Assembly: GCA_947598825.1 (NCBI GenBank)
Contig: CANQFM010000019.1
Span: 1-48,786 of the forward strand
Length of the DNA: 48,786 nt
Origin: an uncultured Eisenbergiella sp.
GTDB lineage: Bacteria; Bacillota; Clostridia; Lachnospirales; Lachnospiraceae
Direction of reading: 5' to 3'
Every line of letters starts with the position of its first letter. The stretch's first letter is position 1. The translations under genes were made by a program, and so were the position numbers. The notes under the pieces are model-generated. The model was not told the DNA's origin. It searched no databases and was given only the letters and a program-made list of their open reading frames with translations. This document shows, in pieces, positions 1-48,786 of this stretch.

Positions 1-2
1 GA

Positions 3-73
<71 letters not shown>

Positions 74-82
74 ATGTAAAGA

Positions 83-111
83 ATTATAGCACATAATTTC
101 CCGGTTGAAAA
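83..111 (-). promoter_or_regulatory. Promoter of tRNA-Gly(CCC)
   Basis: On the minus strand a perfect -10 box TATAAT (83-88) follows a weaker -35 TTTTCA (106-111) with a 17-bp spacer. The tRNA 5' end at 73 is about one turn downstream. Confidence 0.6.
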
Positions 112-164
112 GATGTAATTTAAAAAAATACGCCGGTCCAAAATACGCTGTCAGAAAGCGGCTG

Positions 165-193
165 TGAAAGCGGCACGGCTTTGGCCGTGCCGC
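165..193 (-). terminator. Terminator downstream of the GH120 gene
   Basis: A perfect 10-bp stem (170-179 paired with 184-193, GCGGCACGGC/GCCGTGCCGC) with a 4-nt loop lies 30 nt after the GH120 stop codon. The T-tract on the minus strand is short (TTTCAC), so it may be an inefficient terminator or an mRNA 3'-end stabiliser. Confidence 0.5.
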
Positions 194-223
194 GTCATAC
201 CTGCTCCTGTGCCGGAACCGTCA

Positions 224-2200
224 TCAGACCTTTTGTTCCTTCACCGCTTGTGCAAAAGGCCCCGGCAGCACCCGGACGCCCCGGTGGTTCCCCAGATAGT
301 CCGTGTCAAAAACGATATCCGTCCCATCTGGATTTTCGTAGCGCTCTTCCGGCTCGAAGGCCTTTCCCAGCGTATCTGAAGAAATAAGGCCCGCTTCAAA
401 CCCCTTGATCCGGTCATAAAGATCTGTCTTTAGGATCACATGGCCGTCCTTCTCTTCCAGTTCGATCCTCACGTCTACGCCATCCGTCAGGCTGTGGGCC
501 TCCTTCTTCCAGCCCCGGGCGCCCGCCAGATAGACGTTGCCGTCCGCCCATACCGGCAGGGAGTGGGCATGCCAGGGTTCCAGCCCCGCCATATCCGGCG
601 TATCGTTGTCCATGTCAAAATGAGGGATCCATTCCTCATAGGTGAGATAATCGTCCATCACATGCGTGCCCACCTCACGGTTTTCCGTATGGACTTCATC
701 CCGGCTGTCGCTGCGGATGGCCACCGCCTGCTTCGGCCACCTCTGCACAAAGATATTGTTGTAAAAACGGTCGTCGCCATGCAAAATCGTCATAAAGCCC
801 ATGACCTCCGTCCGGTGCGGGATGTGATAGGGCGTATAGCGCGGTCCTGTCCCTCCGCCCACACAGGTAAAGGCGCCGCAGATCAGATTGTGTACCAGGG
901 CCACCCCCTGGGTCGCCATCCGCAGCGACACCTCCGAGAGCAGCAGATTGTGATCGATCAGCGTCGGGCCATGGCCTACCTCCACAAAGATGTCCTGACT
1001 CATCATGCCGCCCTTTAAGGGACTGGCGAAATCCGGTTTCTGATTGTCATGCAGAAGATTCTGGGTAATGCGGGTCCCCTGGGCCTCCCAGTCCGTCCAA
1101 ATGCCCATCGTGCAGTGGTGGATATGGTTTCTGCGCATGATCACGTCTATGGCCGCATGCAGCTTAATGCCCGCGATCTCCGCGCCGCCCAGCTCCATCA
1201 TGTTGTTGATATGATGGATATGATTCTCCTCGATGACAGAAAAAACGCCGCCCATCCGTCCGATGATGCCGCCCTGCTCGCAGTGATGGATGTTGTTCCG
1301 GCGGATGATGTGGCCGCCCACCTTCTCCTTCACCCAGCCATGATACTGGCCGCGGCAGACCGCGTCCCGCTCCATCTGGGTAGGGCTTTTGACGTGTCTG
1401 TAAGTAAAATAATGCTCGTTGTCGGGATCCAGATATTTCCCAAGGCCGATCCCGGCGCACTTGCTGTTGGAAATATCGCAGTCCTCGATGATCCAGCCCT
1501 TTGACCAGTGGGGGCCGATCATGCAGTCCTGATAGGCTGCGGGCGGCGCCCAGGTGGTGGCGGCCTTTGTGACGGTAAAACCGCTCACCGTAATATAGCC
1601 GATACCGGTCTGGGAGGGCATGAAGCACTCCCTGCGCACATTGATCTCCACGCGCTCCCGGTTGGGATCTGCGCCCTGGAAATTGGCGTAAAATACCGTT
1701 TTCCCCTCCTGCTGTGTAGTATACCATTTCAGGCGGGAGGCCTCCGGCTCCCAGGAACACGGATAGACTTCCCCGGCCAGACACTCTTCCAGGCTCCCTG
1801 CTTCATAAAGCATTTTGTCGTTCAGATATACCGCGCCCGTATGCCTGGTCTTACCGGCAAAATACCAGTCGCCGTATACATAAGTGGTATACGGATTGTA
1901 CGCTCCGAAAATGGAGTTATCCACGCTGGCCGTCCAGGTCGTCCCCTCATAAGGTTCCCACCCGGTCAGTTCCTCCGCTCCCGTGATCACCGCGCCCAGC
2001 GGCTCGATGCTACGATAGACGATGCGGGCTTCCTCCCGTCCGGCGTGGGCCGGATCCACATATTCTCTGTATATCCCAGGGGATACCAGCACTTCATCCC
2101 CGGCCTGCGCGATCTTCGCCGCTTCCCGGATACGCCTGAATGGGGTTTCCTTTGTCCCGTTTCCATCATGGGGCGCGTTTACGTCCACATAGATCTTCAT
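224..2200 (-). CDS. GH120 family beta-xylosidase-like glycoside hydrolase
   Basis: This is a 658-aa right-handed parallel beta-helix protein, similar along its whole length to GH120 beta-xylosidase XylC of Thermoanaerobacterium saccharolyticum (recalled, not searched). Shared signatures include YANFQGADPN, EINVRREC, WAPP, GPHWSKGWIIED, EIAGIKLHAAID and DWEAQGTR. The XylC nucleophile Asp corresponds to Asp370 in TDWEAQG, and its acid/base Glu to Glu407 in DIFVEVGHGP. A roughly 15-residue insertion lies between the two relative to XylC. There is no signal peptide, so it is probably cytoplasmic and acts on imported xylo-oligosaccharides or related beta-glycosides. The start at 2200 was chosen because AGGAGG lies 7 nt upstream; a longer in-frame extension to 2284 would overlap the TraX gene. 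It is last in an operon with the TraX- and NimA-like genes. The substrate is inferred from the family. Confidence 0.9.
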   Translation of the reverse strand: MKIYVDVNAPHDGNGTKETPFRRIREAAKIAQAGDEVLVSPGIYREYVDPAHAGREEARIVYRSIEPLGAVITGAEELTGWEPYEGTTWTASVDNSIFGAYNPYTTYVYGDWYFAGKTRHTGAVYLNDKMLYEAGSLEECLAGEVYPCSWEPEASRLKWYTTQQEGKTVFYANFQGADPNRERVEINVRRECFMPSQTGIGYITVSGFTVTKAATTWAPPAAYQDCMIGPHWSKGWIIEDCDISNSKCAGIGLGKYLDPDNEHYFTYRHVKSPTQMERDAVCRGQYHGWVKEKVGGHIIRRNNIHHCEQGGIIGRMGGVFSVIEENHIHHINNMMELGGAEIAGIKLHAAIDVIMRRNHIHHCTMGIWTDWEAQGTRITQNLLHDNQKPDFASPLKGGMMSQDIFVEVGHGPTLIDHNLLLSEVSLRMATQGVALVHNLICGAFTCVGGGTGPRYTPYHIPHRTEVMGFMTILHGDDRFYNNIFVQRWPKQAVAIRSDSRDEVHTENREVGTHVMDDYLTYEEWIPHFDMDNDTPDMAGLEPWHAHSLPVWADGNVYLAGARGWKKEAHSLTDGVDVRIELEEKDGHVILKTDLYDRIKGFEAGLISSDTLGKAFEPEERYENPDGTDIVFDTDYLGNHRGVRVLPGPFAQAVKEQKV

Positions 2201-2217
2201 TTTCCATCCTCCTTTGC

Positions 2218-3072
2218 TCAACCAAAAACAAATTTCGCCAGAAGCCCCAGGATCAGCAGGTGTCCCGGATAAAAAGCATAGCACACGTATTGCAGCGCGC
2301 GATTGTGAGGGCCCTGCTTCCTGTTATACATCCCTATGGGGAGCATCGCCAATACGGCAAGGGCCTGATCCGTCGGCATCCACGTCAGCGGCCCCAAGAA
2401 CGGGACCGGGAACACATAGCCGCCTAATGTAAACCACTGGGACTGCTGCAGGATGCCCGGCTCAAACGTCGCCAAAGCAATGCTGAACCATTGGATCGAC
2501 GTATCGCGTAACCCGAACAGCCCGAAATTGACAAAAACCAGGCTCGCCAACTGCCCGATCCAACCGAAGCGCATATCGCGGAAAAAGTACAGCAGCATCA
2601 CCATCAGGACCCCTTCGCCGTAATAGTCCACCTGCGTCACATAACCGATCAGATAACCGGTCACGACGCAGACGGCCGACACCAGGATAAAGACCGTCCT
2701 GCCCTTTTGGCGGGCCTTATCTATCACCGCCAGCAAAAGCAGGGCGATGCAGAAAGTAAACATCACATTCTGGTGATACGGATACGAAAGCGTGCCATAA
2801 AACGCCAGATTGAACGGGATCTCTGAGAGCAGCGCAAACAAAAAAACGCGGCTCCAGTATTTCTTAAAATTGTGGGTGTAGGCAAACCCTTCCACGATCT
2901 GAAACGCAAAAATGGGGAAAGCGATCCGCCCTATATAGGTCATCCAGTGAAAACTTTCCTTATCCTGCAAAAACACATACCAAATGTGATCGCTCAGCAT
3001 CAGCGCCATGGCGAGCAGCTTAAGACCCAGCGCATTCAGACATTGAAACGTTGTCGTCTTTTGTTTTTCCAT
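2218..3072 (-). CDS. TraX family membrane protein
   Basis: This 284-aa polytopic membrane protein has the TraX-family start (LKLLAMALMLSDHIW), then GRIAFPIFAFQIVEGFAYT and a SEIPFNLAFYG motif. In F plasmid TraX acetylates pilin. The chromosomal Firmicute relatives are usually of unknown function and resemble membrane acyltransferases. About eight hydrophobic segments alternate with short polar loops. The start at 3072 follows GGGGGAGG by 6 nt; the upstream in-frame Met codons are less well placed. The gene lies 23 nt after the NimA-like gene and 17 nt before the GH120 gene, so the three are probably cotranscribed, though nothing links the functions. No conjugation genes are nearby. Confidence 0.85.
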   Translation of the reverse strand: MEKQKTTTFQCLNALGLKLLAMALMLSDHIWYVFLQDKESFHWMTYIGRIAFPIFAFQIVEGFAYTHNFKKYWSRVFLFALLSEIPFNLAFYGTLSYPYHQNVMFTFCIALLLLAVIDKARQKGRTVFILVSAVCVVTGYLIGYVTQVDYYGEGVLMVMLLYFFRDMRFGWIGQLASLVFVNFGLFGLRDTSIQWFSIALATFEPGILQQSQWFTLGGYVFPVPFLGPLTWMPTDQALAVLAMLPIGMYNRKQGPHNRALQYVCYAFYPGHLLILGLLAKFVFG

Positions 3073-3095
3073 TTGCATCCTCCCCCTTTGGACTG

Positions 3096-3614
3096 TCACT
3101 CTCTTCCCGTTTCAAAAGGCTGCTGCCCGCCGGACATAAGCTCCCGGGCCTGCTTGCCGCTCATATGCTCGATAGCGATCTCCACCATGCAAAGGCGGCC
3201 CAGACCGTTTTCGATCTCCTTCTCCCTGTGCGATGGGCTGTCCTTTGGCGCATATTTACAGGCCAGCCGCTCAAGGGCGCTGCGGATCTGATCCTGTTCC
3301 TTTAAGATCCGCGCCCTGCCGAACGCGATCACGCTCCGAAAATAAGTGGTATATTTAAGCGGCTCCACCTGATCCTGATCGATCACACAGAAGGAAACCT
3401 TTTCGCAGCTACGGATGGCGTCCAGCTTATGGCCGCTGACGGCGCAGTGAAACCAGAGTTTCCCGTCCTCATACACATAGCTTAAGGGCACGGCGTAGGG
3501 ATAGCCCCCGTCTCCCAGCACGGCCAGCGTTCCCGCCGTATTCTTTTGCAGGATCCTGACGCATTCCTCCTGCGTCAGCTCCTGCCACTTCCTTCTCATT
3601 TCCCGAAATTCCAT
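3096..3614 (-). CDS. Pyridoxamine 5'-phosphate oxidase family protein (NimA-like)
   Basis: This 172-aa FMN-binding split-barrel protein is of the NimA type. It starts with MRRKWQELTQEEC, then GTLAVLGDGGYPYAVPLSYVYEDGKLWFHCAVSGHKLDAIR and VSFCVIDQDQVEPLKYTTYFRSVIAFGRA. This pattern is characteristic of the clostridial group that binds flavin and includes nitroimidazole-resistance proteins. The true substrate is unknown. A GGGGAGGA ribosome site precedes the start. It is the first gene of the minus-strand operon leading to TraX and GH120, and is divergent from the DUF3737 gene. Confidence 0.85.
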   Translation of the reverse strand: MEFREMRRKWQELTQEECVRILQKNTAGTLAVLGDGGYPYAVPLSYVYEDGKLWFHCAVSGHKLDAIRSCEKVSFCVIDQDQVEPLKYTTYFRSVIAFGRARILKEQDQIRSALERLACKYAPKDSPSHREKEIENGLGRLCMVEIAIEHMSGKQARELMSGGQQPFETGRE

Positions 3615-3694
3615 GTAGATCCTCCCCTCTGCCTGCCCTGCACCGTTTGCCTGTATGCCGGCATGAAACGACGTCCGGGCCGTCTATGAAGCTC

Positions 3695-3723
3695 TTGCCA
3701 ATTTCCTCAGCATCGGCTATAAT
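3695..3723 (+). promoter_or_regulatory. Promoter of the DUF3737 gene
   Basis: TTGCCA (3695-3700), a 17-bp spacer and a perfect TATAAT (3718-3723) on the plus strand, 43 nt upstream of the ATG at 3767. Confidence 0.75.
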
Positions 3724-3766
3724 CACAAAAAAGAATATAGCCATGCAGTAAAGGAAGAGCAAGAAA

Positions 3767-4609
3767 ATGACGATACTGGAAAACAAAACCTTTGACGAGG
3801 AAAGAGCGTTATACGAAAGCGACGGCCTGCGCGCACAAAACTGCTCCTTCGACGGCCCCGCCGACGGGGAGAGCGCTTTCAAGGAGTCCCGCAATATAGA
3901 AGCGGATCATTGTTATTTTAACCTCCGCTACCCCTTCTGGCACGACAGCGGGCTGACGATCACGGACTGCGAGATGACCCCTCTCTGCCGCGCCGCGCTG
4001 TGGTACTCCGATCATGTGCGGATCTCTGATACGAAGATGCACGGCATCAAGGCGCTGCGGGAATGCAGCGACATCGAGATCTGCAACTGCGATATCATTT
4101 CCCCGGAGTTTGGCTGGTCGACCTGTCGGGTGCGCATGGAAAACACCACGGCGGTCAGCGAATATTTTATGATGCGTTCCCGGGATCTTCGTTTTAGGAA
4201 CGTAAACTTCACCGGCAAATACTCGTTTCAGTATATTCAGGACGCGGTTTTTGAAAACTGCGTTTTCGATACCAAGGACGCATTCTGGCACGGCCGCAAT
4301 GTCACCGTCCGGGACAGCGTCGTCAAGGGGGAATACCTGGCGTGGTATTCCGACGGGCTGACGCTGGAACGCTGCCGTATCCTGGGGACCCAACCCCTGT
4401 GCTATTGCAGAAACCTTACGCTCATCGACTGCGAAATGATCGATACGGATCTAAGCTTTGAGCGCTCCGAGGTGAATGCCACCGTCACGACGCCGGTCAT
4501 CAGCATCAAGAACCCCCGCCGCGGGCTCATTTGCGTCCCTTCCGTCGGGGAGATCATCCGGGACGATCCTCTGTCAGCGGGAAAGATCGAGATCACCGGC
4601 CAGGCTTAA
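3767..4609 (+). CDS. DUF3737 family protein
   Basis: This 280-aa protein belongs to the DUF3737 family, recognised from NKTFDEERALYE, the FDGPADGESAFKES motif, LRYPFWH, DTKDAFWHGRNV, LAWYSDGLTLERC and CDTDLSFERSEV-like segments. The repeated pattern of short strands with stacked aromatic and Cys residues (FENCVF, LERCRI, LIDCEM) indicates a right-handed beta-helix. The biochemical role is unknown; no catalytic residues can be assigned with confidence. An AAGGA ribosome site lies 11 nt before the ATG and a good sigma-A promoter lies upstream. Its TAA overlaps the TAA of the convergent gene, leaving no room for a terminator between them. Confidence 0.88.
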   Translation: MTILENKTFDEERALYESDGLRAQNCSFDGPADGESAFKESRNIEADHCYFNLRYPFWHDSGLTITDCEMTPLCRAALWYSDHVRISDTKMHGIKALRECSDIEICNCDIISPEFGWSTCRVRMENTTAVSEYFMMRSRDLRFRNVNFTGKYSFQYIQDAVFENCVFDTKDAFWHGRNVTVRDSVVKGEYLAWYSDGLTLERCRILGTQPLCYCRNLTLIDCEMIDTDLSFERSEVNATVTTPVISIKNPRRGLICVPSVGEIIRDDPLSAGKIEITGQA

Positions 4610-5121
4610 GCGATAGCCTTTTTTACCGTAAGGATATTCTGCCCGTCCTTATATTCATAAGCCATCCCGTCCATGCTCTTTTTGACCAGATAGATTCCCA
4701 GTCCGCCCACCTGACGCTCCACAGCCGACAGCGTCGTGTCCGGATCTTTCTTTTTCAACGGATCGAAGGGAATCCCGCGGTCGATAAAGGTGATCACAGC
4801 CATGGGCGGGATTTCCTGTTTCTCCACCCGCACGGTCGCCTGTCCGCCGCCCGGACCGTAAGCATACCTGGCGATGTTGGCAAACAGTTCGTCGATCGCA
4901 AGGTCGATCTGCGTAAACACATCGCCCAGGCAGCGGGCCAGGGTGGCGTCTATCGTCTGGGCGCGGTTCTGGGCGGTGACGACATAATTCTTTTCCGCCA
5001 GCTCCCTCATCGAAAGCGCGCTGATAGAGTACGCCGTATCTCCCAGTTCTTCGCTGTCTAAAGCCACCTGATTCCTGACGCGTCTCTGGATCGGATGACT
5101 TTTGTTTTCCTTTTTCTTCAT
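4606..5121 (-). CDS. RsbW/SpoIIAB-like serine kinase (HATPase), putative anti-sigma regulator
   Basis: This 171-aa GHKL ATPase has an N-box AIDELFANIARYAY (about residues 85-98), a G1 box FIDRGIPFDP and a G2 box GGLGIYLVKKSMD, as in RsbW- and SpoIIAB-type anti-sigma kinases. It probably binds ATP and regulates a partner by binding or phosphorylation. No STAS-domain antagonist, sigma factor or PP2C phosphatase gene is adjacent, so the partner must be encoded elsewhere. The gene lies 20 nt downstream of the CPBP protease gene, suggesting cotranscription. Its 3' end overlaps the convergent DUF3737 gene by 4 nt. Confidence 0.85.
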   Translation of the reverse strand: MKKKENKSHPIQRRVRNQVALDSEELGDTAYSISALSMRELAEKNYVVTAQNRAQTIDATLARCLGDVFTQIDLAIDELFANIARYAYGPGGGQATVRVEKQEIPPMAVITFIDRGIPFDPLKKKDPDTTLSAVERQVGGLGIYLVKKSMDGMAYEYKDGQNILTVKKAIA

Positions 5122-5141
5122 ACCCTTCCCCCGATTTCAGA

Positions 5142-6068
5142 TCATGCCGCAGATGATCTGCGTTTCTTCTCCCGGAAAACCACAAGGAACACAACGACCG
5201 CCACAAACAGGACAAGATCGGCCAGCACCGTTCCTTCGATCCCGAATCCCACGTTGTAGGCAAAGCTGTTGACCGCCCTGCCTGCATCAAGCCGAAAAAC
5301 AGAATAAGCAGACACCAGTCCGCTGTTTGGCAGCCCAAACAGGATGGCCTGGGTAAAATTCCAGGCGGCATGCGCAGCAAAAGCGCACCACAGGCTGTCC
5401 ATATAGTAGACCATGAGCGAGAACAGGACGCCCACGATGACGATATTTAAGAAAGATAAAACAGTAACGCCCGGATTCATCAGGTGCAGGATCCCAAAAA
5501 GCAAAGAATTCCCTATGATGGCGACTGCCGGTTTCTGATAGCTTTTCAGAAGCTTCTGATAGAGGAAGCCTCTGCAGACCAGCTCTTCCGCCGAGGACTG
5601 GAGCAGGACCACCAGATAAAGATAGAGCAGCGCCCCTAGATTGGCGGAATTAAAATAGAGCGCGATATCCTTATGCAGCCATGCGATCAGGATACAAAAC
5701 CCGTTCATCCCAAAGCCGATCAGAGTGCCAAGCAGCAGATTCCGACAGTTGTTTCCTTTGGAGGCAGGCCCGATCGAAGAGAGGATCGGCCGGTTTTTCC
5801 GGATACATCCGATCCAGATGAACGTCAGCGCCCAGATACCAACAAAGATGATGTAATCTGCGCCGGTGATCCAGACGTCCGACTCCGCCAAACCGCCCGT
5901 CCCCGGCTTTACCAACTGATATAGCCCATCCAAAAGCGGCGTGATCACGCCGATCGCCAGCGCGCCCAGCAACTGCCCGAAAAAGATCAGCAGGAACGCT
6001 CCCGCATAAAGGGCCGGCAGCGTTTCAAACCATCGTCTTTTCTTTTCGCCTTTCTCATTCTTCCCCAT
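5142..6068 (-). CDS. CPBP family intramembrane glutamic endopeptidase
   Basis: This 308-aa polytopic membrane protein carries all CPBP (Abi/CAAX protease) motifs: EELVCRGFLYQ (EExxxR), FGILHLMNP (FxxxH) and HAAWNF (HxxxN). The N-terminus is a basic cytoplasmic stretch (MGKNEKGEKKRRW) before the first membrane span. Members process membrane proteins or peptides; some act in bacteriocin immunity or maturation. The start at 6068 is chosen because a GGAGGGG site sits just upstream; the longer in-frame extension to 6152 lacks this. A TATAAT-like box lies at 6109-6114 without a convincing -35. It is followed by the RsbW-like gene. Confidence 0.88.
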   Translation of the reverse strand: MGKNEKGEKKRRWFETLPALYAGAFLLIFFGQLLGALAIGVITPLLDGLYQLVKPGTGGLAESDVWITGADYIIFVGIWALTFIWIGCIRKNRPILSSIGPASKGNNCRNLLLGTLIGFGMNGFCILIAWLHKDIALYFNSANLGALLYLYLVVLLQSSAEELVCRGFLYQKLLKSYQKPAVAIIGNSLLFGILHLMNPGVTVLSFLNIVIVGVLFSLMVYYMDSLWCAFAAHAAWNFTQAILFGLPNSGLVSAYSVFRLDAGRAVNSFAYNVGFGIEGTVLADLVLFVAVVVFLVVFREKKRRSSAA

Positions 6069-6198
6069 TTTGCACCCCTCCGTATGATTCTTAAATAAAT
6101 CTAAAAAAATTATATCATAGAATCTTCCGTCTGAAATGTCGTCTGCGCTCATAGCCCGTCGTTTGCGTCAGCCCTGGCCGGCTCTGGCCGCCAAAAGA

Positions 6199-8964
6199 TC
6201 ATGCCTCTCTGACCAGTTCTTCCCATACCCTGACGTCGATCTTCTGAACGGGCGCAAACCGTTCTGAATCCATATAGCGGTATATGGCGTCCAGCAGCGC
6301 CCGCGCCTCCGGGTAACGCTGCAGATCCTGCAGCCCCATAGAGGAAAAGAGCAGCTTCCCTCCGCCGCAGCAGCATTCCAAAAGCTGGCACATGGGCCGC
6401 AAATACGCATAGCTGTCCATTTCCGCAACGATAGTCTCATAACGCTCCGGCAAAATGACAGCCCTCTGAGACGCCATGGGCCACCACTGCCAGTTGGTAT
6501 GAAATTCCGTGGGGAACCCGTCAAAAAGGGGATGGCTTTCATCGATCAGCTGTCCCATGCCGCCCTCCTGCCCCGCGAAAGTCCCCACAGACCAGAAATC
6601 CGTCGTAAACTGCGCCTGGATCGAAGTAGGCAGCGCTTTCGCAACAGAAGGCGGCGTCAGATACACCCTGCCTCCCGCTTCCAGGACCGTCCTCGCTTTC
6701 CTGTCCAGAACGGCCGTTTCATAAACGCCCTCCGGACGCCTCGGGACCACAGGGGGATAGACCCAGATGGGATATAAATTGGAACATTCCCCGACGCTTA
6801 CGATCAGGTTAAACCTCGTGGGTCTGCGAATGTCCAAAGCCCCCAGTTCGATTTCCAGGCTCCCTGCCTCCGTCAGCCTCCCTGCCGGACATTCCACATA
6901 GGGAAGTTCCCCTTTGAAAGCTGTCGGAATGTTTTCTCCATACCCGGCCCACGAATAGCCCTTTTTGTCCTTTGGCTGCTCTGCCAGCCTATAGGACGGC
7001 TTGCCAAAGACCGCTCTTTTTCCGTAATTGGCGACCTGTATCCGCGCCGATAACCGCTCCGTGCTTTCCCAGGTATACCGGGGCAATAAGACCAGCGGCA
7101 ACTGATCCCTAAAAAAGCTGCGAAAATGCTCCGGTCTGGCAAACTCATAGGGCTTTGGCTGCAAATGAGAATTTAACATCCCCACCAGCGCGGTGCCCTG
7201 TCCCGGGAAATCCTGCAGGCCCAATAAAGAAATGCCCGACATTTCCCCGGTCCTAAGGACTGCCTCGACCTCCTCCCGGTAACCGATCCGGGAAAGCTCC
7301 CCCGTGGCCTCCACATATTTTTTCCAGATATCGGTAAGCCCCCCGGCCGCTACCCTCTCCTGTATCAGGCGCAGATTGGCCGGGTCGGAGATTCCCTGAA
7401 AGGCTTCCAGTTCATCAAAATCCGGCAGCACCTCAAACTGCCCTACCTCAAAGCCAAAAACCGGCCTGGCATATTCTTTTCTCAATCGCTCCATGGCGAG
7501 ATCATAGTTGGCCCGGGCGTCAGGATAACGGCGATTGATATACCCCTCCATATTCGCAAAGGTCCCGCGCAGTTTCCACTGATGGAAATTTGAAGCCGTA
7601 TAAAAGTCGCAGGCCTCATTGCAGCCGTTTTCGCCATAGTGCCCGTTGGAAGCGTCGGCATACAGCCTCGTGGGATCTGTCTTGCGCGCCAGTTTTACAA
7701 GTCCGTCCATCCTGGCATGTCCGATCTGTCCGGTACAAAGCTCATTTCCCAGGGTCAGCATGACAAAGGAGGGATGGTTTGCTAACATTCCCAATACCTG
7801 CCTGAGTTCCGTCTCATAGTACCGATAACTTTCCTCCGGTTCAAAGGCGTTCTTCGGATTCCAGTGGGACAGCTCCGGCTGCATCAGGATCCCCAATCGA
7901 TCCGCGGCGGTAAAAGCGGCCTCCGGCGGGCAATGGGAGTGAAAACGCATACAGTTGACCCCGTAGGAACGATAGCGGTTCAGAATATCCAGCCACTCGT
8001 CCACCGTCATGGGGGGATGTCCGGTTTCCGGAAATACCGCGCAATTCGCCTCCCCGCGCAGGAAAATGATCCGACCGTTCAACGCAAGCCTGCCTGAGCC
8101 GTCATCCCCAAAATCCCGTATCCCAAAGCGGACCGCCCTGGTCTCCCCGCCGGACAGGGAGACGGATAAGACATGCAGATTTCCCTCTTCCAGATCCCAT
8201 TTTGCCGCATCCTCCCGCAGAGGCAGCGGCCCAACAATCAGCTCCGTCACAGCCTCAGAGGTATCCACATACAGTTGCGCCACTTCCTGCAAAGCATCGC
8301 AGCGCAAAAGCACCGTCCCCCTGTACGGGGCATCGGCAAACAGCTTCATCCTGACAGTGACCGTATTTTTTGCCGGATATACCCGGATCTGATCCAGAAA
8401 GGCAGGCTTCTCCGTCCGCAGACAAAGAGAACCCAAAACCCCGTTCCAGTTGGTCTGCGTTTCGTCCGTTGCCGCAGAGGAATATACGATGGCATCGTGG
8501 GGCAGGCCGGGATAGCTGTTGTCGCTAAGAAGCGTAAACTGACTGTCCTCGCCGAGCAATCCGGTCACTTCAAAGATGCGGCCCGTACTGAGGGAGGGTT
8601 CCACAAAATCCGGAATCTTTTTCCCATCCACAAACAGGCGCAGCACCCTGGCCCGTTCCGCTTCCAGGAAGATCCGTTTGCCTTCTGCGATCTCCGCCGC
8701 AAGCGCGCCCCAAAGCCCAGGCTCCATCCGCCTGGTCAGCCGCGCTTCTCCTTCATAAGTATACCGTCTGGTAAATCTGGTGGCAATTTGCTCGGAATGA
8801 AAAGCGCTGCCGCTGTTTCCGAGGGAAGTATCCGGATGCCATGTATTGGCTCCCGTATCCCTGTGTCCAATCCGGTTTTCGTCCAAAGTGCCGGGAAGGT
8901 ACATACTGTATTTTTTCCCGTCTCCGATATCCGCTTCCCAGATGCCCTGTAAGGAAATCTTCAT
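6199..8964 (-). CDS. Glycoside hydrolase family 2-like protein
   Basis: This 921-aa protein starts with a GH2-type sugar-binding domain (LQGIWEADIGDG, YLPGTLDENRIG), followed by an immunoglobulin-like beta domain and a TIM barrel. The barrel begins near residue 300 (LNGRIIFLRGEANC) and contains GVNCMRFHSHCPPEAAFTAADRLGI. The general acid/base is probably Glu408 in LTLGNEL. The nucleophile candidate is Glu506 in FGFEVGQ; Glu511 is the alternative. A C-terminal domain of about 300 residues follows, with a glutamine-amidotransferase-like feel (GGRVYLTPPSV, SHPLFDGFPTE) as in several large GH2 clades. There is no signal peptide, so it should act inside the cell. The start at 8964 has GGAGGC upstream. 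It is last in the four-gene sugar operon. The substrate cannot be read from the sequence. Confidence 0.85.
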   Translation of the reverse strand: MKISLQGIWEADIGDGKKYSMYLPGTLDENRIGHRDTGANTWHPDTSLGNSGSAFHSEQIATRFTRRYTYEGEARLTRRMEPGLWGALAAEIAEGKRIFLEAERARVLRLFVDGKKIPDFVEPSLSTGRIFEVTGLLGEDSQFTLLSDNSYPGLPHDAIVYSSAATDETQTNWNGVLGSLCLRTEKPAFLDQIRVYPAKNTVTVRMKLFADAPYRGTVLLRCDALQEVAQLYVDTSEAVTELIVGPLPLREDAAKWDLEEGNLHVLSVSLSGGETRAVRFGIRDFGDDGSGRLALNGRIIFLRGEANCAVFPETGHPPMTVDEWLDILNRYRSYGVNCMRFHSHCPPEAAFTAADRLGILMQPELSHWNPKNAFEPEESYRYYETELRQVLGMLANHPSFVMLTLGNELCTGQIGHARMDGLVKLARKTDPTRLYADASNGHYGENGCNEACDFYTASNFHQWKLRGTFANMEGYINRRYPDARANYDLAMERLRKEYARPVFGFEVGQFEVLPDFDELEAFQGISDPANLRLIQERVAAGGLTDIWKKYVEATGELSRIGYREEVEAVLRTGEMSGISLLGLQDFPGQGTALVGMLNSHLQPKPYEFARPEHFRSFFRDQLPLVLLPRYTWESTERLSARIQVANYGKRAVFGKPSYRLAEQPKDKKGYSWAGYGENIPTAFKGELPYVECPAGRLTEAGSLEIELGALDIRRPTRFNLIVSVGECSNLYPIWVYPPVVPRRPEGVYETAVLDRKARTVLEAGGRVYLTPPSVAKALPTSIQAQFTTDFWSVGTFAGQEGGMGQLIDESHPLFDGFPTEFHTNWQWWPMASQRAVILPERYETIVAEMDSYAYLRPMCQLLECCCGGGKLLFSSMGLQDLQRYPEARALLDAIYRYMDSERFAPVQKIDVRVWEELVREA

Positions 8965-8989
8965 CGATCCGCCTCCTGTCGGTTTAGGC

Positions 8990-11900
8990 CTACAACTGAG
9001 CCCCATAAAGGCGGCACATCATATGGGAGGGTTCAATGGCGGCGGTTTCCTTCAGAAACGCCCTGGCCTTTTCCAGATTTCCCAGGCCGATATTGCCCAA
9101 CGCCATTAGATAATTGCAGTGCGCCCGGTTCCTTGCCGTATAATCTTCGTCAAAGATCAGAAACTCCGGCAGCGAAACCGCAAAATACTCTATTTTCACC
9201 TGATCCTGCAAATGCTGTTCCCCGTAATCGATCAGGCGGTAAAAACGGGCACGGGCCTGCTTTTGTCTGCCCAGCTTACTGTATGCCAGCCCCTGATAGA
9301 GGATCATGTCGGCGGGCTGGTCGTTGTAATACATAGCCCCCGCCGGTTCATCCGTGCCGACGGTGGCAGCCTCAAAGCACCGTCTGGCTTCCGCCGTCTT
9401 TCCCTGCCCCTCCAGCGCCAGTCCCAGGTGATAATACAGGTGGTTGTCCTTCGTCCCTTCCAGCCTGCCCTCTCCCAGATTTTCCGGATACACCAGGGCC
9501 TTTTGAAGCAGCTCTTCGGCCTGTGCGAACCGCTCCTCTTTTAACGCCTGCTTCGCCATCTGCAACAGGGCGATGGTATACTGCGTGGTGATCTTGCCTT
9601 CCCCGCCCTCCCAGGGGTGGAACTTTCTGCCCATAATGCATTCATAGGCCTTTTGAGGATCGCCGCACATATTGATCAGCGTGATATATTCAATGTAAAG
9701 ATCATCCCTGTCGCCGATGATATCCCGGTGGGCCTCATAATTGGCGAGCCGCTTTTCAAAGGACCAGCCCAGCTTTCTGTATAACTGATCCAGCTCCAGA
9801 AAAACGCGGGCGTCTGCCGGATTTAAGGCAAACGCTTTCTCCATCGCCGCCTTTGCCCGCTGGGGGTCCTTGCACTTATTGTAATAAATCAGCGAAAGGT
9901 TTCTGAAAACGGTGGGGAAAGTATCCTCCGCCGCAGCGGAAGCTTCCCACAGGGCAAGGGATTCCTCCCACTGCTGCCTGTCAAAAAACAGATTGCCCAG
10001 ATAATATCCCGCCTTCGCCCTGCAGCCCTGTCCGATCGCAAAACGCAGTACCGCGATATCCTCCAGCTTATTCGGGAAACAATAATCCGGGGACTGGGCC
10101 TCCGCCTTCCTCAGAAGTCCCGTTACCTCCTCTCCCAGCCTGCTGCGGTAATAGGCTTCATAATAGGTAAGAAGCGGATACTCCCTGCTGCATTCCCCTA
10201 AAACGGCGACCGCTTCGCCATAGGCGCCAAACTCCGCGTAATCCCGGGCCGTCATCAGGTAATTTTCCAAGAAATCCCGCATTTTTTCGTTCAGCCTGCT
10301 GCGCAGCTTTGCCCCATCCTGCCCTGCCAGCAGGATCTCTTCGTTACAGGATACGAAATCAAACGGATCCAACGCCAGATTCTCCCGGATCCAGGCTTTC
10401 GCCAGGGAAGTTTTTCCAAGCTTTCTGAGCAGATACGCCTTCAGGCCCCTGGCCTTGATATTGTGGGCGTTTTTCACAAGCGACTTCTCTGCGAAAGCGA
10501 GGGCTGCAGAATCGTTTCCTTCCCTTGCCGCAATAACGGCCAGATAATAAAAAGACATCTCCTGCTGCTCGCTGCTCCAGACGGCCTTGTAAAAAGCGTC
10601 ATAGGCCTCCTTTTCGCGTTCCTGATAGAACAGGTCCAATCCCAGCAGATAATACGTTTCGCTGTTATAGGGATTGGGGTTTTTCCATGTCAGGCGCTCC
10701 AAGGCCTTACGGAAATAGGGTTCCGCCTTTTCAAACCGGCCCCTTCTCATCAACAGCGCCCCATACGCGTTGTTAAGGCGGATATCCCCCGGATCCCTTT
10801 TCAACCCTTCCAGATAATAGGGATCCGGCTGATAGGTGGCATGGCGGTACTGTTCGATGTGCTGTCCGGTCAGATACAATTCCTCGCAGGTCATGATCCG
10901 GGAAGGTTCTTCCGCCGCCCGGGCAGGCTCCGGCATCCTGGGGATCGAGGGCGCTTCCGGCCGGTATTCTACCAGACAGCTTCCTTCGGCATAAACCGCC
11001 AAATGCAGCTTTTCTTCCTCAACGTCTCCCACCTCGACCGTCTTTTCAAAAATATCCACCGGGGAAAGCTTCGCCGTCTCGTTCAATACCGTATTTTCGC
11101 CTGCAGTCAGCACGATTCTGGCCTTTTCATAAACGCGGGTCGCATAGACGATCACCCTCGCCTCTGTTCCCTCTTTCGACAAATGCACCGCCGCCTCCGT
11201 AGTGGCGTTTTTTACCTGCCCCAGCGCCTTATAGGGCATAAAATACTGGGTAAAGGTCTTTTCCTCAAAGGGCTTTAACCAGCTAAAATCCGGCTGGTTA
11301 TCGGTGAATACGCCCGTCATAAGCTCAATATAAGGGCCGTCTTCATCCGTCAGGTTCCGATCCCATGCCTTTCCGAAATCCCCGCAGCCCCAGGTCCACT
11401 GCTTCTTCCCCGGAGAGATATGGTGGTCGGCCACATGGAGCACTCCCGCGCCCACGCCGTAATCATAGCCGCCAACGAAGTCATATTGGGACTTCTCCGC
11501 CATATAAGAAGTCGGGACCGGAATATTTTTGTACCGGGAGATATCCACTCCTTCGCTGTAATCCTGCTTATAATAAACGCCGGTGGCAATGGGAAAGCGG
11601 GACACATCGCGCTTTCCGTGATCCATGACCGCGTGAACGTCCGGCGGAAATATGGATTGCGTATTCTCATTTACGGCCACCGCCGGATTGGCCCACCAGA
11701 GGAAGGTCTGCGGCAGGGAAGTCCTGTTGTAGAGCTGCCCCGTGATCTCTATGTAGGCCCTGTCAGGGTACACGGTGATCTTCATCAGCCCCTTCGTGCC
11801 ATACATCTGATCCACATCGTGCAGCAGGACGGACCTGCTGCCGTCCTCCTTCTCCTCCAGAAGATAATCCACCGGCAGAAAGGTGGTGGGCCGATGGTGC

Positions 11901-12262
11901 TGCGGCCAGTTAAATTCGATCCCGCCGGAAATCCACGGGCCGGTCAGCCCCACCAGGGCAGGCTTGATCACATGATTGTAATATACGAAATCGTACCCGT
12001 TGGTCTTGTCATAAGCCCGCTGGATCCTGCCCCCCAACTGGGGCAGTACCATGACCTTGAGGTAATCGTTTTCCAGGAATACCGCTTCGTATTCCTTATC
12101 CCTCTTTTCGTCGCTGATCTTTTCAATGGCAGGATAGGGATATACTTTGCCGCAGCTTCCCTGATAGACCCGTTTATCGAGGAAGATCGGATTTTTCTCC
12201 GCCTCTCCGATCTCATAGGTCGGGATCGTCACCCTTTCCATCCATACCCTTGCTTCGCCCAT
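8990..12262 (-). CDS. DUF5107 and TPR repeat protein
   Basis: This is a 1090-aa protein. The first ~400 residues match the DUF5107 domain: LENDYLKVMVLPQLGGRIQRAYDKTNGYDFVYYN, GPWISGGIEFNWPQHH and WTWGCGDFGKAWDRNL. The fold of this domain resembles aldose 1-epimerase-type sugar-binding beta sandwiches (inferred). From about residue 480 to the end are tetratricopeptide-like helical repeats (for example PDPYYLEGLKRDPGDIRLNNAYGALLMRRGRFEKAEPYFRKAL, spanning two helices). Such proteins sit beside glycoside hydrolases in Lachnospiraceae and are often inferred to bind or process sugars, but no reaction is established here. The start at 12262 is 7 nt after AAGGAG, which makes it overlap the upstream oxidoreductase gene by 50 nt. 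A Met at 12241 is an alternative start. Confidence 0.85.
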   Translation of the reverse strand: MGEARVWMERVTIPTYEIGEAEKNPIFLDKRVYQGSCGKVYPYPAIEKISDEKRDKEYEAVFLENDYLKVMVLPQLGGRIQRAYDKTNGYDFVYYNHVIKPALVGLTGPWISGGIEFNWPQHHRPTTFLPVDYLLEEKEDGSRSVLLHDVDQMYGTKGLMKITVYPDRAYIEITGQLYNRTSLPQTFLWWANPAVAVNENTQSIFPPDVHAVMDHGKRDVSRFPIATGVYYKQDYSEGVDISRYKNIPVPTSYMAEKSQYDFVGGYDYGVGAGVLHVADHHISPGKKQWTWGCGDFGKAWDRNLTDEDGPYIELMTGVFTDNQPDFSWLKPFEEKTFTQYFMPYKALGQVKNATTEAAVHLSKEGTEARVIVYATRVYEKARIVLTAGENTVLNETAKLSPVDIFEKTVEVGDVEEEKLHLAVYAEGSCLVEYRPEAPSIPRMPEPARAAEEPSRIMTCEELYLTGQHIEQYRHATYQPDPYYLEGLKRDPGDIRLNNAYGALLMRRGRFEKAEPYFRKALERLTWKNPNPYNSETYYLLGLDLFYQEREKEAYDAFYKAVWSSEQQEMSFYYLAVIAAREGNDSAALAFAEKSLVKNAHNIKARGLKAYLLRKLGKTSLAKAWIRENLALDPFDFVSCNEEILLAGQDGAKLRSRLNEKMRDFLENYLMTARDYAEFGAYGEAVAVLGECSREYPLLTYYEAYYRSRLGEEVTGLLRKAEAQSPDYCFPNKLEDIAVLRFAIGQGCRAKAGYYLGNLFFDRQQWEESLALWEASAAAEDTFPTVFRNLSLIYYNKCKDPQRAKAAMEKAFALNPADARVFLELDQLYRKLGWSFEKRLANYEAHRDIIGDRDDLYIEYITLINMCGDPQKAYECIMGRKFHPWEGGEGKITTQYTIALLQMAKQALKEERFAQAEELLQKALVYPENLGEGRLEGTKDNHLYYHLGLALEGQGKTAEARRCFEAATVGTDEPAGAMYYNDQPADMILYQGLAYSKLGRQKQARARFYRLIDYGEQHLQDQVKIEYFAVSLPEFLIFDEDYTARNRAHCNYLMALGNIGLGNLEKARAFLKETAAIEPSHMMCRLYGAQL

Positions 12263-13373
12263 CGTTCTTCTCCTTTTCCTTTTGGCAAAGTTTCGTCAGA
12301 TATTCTTCAAACAGGCGCTCATCCGCCGGGAGCTCTACCCAATCATCCGTCCAGGTGGACAAATAGGCCGCATTCGATATCAGGAGGGAATTGATCCCTT
12401 CCTGTCCGTTGGCGATCAGTTCGCTGCCGTTTAAAATCGCTTCCGCAAAATTTTCAAGCACAATCGGATGGCCGTCCGGCACCTGCGCGGTATATTCCTC
12501 ATAATCCGTATCGGGGACATAAAATCCCTCTTTCGAGGTAAAACAAAATTCCCGCTCCGGCGCAGACAGCTTCCACCATTTCAGCTTGCCGTCTTCCAGC
12601 ACCAGCTTTCCCAGATCCCCTGAGATCTCAAGGCGGTTCGTGCCGGGCGTTTCCCCTGTGGTTGAAATAAATACCGCCGTCGCGCCGTTTTCATATTCGC
12701 CGTAGATCGTCACGTCGTCCTCGACGTCGATATTGTGATACTTTCCGAAAGCGCAAAAGGCCCGCACCCTTTTGGGCATACCGAAGATCCACTGCCACAG
12801 ATCGAGATTGTGCGGGGCCTGGTTCAGCAGCACGCCGCCGCCCTCGCCGCTCCAGGTAGCGCGCCAGTTTCCCGAATCGTAATATGCCTGCGTGCGATAC
12901 CAGTTGGTGACGATCCAGACGAGCCGCTTCGGTTTCCCCAGCTTACCGCTCTGGACGATCTCCCGCATCCTGATAAACAGAGGGTTCGTCCTTTGATTGA
13001 ACATGATGCCGAACTTCACAGCAGACTTTTGGGCGGCTTCATTCATTTCGCGGACCTGCCTCGCGTACACGCCCGCGGGTTTTTCCGTCATGACGTGGAT
13101 CCCTCTTTGAAAACATTCCATGGCGCAGGCCGGATGGCCGTAGTGGGGGATCGTCAAAAGCGCCGCGTCTATCAGGCCGCTGTCGAGCATTTCCTTCGCA
13201 TCCAAAAACGTCGCCATAGAAGGCAGCTTCTCCTTCGCTGCCCCGAGTCTGCGTGCATCCGTATCGGCGACCGCCGTTACTTCGATCCTGGGGCACTTTC
13301 CGTCGAGGACGCTCTGCAAATGTCCCATCCCCATGTTGCCCATACCGATGATCCCAAGCCTTACCTTTTCCAT
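12213..13373 (-). CDS. Gfo/Idh/MocA family NAD(P)-dependent oxidoreductase
   Basis: This 386-aa dehydrogenase has an N-terminal Rossmann fold (LGIIGMGNMGMGHL, glycine motif GxGxxG) and the family's catalytic-lysine motif TEKPAG at about residue 97. The C-terminal domain includes GGGVLLNQAPHNLDLWQWIFG, whose His-Asn-Leu-Asp segment is typical. It probably oxidises or epimerises a sugar or inositol-type substrate. The start at 13373 has GGGAGGA upstream. It lies 11 nt after the isomerase gene. The C-terminal tail is very polar (KEKEKNDGRSKGMDGKGDD) and is encoded in the overlap with the DUF5107 gene, so it may be a read-on extension. Confidence 0.9.
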   Translation of the reverse strand: MEKVRLGIIGMGNMGMGHLQSVLDGKCPRIEVTAVADTDARRLGAAKEKLPSMATFLDAKEMLDSGLIDAALLTIPHYGHPACAMECFQRGIHVMTEKPAGVYARQVREMNEAAQKSAVKFGIMFNQRTNPLFIRMREIVQSGKLGKPKRLVWIVTNWYRTQAYYDSGNWRATWSGEGGGVLLNQAPHNLDLWQWIFGMPKRVRAFCAFGKYHNIDVEDDVTIYGEYENGATAVFISTTGETPGTNRLEISGDLGKLVLEDGKLKWWKLSAPEREFCFTSKEGFYVPDTDYEEYTAQVPDGHPIVLENFAEAILNGSELIANGQEGINSLLISNAAYLSTWTDDWVELPADERLFEEYLTKLCQKEKEKNDGRSKGMDGKGDDPDL

Positions 13374-13384
13374 AACGTCCTCCC

Positions 13385-14206
13385 TCACGCGAGCAATCCG
13401 CGAAGCGCGTTCACGGCTTCGTCAAAAGCGGCCTTGGCGGACGGATAACAATACCGGTTCGCCCGCTCCCGCCCTGCTTCCAGCTTTTCCAGGCCGTCAA
13501 ACACCGTCAGATGCGGCTCGATGGTCAACACCTCGCCCCTGTACTGTTCCAGAAGATAGGGAATATTCCCGATGCCCTTTCCCGCAGGGACCACCTGGCC
13601 GTCAGCCAGGGCGTCCTTGATATGCATATATTCCACATAAGGGCTGAGCAGTTTCCACGCCGCTGCGGTATCCTCTTTGCACTGAATGAAATTCGCGGGG
13701 TCAAAGACGGCCTTTATAACCGGAAATTCCCGGTGGATCTGCGCGCACCGCGCCGCCGTGTCCCCAAAAATCCCCTTTTCATTCTCATGGCACAAGATCA
13801 CGCCGCTGCCTCTCGCCGCCTCCTGAAATTTTTCCAGACGGGCCATCACCTCGTCATAATACCCCTCCGCCTCGCCCTGCGGAACATAAAAGCTGAACAG
13901 ACGAATGTGCTTCGCGCCAAACAGATCCGCCAGCTCCAGTCCATGCTTGAACTTCTCCAGATGGGGTCCAAAATCATCCCCGATCCCGATCTTGCCATAG
14001 GGCGAACCGAGGGACCAGACGGATATCCCGGCATCGTCCAGCCGTTTGCGGATCTCCTTCGCCTTTTCTGTCGTCATATCCGAAATATTTTCCCCGTCGA
14101 CGCCCCGTATTTCGAGATAGGAGATCCCGTTCTCCACCAAAGCCAAAATCTGTTCCCCGATGCCGCTGCCCGCTTCGTCGGCGAACGCCGAAAGCCTGAA
14201 CCCCAT
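13385..14206 (-). CDS. Sugar phosphate isomerase/epimerase (xylose isomerase-like TIM barrel)
   Basis: This 273-aa AP-endonuclease-2-type TIM barrel is typical of sugar isomerase/epimerase enzymes. Visible signatures are SAFADEAG near the N-terminus, YLEIRGVDGENI, CHENEKGIFGD (metal-ligand Glu), VFDPANFIQ (Asp/Asn) and YMHIKDAL (His), followed by GKGIGNIPYLL and TIEPHL. These residues normally hold one divalent metal. An AGGAGGG site precedes the ATG. It is the first gene of the operon isomerase, oxidoreductase, DUF5107-TPR, GH2, and probably acts with the oxidoreductase on the released sugar. The exact substrate is unknown. Confidence 0.88.
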   Translation of the reverse strand: MGFRLSAFADEAGSGIGEQILALVENGISYLEIRGVDGENISDMTTEKAKEIRKRLDDAGISVWSLGSPYGKIGIGDDFGPHLEKFKHGLELADLFGAKHIRLFSFYVPQGEAEGYYDEVMARLEKFQEAARGSGVILCHENEKGIFGDTAARCAQIHREFPVIKAVFDPANFIQCKEDTAAAWKLLSPYVEYMHIKDALADGQVVPAGKGIGNIPYLLEQYRGEVLTIEPHLTVFDGLEKLEAGRERANRYCYPSAKAAFDEAVNALRGLLA

Positions 14207-14253
14207 TGCACTTCCCTCCTTTTTCGAGCCATCCCCCGTACTTTTGCTTTTGC

Positions 14254-14282
14254 GCCATATTCCCGGGCAAAAGCCCTGTCAA
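14254..14282 (-). promoter_or_regulatory. Candidate promoter/operator of the sugar operon
   Basis: A consensus -35 TTGACA (14277-14282) and a weak -10 TATGGC (14254-14259) are separated by 17 bp. The spacer contains the inverted repeat GGGCAAAAGCCC (14265-14276), which could be a repressor operator. The rest of the gene-free stretch 14283-14427 shows no other clear feature. Confidence 0.4.
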
Positions 14283-14427
14283 ATATTATGATACAACATC
14301 CTTTTCTTTCCGGCAACTCTCTCCGGCAAAAATCGCAGGAAACGGCGGGGCGCCCGGGACCTGATCCGCAGCGTATTGCGTTTGGGCAGGATTCTTCTGA
14401 GTTCAGAAACTTAAGAGAAATTTACAT

Positions 14428-14464
14428 AAAAAAACCACCGCACGGAGAATATACCTTGCGGTGG
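14428..14464 (-). terminator. Rho-independent terminator of the AT-rich FtsK operon
   Basis: Read on the minus strand, a perfect 8-bp stem CCACCGCA/TGCGGTGG (14435-14442 with 14457-14464) is followed by seven T (14428-14434). It sits about 60 nt after the stop codon of the 1052-aa gene. A further 9-bp inverted repeat (GTTATATTG at 14486-14494, CAATATAAC at 14507-14515) lies between the stop and this terminator. Confidence 0.9.
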
Positions 14465-14522
14465 AAAAACCTGATAGTTCTGCTCGTTATATTGATTGAA
14501 TTATAGCAATATAACAAATATA

Positions 14523-17500
14523 TTATGTTGGAATTCTATAATCCGGATTGAAATCCACACGGGCGGTCACCTGCTCTTTTAAAAAATATATATTATAAAG
14601 TTGATCAACTATATTATTTGATGTTCCAGCCGAAATATCCTGGTAGCAACACATTCCTGATCTTATCAGATTCAAAAATTCTCCATAAATAATTGCTCTG
14701 TTCTTCTGAATATCTGTTTCATTAGAAACGTAATGCTGCTGAAATCTAACCATATCCGCTGCAAAAACCGAATTCTCAAAAACACGTCTCTGATATTCAT
14801 CTTTAATCGTATCGACAACATCATGGATATACTCAAAGTATGAATTGTTCCATTTTTTCATCCCATATTTCCGTTCATAATGCTCCATCATATATTGATC
14901 CATCATTTTCTGATAATATGGGATCTGTATATCATGCCTTGTTAAATTCCATATTTTTTCGTTTAATCTTACCAGCAACCTGCTTTTTTTTAAATGGGGT
15001 ATAGCCCAATCTAAAATTTTCAGCATATGTACTCCGCCATTAAAAATTTTTCCGGCAGTTGTACTTGAAACAAGATCCAGACCTCCTAATTGTACTTTTT
15101 TCAAAATGTCGGTGTCTGAATCCGTCACTGAAAATAATTTAGACAAATCCCAGGTTCCCTTCCCCCATAAGCCGCAAAATATTGAAATTTGATGAATAAT
15201 CGCGTTCAGCTTATCAAAGCCGTCCCCCAAATCCTTAAATTTTTCCTTATAAAATTTATTAATAGGTTCAAGTATCTCGTTTGTCTGCTTACAGGCATAC
15301 GCCATATCCCGTAATGATTTTTTAGTAACTGTGTATCTTCCATAATCATTTTGATTTTTATCCTGTTCCGACAGGGGTTCGTCATCGGCAGTGTTTGAAT
15401 AGGCTTTCCTGCGGCGCAATGTATCATAATGCTTCTTAACAAAGGAATTTAATTCATCTACTCCAACTTGATTAACTATTATTTCAACAACGTGAATAAA
15501 CAATTTAATATTGTCTTCATTAAATTCATCTTTTTCGAATTCTTTAGAACCGTTTATGAAATCAATATCCCTTTTATCAACAGATTTCTCGTTTATATTT
15601 AAAATTCTGACAAACTCGCTTGATGCCCATTCATTAAACTTGGCTATTTCATTACCATCCTGTTCCAATATATATCCATTAATAATCGGATTAAACAGAA
15701 CGTACGCTCCGTACACTAAATTAGTGTCATTGGCTTTTCCTTTTTCACAGGCGGACGCAATATTGCTCAACATCCGTGCAACCCGATTAAATACTGTATA
15801 AGTAGAAGCTGCATAGTTTTTAAAAGCCCCTAAGCCATCTCCTTCAAAAAATCTTTCGTTTCCATTTTCTTTCGTTACATCAACATATTCTCTCTTTCTG
15901 TATTTTTCCCTTTCATCTCTATTATCAAAACCATCTTGCAATAATTCTCCATATTCCTGATAAAAAGTTTCATATATTGGCATGATTTCTTTAATTTTTG
16001 TATAGCTGAGAACTTTATCATAATTAAATTCCTCATAATAGATCTTATCATATAAGTACCGGGTTATTTTTTTAAATTCACCAAGCGACTTCCTTTTCGC
16101 CTGATTATTCATGTTTGAAGCCAATGCATATATCGTTCCATCGAACTCCTCCATAAAATCCTTTTTTTCCATCCTTACTTCATGTATAGTAAAGTCCTCC
16201 AATTTTTTAAAGTCTTCAGATGTAACAAATATCTGCTCTGTTTCTACTGCGGATTTATTTCTGGACAAATGCCCATTGGCCGCAATGATTCCTCTCGCAA
16301 TATCCAAAGTTTCCCCAAGTTTCACTTCATACTCCATAAAATACCTGCGAAACCCAAACTTCATATTTCCATGGTCTTCGTCACCGTAATACGCGCACAG
16401 TTGTAATGCGTCGTACACATCAGACGCGGACATTTTTCTCAATCTGTTAAATTCTTTTTTCCCAAAAAAATAATTTCCAGCTTCCCTTTCAAACGAAACC
16501 TGCAATTTATACAATTTGGTACATTCTTCTAATGTATCGAAAGTATAATTATCCCTTCCCGAATATTGATTGACATGTTGTCCCACTTTAAAACTTCCCT
16601 GCCACAGTCTGGCTCTTTCAACTTTTGAAAGAAGTTCCGTAATCCCTGAATGCTCATTGCTTATGAATCCCAAATCTCTTAAGTATTCTCCTTCCGTTTT
16701 ATATCCTCTCCTACCGGAGACTTCGGCTTTGTGCTTTATCATATATTTCCATTCCTGCTTTTCAGCCACACTGAGCCTTTTCAATAAAGTTTTAATAAAA
16801 TCATCTCTTTTAGGAAGTCTTTCTTCTTCCTGATCTCTCCATCTTTTTTCCCTTGATTTATCCCGATACCAAATAGATTCACAATACAATATGGTCTTTC
16901 CTAAAATACTCTCAGTAATATAACTAAACAAATAGGCATCAATATCACTGTCACCATTGCCGATACCGGAAGGATTAACGCTCGCTCCAGCTCCACTGAT
17001 TACAGAATTTTCCCCATGCGGGCTTTTGTTTCCGCTTTCATTCTCATCAAAAATATTCTGCATCCGAGATACATTTTCTTTAACAAACTCATGCAGTTCA
17101 ATGAAACTATTCAAAGAAGCTTCCAAAAAGGCATCCATCTCTGATTGAACACCTTTAAATAAAGGGCAAAGAGTACCATAAATTTCATTTTCCGTATTTC
17201 TGTTTTCAGCTAGTGCAATATATTTTTCACTAATATTCTGTATTTCAACACGGGAATTCGAGCATACATCCTCAAGGCGCACTAAACCATCCTCACTTAC
17301 AATGGGACGTTCTGTAACAATCGTGTTCATTTTTTCTATTTTCAGTATATCCCTCGTCAGATCTTCCATATACCGCTCGACTTGCGCACATATTTCATCT
17401 GCCGCCTCCCCGGCCCTATATGTTCTTAAACAAGACCTGAGCGATCCGTCAGAACCCTCCCACGCCATAAATAATCCGTTCTTAATTTTGCCGGCGATCG

Positions 17501-17681
17501 TTTCCATATAGGTATCAATTATATTGGATATCTGTCGTTGCAGTTTATCATATTTTGATTCCAGCATTATTTCATTGAACACACCCATAAGTTTCTGGTT
17601 AAGCGACTGGATCTGTTCGAGATATTCCCTAAAAAAAGAAGTATAGGCATTTGTTTCTTCTTCTCTTAAATTAATTTTCAT
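14523..17681 (-). CDS. Large helical protein with N-terminal module paralogous to the 243-aa neighbour (unknown function)
   Basis: I do not recognise a named family for this 1052-aa protein. It is charged and predominantly helical, without a signal peptide. Residues 1-205 align with almost no gaps to the 243-aa protein encoded two genes upstream: Trp74 (AWEGSDGS) with Trp77 (QWMAGEGS), AGEAADEICAQVE with AGDDAVEIAREIE, and RPIVSEDGLVRLEDV (from Arg125) with RPIVTSENFDELKNI (from Arg130). A third, weaker copy of the last motif is at 484-496 (IFVTSEDFKKLED). A low-complexity Gly/Ser/Asn linker (about 215-245) separates the module from the rest. The C-terminal ~800 residues match nothing I know. 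Last gene of the operon, it could be a substrate or effector of the FtsK machine or a structural subunit. AT-rich codon use differs from the flanking genes. Confidence 0.85.
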   Translation of the reverse strand: MKINLREEETNAYTSFFREYLEQIQSLNQKLMGVFNEIMLESKYDKLQRQISNIIDTYMETIAGKIKNGLFMAWEGSDGSLRSCLRTYRAGEAADEICAQVERYMEDLTRDILKIEKMNTIVTERPIVSEDGLVRLEDVCSNSRVEIQNISEKYIALAENRNTENEIYGTLCPLFKGVQSEMDAFLEASLNSFIELHEFVKENVSRMQNIFDENESGNKSPHGENSVISGAGASVNPSGIGNGDSDIDAYLFSYITESILGKTILYCESIWYRDKSREKRWRDQEEERLPKRDDFIKTLLKRLSVAEKQEWKYMIKHKAEVSGRRGYKTEGEYLRDLGFISNEHSGITELLSKVERARLWQGSFKVGQHVNQYSGRDNYTFDTLEECTKLYKLQVSFEREAGNYFFGKKEFNRLRKMSASDVYDALQLCAYYGDEDHGNMKFGFRRYFMEYEVKLGETLDIARGIIAANGHLSRNKSAVETEQIFVTSEDFKKLEDFTIHEVRMEKKDFMEEFDGTIYALASNMNNQAKRKSLGEFKKITRYLYDKIYYEEFNYDKVLSYTKIKEIMPIYETFYQEYGELLQDGFDNRDEREKYRKREYVDVTKENGNERFFEGDGLGAFKNYAASTYTVFNRVARMLSNIASACEKGKANDTNLVYGAYVLFNPIINGYILEQDGNEIAKFNEWASSEFVRILNINEKSVDKRDIDFINGSKEFEKDEFNEDNIKLFIHVVEIIVNQVGVDELNSFVKKHYDTLRRRKAYSNTADDEPLSEQDKNQNDYGRYTVTKKSLRDMAYACKQTNEILEPINKFYKEKFKDLGDGFDKLNAIIHQISIFCGLWGKGTWDLSKLFSVTDSDTDILKKVQLGGLDLVSSTTAGKIFNGGVHMLKILDWAIPHLKKSRLLVRLNEKIWNLTRHDIQIPYYQKMMDQYMMEHYERKYGMKKWNNSYFEYIHDVVDTIKDEYQRRVFENSVFAADMVRFQQHYVSNETDIQKNRAIIYGEFLNLIRSGMCCYQDISAGTSNNIVDQLYNIYFLKEQVTARVDFNPDYRIPT

Positions 17682-17710
17682 CTGTTTCCTTATTCTCCAA
17701 TATAAATTCT

Positions 17711-17737
17711 CCCCCGGTACATTTCTGTACCGAGGGG
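17711..17737 (-). other. Intercistronic RNA hairpin with GAAA loop
   Basis: Between the FtsK-like gene and the 1052-aa gene, the minus-strand transcript can form CGGTACA-GAAA-TGTACCG extended by CCCC/GGGG with a one-base bulge. The loop fits a GNRA tetraloop and no T-tract follows, so this looks like an mRNA processing, stability or partial attenuation element rather than a terminator. Confidence 0.6.
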
Positions 17738-17741
17738 CTGC

Positions 17742-20700
17742 TTAAGCGTTGAGTAACCGTTCGATAAAATCAGGTGCCTGTATTTCATCAAGATTCGATT
17801 TATACATCTTAAATGGAATATCAAATCCCTTACTTCTGATACCAAAGTTTACCACTATAGAGTCAAGCGGCTGCTTCGTATACCTAATATCGAACATAGA
17901 ATAAAATTTTTCAATATTTCCTGTAATAAAGGCATAATCAAACGCCTTCCGTATTAGTGTATCTCTTAATTCTGATGTGATAATGCTTATAACAAGTATA
18001 TTTTGGTTGATCGCATTCCGAATTATTTCTATTAATTGATTGGGTACTTTTTCAATTTCATCCAATCCATTGATCCAAAATACTACTTTTTTAAAATCCC
18101 TTATTGACGATTCTCCCGTATATTGTCCGGCAAACCAATCAAAGACATCCGCAGCGATCACTCTGGTTTTTTCATCAAGCCTCTCACCATTTAATTCCCA
18201 TCTTATCGAGCTGCCGTCAAAGGAATATTCCACCTCCGGGGTGAGAGGTTTATCTTTCCTGTAACCTAACTGCGTATACGAAGTATCAAAAATATAACTC
18301 ATGAATTCATTCATATGCACCATCATTCGATCTTCTGCCTCTTTCAGTTCAAGGGGTTCTGCTTCCAATACTGAAATTTGATTTTGTATGTCTTGTTTTT
18401 CTTCCGCCAACTTTCTCAATTGATCAGCAATATCCTTTTTCGACTCATAATCCTTTTTATATACTTTGACCGCTGATTCAACAGAAGAATAGATTTTCTC
18501 CAGTACAGGCGACAGTGTCGTCTGTACTGGAATTTTTCCTTCATACCTGTCTGCAAAAAACATGATCGCTCTTTTAAAAATCTTATTCCTCAGTATTGCC
18601 AGATCTTTCTGATTTCTTTCATGTTCATTTTTACATTCAATTTTTGACAATGCCTCAATCCTTGTGTTCAATATTTCCAAACTTCTTTGGGAAGCAATGA
18701 TCAAATCAAGATTCGTGGAAAATGCGGAGACCACGTCATTATAGCAATTCAATTCTGTCAGATTTACTTTGATATGATCTGTCGGTATCAATTCAATATT
18801 ATAAGAACATTTTTCCAGGAAATTTATTATGGGAGAAGCCAATCTTTTATCATTTTCCCGGTTAAACTCAAAAATTCGATGATCGACTTCCGATAGTCTG
18901 TCCGATAATTTCTGTTTCATCTGCTTTTTCTTATTATATTGTTCAACCTTCAATGGATCCCGGAGAAGCCGGACCAAATCCTCTTCGTCACTTTTTATGA
19001 CGGGTAATGATCCCGAATTATTATCCACATATTTCCTCGATAAGGTACGAAGATAATACATTAACTCCAAAAACTCTATCGCATCATCTACATCGCATGG
19101 ATAATACTGATGAATATCCGACTTTGGAATATCAAGATCGATCCGATATTTTCCAAAAACCAAATTATTCAATTCCATACCAAAATGATATGTTACTTCA
19201 TTTGACCTTATTAAATTTTCTGTGAGAAGCTTTCTGATCCTCGCAGCGTTATCCGGCTCAGGGCATGCGATCATAATGCCCTTATTTCTACCCTTTTCAA
19301 TGTAAAATGATACTTTATCATTTGGTTTTGGCGAATAAAGAACTGTTTTCCCCAAAATAACAGCGTCAAACAGAGCGTTGTTCTGCATCACCAACTCATT
19401 CTTTCTATCTTTGATGGCATCCAGATCAGCGCGATACGCTGTTTCCGTCTCCTGCAGTTCCTCTCTGTAAAACTTCTGAGATAACGTCTTATATCGCAGC
19501 TCATTCTCATACTGCTTGCCTGCCAGCTTGATCTCATCCAGGAAGACATAAAAAGCTGTTTTGGCGTCATCATCATCGTCATCTTTTTTATCTGTTTCAA
19601 TAAACGGAACCCTGTACCTTTGATTCTTTTGTACATCACCAGATTCGGTATTAATAAGCACATATCCTCTATCCAGATTTACCGCCTCGCTGTTGCCCAA
19701 AATATCCGTAGAGATCTGCTGGTTACAAGGCAGACACATCCTGATTTTAAAATTTGCGAGAGTATTGCCCCTTAATGTTCCGGACATTTCCTGAGAAGCA
19801 AAAATCAAATGAAATCCGGTTGCACGTCCCAATTTCGTTATGGAATTAAGCATGGTCTGGATTTCTTCTGCTTCCCTGTTCGTTGCTTCCGTAAAAAGCT
19901 GCTGAAACTCATCCACGATCAATAACACCCTGGGAAGCACTAACCCGTATCTGTTGCGGAATTCCTGAATCTTGGTAACTCCAAGTCTCGCAAAAAATTC
20001 CTGTCTTGCATTCATGCAGTCCACTAAATATCTGATAAGCGATATAACGTAACGGATCTCACTGGTGGCAGCGCAGGCATTGATATGCGGAGTAAATGGA
20101 GTATTCCCATTTTTATCATCCGCATTGTTCATGTATCTGCTTAATTCCACCTTTTTAAAATCTGCCAGATACAGATTAAGTTCCCATGGAGAATATTCAG
20201 TGATCAAACTTAATATCAAGGCATTGATATAAACCGATTTGCCGGATCCGGTCCGCCCGGCGATGAGCCCGTGTACATTATCATCGCACATCCTGATAGG
20301 AGTAAAAATATCTCTGTCATCATTCAGATTTCCCGGACGCAGATTGATCCCAGTCAGAGTCTTGTCCATCCACATCCGTTCCCCGTCCCCAGCTTTAGAT
20401 GTCCCTTTCAGTTTCGGAACATGATCCAGTCTAATCCTTTGAAACGAAGCTTTTTTCTTCTGAAACAGCTCATGCGCCTTGCTTGCGTTGTCGCTGACAT
20501 CATCAAACTCTTTCAGAAATTCCAACGGTTCCGGGCAAATAACGATTTCTTCACTTCCGTCATACAAATATACGTCTGAACTGCCCTTTTTCTTATCAAA
20601 AGAAAGACCAAATTCCTCCGCCTTATACTTGGTATTTAAGATCTCAGTATTATTAAATTTTTTAACAAAATTACTTTCATATTCGACCAGATCCAGCTTA

Positions 20701-20747
20701 TCCGATGATCCGGCAGAAACCGTTTCATTATTATTCAAAAAGCCCAT
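17742..20747 (-). CDS. FtsK/SpoIIIE (EssC-like) ATPase
   Basis: This 1001-aa protein has one intact FtsK/HerA-type ATPase domain (about 150-385): Walker A GRTGSGKS at 164-171, the LYLADFKKVELSRY strand, Walker B LLIVDE at 275-280, and FASQEMSGTLRGNTLANFKIR as sensor region. A second, degenerate domain begins near 460 (YSPKPNDKV, then NKGIMIACPEPDNAARIRKLL without a GKS loop). It is interrupted by a long coiled coil and closes near 890 with VVFWINGLDEIEK, a Walker-B-like strand. This one-active, one-dead arrangement resembles the multi-ATPase EssC/EccC motors of type VII secretion, but no FHA domain or membrane span is visible. It would need a membrane partner, perhaps the 943-aa protein. An AAGGTGA site precedes the start, 20 nt after the 243-aa gene. 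Confidence 0.9.
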   Translation of the reverse strand: MGFLNNNETVSAGSSDKLDLVEYESNFVKKFNNTEILNTKYKAEEFGLSFDKKKGSSDVYLYDGSEEIVICPEPLEFLKEFDDVSDNASKAHELFQKKKASFQRIRLDHVPKLKGTSKAGDGERMWMDKTLTGINLRPGNLNDDRDIFTPIRMCDDNVHGLIAGRTGSGKSVYINALILSLITEYSPWELNLYLADFKKVELSRYMNNADDKNGNTPFTPHINACAATSEIRYVISLIRYLVDCMNARQEFFARLGVTKIQEFRNRYGLVLPRVLLIVDEFQQLFTEATNREAEEIQTMLNSITKLGRATGFHLIFASQEMSGTLRGNTLANFKIRMCLPCNQQISTDILGNSEAVNLDRGYVLINTESGDVQKNQRYRVPFIETDKKDDDDDDAKTAFYVFLDEIKLAGKQYENELRYKTLSQKFYREELQETETAYRADLDAIKDRKNELVMQNNALFDAVILGKTVLYSPKPNDKVSFYIEKGRNKGIMIACPEPDNAARIRKLLTENLIRSNEVTYHFGMELNNLVFGKYRIDLDIPKSDIHQYYPCDVDDAIEFLELMYYLRTLSRKYVDNNSGSLPVIKSDEEDLVRLLRDPLKVEQYNKKKQMKQKLSDRLSEVDHRIFEFNRENDKRLASPIINFLEKCSYNIELIPTDHIKVNLTELNCYNDVVSAFSTNLDLIIASQRSLEILNTRIEALSKIECKNEHERNQKDLAILRNKIFKRAIMFFADRYEGKIPVQTTLSPVLEKIYSSVESAVKVYKKDYESKKDIADQLRKLAEEKQDIQNQISVLEAEPLELKEAEDRMMVHMNEFMSYIFDTSYTQLGYRKDKPLTPEVEYSFDGSSIRWELNGERLDEKTRVIAADVFDWFAGQYTGESSIRDFKKVVFWINGLDEIEKVPNQLIEIIRNAINQNILVISIITSELRDTLIRKAFDYAFITGNIEKFYSMFDIRYTKQPLDSIVVNFGIRSKGFDIPFKMYKSNLDEIQAPDFIERLLNA

Positions 20748-20767
20748 TTATATCACCTTAAATATCC

Positions 20768-21499
20768 TTAAACATCCTTAAACATATTTAACGTCTCTGC
20801 TATCTCTTTTGCTCCAGCGGAAGTCCGAGTCACCTCTACCAAAGCATCTTTATTATGTTGCTCCTGAGTTCTTATAAATCCCGCGCTTTCCTGCTTCGCT
20901 TCTTTTATTTGAGCCCCAAACTGCTCAAAAGCAATCTTCATAGGTTCTGTGATAGCTTTTACAGCCGGAAGGATCACATTATAAGTCGGATCGTCATTTC
21001 CCTTTTCCCTGATCGTCTTAATCGTTGCCTCACCAATAGTTTCAATCCCCTGAGAACTTCTGGTATATATATTTTTCAGTTCATCAAAGTTTTCCGACGT
21101 TACTATCGGTCTGCTTGTATCGGCAGTTAATTCTTCCATACAGGTTAATTGCCAAAAATCAGCAAAATGATCTTGGATCCTCCCTTCGATTTCCCTTGCA
21201 ATCTCCACAGCATCATCTCCTGCCTGACTAATTTTTGAGGCAGCTTCAAACGACCCCTCTCCTGCCATCCATTGGTTAAACGCATCAACAGAAAGCTTTT
21301 TAATCTCTTCTTTAAGCTGACGTATCGTATTATTGGCGGCATCTAACATTGGCTTATAACATGTAGTATTACATAAAGCTCCCAGGGCATCATGCATTGT
21401 CCTCAACTGTTCGTTAAAGTCAGAACATAAACTTGCATAGATTTTATCTAATTCCCCTTCGATTTCAGTTGTTAAATTAATGTGAATATTCGCAGCCAT
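20768..21499 (-). CDS. 243-aa helical protein, stand-alone copy of the module found in the 1052-aa protein
   Basis: No known family is recognised. This 243-aa protein is almost wholly helical, begins MAANIHINLTTEIEGELDKI, and has a Trp motif QWMAGEGS near residue 77 and RPIVTSENFDELKNI at 130-144. The C-terminal third is rich in Gln, Glu and Lys and looks like coiled coil. It shares its layout with the first 205 residues of the 1052-aa protein in the same operon. Size and helical hairpins recall LXG- or WXG-type substrates of type VII secretion, but this is only an analogy. The start at 21499 was chosen for the GGAGGAG site about 7 nt upstream; an 18-residue upstream extension would overlap the preceding gene. 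It lies directly before the FtsK-like gene. Confidence 0.85.
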   Translation of the reverse strand: MAANIHINLTTEIEGELDKIYASLCSDFNEQLRTMHDALGALCNTTCYKPMLDAANNTIRQLKEEIKKLSVDAFNQWMAGEGSFEAASKISQAGDDAVEIAREIEGRIQDHFADFWQLTCMEELTADTSRPIVTSENFDELKNIYTRSSQGIETIGEATIKTIREKGNDDPTYNVILPAVKAITEPMKIAFEQFGAQIKEAKQESAGFIRTQEQHNKDALVEVTRTSAGAKEIAETLNMFKDV

Positions 21500-21521
21500 A
21501 TTTGTTCTCCTCCTTCCGGTT

Positions 21522-24353
21522 TCAATACCCACTGGTATATTTCTTTCCATCAAAAATCAGGACTTCACCATTTGCCAGATTCTTGATGTCTTTATAAATG
21601 GAATCCTTTTCCTGACTTTCTCTTTTCCACGTGTTTCTCTCACAAATAAATACCGGCAAGAATCCGTATTTTTCACATCCGGTACTCAACATTCTGAGTT
21701 CATCATCCAGCTTGTTCCTCTTTTCGTCCGGTTTGAAGATTATATACAAAATATTGTAGGTTAACGGCCTGTCCTGCGAGTTAAACTTGCTTTCATTTAA
21801 CTCATCAATTGTTTTTCCCATTGCTGCAAGCTTATCCTTCTGCATGGAAAAACTTTTGATTCTTGCTCTGATGTCTTCAATTCTTCCAACCACTTCACCA
21901 ATATTGAAAGCATTTTTAACATTAGTGCTCATCAGATCGTTTGTTGCGGCATTCCCGTCTACAATAAATTGCATATAGGTCTCTTTGCTGTTAATACGAT
22001 ATACTGCATACATAAGATCAAACATCAAATCATGAATGATCTTATTCACTTCCTCTACTTTCTCTTCAGTAGATGTTATATCATAGTTTACAACAAAGGC
22101 TTTTTTGTTGTGATCTACCCGATATATCTTCCTGTGGTTACAGTTATCTCTCTCGTCGTTATCAGGCACAATATACAAGGAATTGTTTAATTTCCCCTTC
22201 GTGAAACTCATGGGAGCAATCCATGTTTCATCATTCAGCTTCTCATCGAAGATACTGTACGCGTTTTCAAAAGCTTCCATAAACTGCGTATTTTCTTCTA
22301 TTTCTTTTTTTAAATTGCGAATCTCTGAATCCAGGCCTTTAACTTTTGATGTCAGTGAGTCAATCTGAATCTGCAATTCTTCTTTTTCTTTATTAAAGTT
22401 TGCCCTATCTTTTGCTGCCTTTTCATTAATGCTCTTGATCTCCGCATTGCGATCTCTTTCAATCTGTGCAATTACATTCTCAAATTCTTTCTTAATCAAT
22501 TTCAAATCGTTTTCATAATCCGATTTAATGTCAGCGTCCTTCGCATCATGCAAATTCTGCGCCTCCGTACGGCCATAATGTACAGCGTACAGTTTATCGC
22601 CCATTTCCTTCATCATTGCCAATTCTTTATCTCTGGTAATCTGAGTAGAATGAGCAGCGATACATGGAAACTCATGATAATCAGACGCCAGCGATATATA
22701 TCTGCATATTTTGGAAAATTCTTTCCTCGTCTTAAATATGGTAAAGGCAGCCAGGGCAATACCTATAACAGCCGTTGCAATCCCTGCCATTTCCGTTACA
22801 ACAGACATATTTAATGCAAACACAAGAACAACAAATGAAATGATTCCTAATGCAGCCAATATGCCGCCTGCAATAGTAAATATGCCATTGTATTTTGCAA
22901 ATACGCTTAATTGATCATTATACTGCGTTGCTTCAGATAATTCCGACTGCAATTCGTCGTATTCTTTTGATACCAATATTCCTTTCTGTTTCTCATGCTC
23001 TTTTTCATATATGGGACTCAGCTTGCCCTTTTTGATACAGGAAAGCTGCGCCATCCATGTATCGATCCTTCCTTGCAGGGCTACATAGGGGGCATTCTGT
23101 TCATCTAAAACCGTAGCGAAGCATGTATCGCCGCTCATTGCATATTCAACGATCTGCTGATCGATTCTGTTATTATTATTACTCTGGGCCCGTCTCTCTA
23201 ATTCAATATCATTATTATACTGAGATTCTTTGGAATGACACTCGTTTTCCCTCTGATCGATCTTATATTGAAGAGCGGCTGTTTGTCTATCCCTTTCCTG
23301 AATTAAATCATTATATATCTTCGTAGGCTCTGAAAGTTCCTGTGTCCTGTCAGAAATAACCGATTCAAGCTGGCTTTCAGCCTTTTCAATAAGCTTTGCA
23401 TACCTGTTTTGAACCGTTTCTATTTTCTGATCGATATCGAATACTTTTCTGTTAACTCTGTTATTGGCCTTCTGAATTTGATCGTTTATCGCATTTAATC
23501 TGGAAATCTTGCTGCTTTCCAACCTTGTAGTCGGAGCATTTTTTAATTTCGCAATGCGAATCTGTTCATTATATTTTCTCTCAGTCTTTTTAAACTCTTT
23601 CTGATATCCATCTATTTCATTATTTGTGAATTGAATCTCTTTATTTTTCTCTTCCTGTAGCTGGCCCACTTCTCCATCTCTTCTGGATATTTGCTCAGAA
23701 ACAGCATTCTGGCAGGCACGAATACCCGGTTGAAATTTATAATTGATAGAATCAATTATCCCCTTGAACTTTTCCACATCAGGTTCAAATTCTGAATTAA
23801 CATCATCCTGTCTGCTTTTCAGTTCACCAATCTCTGTTTGACAGGCAAGCCGTTCCTGAGTGATTGCATCTTCAAATTCATTGATCCTATCATTAGAGGC
23901 TGCAATGAACTGTCGTCTCTGGATCTCGAATTCTAATGCTTTCTTCTCTGTTTCCGTAAGTTCACGATCCGCATCCGCATCATTCCCTAGCAGTTGTGTC
24001 AATCTTTCCTTAAGCAGATTATCATTTTCCCGTATATCCTCATCTCGCTTATGGCTCAGTTCGCTCTTTCTTTCCTCAAATTTTCTTTTTTCGTCATCCG
24101 TTCTTTTCTGTGCAGAATTTTTCACATCCTGTACAGTTCCGGCAAGATCCCCCTGTTCATAGGAACCCATGGATGACAACCTGCCCTGAAGCCCACTAAG
24201 CTCGATGCTGTAAGAATCAAACTTACTTTGCTTCAAAGATAATTCTTCCCTATACTCTTCGTTTTTCTTCTTTTTTTCTGCAAAAGTACCTGAATCAACA
24301 CAATACTTTTCCAGTGTAATTGCCGGGTTATCCCTTTGCCAACCCAAATCCAT
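21522..24353 (-). CDS. Coiled-coil membrane protein with degenerate FtsK-like C-terminal domain
   Basis: This 943-aa protein is SMC-like in appearance. A long coiled coil (about residues 20-440) is followed by two adjacent membrane spans at about 480-545 (AGGILAALGIISFVVLVF and AGIATAVIGIALAAFTIF), a second coiled coil (about 590-710), and a globular C-terminus. The C-terminus (from about 745) tracks the FtsK domain of the neighbour: KAFVVNYDITSTEEK in place of Walker A, MQFIVDG, IRARIKSFSMQKDKLAAMG matching VDCMNARQEFFARLG, and TYNILYIIFKPDE in place of Walker B. Key Gly-Lys-Ser and Asp-Glu residues are missing, so it is probably a pseudo-ATPase that could pair with the active ATPase. The start at 24353 has GGAGGAAAGG upstream; the first possible Met at 24395 has no ribosome site. 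Confidence 0.88.
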   Translation of the reverse strand: MDLGWQRDNPAITLEKYCVDSGTFAEKKKKNEEYREELSLKQSKFDSYSIELSGLQGRLSSMGSYEQGDLAGTVQDVKNSAQKRTDDEKRKFEERKSELSHKRDEDIRENDNLLKERLTQLLGNDADADRELTETEKKALEFEIQRRQFIAASNDRINEFEDAITQERLACQTEIGELKSRQDDVNSEFEPDVEKFKGIIDSINYKFQPGIRACQNAVSEQISRRDGEVGQLQEEKNKEIQFTNNEIDGYQKEFKKTERKYNEQIRIAKLKNAPTTRLESSKISRLNAINDQIQKANNRVNRKVFDIDQKIETVQNRYAKLIEKAESQLESVISDRTQELSEPTKIYNDLIQERDRQTAALQYKIDQRENECHSKESQYNNDIELERRAQSNNNNRIDQQIVEYAMSGDTCFATVLDEQNAPYVALQGRIDTWMAQLSCIKKGKLSPIYEKEHEKQKGILVSKEYDELQSELSEATQYNDQLSVFAKYNGIFTIAGGILAALGIISFVVLVFALNMSVVTEMAGIATAVIGIALAAFTIFKTRKEFSKICRYISLASDYHEFPCIAAHSTQITRDKELAMMKEMGDKLYAVHYGRTEAQNLHDAKDADIKSDYENDLKLIKKEFENVIAQIERDRNAEIKSINEKAAKDRANFNKEKEELQIQIDSLTSKVKGLDSEIRNLKKEIEENTQFMEAFENAYSIFDEKLNDETWIAPMSFTKGKLNNSLYIVPDNDERDNCNHRKIYRVDHNKKAFVVNYDITSTEEKVEEVNKIIHDLMFDLMYAVYRINSKETYMQFIVDGNAATNDLMSTNVKNAFNIGEVVGRIEDIRARIKSFSMQKDKLAAMGKTIDELNESKFNSQDRPLTYNILYIIFKPDEKRNKLDDELRMLSTGCEKYGFLPVFICERNTWKRESQEKDSIYKDIKNLANGEVLIFDGKKYTSGY

Positions 24354-24416
24354 TTGTACCTTTCCTCCTCTTCCGCACCACGGCGTCATATTCATTCTTT
24401 AACAATTTCAGACATA

Positions 24417-24923
24417 TTATTTATCACAAAATTCACATCTACCATCTATTGAATTAATATGCCTGCCGCATTTAGGGCAGAAAATAGCTTCTTCATTTAT
24501 CGGGTTATTTAATGAGCTCACCTGCTGTTTTCTCGCCATTTTATTAATTTTTTGAAATGTTAATCCGGAATATTTTTTATGTACGGCAAAACTAATGACA
24601 AAGAAGATGATACCAAACAGTAATCCGATAAAAGAAAATCCATTCGCAATTAAGCTGGCAAAGGCATATACCACCAGTGCCCAAACAAGGCTGAACAATA
24701 TAGCAGCCAACCATGCCAATGATTTAAAGGTTCCCAATAAAATCGGAAATGCAAATCCAACAACGGCTGCAACTATAAAGGAAACGATAGGCGATACATC
24801 CCTAAGAGATAGTGCAAAGAGTACAACAAACCCCAGAATATAGGCTTCAATTGAAATCAGTTTCCCGCCCCTCATTTTTGTAAAATTTTCACGGGTAATT
24901 TCTGCTTTTGTTTTCCTGCTCAC
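24417..24923 (-). CDS. Zinc-ribbon membrane protein
   Basis: This 168-aa protein has a short polar N-terminus, four hydrophobic spans (ISIEAYILGFVVLFALSL, IVSFIVAAVVGFAFPILLG, LAWLAAILFSLVWALVVYAF, FIGLLFGIIFFVISFAV) and a C-terminal zinc ribbon (FCPKCGRHINS...CEFCDK, two CxxC pairs). The start is GTG at 24923 with GGGAGGAG five nt upstream. It is the first gene of the AT-rich operon and sits about 65 nt behind the candidate poly-G promoter. Function is unknown. It may anchor or regulate the coiled-coil/FtsK complex, or act as a redox or zinc sensor. Confidence 0.82.
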   Translation of the reverse strand: MSRKTKAEITRENFTKMRGGKLISIEAYILGFVVLFALSLRDVSPIVSFIVAAVVGFAFPILLGTFKSLAWLAAILFSLVWALVVYAFASLIANGFSFIGLLFGIIFFVISFAVHKKYSGLTFQKINKMARKQQVSSLNNPINEEAIFCPKCGRHINSIDGRCEFCDK

Positions 24924-24993
24924 TGAATCTCCTCCCGAATGGCTTTATCCTCTATGTGTTTTACTGCTTTACAGAAGCACAATCTGATAGACT

Positions 24994-25018
24994 AAGCATA
25001 CCCCCCCCCGATATGCTT
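24994..25018. repeat. Poly-C/G tract flanked by a 7-bp inverted repeat
   Basis: AAGCATA (24994-25000), nine C, GA, then TATGCTT (25012-25018). The two heptamers are perfect inverted repeats, and one holds the -10 box of the candidate promoter. This is the longest homopolymeric C/G run that I noticed in the window. Confidence 0.85.
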
Positions 25019-25025
25019 TTGTCAA
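24995..25025 (-). promoter_or_regulatory. Candidate phase-variable promoter of the FtsK operon
   Basis: On the minus strand a consensus -35 TTGACA (25020-25025) and a -10 TATGCT (24995-25000) are separated by 19 bp that include a run of nine G (25001-25009). Slippage to seven or eight G would give the optimal 17-18 bp. No other good promoter is visible in the 24924-25172 gap, which otherwise holds no feature I can identify. Confidence 0.65.
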
Positions 25026-25172
25026 GGAAAATAATCGCAAAAGTCGGCGTCATCACATTTGATGATTGGCACCGCTTAGCACAGACTCCGAGTTTTGGAC
25101 AGAAAGATTATAAAGAGAAAGGAAATACGAAAAGCAAATTATAAAAAGTCGAAATATAGAATATTCAAAATC

Positions 25173-25227
25173 AAAAAAAATGTATGGTTGCAAGGTGGTT
25201 GCAGCGCAACACCAGCACTCCATACAT
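25173..25227 (-). terminator. Terminator of tRNA-Gly(GCC)
   Basis: On the minus strand ATGTATGG (25220-25227) pairs with CCATACAT (25180-25187), enclosing a smaller hairpin GTTGC-GCT-GCAAC. A run of eight T (25173-25180) follows. It separates the tRNA transcript from the FtsK operon, which therefore needs its own promoter. Confidence 0.75.
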
Positions 25228-25250
25228 CCCTTTCTTTTAAGCGTGTTTAG

Positions 25251-25323
25251 AGCGACAGACGGGGCTCGAACCCGCGACCTCCACCTTGGCAAGGTGGCGT
25301 ACTACCAACTGTACTACTGTCGC
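25251..25323 (-). tRNA. tRNA-Gly(GCC)
   Basis: A complete cloverleaf on the minus strand: acceptor GCGACAG/CTGTCGC, anticodon stem CCACC/GGTGG, loop TTGCCAA with anticodon GCC, and T-arm GGTTCGAGCCC. The 3' CCA is not encoded. Its 3' end faces the AT-rich operon, the orientation usual when tRNA genes serve as integration sites. Confidence 0.95.
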
Positions 25324-25353
25324 ATTCTGTCCGCTCTCTCGCGGACAATAACT

Positions 25354-25382
25354 ATAATACACAAAGACCCTATAAATGTCAA
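25354..25382 (-). promoter_or_regulatory. Promoter of tRNA-Gly(GCC)
   Basis: A perfect -35 TTGACA (25377-25382), a 17-bp spacer and TATTAT (25354-25359) on the minus strand, about 30 nt before the tRNA 5' end. Confidence 0.85.
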
Positions 25383-25438
25383 CCACTTTTTTCAAAAACT
25401 TTTCCGGCCCGGACACAGGCCCAGCATAGGCTCTGCGC

Positions 25439-25810
25439 TCAATCCTCCGCCTCTTCTACGTCGCCCGTCCCGATATCTACCATATTAATGGTGCGCCGTT
25501 TCAGCCTGGCCTGTTCGGAGGCCTCGAGGATAAAATCCTTGATCTGCTTCGCATTCCTGATATGGACAAGCTGCAGCTCCCTGTTCGTCGTATCGCCGGT
25601 ATAGCACACTACCGTCCCCAGCTTGAAGGCCCGCTCCCAAAGGCTGGTCCTCAGCTCCACGTCCTGCACTTTATACATATAACAGTCGTTCTCTTTCCGG
25701 TTCAGAAATCCTTCCTGGACGGTGATCATCTCATCTTTGATCAAATACCGGGTGAAGGTGAAAGGAAGGCCCAGAAAGCCCCATCTCTTTTTTTCCTGAA
25801 AAAACTTCAT
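25439..25810 (-). CDS. PH domain-containing protein (bacterial PH, YdbT-like)
   Basis: This 123-aa protein resembles the bacterial PH domain (bPH2, YdbS/YdbT-like): RYLIKDEMITVQEGFLNRKENDCYMYKVQDVELRTSLWERAFKLGTVVCYTGD, followed by LQLVHIRNAKQIKDFILEASEQAR. The beta-rich core and closing helix are visible. No membrane spans are present, unlike many YdbS/YdbT proteins. The start at 25810 follows AGGAGG; the longer frame to 25900 has no comparable site and would run over the promoter. The function of single bPH2 proteins is unknown. Confidence 0.82.
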   Translation of the reverse strand: MKFFQEKKRWGFLGLPFTFTRYLIKDEMITVQEGFLNRKENDCYMYKVQDVELRTSLWERAFKLGTVVCYTGDTTNRELQLVHIRNAKQIKDFILEASEQARLKRRTINMVDIGTGDVEEAED

Positions 25811-25888
25811 GACAAACCTCCTTTTCTCTGCGCTTACCGAACAGCCCTGCCTGCCGGGCATCGCGCATCGGACAGTCCTTTTGAAAAC

Positions 25889-25917
25889 AGTATACGGCAT
25901 CCCGGCGGTTTTTGCAA
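25889..25917 (-). promoter_or_regulatory. Promoter of the PH-domain gene
   Basis: TTGCAA (25912-25917), a 17-bp spacer and TATACT (25889-25894) on the minus strand, about 72 nt before the start codon. Confidence 0.6.
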
Positions 25918-25924
25918 TTCTTTC

Positions 25925-25953
25925 TTGAAATCACTTTTTCCCTATGATATACT
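25925..25953 (+). promoter_or_regulatory. Promoter of the nitroreductase gene
   Basis: TTGAAA (25925-25930), a 17-bp spacer and TATACT (25948-25953) on the plus strand, divergent from the PH-domain promoter and about 65 nt before the ATG. Confidence 0.65.
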
Positions 25954-26025
25954 GATTCAAATATATGGATTCGCTGCCCGTCCGGACGCATTTTTCGTCC
26001 TGCGCGGCGGCAGACTGGAGGGTAT

Positions 26026-26565
26026 ATGACTGCGAAGGATTGTATTCTGAGCCGCAGGAGCATTCGCAAATTTACGGATCAGCCGGTGGATCATGAACTG
26101 TTGGAAAGCATCGTTGCCACCGCTTCCTATGCGCCGAGCTGGAAGAATACGCAGATCGTCCGCTATATCGCTGTGGAGGGCGGATTGAAGGACCGCATCG
26201 CCGGCGAATGTACTACCGCTTTTCCCAACAACGGCAGGATCATCGAAGGCGCGCCCGTGCTGATCGCCGTCACCGTCATCAAGAACAGATGCGGCTACGA
26301 GCGCGACGGTTCCTTTACGACCCCGCGCAAAGACACCTGGCAAATGTTCGATGCCGGGATCGCGTCCCAGACGTTCTGCCTTGCCGCCCATGAGGCGGGG
26401 CTTGGTTCCGTTATCATGGGGATCTTTGACCGGGAAAAGGCGGAGACGCTCCTGGAGCTTTCCTCCGACCGGGAACTGGTAGCGCTGATCCCTGTCGGTT
26501 ATCCCGCAGAGGAACCCGCCGCACCCAGACGGAAAGACGTTTCCGAATTGATCACATTTCAATGA
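26026..26565 (+). CDS. Nitroreductase family protein
   Basis: This 179-aa FMN-dependent nitroreductase fold begins ILSRRSIRKFTDQPVD (the SRRSxRxF flavin phosphate site) and continues with ATASYAPSWKNTQIVRYI. LAAHEAGLGSVIMGIFDREKAETLL covers the conserved helix, and ALIPVGYPAEEPAAPRRK closes the fold. It is of the short clostridial type. The substrate is unknown; members reduce nitro compounds or quinones or have unknown roles. GGAGG precedes the ATG closely. A hairpin with a T-tract follows the stop codon, before pyrB. Confidence 0.9.
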   Translation: MTAKDCILSRRSIRKFTDQPVDHELLESIVATASYAPSWKNTQIVRYIAVEGGLKDRIAGECTTAFPNNGRIIEGAPVLIAVTVIKNRCGYERDGSFTTPRKDTWQMFDAGIASQTFCLAAHEAGLGSVIMGIFDREKAETLLELSSDRELVALIPVGYPAEEPAAPRRKDVSELITFQ

Positions 26566-26577
26566 ACATCCTATGAG

Positions 26578-26610
26578 AATCGAAGGGAAGCTCTTCTCTT
26601 CGATTTTCTT
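26578..26610 (+). terminator. Terminator or attenuator between the nitroreductase gene and pyrB
   Basis: AATCGAAGGGAAG (26578-26590) pairs with CTTCTCTTCGATT (26593-26605; one G-T wobble, innermost pairs must open), followed by a T-rich tail TTTTCTTT. It lies only 38 nt before the pyrB ATG, leaving no room for a separate promoter between, so it may regulate read-through into pyrBI. Confidence 0.7.
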
Positions 26611-26648
26611 TGGGCCAAAACCGAAACAAAAAGGAGGACACGCATCCC

Positions 26649-27563
26649 ATGCGACACCTGATGAATCCGCTGGATTTCTCCGTGGAGGAGCTGGACCGGC
26701 TCTTCGATCTGGCCAATGACATTGAAAACAATATGCCCAAATACGCCCATGCCTGTGCGGGCAAAAAACTGGCTACCTGTTTTTATGAACCCAGCACCCG
26801 CACCCGTTTGAGCTTTGAAGCCGCCATGCTCAACCTCGGCGGTTCCGTCCTCGGTTTTTCCGACGCCAACAGTTCTTCCGCCGCCAAGGGCGAAAGCGTT
26901 TCCGATACCATCCGCATCATCTCCTGCTATGCGGATATCTGCGCCATGCGCCATCCCAAGGAGGGCGCGCCTATGGTGGCGGCGGAAAAATCCGGCATCC
27001 CCGTGATCAACGCCGGAGACGGCGGACACCAGCATCCTACCCAGACGCTGACCGACCTGCTGACCATCCGTACCCTGCGCGGGCATCTGGACCATTTGAC
27101 CATCGGGCTCTGCGGCGACTTGAAATTCGGCCGCACCGTCCATTCCTTGATCAACGCCCTCTCCCGCTACGAAGGTATGCGTTTTATCTTCATCTCCCCC
27201 GACGAGCTTCGTATTCCCGACTATATCACGGAAATGCTCAAGGAGAAGGACATTCCCTATGAAGAGGTCATCAGCCTGGAAGAAAAGATGCCCGAGCTGG
27301 ACATCCTTTATATGACCCGCGTGCAAAAGGAACGCTTCTTCAACGAAGAGGATTACATCCGGCTGAAGGATTTCTACATCCTGGATAAAAAGAAAATGCG
27401 CTGGGCGCCTGCGGATATGCTGGTACTCCATCCGCTGCCCCGCGTCAACGAAATTTCGGTGGACGTAGACGACGATCCCCGCGCCGTCTATTTCAAACAG
27501 GCCCAGTACGGCGTCTATGTCCGTATGGCCCTGATCCTGACGCTGCTCAACATTCAGGTATAA
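26649..27563 (+). CDS. pyrB: Aspartate carbamoyltransferase catalytic subunit
   Basis: This 304-aa enzyme condenses carbamoyl phosphate and aspartate to N-carbamoyl-aspartate, the committed step of pyrimidine synthesis. The carbamoyl-phosphate site [50 protein letters not shown] and [11 protein letters not shown] are all intact, and length is normal. The ATG at 26649 ([10 protein letters not shown]) is about 11 nt after AGGAGG and fits the clostridial family start. pyrI follows after 12 nt, so the two subunits are made together. A hairpin with a T-tract lies immediately upstream. Confidence 0.97.
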
Positions 27564-27575
27564 AGGAGGCGCTCC

Positions 27576-28010
27576 ATGTTAAACGTAGGAAAGATCGAAG
27601 AAGGCTTTGTACTGGATCACATACAGGCGGGCATGGCGATGTCCATTTATCACCATCTGCAGTTGGACAAACTGGACTGCACCGTGGCCATCATCAAAAA
27701 CGCCCGCAGCAATAAGATGGAAAAAAAGGATATCCTGAAAGTGGAATGTGATATCGACATGCTGGATCTGGACGTCCTTGGCTTTATCGACCACAACATC
27801 ACGGTCAACGTGATCAAGAACGGAGAGATCGTGGAAAAGAAAAAGCTCCATCTGCCCAAACAGATCCGCAACGTGATCTACTGCAAGAACCCCCGCTGCA
27901 TCACTTCCATCGAGCAGGAACTCCCCCATGTGTTCGTGCTGGCCGATCCCCGCAAGGAGATCTACCGCTGCAAATACTGTGAAGAGAAATTCGACCGCCG
28001 CAATCTGTAG
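27576..28010 (+). CDS. pyrI: Aspartate carbamoyltransferase regulatory subunit
   Basis: This 144-aa PyrI has an N-terminal nucleotide-binding domain (GFVLDHIQAG, the nucleotide-effector fold) and a C-terminal zinc domain with four cysteines (CKNPRC and CKYC). The zinc domain contacts PyrB to form the allosteric holoenzyme. AAGGAGG lies before the ATG and the gene is 12 nt behind pyrB. Feedback by CTP or UTP is known for the family and assumed here. Confidence 0.97.
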   Translation: MLNVGKIEEGFVLDHIQAGMAMSIYHHLQLDKLDCTVAIIKNARSNKMEKKDILKVECDIDMLDLDVLGFIDHNITVNVIKNGEIVEKKKLHLPKQIRNVIYCKNPRCITSIEQELPHVFVLADPRKEIYRCKYCEEKFDRRNL

Positions 28011-28040
28011 CAGGGCCGCTATAAGGCCGGAGGAAAAAAG

Positions 28041-28088
28041 GGGCGCATAAAGGGACGATAACCGATCCATTATGCGCCCTCCCTTTTT
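28041..28088. terminator. Bidirectional terminator between pyrI and the DUF1700 gene
   Basis: A perfect 10-bp stem GGGCGCATAA (28041-28050)/TTATGCGCCC (28070-28079). A T-run follows on the plus strand (28084-28088) and a T-run on the minus strand (28034-28039), serving the two convergent transcripts. Confidence 0.85.
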
Positions 28089-28101
28089 CTTCCGACAGCA
28101 A

Positions 28102-29577
28102 TTATCTGGTCTGATCCTCGATAAATTCCATCATGGAGGGATTGACCAAAACCCTGATCTGCGTGATACCGGCCATCTGATAAGAGGACAGCTTTCCTTC
28201 CTTAAGCTGCGCCAGGATTTCATCTTTGTTTTCCATGAACAGTTCAAATTCGTTTCCAATGTAACGGCGCCGCAGGTAGAGAACCCCCGCCTGATCGGCT
28301 GCAGCGTCGGCATTTCCCGACGCGTCGGCCTGCGCGTAATACAGATACGGCGCCACCGCCTGGCGGTTATAGGTCACTTCATAGCGGATAACGTCCTGCG
28401 GGACCGTCCGATCCTGTTCCACCAGGGTCGCCCTGGCGTAGTCCCCGCCCTCGCAATAGGCCAGCATCAGCTTCTTTCCTTCCACCGGAGTATAAACGAA
28501 GTCCATCGTTTCCGTCGCCATTTCCCCCAGCGTAACCCGGCCTGCGTATTCCAGGGAAGAATATTCTCCAAAGGCGATTCCCGTCCCGATCCCGCCGGCC
28601 AGTATGCCGATCACGAAAACGATCCCCGTAACGATCCATATCCTGCGCCTCTTAAGAACCGTATTGCGCAGCCCATCCTTTTCCCTTTTCAGCCTGACGC
28701 ACAGGGCGAAGCAAAACGCTACAGCGGCCCCCAGGCAAAGGGTCAGCCCCAGACATCCCAGGGTCACGCCTGCGACAGGGTATCCCATAGTCAGGATCAC
28801 GGCTAACGTCCCCAGGCAGAACAGCACGAGACAGGCCCCGATCCCCAGAAAGGTCCCTGCGCCGATGCAGGCCAGATTCCAGCAGACGGCGGCGCAGCCC
28901 AGGATGACGTTCCAGCAAAAGGCCGCAAAACCTGCGCAGCCGCTCCAGCAGACCTGCAGACCCCTTTTTACCCTGCTCCCAAAAGAGACTCTTCCCGTAT
29001 CCTCCATGTAATTTTCCTCCCGTTTTCTCCTTTGTTTTTCCCAAAACCCATTCTTTTTCGATGCACTGCCGCCAGGCAGCGGCTCTGCCTGCCGTTCCTC
29101 CTGTATTTTGTCCGAAGACAGCCCTGTTTCTCCCTGTTTTTTTCTTCTGTCGGCAAAGGGCCTTTTGCAAAAAGAAAAGAACCTGTGGGCAAGCCTCTGG
29201 CACGATCTGCCAAACCACAAAAAGAAGCTGAGCAGGCCCGCCCATGCTTTTGCGCACGCCGTCCTTGCCGCCGCTGCCGCTTTCCTGAAAAAACGGCCTG
29301 TTTCTTCCAACCCGTGGGAAAGACCCCTTTGGATGCTGCGGCTTTCCTCCCGCTGCTCCTGCGCGCCAAAATCCGCCCGCACATGGTAAGCTTCCAGGAT
29401 ATCCGCCGTCAGATCGTCCAGATCCCCGAATTCTTCCGTGGCTTCTTCCTCCGACAGCCCTTCCGCCACCTTCATATCGATGTGCTGCTCATATTCATCC
29501 AGAATATCCCTGCGCTCTACCTCCGTCAGCACAGCGATCCTCGCGTCCAGCTTCGCCAAAAATTCCGCCTTGTTCAT
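28102..29577 (-). CDS. DUF1700 (HAAS) domain membrane protein
   Basis: In this 491-aa protein, residues 1-65 are a HAAS/DUF1700 domain (MNKAEFLAKLDARIAVLTEVERRDILDEYEQHI, then EGLSEEEATEEFGD). A long polar region and a cluster of Cys- and Trp-rich membrane spans (about 215-300) follow, then one more span (about 325-350) and an extracytoplasmic C-terminus. HAAS proteins are normally encoded beside a PadR regulator and are thought to bind it and sequester or modulate it at the membrane. Here the start codon overlaps the padR stop by 4 nt (ATGA), indicating translational coupling. No ABC exporter is present downstream, unlike many such operons. Confidence 0.85.
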   Translation of the reverse strand: MNKAEFLAKLDARIAVLTEVERRDILDEYEQHIDMKVAEGLSEEEATEEFGDLDDLTADILEAYHVRADFGAQEQREESRSIQRGLSHGLEETGRFFRKAAAAARTACAKAWAGLLSFFLWFGRSCQRLAHRFFSFCKRPFADRRKKQGETGLSSDKIQEERQAEPLPGGSASKKNGFWEKQRRKREENYMEDTGRVSFGSRVKRGLQVCWSGCAGFAAFCWNVILGCAAVCWNLACIGAGTFLGIGACLVLFCLGTLAVILTMGYPVAGVTLGCLGLTLCLGAAVAFCFALCVRLKREKDGLRNTVLKRRRIWIVTGIVFVIGILAGGIGTGIAFGEYSSLEYAGRVTLGEMATETMDFVYTPVEGKKLMLAYCEGGDYARATLVEQDRTVPQDVIRYEVTYNRQAVAPYLYYAQADASGNADAAADQAGVLYLRRRYIGNEFELFMENKDEILAQLKEGKLSSYQMAGITQIRVLVNPSMMEFIEDQTR

Positions 29578-29900
29578 TCCTGCCCTCTCTTCTGGTCCTC
29601 CAGAAATCCGTTGACCCTTTCGGAAAAAGTAACCCAGTCCTTCTTTAGCGCATCCCGGTATAAAATCCCCGCCGCCGTGATGTGATAATACTTACGGGGC
29701 GGCCCTTCCGTAGATTCCCGCAGATATGTCTCAAAATATCTCTCGTTGGTCAGCCGCTTGAGCAGCGGGTAGATCGTCCCCTCGTTGACGTCCACCACCT
29801 TGGAGACTTCTTCTACCAGCTCATATCCGTACATGTCCCGACAGCGCACCGATTCCAGCACGATCAGTTCCAGGACCCCTTTTTTAAACTGTGCGTTCAT
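29574..29900 (-). CDS. PadR family transcriptional regulator
   Basis: This 108-aa PadR-type winged-helix regulator reads FKKGVLELIVLESVRCRDMYGYELVEEVSKV, EGTIYPLLKRLTNERYFETYLRES and GPPRKYYHITAAGILYRDAL. It is of the short (PadR-s2) type without a large C-terminal domain. It probably represses its own operon with the HAAS protein as partner. GGAGAAGG precedes the start, and a strong promoter lies 62 nt upstream. Confidence 0.93.
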   Translation of the reverse strand: MNAQFKKGVLELIVLESVRCRDMYGYELVEEVSKVVDVNEGTIYPLLKRLTNERYFETYLRESTEGPPRKYYHITAAGILYRDALKKDWVTFSERVNGFLEDQKRGQE

Positions 29901-29961
29901 ATGGCGCCTTCTCCATGCATGTCATTCGTTCTATGCAGTCATTCTTTTTGTTTCTGCCCTT

Positions 29962-29990
29962 ATCATATCCCCACTATTATGCAATGTCAA
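29962..29990 (-). promoter_or_regulatory. Promoter of padR and the DUF1700 gene
   Basis: TTGACA (29985-29990), a 17-bp spacer and TATGAT (29962-29967) on the minus strand, with an AT-rich stretch immediately upstream of the -35 that could act as an UP element. Confidence 0.8.
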
Positions 29991-30079
29991 GTACTAAATT
30001 ATTATAAATACCAAAAAATTTTTAATAGTAAACGCCTACAGGATTTTCCATTTCCATACAAGGTTTTTGATACGACAAA

Positions 30080-30113
30080 GCGACCCGCTCCCAGCCCTCA
30101 GGAAACGGATCGC
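30080..30113 (-). terminator. Weak terminator candidate after the ZIP gene
   Basis: On the minus strand GCGATCCG (30106-30113) pairs with CGGGTCGC (30080-30087), including one T-G wobble; only three T follow. It is placed about 35 nt after the ZIP stop codon. Confidence 0.4.
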
Positions 30114-30147
30114 CGTTTTTGCTCTTCTTCTATCCTTATTTTGACGC

Positions 30148-30924
30148 TTAGCCCAGCGCCACATCCAGCGCCATCATGATCACAAATCCGACGGCAAAGC
30201 CGATGGTCCCGATATTGGAATGTTCCCCCTGGGCGCTTTCCGGAACCAGCTCCTCCACCACTACATACAACATGGCCCCGGCGGCGAAGGACAGCAAATA
30301 GGGAAGCACAGGTTCTATGAACCGCGCCAGAAGGATCGTCAGAACCGCCGCCACGGGTTCCACAGCGCCGGACAGCGTGCCATGGTAAAACGCTTTCCCT
30401 CTGGTTTCCCCGGCGCTGCGCAGAGGAAGGCTTATGATCGCCCCTTCCGGGAAATTCTGAATGGCGATGCCGACGGAAAGCGCCAGTGCGCCCGCCAGGG
30501 ACACCTCGCTCTCCCCCATCAGGGCGCCCGCCAGCACAACGCCTACCGCCATCCCCTCCGGGATATTATGCAGCGTCACGGCCAGGACAAGCATGGTCGT
30601 TTTTTTTAACGGCGCCGGCAGCCCCTCCGAAACGTCGCTGTCCATATGCAAATGCGGCACGACCCGATCCATCAGGAGCAAAAAGGCGATGCCGCAAAGC
30701 ATTCCGGCCGCCGCAGGAAAAAAAGACAGCCTTCCCATCCCTTCCGCCATTTCCATAGACGGGATCAAAAGCGACCACACCGAAGCGGCCACCATGACGC
30801 CGGACGCAAACCCAAGCAGGGCCTTCTGCACCGTCTCTTTCAGTTCGTTCCTCAGGAAAAAAGCGCAGGCGGCCCCTGCCGTCGTGCCGACAAAAGGGAT
30901 CATAACCCCCCAGAACAATGCCAT
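30148..30924 (-). CDS. ZIP family metal transporter (ZupT-like)
   Basis: This 258-aa integral membrane protein has eight hydrophobic segments. The ZIP metal-site helices are clear: TLHNIPEGMAVGVVLAG in TM4 and AIQNFPEGAIISLPL in TM5. A His-containing loop (VPHLHMDSDVSEG) could be the metal-binding loop. ZIP proteins import zinc or other divalent metals into the cytoplasm. It is the last gene of the zinc cluster, 4 nt after znuB, so a second zinc uptake route is co-expressed with ZnuABC. Confidence 0.9.
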   Translation of the reverse strand: MALFWGVMIPFVGTTAGAACAFFLRNELKETVQKALLGFASGVMVAASVWSLLIPSMEMAEGMGRLSFFPAAAGMLCGIAFLLLMDRVVPHLHMDSDVSEGLPAPLKKTTMLVLAVTLHNIPEGMAVGVVLAGALMGESEVSLAGALALSVGIAIQNFPEGAIISLPLRSAGETRGKAFYHGTLSGAVEPVAAVLTILLARFIEPVLPYLLSFAAGAMLYVVVEELVPESAQGEHSNIGTIGFAVGFVIMMALDVALG

Positions 30925-30928
30925 TTTC

Positions 30929-31747
30929 TCATCTCCCTCTGATCCGGGCGGCCAGCGAGCAGACGCAGAACAGCCCGAGATCCACTACTACGATACTGGC
31001 CCCCGCCGGAGTACCGTACCAAAACGAAATGCCCATCCCCACCAGAAACCCGCACAGGGAAAAGACCACCGCGCCGATGATCACGCTCCGGTAATTTCCA
31101 AACAGCCGCATGGCCGTCAGCGCGGGAAAAACGATGAGGCTGGAGATCAGCAGCGCCCCCAGCATCCGCATCCCCAGCACCACCACGATGGCCGTCAGCA
31201 CCGCCAGCAGCGTATGATACCACTCCGTTTTCATGCCGGTCGCCCGGGCGAATGTTTCATCAAAAGTCACGGCGAACAGTTTTTCATAGAAGAACAGATA
31301 CAGCACCAGGACGACCGCCGAAAGCGCCACGCTGACCGCCACATCCGTCATGGATACCGCGAGGATGGAACCGAACAGATAGCTGTTTAGCTCCGCGTTC
31401 ATCCCGGTACTCATGGACGCCACCACGATGCCGATAGCCAGCGCCCCCGTCGAAAAGACCGCCGTAGCCGCATCCCCCTTTAACCGACCCGATTCGCTTA
31501 GCCGAAGCAGAAGGAAGGCGGCCAGCACGACCACAGGAACCGCTACCGCCAGCGGCGCAAGATGCAGCGCAGAGGCCACCGCCAGCGCGCCAAAGCCCAC
31601 ATGGGAAAGTCCGTCCCCGATCATGGAATAGCGCTTCAGCACAAGGCTGGCCCCCAGAAGCGCCGCGCAGAGGGATACCAGCGCTCCCACCGTCAGCGCC
31701 CTCACCATGAAAGGATAGGACAACATTTCCGATAAATATGCGATCAT
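30929..31747 (-). CDS. znuB: Zinc ABC transporter permease
   Basis: This 272-aa ABC-3 type permease of the ZnuB/MntB/TroC class has eight to nine membrane spans. Typical segments are SLCAALLGASLVLKRYSMIGDGLSHVGFGALA, FDETFARATGM and LGMRMLGALLISSLIVFPALTAMRLF. It forms the membrane channel with ZnuC as the motor and ZnuA as the receptor. GGAGG precedes the ATG, and it is 3 nt from the znuC stop. Zinc is preferred to manganese because of the surrounding zinc genes. Confidence 0.92.
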   Translation of the reverse strand: MIAYLSEMLSYPFMVRALTVGALVSLCAALLGASLVLKRYSMIGDGLSHVGFGALAVASALHLAPLAVAVPVVVLAAFLLLRLSESGRLKGDAATAVFSTGALAIGIVVASMSTGMNAELNSYLFGSILAVSMTDVAVSVALSAVVLVLYLFFYEKLFAVTFDETFARATGMKTEWYHTLLAVLTAIVVVLGMRMLGALLISSLIVFPALTAMRLFGNYRSVIIGAVVFSLCGFLVGMGISFWYGTPAGASIVVVDLGLFCVCSLAARIRGR

Positions 31748-31750
31748 GTC

Positions 31751-32470
31751 TCATTTTCCTCCCCGGCATCTGTTCAAAAACTGATCGGCCGCATCGCTGT
31801 CCAGATATGCCTGGGTAGTCCCGTAAAAATAACTGGTCTGGGAAAGGTACAGGATGTGGTCCGCATGCCCCAGGGCCTCCTGGATCGCGTGGGACACCAT
31901 AACCACGGTGATCTTCAATTCCCTGTTCAGATCCAACAGCAGATGATAAAACTCCTCGGTGGCCAAAGGGTCCAGCCCCGCTGTGGGCTCATCCAGCAGG
32001 ATCAGCTTTTTTGCCGCGCACAGCGACCGGGCCAGCAGCACCCGCTGCCTCTGCCCGCCGGAAAGGTTCCGAAAGCTCTTTTTTTTCAGATCCCGGATCC
32101 CCAGAAGATCCATTTTTTCCTCTGCCAGAGCCTTTTCCTTCGCTCCAAACCCGGGGCGCAATCCCCGGCTGTTTAAGCATCCGGAAAGCACCACTTCCCA
32201 TACGGAGGCCGGAAAATCCCGCTGTACCGGAGTCTGCTGCGGCACATATCCGATCTGAGAACGCCGGATCCCCGTCCCCAGCACAATAGAGCCCGAAGCC
32301 GGTTTTTTCAGCCCCAGAAGCCCCTTCATAAGAGTGGACTTCCCCGTTCCGTTCTCCCCGATGATGCAAAGATACTCCCCTTCCCGCACCGTAAAGCTCA
32401 GATCGGAGACGACCACCTGATTCTCATAGGATAAGGTGACATGATTACATTGTATGCAGAAAGCTTCCAT
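31751..32470 (-). CDS. znuC: Zinc ABC transporter ATP-binding protein
   Basis: This 239-aa ABC ATPase has Walker A GENGTGKST (about 38-46), Q-loop GYVPQQ, signature NLSGGQRQRVLLARSL, Walker B LILLDEPTAGLD and switch His in MVSHAIQEA. Residues around IRRSQIGYVPQQTPVQRDFPASVWEVV match metal-type ABC-3 ATPases. The start at 32470 follows GAGGAG; the longer frame to 32521 would overlap znuA. It energises ZnuB. Confidence 0.93.
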   Translation of the reverse strand: MEAFCIQCNHVTLSYENQVVVSDLSFTVREGEYLCIIGENGTGKSTLMKGLLGLKKPASGSIVLGTGIRRSQIGYVPQQTPVQRDFPASVWEVVLSGCLNSRGLRPGFGAKEKALAEEKMDLLGIRDLKKKSFRNLSGGQRQRVLLARSLCAAKKLILLDEPTAGLDPLATEEFYHLLLDLNRELKITVVMVSHAIQEALGHADHILYLSQTSYFYGTTQAYLDSDAADQFLNRCRGGK

Positions 32471-32492
32471 ATTCTCCTCTTTCTGACGCCGT

Positions 32493-33509
32493 TCACGGGA
32501 AAGCGCGCAGCGTTTCCACATTGCGGTACATCAGGGAAATGTAATCCTCCCCGGCCTTTAAATCCTCTGCCGTAATGGAATGGCCGGAATAAAAGACCGC
32601 CGTCTTTGCGCCGGAAGCCTCCGCGATGGCCTTCGCGATCCTGCCGTCGGAGAGGTCCATATAGTAAACGACCGGGATTTGCTCCGTGCGCACCTTGTCC
32701 GTCAAAAAAGCCACCATGGCCGCATCCGGTTCCGTTTCCTCGCTGCATCCCGGAAACGCCGCGTAATATTCCAGCCCATAGGTCTTCATAAAGTACAAAA
32801 GCGGGAACCTGTCCCCAAAGACCAGCGGCCTTTTGCGGGCCGCATCGGCGGCTTCGCGCATGTCCCGATCCAGTTGTTCCAGCCGTTTCTGATACCCGGC
32901 GGCATTTTCCTGATACTCCTGCGCGTGGGCCGGATCGCACTCCGACATGACCTGGCAGATCTCCCGGACCAGAAGGATGGCGTTCTTCGGGGAAGTCCAC
33001 ACATGTTCGTCGTATTCCCCCGCTTCCAGATGAACGCCGCCGTCCGCCGTTTCTTCGCCGCTGTTTTCTTCCCTCATCCGCATTCCCTGCGTCGTTTCCT
33101 CCATAAGAGGATCTACCCAGTCCAGCAGCGCGCAGGCCTTCGTATGCCCGTCGCTGCCTTCCAGAAGTTCCCGGACCCAGGCGTCCGATTCCCCGCCGGC
33201 GTACAGGAAGATATCGCTGTTCATGATCTCGATGATATCCGCCGGGGTCGGTTCGTACGCATGGCTCTCCATGCCGGGCTTGAGCAGCATGACGACCTGC
33301 GCCTCCCCTCCCGCGATCTGTCTGGCAAAATCATAGGGCGGAAATATAGTGGCCACGATCTTTAATTTTCCCTCCTGCCCTCCGGCGGAGCCGTCTGCCA
33401 AAGCTATACCGCCGCTTCCTGGCATACCTGCCCTGCCGCAGCCGGACAGGCACAGAAACGCCGCCAGGAAAAGACAGAGTTTATTGATCCTTTTCATTCT
33501 TTTTCCCAT
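32493..33509 (-). CDS. znuA: Zinc ABC transporter substrate-binding lipoprotein
   Basis: This 338-aa lipoprotein has a signal peptide ending in the lipobox LSGC (Cys at about 24). The cluster A-I solute-binding fold is recognised from IVATIFPPYDFARQIAGG, the metal ligand His in GMESHAYEPTPADI, and DEHVWTSPKNAILLVREI with the second ligand. The position of the usual third His motif reads GDRFPLLYF, as in a clostridial subgroup (from memory). YYMDLSDGRIAKAIAEASGAK is the fourth ligand region. A short acidic loop (EENSGEETADGG) lies before the second ligand. It starts inside the end of the upstream CmpB-like gene (29-nt overlap); a second Met at 33497 is an alternative start. Confidence 0.9.
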   Translation of the reverse strand: MGKRMKRINKLCLFLAAFLCLSGCGRAGMPGSGGIALADGSAGGQEGKLKIVATIFPPYDFARQIAGGEAQVVMLLKPGMESHAYEPTPADIIEIMNSDIFLYAGGESDAWVRELLEGSDGHTKACALLDWVDPLMEETTQGMRMREENSGEETADGGVHLEAGEYDEHVWTSPKNAILLVREICQVMSECDPAHAQEYQENAAGYQKRLEQLDRDMREAADAARKRPLVFGDRFPLLYFMKTYGLEYYAAFPGCSEETEPDAAMVAFLTDKVRTEQIPVVYYMDLSDGRIAKAIAEASGAKTAVFYSGHSITAEDLKAGEDYISLMYRNVETLRAFP

Positions 33510-34491
33510 AGTCCGCCACCGAACGCTTTAATTCCTCCAGCGCGTCTGAGAACTTTTTGGAAACCATGGTGGGGTTGCCCCGCAGGATGCCGCGCCGTAT
33601 GGCGTCCTGGGCATAAGAGGCTGTCTCGCGCCTCTGCATCTGCAATGTAAACTTCTCCCGCAGCTCCTGGATCTCCTGCCGGGGCTCAAAGTGCAGCTCC
33701 GGATTGGCCAGCGCCACCCGCAGTTTCTCGAAACGGCTCTCGATCCCGGCCGCCAGCTCCTCACGCCGCTGCTGGATATCCTCCCGGCGCTGCTGGATAT
33801 CTTCCCGCATATTCTCCACAAATTCGCTGTAGCGCTGTTCGCGCTCCTCTCTCCGGTTCTCCCGCTCTTCCCTGCGGTTCTCCCGTTCCTCGTCCGCCAG
33901 GGCCAGGATCACATCCAGACGCCGCTGCATCCGTTCCAGCTCCTGCCGGGCCTGCTCCATTTTGATAAGCACATCCCGCAGATCCAGGGCGGCCTTAAAG
34001 GAGAGGGCGAAATCCGCTGTAAAGCAGACCAGCGTGACCATCGTGACCGCCTCCAGAACGCTGTAGGGCAGCGCGTTCATCAGCCGGGCCACCGGCGTAT
34101 GCACCACATGGGTCATCAGGATCGTCAATCCGCCCCAGGCCAGGGTAGAGCTGAGGCAGATCTGTCCCTGAAAATTGAATTTCTGATTGGAGTAATCCCA
34201 GTAGCGCACTTTAAACAGGGATTCCATGGCAACTCCTGTCACATACTCCAGCGCCGTTGCCCCCACGCAGCCCGCCAGATAGGTCAGCACCAGGCTGTCC
34301 TGAAAGGGCATGGACACCAGAAGCATCATCAGCGCGCCGCTGCCGTACAGCGGCAGAAAGGGGCCTCTTATAAACCCTCTGTTCACCAGCTTTTTACTCT
34401 TTATGGAAACATAGGCGGATTCAAAGCACCACCCGAAAAAGCTATATAAAAAAAACAGAAAAAGCCACTGTATCCAGCTATAACCGTACAT
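33481..34491 (-). CDS. Putative ABC transporter permease (CmpB-type, PF06541)
   Basis: In this 336-aa protein the N-terminal ~185 residues carry four to five membrane spans with the PF06541 hallmarks YSFFGWCFESAYVSIKSKKLVNRGFIRGPFLPLYGSGA and LEYVTGVAMESLFKVRYWDYS. The C-terminal half is a highly charged helix with near-perfect short repeats (EERENRREERENRREEREQR and REDIQQRREDIQQRREE), probably a long coiled coil in the cytoplasm. The family annotation as a transporter permease is weakly grounded. It lies 18 nt after ylmH and overlaps znuA, so it is translated with the zinc genes. Confidence 0.8.
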   Translation of the reverse strand: MYGYSWIQWLFLFFLYSFFGWCFESAYVSIKSKKLVNRGFIRGPFLPLYGSGALMMLLVSMPFQDSLVLTYLAGCVGATALEYVTGVAMESLFKVRYWDYSNQKFNFQGQICLSSTLAWGGLTILMTHVVHTPVARLMNALPYSVLEAVTMVTLVCFTADFALSFKAALDLRDVLIKMEQARQELERMQRRLDVILALADEERENRREERENRREEREQRYSEFVENMREDIQQRREDIQQRREELAAGIESRFEKLRVALANPELHFEPRQEIQELREKFTLQMQRRETASYAQDAIRRGILRGNPTMVSKKFSDALEELKRSVADYGKKNEKDQ

Positions 34492-34509
34492 TCGATCCTT
34501 CCTCCTTTT

Positions 34510-35274
34510 TCAGACAAACAGATCGATCCCCACCAAAAGCTTTCCCTTGCGGGTGGTATGCTTTTCCCCCTGGAACAAAAATTTGCCAAATCCCCGGACA
34601 GACACCGTCTCCCCGGCCTTTAACAAATAACTGTTGTTTTCCAGCAGCCTGCCGCCCACATATACCTTTTTTTGCCTGAAAAGCTCCAGGCTCTTGCTGC
34701 GGGACAGATTCCAGACCGCCGCGATCACGCTGTCGCAGCGCGCGGACGCCACGCTTTCCTCCCGATATGAAAGCTTCGGTTCCGGCATCTGTCCTGGATC
34801 GGTCACCAGACGGCAGCGCACGCTGCTGTGACGGACCCGTTCCAGATTTTCCACCAAAAAGGGCGCCATGGACTGGGTGCAGAACGCCCAGGCGGACTTT
34901 CCTTCCACAAAAATGTCCCCGATCGCGCTCCTGTCGATCCCCAGGTTTAAGATCGCACCCAAAAAATCCCGGTGCGAAAAGTCGTCCGCGAATTTCTCCG
35001 AAAGCGGCTCTATCCTGACGCAGGCGATGGGAAAAGGCTCTTCGTAGCCGATCTGCTCCGGGTCGCCAAACCGGGCCATCCGCCGTTGGGCATGCTGCGT
35101 TCCCCCGTACAATCGGCAGTCGCGGCGGTTCTGCCCCAGCGCCTCATACAGCGCGTTCTGTTCCGCCAGGGATAAAAAGCCAGTAAAAGTGAACAGGTTC
35201 TGTCTCCAGGACCTGTCCGCCAAATCGGAAAACCTGTGTTTTAACTGCTCTAATTCTTTCTCCGTCTCCGCCAT
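34510..35274 (-). CDS. ylmH: YlmH-like S4 domain RNA-binding protein
   Basis: In this 254-aa protein the first ~170 residues match the YlmH N-terminal region (HRFSDLADRSWRQNLFTFTGFLSLAEQN, GDPEQIGYEEPFPIACVRIEP, DDFSHRDFLGAILNLGIDRSAIGDI). An S4 RNA-binding domain follows at the C-terminus (SRSKSLELFRQKKVYVGGRLLENNSYLLKAGETVSVRGFGKF). In Bacillus YlmH is linked to rescue of stalled 50S subunits and lies by divIVA. Here it sits in a zinc gene cluster. The start at 35274 was chosen for the AGAGGA site; the 55-residue upstream extension is Arg- and Gly-rich and overlaps the neighbouring gene. Confidence 0.88.
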   Translation of the reverse strand: MAETEKELEQLKHRFSDLADRSWRQNLFTFTGFLSLAEQNALYEALGQNRRDCRLYGGTQHAQRRMARFGDPEQIGYEEPFPIACVRIEPLSEKFADDFSHRDFLGAILNLGIDRSAIGDIFVEGKSAWAFCTQSMAPFLVENLERVRHSSVRCRLVTDPGQMPEPKLSYREESVASARCDSVIAAVWNLSRSKSLELFRQKKVYVGGRLLENNSYLLKAGETVSVRGFGKFLFQGEKHTTRKGKLLVGIDLFV

Positions 35275-35309
35275 CCCGTATCCTCTTGCGGCGCCGTTAT
35301 AGCGCCTTT

Positions 35310-36239
35310 TTATGAGAAACTGATGACCGGTTCTTTGGGCTGTTTTGCCTTTGTCACCGAAACCGCGTGCAGCACCGGCCCCTCTCCGTCGTAATCGGCG
35401 AAGTATTCGCGCTTCACCACCGCGGTCACTTTCACCCAATCCTGTTCCTTATACAGGCCGATCTTGTCATACACGCACACATAGCCCAGGAAGGTCATAT
35501 CCTCCGCGCAGCAGGTCATGGCCATGCGTCCCGGCACGAAATACTCCTTCGGAAAACCGTTCGGCTTCATCACCATGGCCACAAATTGTACCGTCTTGCC
35601 CTCGTAGCGCTCTAGGTGATCCAGACAGTCCAGATACCAGATGCCATACCCCTGCTCGTCCAGCACGATGGGATCGCTGTTTAAGTCGTAGGGCAGATCT
35701 TCCTCAAAGATCTCGTCGATCTCCCCGTTCTTGTCTTCAAAAATAATGTCCGCAGACTGGTTTAGAGCCTTGACGTTGCGCTTGTATACGTTCAGCTCTT
35801 CGATGCCGTCGCATCGGTTGAAAATGATCATCTCCGACTTGCGGATCATATCCGAAACCAGGGATTTCATATTGGTAAAATACATGGGGAAGGTGGACGC
35901 GTCGATGGTCGTGATCTGCTGTTCCACCCGCCAGTGCCAGGGCAGCCGCAGATCCCGGAATTTCCACATCCCGTTGTATTCGATGATGATGCGTTCCGGC
36001 CGATGCTTCTTCTCCAGAGCCGTCATCCGTTCCACCGTAAGGTCCTGCTCGTTCTCAATGACCTCCACCACCGTATTGCTGTGCTTTAGGATGGCCGGAT
36101 CGTATTCGATCTCCCCCTCCTCACATAGCAGCAGTAGCGTCCTGCCGGAGATCTGAAAATAGGGCTGATCCAGCGTAAAACTGATAAATTCCGTCTTGCC
36201 GCTGTCCAGAAAACCATTGATGATATATACCGGTTTCAT
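35310..36239 (-). CDS. CobW-type GTPase with DUF1980/TIGR03943-like C-terminal domain
   Basis: In this 309-aa protein the N-terminus is a G3E GTPase (P-loop GFLDSGKTEF at about 9-18; IIIEYNGMW replaces the usual switch; FNRCDGIEELN is the NKxD-like site). The CobW metal motif CxCC is absent: CEEGEIEYD stands near that region. From about residue 195 a beta-rich domain of the TIGR03943/DUF1980 type follows (DLPYDLNSDPIVLDEQGYGIWYLDCLDHLERYEGKTVQF and EYFVPGRMAMTCCAEDMTFLGYVC). Such pairs are common in zinc-starvation regulons, where they are thought to deliver or handle metal. The start at 36239 leaves a proper gap to AAGGTAGG. It lies 14 nt after the His-rich CobW gene. Confidence 0.85.
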   Translation of the reverse strand: MKPVYIINGFLDSGKTEFISFTLDQPYFQISGRTLLLLCEEGEIEYDPAILKHSNTVVEVIENEQDLTVERMTALEKKHRPERIIIEYNGMWKFRDLRLPWHWRVEQQITTIDASTFPMYFTNMKSLVSDMIRKSEMIIFNRCDGIEELNVYKRNVKALNQSADIIFEDKNGEIDEIFEEDLPYDLNSDPIVLDEQGYGIWYLDCLDHLERYEGKTVQFVAMVMKPNGFPKEYFVPGRMAMTCCAEDMTFLGYVCVYDKIGLYKEQDWVKVTAVVKREYFADYDGEGPVLHAVSVTKAKQPKEPVISFS

Positions 36240-36253
36240 ATGCATCCTACCTT

Positions 36254-37399
36254 TTATGCGCCAACCTTTCCGAACAATTCCTGCAGCGCCTTTTCCTTCA
36301 GTCCGGATCCGATCACGCAGATCTTGCCCGTCACATCCGGCTTGCCGGCGCGTATATCAATCTCGCCCGGCACATAGTCAAAATAGATCCAGGCTCCGTC
36401 CCGATCCGGCACCATGCCCTTGGCCCGCAGCACGGCGCCATAGGTCTCTTCCTCCTCCAGCGCCTTTAAGCAGCCCTCGATCTGCTCCCGGGTATAGACA
36501 GCGGGCGTCTCCATGCCAAAGCTGTCGAAGATCTCATCGGCGTGATGGTGGTGGTGATGCTCCCCGTGATGATGGTGGCCCTCTTCTTCATGCTCATGGT
36601 GATGGTGGCCTTCTTCTTCCTCATGCTCATGGTGATGATGATGGTGGCCCTCTTCCTCATCCTCTTCGTCATGATCGTGATGATGATGGTGGTCATGCTC
36701 CTCCTCATCCTCTTCGTCGTGATCGTGATGATGGTGGTGGTCATGCTCCTCCTCGTCATCATGCATGGCCCTGACCTGCTCCATCAGTTCCGCTTCCAGA
36801 TCCTTCGCCCCTTCAATGGTGGCAAGCACGTCCTTACCGTCCAACTGCGCCAGAGGCGTGGTGATGATGGTCGCCCTGGGATTGTGCTGGCGGATCAGTT
36901 CCACCGCCTGCTCGATCTTCTCCTGAGAGGCCACATCCGTGCGGCTTAAAAGGATCGTCCCGGCATGGGCGATCTGATTGACGAAAAATTCTCCGAAATT
37001 TTTCAGATAAACCTTACATTTGGAAGCGTCCACGACGGCCACCGCGCTGTTTAACTCCACGTCGGTACCCAGCCCCGCGTTCTGCACGGCCTTCATCACA
37101 TCGGAAAGCTTCCCGACGCCGGAGGGCTCGATCAGGATGCGCTCAGGGTGATAGGTCGCAAGCACTTCCTTGAGCGAAGTCCCAAAATCCCCTACCAGAG
37201 AGCAGCAGATACAGCCAGAATTCATCTCCTTGATCTCAATGCCGGAATCCTTTAAAAATCCGCCGTCGATACCAATCTCCCCAAATTCGTTCTCGATCAG
37301 CACCACCTGGCTGCCCGCCAGCGCTTCTTTGAGCAGCTTGCTGATCAGCGTCGTCTTGCCCGCGCCCAGAAACCCGGACACGATATCTATTTTTGTCAT
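36254..37399 (-). CDS. His-rich CobW/G3E family zinc GTPase (metallochaperone)
   Basis: This 381-aa G3E GTPase has P-loop GFLGAGKTT at about 9-17, the metal motif GCICC (GCICCSL at about 62-68), IIEPSGVG, SRTDVAS and a CobW C-terminal domain (GAVLRAKGMVPDRDGAWIYFDYVPGEID). Between residues ~215 and 290 is a long run of His, Asp and Glu repeats, likely a zinc buffer. Relatives such as ZNG1 and ZagA transfer zinc to client enzymes. The start at 37399 lies 9 nt after GGAGG; a TTG at 37408 has no spacing. It is first in the zinc cluster, behind a promoter with a palindrome. Confidence 0.92.
   Translation of the reverse strand: MTKIDIVSGFLGAGKTTLISKLLKEALAGSQVVLIENEFGEIGIDGGFLKDSGIEIKEMNSGCICCSLVGDFGTSLKEVLATYHPERILIEPSGVGKLSDVMKAVQNAGLGTDVELNSAVAVVDASKCKVYLKNFGEFFVNQIAHAGTILLSRTDVASQEKIEQAVELIRQHNPRATIITTPLAQLDGKDVLATIEGAKDLEAELMEQVRAMHDDEEEHDHHHHHDHDEEDEEEHDHHHHHDHDEEDEEEGHHHHHHEHEEEEGHHHHEHEEEGHHHHGEHHHHHHADEIFDSFGMETPAVYTREQIEGCLKALEEEETYGAVLRAKGMVPDRDGAWIYFDYVPGEIDIRAGKPDVTGKICVIGSGLKEKALQELFGKVGA
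36541..36765. repeat. His/Asp/Glu-coding imperfect tandem repeats in the CobW gene
   Basis: The stretch encodes two 16-residue units (HDHHHHHDHDEEDEEE) followed by shorter diverged units (HHHHHHEHEEEEG, HHHHEHEEEG, HHHHGEHHHHHHA). The first two units are near-identical at the DNA level, so the repeat number may vary by slippage between strains. Confidence 0.85.
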
Positions 37400-37469
37400 G
37401 TAGCTCAACCTCCGTTCCCTTTGCAGATCGTTTCTTCAAACGGCCCTTTCGCCGTCTGGTCATCATATT

Positions 37470-37498
37470 ATTGTGCGCTAAATTCAGCGAAAAGTCAA
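37470..37498 (-). promoter_or_regulatory. Promoter of the zinc cluster
   Basis: TTGACT (37493-37498), a 17-bp spacer and CACAAT (37470-37475) on the minus strand, 70 nt before the CobW start codon. The -10 is weak, which would fit a regulated promoter. Confidence 0.6.
37476..37489. promoter_or_regulatory. Palindromic candidate operator (possible Zur box)
   Basis: CGCTAAATTCAGCG is a 14-bp near-perfect palindrome (one mismatched symmetric pair) that sits within the 17-bp promoter spacer. Its AT-centred, GC-ended form resembles Fur/Zur boxes, which fits the zinc genes behind it. The regulator is inferred. Confidence 0.5.
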
Positions 37499-37547
37499 CC
37501 TGGGAGCCTCAATTTTTGAGAAAATTATCGGCGTTTTGGCAATAGAG

Positions 37548-37592
37548 CAAAAGACGGACCGGCGGGTCCCTCCTCGGAACGCCGCCGGTCCG
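37548..37592 (-). terminator. Terminator of RNase P RNA
   Basis: A perfect 11-bp stem CGGACCGGCGG/CCGCCGGTCCG (37555-37565 with 37582-37592) is followed on the minus strand by TCTTTT. It lies directly after the 3' end of the rnpB gene. Confidence 0.88.
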
Positions 37593-37594
37593 TC

Positions 37595-37966
37595 CGGTCG
37601 TAAGCAAAACGATAAGCCGGGTTATGTCTTGAATGGTCATCTATCTAGCCCTGCCGTTGCCGGCAGGGTCAAGCGACCCACCTGAGAGCAGGCCGGGCCG
37701 GCCTGTTGCTCTCGTTTCGGTCTTGCTTCGGATGGGGTTTACATGTGCCCCGCCCGTTGCCGGGCGGGCGGTAGTCTCTTACGCTGCCCTTCCACCCTTA
37801 CCAGGCTGTGCCTGGCGGTTCATTTCTGTTGCACTATCCTTGGAGTCGCCTCCACCGGACGTTATCCGGCATCCTGCCCTGTGAAGCCCGGACTTTCCTC
37901 ACCTGTCCCCTTTCGGGCGCCGTGCGTACGGCTGACAGCCGCGACCATTTATCTTACTTACGCCTC
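37595..37966 (-). ncRNA. rnpB: RNase P RNA, bacterial type A
   Basis: The minus strand contains the universal P4 core GAGGAAAGTCCGGGCTTC near the 5' end and the matching AACCCGGCTTAT segment near the 3' end. The terminal P1 helix can be traced: GGCGTAAG (37957-37964) pairs with CTTACGACC (37596-37604) with one bulge. Length is about 370 nt, normal for the type A ribozyme that trims tRNA 5' leaders. Exact ends are approximate. It has its own promoter and a strong terminator. Confidence 0.95.
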
Positions 37967-37971
37967 TATGA

Positions 37972-38148
37972 TCAGATAATAAACCATATCCCCAACAGGA
38001 TCAAAATGACGCCGCAGATCCGAATGGCTTTGGGCGATTCCACCTTCACCAGATTCATGGAAGAAAGATACTGCAACGTCTTTTTCGGGGCAACGGCCAT
38101 CGGGATCCCCAAAACCAGCAGGACGGTCCCCCAGATCACTTCCAACAT
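37972..38148 (-). CDS. 58-aa small membrane protein
   Basis: An unlisted short gene encodes a protein that begins MLEVIWGTVLLVLGIPMAVA and ends CGVILILLGIWFII, with a polar middle (PKKTLQYLSSMNLVKVE). Two membrane spans flank a basic loop, similar in layout to DUF2065/YjeT-type proteins, though I cannot confirm the family. AAAGGA lies just before the ATG. It begins 27 nt after the nucleoside kinase stop codon and is probably cotranscribed with it. Its 3' end contains the promoter of rnpB. Function is unknown. Confidence 0.7.
   Translation of the reverse strand: MLEVIWGTVLLVLGIPMAVAPKKTLQYLSSMNLVKVESPKAIRICGVILILLGIWFII
37976..38004 (-). promoter_or_regulatory. Promoter of rnpB, inside the small membrane protein gene
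   Basis: TTGATC (37999-38004), a 17-bp spacer and TATTAT (37976-37981) on the minus strand; the expected start of transcription is at about 37967, matching the 5' P1 strand of the RNA. Confidence 0.65.
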
Positions 38149-38175
38149 TTCCTTTATCCTCCGTAAATTCCAGGT

Positions 38176-39828
38176 CTATACGCGGAAGCAGCTTCCGCCC
38201 ACAAACTCCCGCACAATGGAATTGTTGGGCATATCTTCGCTGGATACGCCCAGAAAATATTCCAGGAACTTCAACAGACGCTTCGCCTCAAAATACTCGG
38301 CGTCCTCCTTTTTGATGCTGTAAAGCAGCGGCTGCGCATAAATCTTGAGTACGCTCAGCTCATAGATCAACACGGAATTGAACATAGCGTCGGCGCTTTC
38401 CTGATAGGGGAAAATATATTCCTCTTCCCCCCTGCGCACGGAGGGCCATTGGGCGATGGTCTGTTTTGCGCTGATCCCTCTCGTCCTGGCGTCCCGCACC
38501 ATCCGCCGCAGCAGCCGCCCGTCGGTGGTCGGGATCCGGTTGTGTTCGTCCACGTTGAGGCTGGTGAGGGCGCTGATATAAATTTTATATTTGCTTTCCA
38601 GCGGGAGCGCATAGGACATCCTGTCGTTCAGCCCGTGAATCCCCTCGATGACCAGAATATCGTCCTGCTTCAACGTCAGCATATCGCCGTTGTATTCCCG
38701 CCGTCCGGTCTTGAAATTATAGGTGGGCATGGACACCGTTTTTCCGGCCAATAGATCGCACATATCCCGGTTGAACTGTTCCACGTCGATGGCTTCCAGA
38801 CATTCAAAATTATACTGTCCGTTCTCATCCCTGGGCGTATTGTCCCGATCCACGAAGTAATTGTCGATGGCGATGGGATACGGCTGCAGCCCGTGGGTCT
38901 TTAACTGCACGGACAGCCGATGGGAAAACGTGGTCTTGCCGGAAGACGAAGGCCCTGCGATCATGACGAACTTCACATGGCCCCGGGATGCGATATCCGA
39001 AGCGATGGCGCCGATGCGGCTTTCCTGCATGGCCTCCTGCACCAGGATCAGCTCCGCCAGATCCCCGCCGCAGATCTTATCGTTCAGATCGCCCACGGTA
39101 TCGATCCCGATGCGCTCCCCCCAGCGGGTGGATTCCAGCAGCGTATGAAACAAATGCTCCCTCTCTTCAAAGGCGGGCACCTTTTCCGGTTCCCGGGCCG
39201 AGGGCAGCATCAGCAGCAGCCCTTCGCGGTAAGGCAGCAGATCGAACTGCGTCAGATAGCTTGTATCCGGCACCATGTATCCATAGTTATAATCATAGTA
39301 ACCGTCCAGACAATAGACGTTGATATAGGAACCCCGGCGGTACTTAAAAAGCTGCACCTTATCCATCATCCCCTGGGAAGCGAACAGCTCGATGGCCTCC
39401 TCCGTAGGCCAGGCGGTCTTGGTAAAAGGAAGCGCCTGCCCTACAAGCTCTTCCATTCTCTTTTTAACCGCATCCAAAAAAGGCGCATCGATGGTCAGGC
39501 TGCCCCGCGGCGAACAGTACAACCCCTGCCCGATGGAAAATTCCACCTTCATCATGCCTTTCCAGGGCGCGCCGGCCACATCGGCCGCCGCTTTCATCAA
39601 AAGCATGATGGCGCTGCGTTCATAGGTATCATGCCCGATCTTATCGTGTACCGTCAGGAAAGAAACAGCGGCCCCGTCCTTCGCCCTGCGAAACAGTTCC
39701 TTTATTTTCCCGTCCGCTACGGCCAGCACGATCCTGTGGGCATAGTCCTTTTGAACCTCACCGGCGACCTGTCCGTAGGTCGGTGCGTTTTCATAGACGC
39801 ATTTTTTACCGTCTACAAATATCTTCAT
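38176..39828 (-). CDS. Nucleoside kinase (uridine kinase-like, with TGS and threonyl-tRNA synthetase-like domains)
   Basis: In this 550-aa protein the N-terminal ~65 residues are a TGS-like domain and about 70-230 resembles the threonyl/alanyl-tRNA synthetase second additional domain. From about 285 a P-loop kinase of the uridine kinase/phosphoribulokinase family follows: Walker A GPSSSGKTT, IAIDNYFVDRDNTPRDENG, FNFKTGRREYNG-type lid and LVIEGIHGLND. It probably phosphorylates a nucleoside for salvage. This fusion is widespread in Firmicutes. AGGAGGGG precedes the start. It lies 12 nt after trmK at the end of the rpoD operon. Confidence 0.9.
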   Translation of the reverse strand: MKIFVDGKKCVYENAPTYGQVAGEVQKDYAHRIVLAVADGKIKELFRRAKDGAAVSFLTVHDKIGHDTYERSAIMLLMKAAADVAGAPWKGMMKVEFSIGQGLYCSPRGSLTIDAPFLDAVKKRMEELVGQALPFTKTAWPTEEAIELFASQGMMDKVQLFKYRRGSYINVYCLDGYYDYNYGYMVPDTSYLTQFDLLPYREGLLLMLPSAREPEKVPAFEEREHLFHTLLESTRWGERIGIDTVGDLNDKICGGDLAELILVQEAMQESRIGAIASDIASRGHVKFVMIAGPSSSGKTTFSHRLSVQLKTHGLQPYPIAIDNYFVDRDNTPRDENGQYNFECLEAIDVEQFNRDMCDLLAGKTVSMPTYNFKTGRREYNGDMLTLKQDDILVIEGIHGLNDRMSYALPLESKYKIYISALTSLNVDEHNRIPTTDGRLLRRMVRDARTRGISAKQTIAQWPSVRRGEEEYIFPYQESADAMFNSVLIYELSVLKIYAQPLLYSIKKEDAEYFEAKRLLKFLEYFLGVSSEDMPNNSIVREFVGGSCFRV

Positions 39829-39840
39829 CCGTCCCCTCCT

Positions 39841-40704
39841 TTATTTTGCCGTCCCTTCCTCCGCTGCAAAATCCTGCAAAAAGCAACGCACCTTTTTGGC
39901 GAGTTCCCCTTCCTGCAAAAGCTGGCGCTGCCTCTGCCAAAGGCGTTCTTTTCCTCCCCCATCCCGGGCTGCCCTGCATGCGCCGGTAAGCTGTCCAGTC
40001 AATGCAGCGTTCTTTTCTATCGTATGCTCCAAAAAGGCGGAAAAGACCGGCGGCCTGTTCCATAGCAGCTGCGGCCCGAAATGCGTCAGGGCGTCCTTTT
40101 TTTCTGCGGGCGTAAACCCTTGCGCCTCCATCCCCTCAAGCAGTCTTTCCTGCCGTTTTGCGGCACGCCCTACCAGGGGGCGGATCGCTTCGCCCTCCTC
40201 CTCTACATGGGCCGCCTGTATGACGGGATAGAACTTTCCGTCCTCAAATACCATATCCTCCGCTGTGATCGCAAAGCCATGTTCCATCAGCCAGCCTCGG
40301 ACCAGCCATACCTCGGACTGGGGCTCCAGGATCAGCCACTTTAAGGCCGCCGTTTTGTCCGGGTGATCGGACAGGATCCTGACGATCAGCCTGCCTCCCA
40401 TCCCTGCGGCGATCATGGCCTGCGCGCCGCCGTTTCCCACCGGCACCCGCATAAGGCCATCCGAAAGCACCGGCGTGATCCTGTCCTCAAACCCCGCCAG
40501 CGCGATATGTTCCCTGGCGCGCTCCAGGGGGCCCATCCGCACGTCGGCTGCATAAACATGGGGGCAAATGCCATGAGAAACCAGATAGAGCGGCACATAA
40601 CCGTGATCGCAGCCGATATCGGCCGCGATATAACCGGCGGGCACCAGGCCGGCTACCGCCAGCATCCGCGCCGAAAGCGCCGCCGTTTTCCCCTGCGCCG
40701 TCAA
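39841..40704 (-). CDS. trmK: tRNA (adenine(22)-N(1))-methyltransferase
   Basis: This 287-aa SAM-dependent methyltransferase modifies A22 in the D-loop of some tRNAs. Signs are [23 protein letters not shown] (SAM motif I), [22 protein letters not shown] and [15 protein letters not shown], as in TrmK. The C-terminal part (from about 160) is helical coiled coil, as in the family. The start is a TTG whose last bases overlap the rpoD stop codon (TTGA); its ribosome site AAGGA lies inside the rpoD end. This indicates translational coupling with rpoD, a pairing common in Firmicutes. Confidence 0.92.
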
Positions 40705-41810
40705 TCCAGATAGTCCTTCAGTTTCCTGCTGCGGCTGGGATGGCGGAGCTTGCGCAGCGCTTTCGCTTCGATCTGACGGATGCGCTCACGGGTGACGGAG
40801 AACTCCTTCCCCACCTCTTCCAGCGTCCTGGCCCTGCCGTCATCCAGGCCGAAACGCAGGCGCAGCACCTTCTGTTCCCGTTCGGTCAGCGTGCCCAGCA
40901 CCTCTACCAACTGTTCCTTTAAGAGCGTAAACGCCGCCGCGTCCGCCGGCACCGGCACGTTGTCATCCTGAATGAAGTCTCCCAGATGGCTGTCTTCTTC
41001 CTCGCCGATAGGCGTCTCCAAAGAAACCGGCTCCTGGGAGATCTTCAGGATCTCCCGCACCCGGTCCACCGGCATCTTCATCTCCTCCGCGATCTCCTCC
41101 GGAGTGGGTTCACGCCCCAGCTCCTGCAGCAGTTGGCGGCTGACGCGGATCAGCTTGTTGATGGTTTCTACCATATGCACCGGAATGCGGATCGTCCTGG
41201 CCTGATCCGCAATGGCCCTGGTAATGGCCTGTCGGATCCACCAGGTCGCATAGGTGGAAAACTTGTATCCTTTGCGATAATCAAATTTCTCCACCGCTTT
41301 GATCAGCCCCAGATTGCCCTCCTGGATCAGATCCAAAAACAGCATGCCGCGTCCCACATACCGCTTGGCAATGCTGACCACCAGGCGCAGGTTGGCTTCG
41401 GCGAGGCGTTTTTTGGCGTCCTCATCCCCCATCTCCATCCGCTTGGCCAGTTCGATCTCCTCCTCGGCGGAAAGCAGCGGCACCTTGCCGATCTCCTTTA
41501 AATACATGCGGACCGGATCTTCGATGCTGATGCCATCCGGAATGGACAAATCCAGGTTCTCGACATCCATTTCCTCCTCCGTCATGAGGATCTCCTCATC
41601 GGGGATGTCGTCGTCCTCCGTGATGCGCAGCACATCGATATTATTCTTTTCCAGCGTATCCAGGATCTCGTCGAACTGCTCCTCCTCCAGATGCAGATCG
41701 GCAAAATAGTCGCTGATCTCCTGGTATTCCAGCACGTTCTTTTTCTTCCTGGCCAGAACCAGGAGCCCCTTTAACTTCTCCTCGAACTTCGCTCTTGTGT
41801 TTTCGTCCAT
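40701..41810 (-). CDS. rpoD: RNA polymerase primary sigma factor (RpoD/SigA)
   Basis: This 369-aa housekeeping sigma factor has region 1.1 at the N-terminus (acidic), 1.2 with [28 protein letters not shown], 2.1-2.4 with [63 protein letters not shown], region 3 with [13 protein letters not shown], and 4.2 with [20 protein letters not shown]. It directs transcription from TTGACA/TATAAT promoters like those seen across this window. It follows dnaG after 41 nt, the usual macromolecular-synthesis order. Confidence 0.98.
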
Positions 41811-41851
41811 GTCCGTTTACATCCTTCCTGTGTCTGTTTCTATTGTTAACG

Positions 41852-43624
41852 CTATCGCAGGGAAATATGCGTTTTGCTAAGTTCTTCCAACAGCTTCTTG
41901 CCCTCTATCGCGCGCTTTATGGCGTCCGCGTCGCTGCCCAGGGCTTTGCTGTCGCGTTCGTAGCTGTTGCGTTTGACCGTATAGACGATATCCCGGATCG
42001 CCTTCTCCTGTTCCTGCAGGCTGTCCATCCGTTCCAGGCGCGCATGGAAAAGGGAAGACACTTCCCGCTGCTCCTCTTCTTCCTCGAACATGCTGACGAT
42101 CGCTGCCGGATCCACCCCTCCTGCTTCCAGGCCCTCAAACAGCCTGCGCGCCACGGTCACATAGAGATCCTCCGTAAAATCCGACGGAGAGATATACTTT
42201 TTGATCTGTGGGTAAAGCTGTGGCTGATCTGCCAGCCAGGTCAGCAGAAGCTTCTGCGCCTTTTTCACCCCATCCTTAGGCGACGTCCTGGCAGATGTCC
42301 CGGATTTCGGCCTTTCCGCCGGTTTGGCCAGCCCGTTTTGCAGAGCGTAGCCGTTTACCAGCCTGCGCAGGCCCTCAAATCCGATTCCATAGCGTGCGGC
42401 CACCGCCTCCAGGTAATTGTTCCTCTCCACTTCTTCCGGGATCTCGCACAGCTTCCGGGCCACCGCCCGGTGAAAACCGGTCTTTTTCTCGGGATCTGCC
42501 ATATCGTACCCCTTTTGGATCTGATCCAGTTCAAAGAAAAAGCTGTTCTGCGCCCCGTCGAGCCGCTTCTGGAACTCTTCGGCGCCCCTCGCCTTGATAA
42601 ATTCGTCCGGATCCTTGTAGGGCCGCAGATCGATGACCCTGCCGGTCATCCCTGCTTCCCGCAGGATCCCGATGGCGCGCAACGCCGCTTTCACCCCGGC
42701 CTCATCGCTGTCGTAGGACAAAAGCACTTCATCGGTATAGCGCCTGAGCAGATTCGCCTGCCCGGCCGTGAACGCGGTTCCCAGCGAGGCCACCGCCTGC
42801 GTAAAGCCTGCCTGATGCATCGCTATGACATCCATGTATCCTTCGCAGAGGATGAAATTTCCCTTCCGGCTTGTCCGGGCAAAATTCAGGCCGTAGAGAT
42901 TGCGGCTCTTATCGAAGATCTCCGTCTCCGGCGAATTCAGATATTTGGGCTTGCCGTCCCCCATGACCCGGCCGCCGAAGCCGATGACCCGATGGTTGAT
43001 ATCCTGGATGGGGAACATGACCCGGTTCCAGAATTTATCGTACATCCCGTGCTTTTCATCCACATTGCAAAGGCCCGCGTCCCGGATCAGGTCCTGGCTG
43101 TAGTTTTTGGACTTCAAATACCGGATGAGGTCGTCGCTGTACTTGTTGGAATATCCCAGCCCGAAACGGTTCATCGTCTCTTCGGAAAGCTGGCGCTGCT
43201 GCAGATACCGCAGCCCCACGCTGCCCTGGCTGCTCCGAAGCTGGTAATAAAAATACTTGGCCGCTTCCTTGTTGATCTCCAAAAGCCGCATCCGGCGGCT
43301 CTGGGCCGCTTTCATTTCCTGGGTATATTCGATCTCGGGAAGCGCCACGCCCGCCCGCTGGGCCAGCGCCTGCACTGCCTCCTGAAACGAATACTTTTCA
43401 TATTCCATCAGAAAGGTGATGACATTCCCCCCCGCGCCGCAGCCAAAGCAATGGTACATCTGTCTACTCGCCGACACGGAAAACGAAGGGGATTTTTCAT
43501 TGTGGAACGGGCAGAGCCCGAAATAGTTGCTCCCTTTTTTCTGCAGCCTCACATAGCCGGAGATCACATCCACGATATTGTTTTTCATCCTGATCTCTTC
43601 GATCAGTTCCTGCGGATAATACAT
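41852..43624 (-). CDS. dnaG: DNA primase
   Basis: This 590-aa primase makes RNA primers for replication. The N-terminal CHC2 zinc finger uses Cys38, His41, Cys59 and Cys62 (LCPFHNEKSPSF...YHCFGCGAGG). The catalytic core has RNLYGLNFAR and the TOPRIM motifs LCEGYMDVIAMHQAGF and LSYDSDEAGVKAALRAI. A helical C-terminus interacts with DnaB. The start at 43624 (MYYPQELIEEIRMKN) matches the family start. The longer frame to 43735 would overlap dgt. It lies between dgt and rpoD. Confidence 0.97.
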   Translation of the reverse strand: MYYPQELIEEIRMKNNIVDVISGYVRLQKKGSNYFGLCPFHNEKSPSFSVSASRQMYHCFGCGAGGNVITFLMEYEKYSFQEAVQALAQRAGVALPEIEYTQEMKAAQSRRMRLLEINKEAAKYFYYQLRSSQGSVGLRYLQQRQLSEETMNRFGLGYSNKYSDDLIRYLKSKNYSQDLIRDAGLCNVDEKHGMYDKFWNRVMFPIQDINHRVIGFGGRVMGDGKPKYLNSPETEIFDKSRNLYGLNFARTSRKGNFILCEGYMDVIAMHQAGFTQAVASLGTAFTAGQANLLRRYTDEVLLSYDSDEAGVKAALRAIGILREAGMTGRVIDLRPYKDPDEFIKARGAEEFQKRLDGAQNSFFFELDQIQKGYDMADPEKKTGFHRAVARKLCEIPEEVERNNYLEAVAARYGIGFEGLRRLVNGYALQNGLAKPAERPKSGTSARTSPKDGVKKAQKLLLTWLADQPQLYPQIKKYISPSDFTEDLYVTVARRLFEGLEAGGVDPAAIVSMFEEEEEQREVSSLFHARLERMDSLQEQEKAIRDIVYTVKRNSYERDSKALGSDADAIKRAIEGKKLLEELSKTHISLR

Positions 43625-43650
43625 TCCCTGCGTCCGCTCCTTCCCCGCTG

Positions 43651-44655
43651 CTAGTAACGCCAGGATTTCGGCACAAAGAGTTCCTCGTATTTGGCCAGCG
43701 CAAAGCGGTCGGTCATGCTCCCTACATAGTCGCACACCACGCGCTCTTTCGCCTCGCCCTGTCCGATCAGGGCCGTAAAATCCTCCGGCATGGCGTCGAT
43801 ATGGTGCAGGTAATAGTCGTACAGCATCTCCATGAGGATCTCGGCTTTCCCCTCCTCCCCCTTGGCCTGGGGATTAGTGTATACCCTCTCAAACATGAAC
43901 TGCCGCATTTTCTGCATCGCTTCCTCCACGGGAGGGGACATACAGATCTCCTTTTTCCCGCTGCTGGCGGATACGATATCGTGAATAAAATGATCCAGCC
44001 TCTCCCCGGTCGTGTCGCCGATCACCTCCCGGATCGGCTTTGGAACATCCTCTTCCTTTAAAATCCCCGCCCGGATGGCGTCGTCCATGTCATGATGTAT
44101 GTAGGCGATCTTATCGGAAAGACGGACCACGCAGCCCTCCAGCGTTATCGGATGCCCTGTGGTCTGATGATTCCGAATGCCGTCCCTGACCTCAAAGGTC
44201 AGATTCAACCCCTGACCGTCCTTCTCCAGCAGGTCCACCGTCCGCACGCTCTGCTGCGCATGGCAGAACCCATAGGGACAGACCCGGTTTAACGCCCTCT
44301 CCCCCGCGTGCCCGAACGGCGTATGCCCCAGATCGTGCCCCAGGGCAATGGCCTCCACCAGTTCTTCATTGAGCCGCAGCGCCCTGGCGATGGTCCTGGC
44401 GTTCTGCGAAACCTCCAGCGTATGGGTCAGCCGCGTGCGGTAGTGGTCCCCCATGGGGGACAAAAAAACCTGGGTCTTATCCTTGAGCCGCCGGAAGGCC
44501 TTGCTGTGGATAATGCGGTCCCGGTCCCGCTGAAAGACCGGCCGGATATCGCACTGGGGTTCTTCCCGCATCCTGCCGCAGGATCTGTTGCTCAGCGTCG
44601 CATACGGGCTTAAATACTGCTCTTCCCATTTTTCCAGATCTTCCCGGATGTTCAA
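43651..44655 (-). CDS. dgt: Deoxyguanosinetriphosphate triphosphohydrolase (dGTPase)
   Basis: This 334-aa HD-domain hydrolase of the dGTPase family has a start region CDIRPVFQRDRDRIIHSKAFRRLKDKTQVFL, RLTHTLEVSQNARTIARAL (first His), ALGHDLGHTPFGHAGERAL (the His-Asp pair) and KIAYIHHDMDDA (final Asp). It cleaves dGTP or other dNTPs to nucleoside and triphosphate, affecting dNTP pools and sometimes phage resistance. It is directly upstream of dnaG (26 nt). The esterase gene ends 30 nt upstream. Confidence 0.94.
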   Translation of the reverse strand: MNIREDLEKWEEQYLSPYATLSNRSCGRMREEPQCDIRPVFQRDRDRIIHSKAFRRLKDKTQVFLSPMGDHYRTRLTHTLEVSQNARTIARALRLNEELVEAIALGHDLGHTPFGHAGERALNRVCPYGFCHAQQSVRTVDLLEKDGQGLNLTFEVRDGIRNHQTTGHPITLEGCVVRLSDKIAYIHHDMDDAIRAGILKEEDVPKPIREVIGDTTGERLDHFIHDIVSASSGKKEICMSPPVEEAMQKMRQFMFERVYTNPQAKGEEGKAEILMEMLYDYYLHHIDAMPEDFTALIGQGEAKERVVCDYVGSMTDRFALAKYEELFVPKSWRY

Positions 44656-44685
44656 CTGCCCCTCCCGTCCATCGCCGCCGGCGAT

Positions 44686-45576
44686 CTATCTGCAAATATC
44701 ATAGATGAACTCCGCGTTCTTTTCCATCGCTTCATACGCCGTCTTAAAGGGCGACATCTGAAACACATGCCACATACCCTTATAGACGTCGATCCTCACG
44801 GGGACGTTGGCCTTTACCAATTTTTTATGCAGATTAACGGCGTCTGATAACAGCATTTCATTGTCCCCCACCTGAATATAGACCGGCGGGAAGCCTTCAA
44901 AGTCTCCAAACAGCGGCGAGATCAGCGGATCTGACAGATCCCGTCCCTGCGCATAATTGCTCGTCATCCGCTGCAGGTATTCCGGATCCAGAACCGGATC
45001 CAGGCCGGCTTTTGCCGCATAGCTTTTGCCCGAGGCCGTCAAATCCGTCCACGGGGACAGAAGCACCAGCCCCCTGGGCAGAAGCCTGCCCTGGGCTTTC
45101 AGCCGCAACACCAGCGAAAGCGCCAGATTGCCCCCTGCGGAATCCCCCGCCACGATCACGTCCCGGGCGCCGTACCCAAACTGCATCAGATGATCCCAGG
45201 CCGCCATCGCGTCCTCGCAGGCCGCCGGATATGGAAACTCCGGCGCCAGACGATAATTAAAGCAGAACACATCCATGGAAGTGGACTCGGCCAGCTTCGT
45301 GGTCAGCGTCCTGGCGTATACCATGCTTCCCGTAGAATAGCCGCCGCCGTGGCAATAGAGGATGACATATTTTTTCATATGGGCCCTCTGCACCCTGACC
45401 CATTCGCAGTCCATCTCCCCGACCTGCACATCCGTATAATCCACGCTGCGTTCCGTACCAAACAAAGCCCCGATCCGTTCCTGGGACTGTCTGTGCCTAT
45501 CGATATCCGGCTGCTCTACGATACCGTGTACCCGGCGGATCAAATGCATCAGATTTTGATTCTGCTTGTCCGTCAA
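44686..45576 (-). CDS. Alpha/beta hydrolase (HSL family esterase/lipase)
   Basis: This 296-aa protein has the hormone-sensitive lipase signatures: oxyanion motif YCHGGGY (about 74-80), nucleophile elbow AGDSAGGN with Ser146, IQVGDNEMLLSDA with the catalytic Asp region, and GMWHVFQM with the catalytic His near 268. The start is probably TTG at 45576, with GGAGG 10 nt upstream. It is probably cytoplasmic and cleaves short acyl or acetyl esters. It is divergent from the acyltransferase gene. Confidence 0.9.
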   Translation of the reverse strand: MTDKQNQNLMHLIRRVHGIVEQPDIDRHRQSQERIGALFGTERSVDYTDVQVGEMDCEWVRVQRAHMKKYVILYCHGGGYSTGSMVYARTLTTKLAESTSMDVFCFNYRLAPEFPYPAACEDAMAAWDHLMQFGYGARDVIVAGDSAGGNLALSLVLRLKAQGRLLPRGLVLLSPWTDLTASGKSYAAKAGLDPVLDPEYLQRMTSNYAQGRDLSDPLISPLFGDFEGFPPVYIQVGDNEMLLSDAVNLHKKLVKANVPVRIDVYKGMWHVFQMSPFKTAYEAMEKNAEFIYDICR

Positions 45577-45617
45577 CGCGATACATCCTCCGTTTGCACA
45601 TACTTATAGATAATACG

Positions 45618-45646
45618 ACTATAACACAAAATCGGCGCGCCGTAAA
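45618..45646 (-). promoter_or_regulatory. Promoter of the esterase gene
   Basis: TTTACG (45641-45646), a 17-bp spacer and TATAGT (45618-45623) on the minus strand, about 40 nt before the TTG start. Confidence 0.55.
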
Positions 45647-45665
45647 GAACGCGGTTTCGATTCTC

Positions 45666-45694
45666 TTGTTTTTCCGGGAAAAAATGTGTATACT
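45666..45694 (+). promoter_or_regulatory. Promoter of the acyltransferase gene
   Basis: TTGTTT (45666-45671), a 17-bp spacer and TATACT (45689-45694) on the plus strand. The expected transcript start near 45701 makes the ATG at 45759 (AAGGA upstream) more likely than the one at 45711. Confidence 0.65.
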
Positions 45695-45758
45695 CCAGTA
45701 AGAAGGCAATATGCACAAGACGGCTGCCGCCAAAACCGCTGCCGGGAAGGAAACTGCC

Positions 45759-47047
45759 ATGACGCAACGCGATCTCACAAAAACCTGGTACGGGCTGGAT
45801 CTCTCCGCCATCGTCTATCCGACGCTGCAGCGCAGGGATTTTTCTTCCGTATACCGGATCTCCGTCCTTCTGAAAGAGGAAGTGCGCCCTGCGCTTCTGC
45901 AGCAGGCCATCGATATTGCCCTGAAGCGTTTCCCCACCTATCGGGCCGCCATGCGCAAGGGGCTGTTCTGGCGCTATCTGGAGCCCAACAACAGGCCGGG
46001 GCCTTATGCGCAGCCGGATATCCGCAATTTCTGTATGCCCATGCCCTTCCGGAGCAATAACCGCTACCTGATCCGCTTTTATTATTACGGACGGCGCATC
46101 AGCCTGGAAGCCCACCACAGCCTGGGGGACGGCACGGGCGGCATGTGCCTTCTGCAGACTGTGACCGCAGTCTATTTGAGGCTGATGGGCCATTTTGTTT
46201 CCAACGGTTACTCTGTCCTTGACGTAGGGCAGCCGCCGGACCCGGAAGAACTGGAAGACGCCTATATGCGCTATGCCAACGCCAAGGTCCGGCCGCAGCG
46301 CCCCGCCGAGCGGGCTTACCGCGTCCGGGGCATAAAGGAGCCCGTCCATACCTTCAACGTCATCGCGGGCGTCCTGCCGCTGGATGAGGTTCAAAAAAAG
46401 CGCGGCAATATAGCGTCTCGATCACGGAATACCTGAATGCGGTCCTGCTTTACGCGCTTTTAGACAAGCAGGCCCAGTCCCCCCATTTTAAGCTGCGCCC
46501 CGTGCGCATCGCTATGCCGGTGAACCTGCGCCGCTTTTTCCCTTCCCGGACGCTGCGCAATTTCATCACCATGGTCTATCCTTCCATCGATCCCAGGCTG
46601 GGGGATTACACCTTTGAAGAGATCGTAACGCAGGTACACAACTATATGCGCTACTATATCAACGACAAATTCCTGCGGGGGGACATCACCACCAACGCCG
46701 CCACCAAGAGAAACCCCCTGATCCGCATCGTCCCGCTGTTTATCAAGGATTTCTTCGTCCGGCTCTTCTATTCCCGGGTCCAGGACAGACATTCCTCCGC
46801 CGGGCTGACCAATATGGGCGCGGTCAAGGTCCCCGAGGACATGAAACCCTATCTGGAGCGGTTCGATATTTATATGGGAGTCCCCTACTCGGCGCGTACC
46901 AACTGCGCCGTTATCAGCTATGAAAACCTGCTGACCATCAATTTTGCAAGCTGTATCGTAGAAACCGACGTGGAGCGCCGCTTTTTCAGAAAGCTCGTGG
47001 AGGACGGCATCCCCGTTACGATCGAAAGCAACCGGAAGGGAGAATAA
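45759..47047 (+). pseudogene. Alcohol acetyltransferase-like protein (condensation-domain fold), interrupted by a frameshift
   Basis: Two frames together encode one protein of about 428 aa. The first frame runs from 45759 to the TGA at 46434 and contains the acyltransferase motif LEAHHSLGDGTGG (HHxxxDG), typical of condensation-domain, WS/DGAT and PapA-like acyltransferases. The second frame continues at once with VSITEYLNAVLLYALLDKQ, VRIAMPVNLRRFFPSRTLRNF and SYENLLTINFAS to the TAA at 47047. The break is a -1 shift at a run of seven A followed by G (46393-46400). It could be a real mutation, a sequencing or assembly error, or programmed frameshifting. The DUF6320 gene starts 1 nt after the stop, so the pair is an operon. 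Confidence 0.8.
46394..46400 (+). other. Candidate -1 frameshift slippery heptamer A AAA AAG
   Basis: In the frame of the upstream half the bases read A AAA AAG, the same heptamer used in Escherichia coli dnaX. Slipping back one base would join both halves of the acyltransferase. GAGG lies just 3 nt upstream (46386-46389 region), closer than the SD element that stimulates dnaX frameshifting. No strong downstream pseudoknot is evident by eye. Confidence 0.45.
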
Positions 47048-47048
47048 A

Positions 47049-47750
47049 ATGTCCTACTGTGTAAACTGCGGGGTCAAACTGGATCCGTCCTTAAAACGCT
47101 GTCCGCTGTGCAATACCCCGGTCCTCAATCCCAACGAAACAACCTGTGCAGCGCCTTCCCCTTTCCCCGAAAAAACGGGGCAGGTAGAGGTCGTCAAAAG
47201 CAGGGATCTGGCCATCCTGTTATCCGTTTCCCTGATCGCCACCGCGGCGGTCAGCGCGCTTTTAAACCTTCTGGTCTTTTCCTCCGGTCTGTGGTCCCTG
47301 TATGTGGTGGGCGCCTGTCTGGTACTCTGGGTGCTGGCCCTCCCCGCCGTCATCTACAGCCGCCTGCCCATCTACGGGTATCTGCTTTGCGACGGGATCG
47401 CCATCGCGCTGTATCAGTATATGATCAGCTTCAATACCGCCAGCCACAGGTGGTTTTACGGCCTGGGGCTGCCCATCACAGCGCTGTGTACCGTGATCGC
47501 CCTGGCCTTTTCCCTTCTCGTCCGGCGCCTGTCCTCGGCTTTTTTGATGGTGGGGCTGTACGCTTTCCTGAGTATCGCCCTATTCTGCGTCGGGCTGGAA
47601 CTGCTGATCCGCCATTACCTGGAAGCGCCCCTTTTGCTCACCTGGTCGGCTATCGTCCTGGCCATCTGCACCGTCATCGCGATCTCCCTGATCACGATCC
47701 TTTCCCGCTCCCGTCTGCGCGACGCGGTGCGCAGGCGTCTGCACTTCTGA
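47049..47750 (+). CDS. DUF6320 domain zinc-ribbon membrane protein
   Basis: This 233-aa protein has an N-terminal zinc ribbon (YCVNCGVKLDPSLKRCPLCNTPV, two CxxC pairs). A polar linker and about six membrane spans follow (residues 60-215), ending with a basic cytoplasmic tail RSRLRDAVRRRLHF. It matches the DUF6320 family found beside condensation-type acyltransferases in Lachnospiraceae (family recalled). Its ATG is 1 nt after the stop of the acyltransferase gene, so it should be coupled. It may anchor or regulate the acyltransferase at the membrane. Function is unknown. Confidence 0.8.
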   Translation: MSYCVNCGVKLDPSLKRCPLCNTPVLNPNETTCAAPSPFPEKTGQVEVVKSRDLAILLSVSLIATAAVSALLNLLVFSSGLWSLYVVGACLVLWVLALPAVIYSRLPIYGYLLCDGIAIALYQYMISFNTASHRWFYGLGLPITALCTVIALAFSLLVRRLSSAFLMVGLYAFLSIALFCVGLELLIRHYLEAPLLLTWSAIVLAICTVIAISLITILSRSRLRDAVRRRLHF

Positions 47751-47775
47751 TACGCTATCGCACTGCCCATCGTTC

Positions 47776-48402
47776 TCAGGCGTGGGCTGTTTCCGCTTCC
47801 TCCAGGCTCTTATACCCGTAAAACGCCGTTTCATTGGCGAGGATGGCAAGCAGCAGATTTTCCCCTGCTTCACGGGCTTTGCGCATCTGCTCCAAAAGAA
47901 GGGAAAGGGTGTTTTCCGAATAGGTCATCAGCTCGCCCCTCAGATAGCTCTCCGAAGAGGAACCCTCGTAGGCGCTGTCCTCCTGCGTGGTGAGCGCCCT
48001 CCCGTTCTTGCGCAGATTCGGGTAACGTTCCAACGCCTGGCGATCCCATTCCAGGTGAATGGAAACCATCTCTTCGATCATTTCCCGCTTTTTGTCCGAA
48101 ACCGCAGGCAGATACTCCCGCAGCGCTTCATATTCCTGGGGGTAAGTCGTCTCCATCATATAACCGTACTTTTCAAAGACCGGATTTCGGCCCTGCGCGC
48201 TGGCCTGCGCAAGATCCTCCCAGTAACTTGTCAGCACCTCATCGGAATACGCCATCCACTGGCTCATGCGCATCTTAAAAAACGTATCCGGATCGTCCTG
48301 GCAGGACGCCCTTCCGCCGGTGTTATGCACCTGTTGAAACAGCTCCCATTCCGCAGATGCAATATCAAAAATCAACTGTTCCCTCGCCGTGATCCCTTCC
48401 AT
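47776..48402 (-). CDS. DUF4125 family protein
   Basis: This 208-aa soluble protein is recognised as DUF4125 from LIFDIASAEWELFQQVHNTGGRASCQDDPDTFFKMRMSQWMAYS, KYGYMMETTYPQEYE, SIHLEWDRQALERYPN and RGELMTYSENTLSLLLEQM. It is highly charged and helical, without membrane spans. The function of the family is unknown; in other genomes it is found with radical-SAM or DUF4037 genes, but none is adjacent here. AGGAGGG precedes the start. It converges with the DUF6320 gene, with 25 nt between them. Confidence 0.85.
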   Translation of the reverse strand: MEGITAREQLIFDIASAEWELFQQVHNTGGRASCQDDPDTFFKMRMSQWMAYSDEVLTSYWEDLAQASAQGRNPVFEKYGYMMETTYPQEYEALREYLPAVSDKKREMIEEMVSIHLEWDRQALERYPNLRKNGRALTTQEDSAYEGSSSESYLRGELMTYSENTLSLLLEQMRKAREAGENLLLAILANETAFYGYKSLEEAETAHA

Positions 48403-48460
48403 GCCAATCCCTCCTGTGCGATTTTTTTAAAGGCCGCAGGGCCAAAAAAGTTTCCAATGC

Positions 48461-48493
48461 GACAAGAAGAAGCACTTCATGTGAAGTGCTTCT
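48461..48493 (-). terminator. Terminator of tRNA-Leu(CAG)
   Basis: A 12-bp perfect inverted repeat (48468-48479 with 48482-48493, AGAAGCACTTCA/TGAAGTGCTTCT) lies 6 nt after the tRNA 3' end. The minus strand continues with a T-rich TTCTTGT tail. Confidence 0.8.
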
Positions 48494-48498
48494 CATCG

Positions 48499-48582
48499 TG
48501 CAGGAAAAGAGACTTGAACTCTCATGGTATTGCTACCATACGGACCTGAACCGTACGCGTCTGCCAATTCCGCCATTCCTGC
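48499..48582 (-). tRNA. tRNA-Leu(CAG)
   Basis: A class II tRNA with a long variable arm. The acceptor pairs GCAGGAA with TTCCTGC, the anticodon stem is TACGG/CCGTA and the loop TTCAGGT gives anticodon CAG. The variable arm ATGGTAGCAATACCAT forms a hairpin. CCA is not encoded. Confidence 0.93.
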
Positions 48583-48605
48583 AAAACCGGATATCAGTTG
48601 TTGAC

Positions 48606-48650
48606 TGCGGAAGATGGGACTTGAACTACCACCTGTTTTACAGTACTTCC
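48606..48650 (-). pseudogene. Degenerate tRNA-like remnant
   Basis: On the minus strand a T-arm-like GTTCAAGTC is followed by CTTCCGC plus A, like a tRNA 3' half, and CTGTAAA resembles a tRNA-Tyr anticodon loop. The D-arm is missing, the T-stem does not pair, and only GGAAG remains of a 5' acceptor strand. It lies between the promoter and tRNA-Leu. Confidence 0.4.
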
Positions 48651-48652
48651 TT

Positions 48653-48680
48653 ATTTTATCACGTTTCTAGGTTTTGTCAA
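48653..48680 (-). promoter_or_regulatory. Promoter of tRNA-Leu (and the tRNA-like remnant)
   Basis: TTGACA (48675-48680), a 16-bp spacer and TAAAAT (48653-48658) on the minus strand. The remaining bases to 48786 are AT-rich without a visible gene. Confidence 0.65.
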
Positions 48681-48786
48681 CCATATATTTTTCCTTGAGT
48701 TTCCGTAGTTTGTAGGTTTACAATACATGTGTTACAACTGAATAATTAAAAAAGCAGAGATCCCTCTTTTGTGTTATATTTTAGTC

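What the first reader, a model, noticed from the sequence alone, without database searches (positions are those of the whole stretch)
14428..25025. Five-gene AT-rich operon encoding a candidate FtsK-based translocation or defence system
Between a dedicated terminator and its own candidate promoter lie, in order, a zinc-ribbon membrane protein, a coiled-coil membrane protein with a dead FtsK-like end, a 243-aa helical protein, an FtsK/EssC-like ATPase, and a 1052-aa protein sharing the 243-aa module. Active plus inactive ATPase domains with small helical partners recall type VII secretion, but EssA, EssB, EsaA, EsaB and short WXG100 genes are all absent. I know of no described system with this set. 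It could export the 1052-aa protein, move DNA, or act against phages.
Basis: partly seen in the sequence, partly recalled or inferred. Interest (0 to 1): 0.9.

Follow-up and report, generated by a model that had tools for sequence, protein, structure and literature searches.

The report
Split-motor type VII-like export island
A small block of foreign genes in a gut bacterium looks like a rare, unnamed protein-pumping machine related to type VII secretion, but apparently with its motor cut into two proteins and without the usual small partner proteins.

Summary
The operon is real: five minus-strand genes, 37.5% GC in about 54% GC flanks. They lie in an insertion of about 11.0 kb 3' of tRNA-Gly; congener G158 has the flanks without it.

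Coiled-coil membrane protein, ~240-aa helical protein (P3), FtsK/EssC-type ATPase and long protein (P1) recur in this order in 4 of 6 other loci with the ATPase; in one of these (L038) the coiled-coil and P1 genes are assigned by position only. The zinc-ribbon gene is not conserved.

The ATPase has one intact motor domain and falls with T7SS EssC rather than SpoIIIE/FtsK, but outside EssC. A dead ATPase-like end on the coiled-coil protein is suggestive, not firm. P3 and the P1 N-terminus share one module, followed by unrelated C-termini. Own genome: no WXG100, LXG or YukD match and no full EssC.

Best reading: a T7SS-like exporter with split motor that moves the P3-P1 pair. Export is inferred. 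It fails T7SS membership. Closest described: CoCoNuT-associated coiled-coil EssC-like ATPases. New variant of a known kind.

The parts
14227..25248 (.). AT-rich island of about 11.0 kb inserted 3' of tRNA-Gly; no integrase recognised in it
   Evidence: Blastn against congener G158 (L095): window 12264-14226 (80.7%) and 25249-28010 (80.4%) match blocks that lie 36 bp apart in L095. GC 0.34-0.42 per kb from 14 to 25 kb, about 0.54 outside. No attachment-site duplication found.
25250..25323 (-). tRNA-Gly (GCC), the insertion neighbour
   Evidence: ARAGORN and Rfam
24995..25025 (-). candidate promoter TTGACA-19-TATGCT; the spacer holds nine G (C on + strand, 25001-25009) flanked by the 7-bp inverted arms AAGCATA/TATGCTT
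   Evidence: Only G or C run of 8 or more in the window. 51 of 2000 Markov simulations of the island had a run of 9 or more. Not listed by the consensus scan.
24417..24923 (-). P0005, 168 aa: about four hydrophobic segments and a C-terminal zinc-ribbon-like region; accessory, not conserved
   Evidence: Zn_Ribbon_1 E 0.0042, below its cut-off; best non-self blastp among 246 ORFs of 14 loci E 0.81
21522..24353 (-). P0004, coiled-coil membrane protein, 943 aa from its likely start: two transmembrane segments mid-protein; C-terminal region that may be an inactive EssC-type ATPase domain
   Evidence: Start; TM segments; tail against EssC
20768..21499 (-). P0003 (P3), 243 aa all-helical module protein
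   Evidence: AlphaFold2 pLDDT 85.9, six helices; relatives in all 6 other loci, each recognised when its locus is left out of the profile, E 1.9e-15 or better
17742..20747 (-). P0002, FtsK/EssC-type ATPase, 1001 aa; one intact motor domain (Walker A GRTGSGKS at 164-171, Walker B LLIVDEFQQ at 275-283)
   Evidence: PF01580 E 3.2e-26; EssC model E 1.8e-23; phrog_1358 E 2.4e-42; motifs intact in 7 of 7 family members
14523..17681 (-). P0001 (P1), 1052 aa; N-terminal ~205 aa is a P3-type module, the rest has no recognised domain
   Evidence: no family at E <= 0.1 in Pfam, NCBIfam, PADLOC or PHROGs
14428..14464 (-). intrinsic terminator after P0001
   Evidence: Hairpin plus T7

Best explanation
A horizontally acquired, membrane-anchored protein-export machine that works like a minimal type VII secretion system with a split motor. 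P0004 anchors the machine in the membrane and offers a probably dead ATPase-like end as docking ring. P0002 supplies the only active FtsK/EssC-type motor domain. P0003 pairs with the matching N-terminal module of P0001, and the ATPase recognises the pair and drives P0001, whose large C-terminal body is the cargo, into or across the membrane. Shown: gene set and order, one intact motor domain, the shared module, insertion as an island, absence of the canonical T7SS parts that I searched for. Inferred: the dead domain, assembly of P0004 with P0002, pairing of P0003 with P0001, export, and the nature of the cargo (some P1 relatives carry strongly hydrophobic segments, so a membrane-acting effector is my guess).
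For: Order coiled coil-P3-ATPase-P1 in the window, L036, L050 and L051 with all four recognised by sequence, and in L038 with two of four. Tree of 57 motor domains, rooted by me on SpoIIIE: the 7 family members lie in a 16-tip coiled-coil-FtsK clade (support 99) next to 28 EssC D1/D2 domains; the split of these 44 tips from SpoIIIE/FtsK and two Herelleviridae FtsK has support 99. Best solved relative by sequence is YukB, the B. subtilis EssC, E 1.2e-20, then 4nh0 (an EccC; that name is recalled) at 2e-17 and FtsK at 4.8e-15. P0004 tail against EssC (suggestive). In L059 two TM segments and an active motor domain lie in one open frame. The module comes as a pair: P3 + P1 N-terminus in four loci, P3 + P3 in G157; a profile search of the genomes G000, G157, G329, G420 and G917 found no copy outside the operon (the operon copies were rows of that profile). 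P1 has the same N-terminal module before two unrelated C-termini (window/L036 and L050/L051), the layout of T7SS effectors (PMC10653861, passages). L050 and L051 P1 have 4 and 3 strong hydrophobic segments.
Against: No WXG100 or LXG similarity of the module: hhalign against 5 WXG100 sequences P 0.012, probability 3.6%; neither family among the 25 of 59 Pfam families shown for 13 members, nor in the full P0003 list; no fold hit at E <= 0.001 in PDB or viral models. The dead-domain evidence is thin. A second dead domain in P0002 456-1001 was not shown (P 0.058). The best family model for the motor is the phage family phrog_1358, 145.7 bits against 82.2 for EssC. I saw no immunity-type gene recurring beside P1, by eye only. 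P1 C-termini are about as conserved within a clade (39%, 42%) as coiled-coil protein and P3 (35-45%), more like a component than a fast-changing toxin. No P1 next to the ATPase in L034, nor in the 788 bases available in L052. Family monophyly has support 67. L038 P1 and coiled coil, and the L052 coiled coil, are not recognised when left out of the profiles (E 0.78, 250, 250).
Confidence: 0.45

Rival explanations
1. An anti-phage (or anti-plasmid) defence system: the ATPase-coiled-coil complex at the membrane senses infection and triggers P1, which damages the cell's own membrane or blocks the invader.
For: Sister ATPases in defence-type operons: L055 stands beside a kinase and a helicase that matches Mokosh MkoA (PADLOC E 9.9e-78). 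PMC11090510 (section 10 read) describes EssC-like coiled-coil ATPases inside CoCoNuT restriction operons. The window operon is cargo beside a tRNA, and L038 and L050 have integrase genes close by. Some P1 have hydrophobic segments.
Against: PADLOC finds nothing at E <= 0.001 in the other four window proteins, nor in the 6 coiled-coil, TPR and P1 relatives among the 10 proteins given to (P3 relatives and the coiled-coil proteins of L038, L051 and L052 were not given). No nuclease or NADase domain in the Pfam scans of the window proteins and of the L050, L051 and L052 operon relatives given. The FtsK-capture defence systems in the passages of PMC10853773 that I read carry nucleases.
Confidence: 0.25
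2. A DNA-translocating machine of a mobile element (conjugation-like transfer, segregation or packaging) of which the operon is a remnant.
For: FtsK-superfamily motor, best matched by phage family phrog_1358; island beside a tRNA; the nearest related ATPases (L053, L054; about 200 bits) lie in elements with exonuclease- and primase-like genes (L053) and a polymerase-like gene below its cut-off (L054).
Against: No relaxase, integrase, replication or capsid family among the five genes over a cut-off. The motor falls on the EssC side of the tree and scores higher with EssC (82.2 bits) than with the FtsK model (35.5 bits); no FtsK gamma domain listed. Pattern-limited scans of viral contigs gave no relative, and plasmids none for P0001 and P0004 (P0002 was not searched there).
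Confidence: 0.15

Closest known systems
CoCoNuT-associated / stand-alone coiled-coil EssC-like ATPase operons (PMC11090510, section 10; it cites Anantharaman 2012, which I did not read)
   Same: EssC-related ATPase with a long coiled coil, an active domain plus inactive one(s), two small helical partners, mobile, predicted secretion
   Different: Here coiled coil and active motor are two genes, the coiled-coil part has transmembrane segments, the partners carry a ~200-aa module not recognisable as WXG100, and no VWA, CARF or nuclease domain was found among the five proteins
T7SSb (EssC/YukB with EsxA, EsaA, EssA, EssB, EsaB, LXG effectors)
   Same: EssC-type motor domain; helical module shared by a small partner and the N-terminus of a large protein
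   Different: No WXG100, LXG or YukD match and no full-length EssC in the genome; motor and membrane part in two proteins
T7SSc to T7SSj (PMC11217815; abstract, passages and part 2 of 3 of Results read)
   Same: Compact EssC-based cluster in Bacillota with variable accessory genes
   Different: [quoted passage not shown] kinase, phosphatase or FHA genes in many, none here
SpoIIIE/FtsK DNA translocases
   Same: FtsK_SpoIIIE motor fold
   Different: Different branch of the tree; no gamma domain listed; P0004, P3 and P1 partners

Membership tests
Type VII secretion system (T7SSa/b/c-j) | Membrane-bound EccC/EssC ATPase with several C-terminal NTPase domains in one chain | tested here: not met
   P0002 82.2 bits against the TIGR03928 cut-off of 778.4; no match over the cut-off in the own genome; membrane segments are in a separate gene
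Type VII secretion system (T7SSa/b/c-j) | EssC-type active motor domain | tested here: met
   Best solved match YukB E 1.2e-20; split from SpoIIIE/FtsK with support 99. Related to, not within, EssC
Type VII secretion system (T7SSa/b/c-j) | WXG100 protein (EsxA/TsxA) | tested here: not met
   PF06013 at E <= 0.01: none in the own genome; 2 of 7 operon genomes have matches, on other contigs. P3 against a WXG100 profile P 0.012, probability 3.6%
Type VII secretion system (T7SSa/b/c-j) | Ubiquitin-like EsaB/YukD (almost universal) | tested here: not met
   PF08817: none in the own genome; 0 of 7 over the cut-off, 2 of 7 with a weaker match (G157, G420)
LXG effector family | LXG domain PF04740 | tested here: not met
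   No match in the own genome; not among the Pfam families shown for 13 module sequences (25 of 59 shown)
Type VII secretion system (T7SSa/b/c-j) | Exports its helical substrate pair across the membrane | not testable with these tools
   Needs a secretome experiment
CoCoNuT-associated EssC-like operon | Coiled coil fused to the ATPase, no TM, with WXG100 proteins and CoCoNuT/VWA genes | tested here: not met
   Two genes, TM segments present, no WXG100 match in the genome, no such family among the five genes
Known anti-phage defence systems in PADLOC | Match to a defence protein beyond the generic FtsK core | tested here: not met
   only P0002 matches at E <= 0.001, over its FtsK core (SspH, mad8, HerA models); 0 of the 6 operon relatives given
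FtsK/SpoIIIE DNA translocase | Motor domain within the FtsK/SpoIIIE clade | tested here: not met
   Tree of 57 domains; clade labels were given by length and number of motor domains, not by a separate scan

The most novel reading that the evidence does not exclude
A separate lineage of EssC-related protein export that needs no WXG100 protein: a two-protein motor (membrane coiled coil with dead ring plus soluble active ring) moves one dedicated pair of ~200-aa helical modules, with exchangeable C-terminal cargo, and spreads as a tRNA-linked island. In the window the operon may be switched on and off by slippage in the nine-G promoter spacer.
Probability: 0.27. Interest if true: 0.75.

Novelty: new variant of a known kind. 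Interest (0 to 1): 0.58.

Why it matters
The EssC/EccC motor and the WXG100 protein are the two parts shared by T7SSa and T7SSb (PMC11217815, abstract). A mobile four-gene relative without WXG100 would show which parts of such a machine are dispensable, and could be rebuilt in a laboratory strain more easily than a full T7SS. It would also test whether the EssC-like ATPases seen inside defence operons export proteins.

Tried and rejected
Canonical T7SSb: rejected, see the membership test. Known defence system: no PADLOC match beyond the ATPase core. Phage origin: P0002 matched 192 of 50,697 phage records, all below 60% identity and none covering 80% of the query. Two annotated Herelleviridae loci show no operon partner by annotation, and their motors fall outside the family; the third record opened (L097) has no annotation, and its motor falls in the coiled-coil-FtsK clade. 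Viral contigs: no relative in three pattern-limited scans. Structure: P3 gave a good model but no fold match at E <= 0.001. The P0004 tail model was poor (pLDDT 45), with kinesin motor domains as top hits, none at E <= 0.001. P0002 456-1001 as a second dead ATPase domain: not significant. P3 as an internal duplication: N half against C half P 0.0057, probability 6.5%, not pursued. RNA elements: only the tRNA. Literature: the listings (10-15 papers at most were listed per call; one search found none) show no description of this gene set; subscription papers are mostly missing from the library. After a check of my own groupings I lowered the best explanation from 0.5 to 0.45, the novel case from 0.3 to 0.27 and interest from 0.6 to 0.58.
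Full report
What is in the window. Five minus-strand genes lie at 14523-24923: P0005 (168 aa), P0004 (943 aa from its likely start at 24353), P0003 (243 aa), P0002 (1001 aa) and P0001 (1052 aa). The operon has 37.5% GC in flanks of about 54%. A hairpin-T7 terminator closes it. A weak TTGACA-19-TATGCT promoter candidate opens it (not listed). A tRNA-Gly ends at 25250.

It is an inserted island. In congener G158 both flanks are present at about 80% identity, and the matching blocks lie 36 bp apart; the sugar-isomerase gene starts 57 bp after tRNA-Gly there. In the window 11.0 kb lies between the same points. No attachment duplication was seen and no integrase among the five genes. Of 13 genomes of the genus, 2 (own and G157) have a family ATPase. 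L038 has a tyrosine-recombinase gene 0.4 kb before the 560-aa gene that precedes the operon, and L050 an integrase-like gene about 1 kb from it.

The set recurs. ATPase profiles found family members in L036, L037 (= G157) and L038 (3 of 43 pattern stretches) and in G329, G420 and G466. In that draw of 392 genomes of the order, 11 had a hit at E <= 1e-30; 4 of these, the own genome included, are family members and the others more distant. A draw of 398 genomes of the phylum gave only the own genome at 1e-40; in both draws at most two candidates per genome were scored. Of 38 genomes of the family of G329, the 2 known ones matched. So the family looks rare.

How firm the grouping is. I left each locus out of the profiles and searched 246 ORFs of 14 loci. 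P3 and ATPase are recognised in every locus (P3 E 1.9e-15 or better; ATPase 4.6e-174 or better). The coiled-coil protein is recognised in 4 of 6 (window, L036, L050, L051), not in L038 or L052 (E 250 each). The P1 N-terminus is recognised in 4 of 5, not in L038 (E 0.78). Best hits outside the operon reach 1.2e-6 with P3 profiles (the helical part of L059), so the P3-only match to L038 P1 (2.4e-5) means nothing. Hence order coiled coil-P3-ATPase-P1 is shown by sequence in the window, L036, L050 and L051, and by position in L038, where the membrane segment upstream of P3 lies in a separate 560-aa gene. L052 has coiled coil (by position and TM only), P3 and ATPase, with 788 bases before the contig end and no P1 in them. 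G157 has two P3 genes and the ATPase, begins at a contig end, and shows no P1 downstream.

The motor. Walker A and B motifs are intact in 7 of 7. P0002 matches FtsK_SpoIIIE (E 3.2e-26), EssC (82.2 bits, cut-off 778.4) and, best of all, phage family phrog_1358 (145.7 bits), all over the motor domain. The nearest solved structure by sequence is YukB. In the tree the family joins L053/L054 (100), L059 (97), then other coiled-coil FtsK proteins (99); next comes EssC, and SpoIIIE and two Herelleviridae FtsK lie outside (split 99). I set the root on SpoIIIE; the seven family members alone have 67.

The coiled-coil protein. Its last ~240 residues resemble EssC by profile: P 1.5e-5, probability 79.7% with six relatives, P 2.4e-4, probability 43.6% with the four firm ones, and P 0.25 with window and L036 alone. 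The structure model was unusable. In L059 two membrane segments and the active motor are one open frame, but its middle part is only weakly similar to the P0004 tail (P 0.0061, probability 6.1%). A dead domain is therefore plausible, not shown.

The module. P3 is predicted as six helices and matches no solved or viral fold at E <= 0.001. A profile of P3 and P1 N-termini, searched in 9 genomes, found the operon copies (which were rows of that profile): two each in G000, G157, G329, G420, G917 and G918, one in G466 (contig end), none in G158 and G156. The only further hit was marginal (G918, E 0.0067). P3 proteins beside a P1 end in a phenylalanine closely followed by an acidic residue, such as MFKDV or LFSE (5 of 5); the three without P1 do not. 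This recalls T7SS C-terminal signals (FxxxD of Lap1, PMC10653861, passages) and is only a resemblance.

P1. Behind the module the C-termini of window/L036 and of L050/L051 show no similarity to each other; the L038 protein resembles neither (blastp E 1.1 or worse between groups; hhalign P 0.049 or worse). L050, L051 and L038 carry strongly hydrophobic segments; window and L036 only moderate ones. Within a clade the C-terminus is about as conserved as P3 and the coiled-coil protein and less than the ATPase, which argues against a fast-evolving toxin.

Is it a T7SS? The own genome (99.6% complete, 110 contigs) has no WXG100, LXG or YukD match and no EssC over the cut-off; 5 of 7 operon genomes have no WXG100 match at E <= 0.01. 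Membership fails; motor and module logic resemble T7SS. PMC11217815 (abstract, passages, part 2 of 3 of Results) lists T7SSc-j; none fits what I read. PMC11090510 (passages, section 10) describes the nearest thing: EssC-like coiled-coil ATPases with one active domain of three and two WXG100-type proteins, without membrane segments, inside CoCoNuT operons or stand-alone. PMC10853773 (passages) describes FtsK-capture defence systems with nucleases.

Verdict. The best reading is a T7SS-like exporter with split motor for a dedicated P3-P1 pair (0.45; lowered from 0.5), ahead of defence (0.25) and DNA movement (0.15). All functional steps are inferred. New variant of a known kind.

Noticed in passing
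window 24994-25018: Nine G (C on + strand) in the spacer of the candidate promoter, flanked by inverted arms AAGCATA/TATGCTT; could allow switching by slippage. No G or C run of 8 or more in the six other family loci or L095; an assembly error is possible.
   Followed up: partly
L035 1327-18005 (G156): A different cluster in a congener: HerA-like ATPase (980 aa), small coiled-coil protein, 616-aa protein, 1185-aa coiled-coil FtsK ATPase, kinase-, FHA- and Clp-like genes (named by eye; only the FtsK protein was scanned).
   Followed up: no
L055 8353-18972 and L056 508-11183: Coiled-coil FtsK ATPase operons; in L055 beside a kinase and a helicase matching Mokosh MkoA; L056 has genes of similar sizes in the same order.
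   Followed up: partly
L053 3346-16692, L054 7294-13418: The nearest related ATPases outside the family sit in elements with exonuclease- and primase-like genes (L053) and a polymerase-like gene below its cut-off (L054), perhaps phage or plasmid.
   Followed up: partly
L052 3799-4590: A 263-aa cysteine-rich protein without a Pfam match lies between the coiled-coil gene and P3.
   Followed up: no
L034 83-1521: G157 has two P3 paralogues in tandem and no P1 downstream, as if the P3-P1 pair were replaced by a P3-P3 pair.
   Followed up: partly
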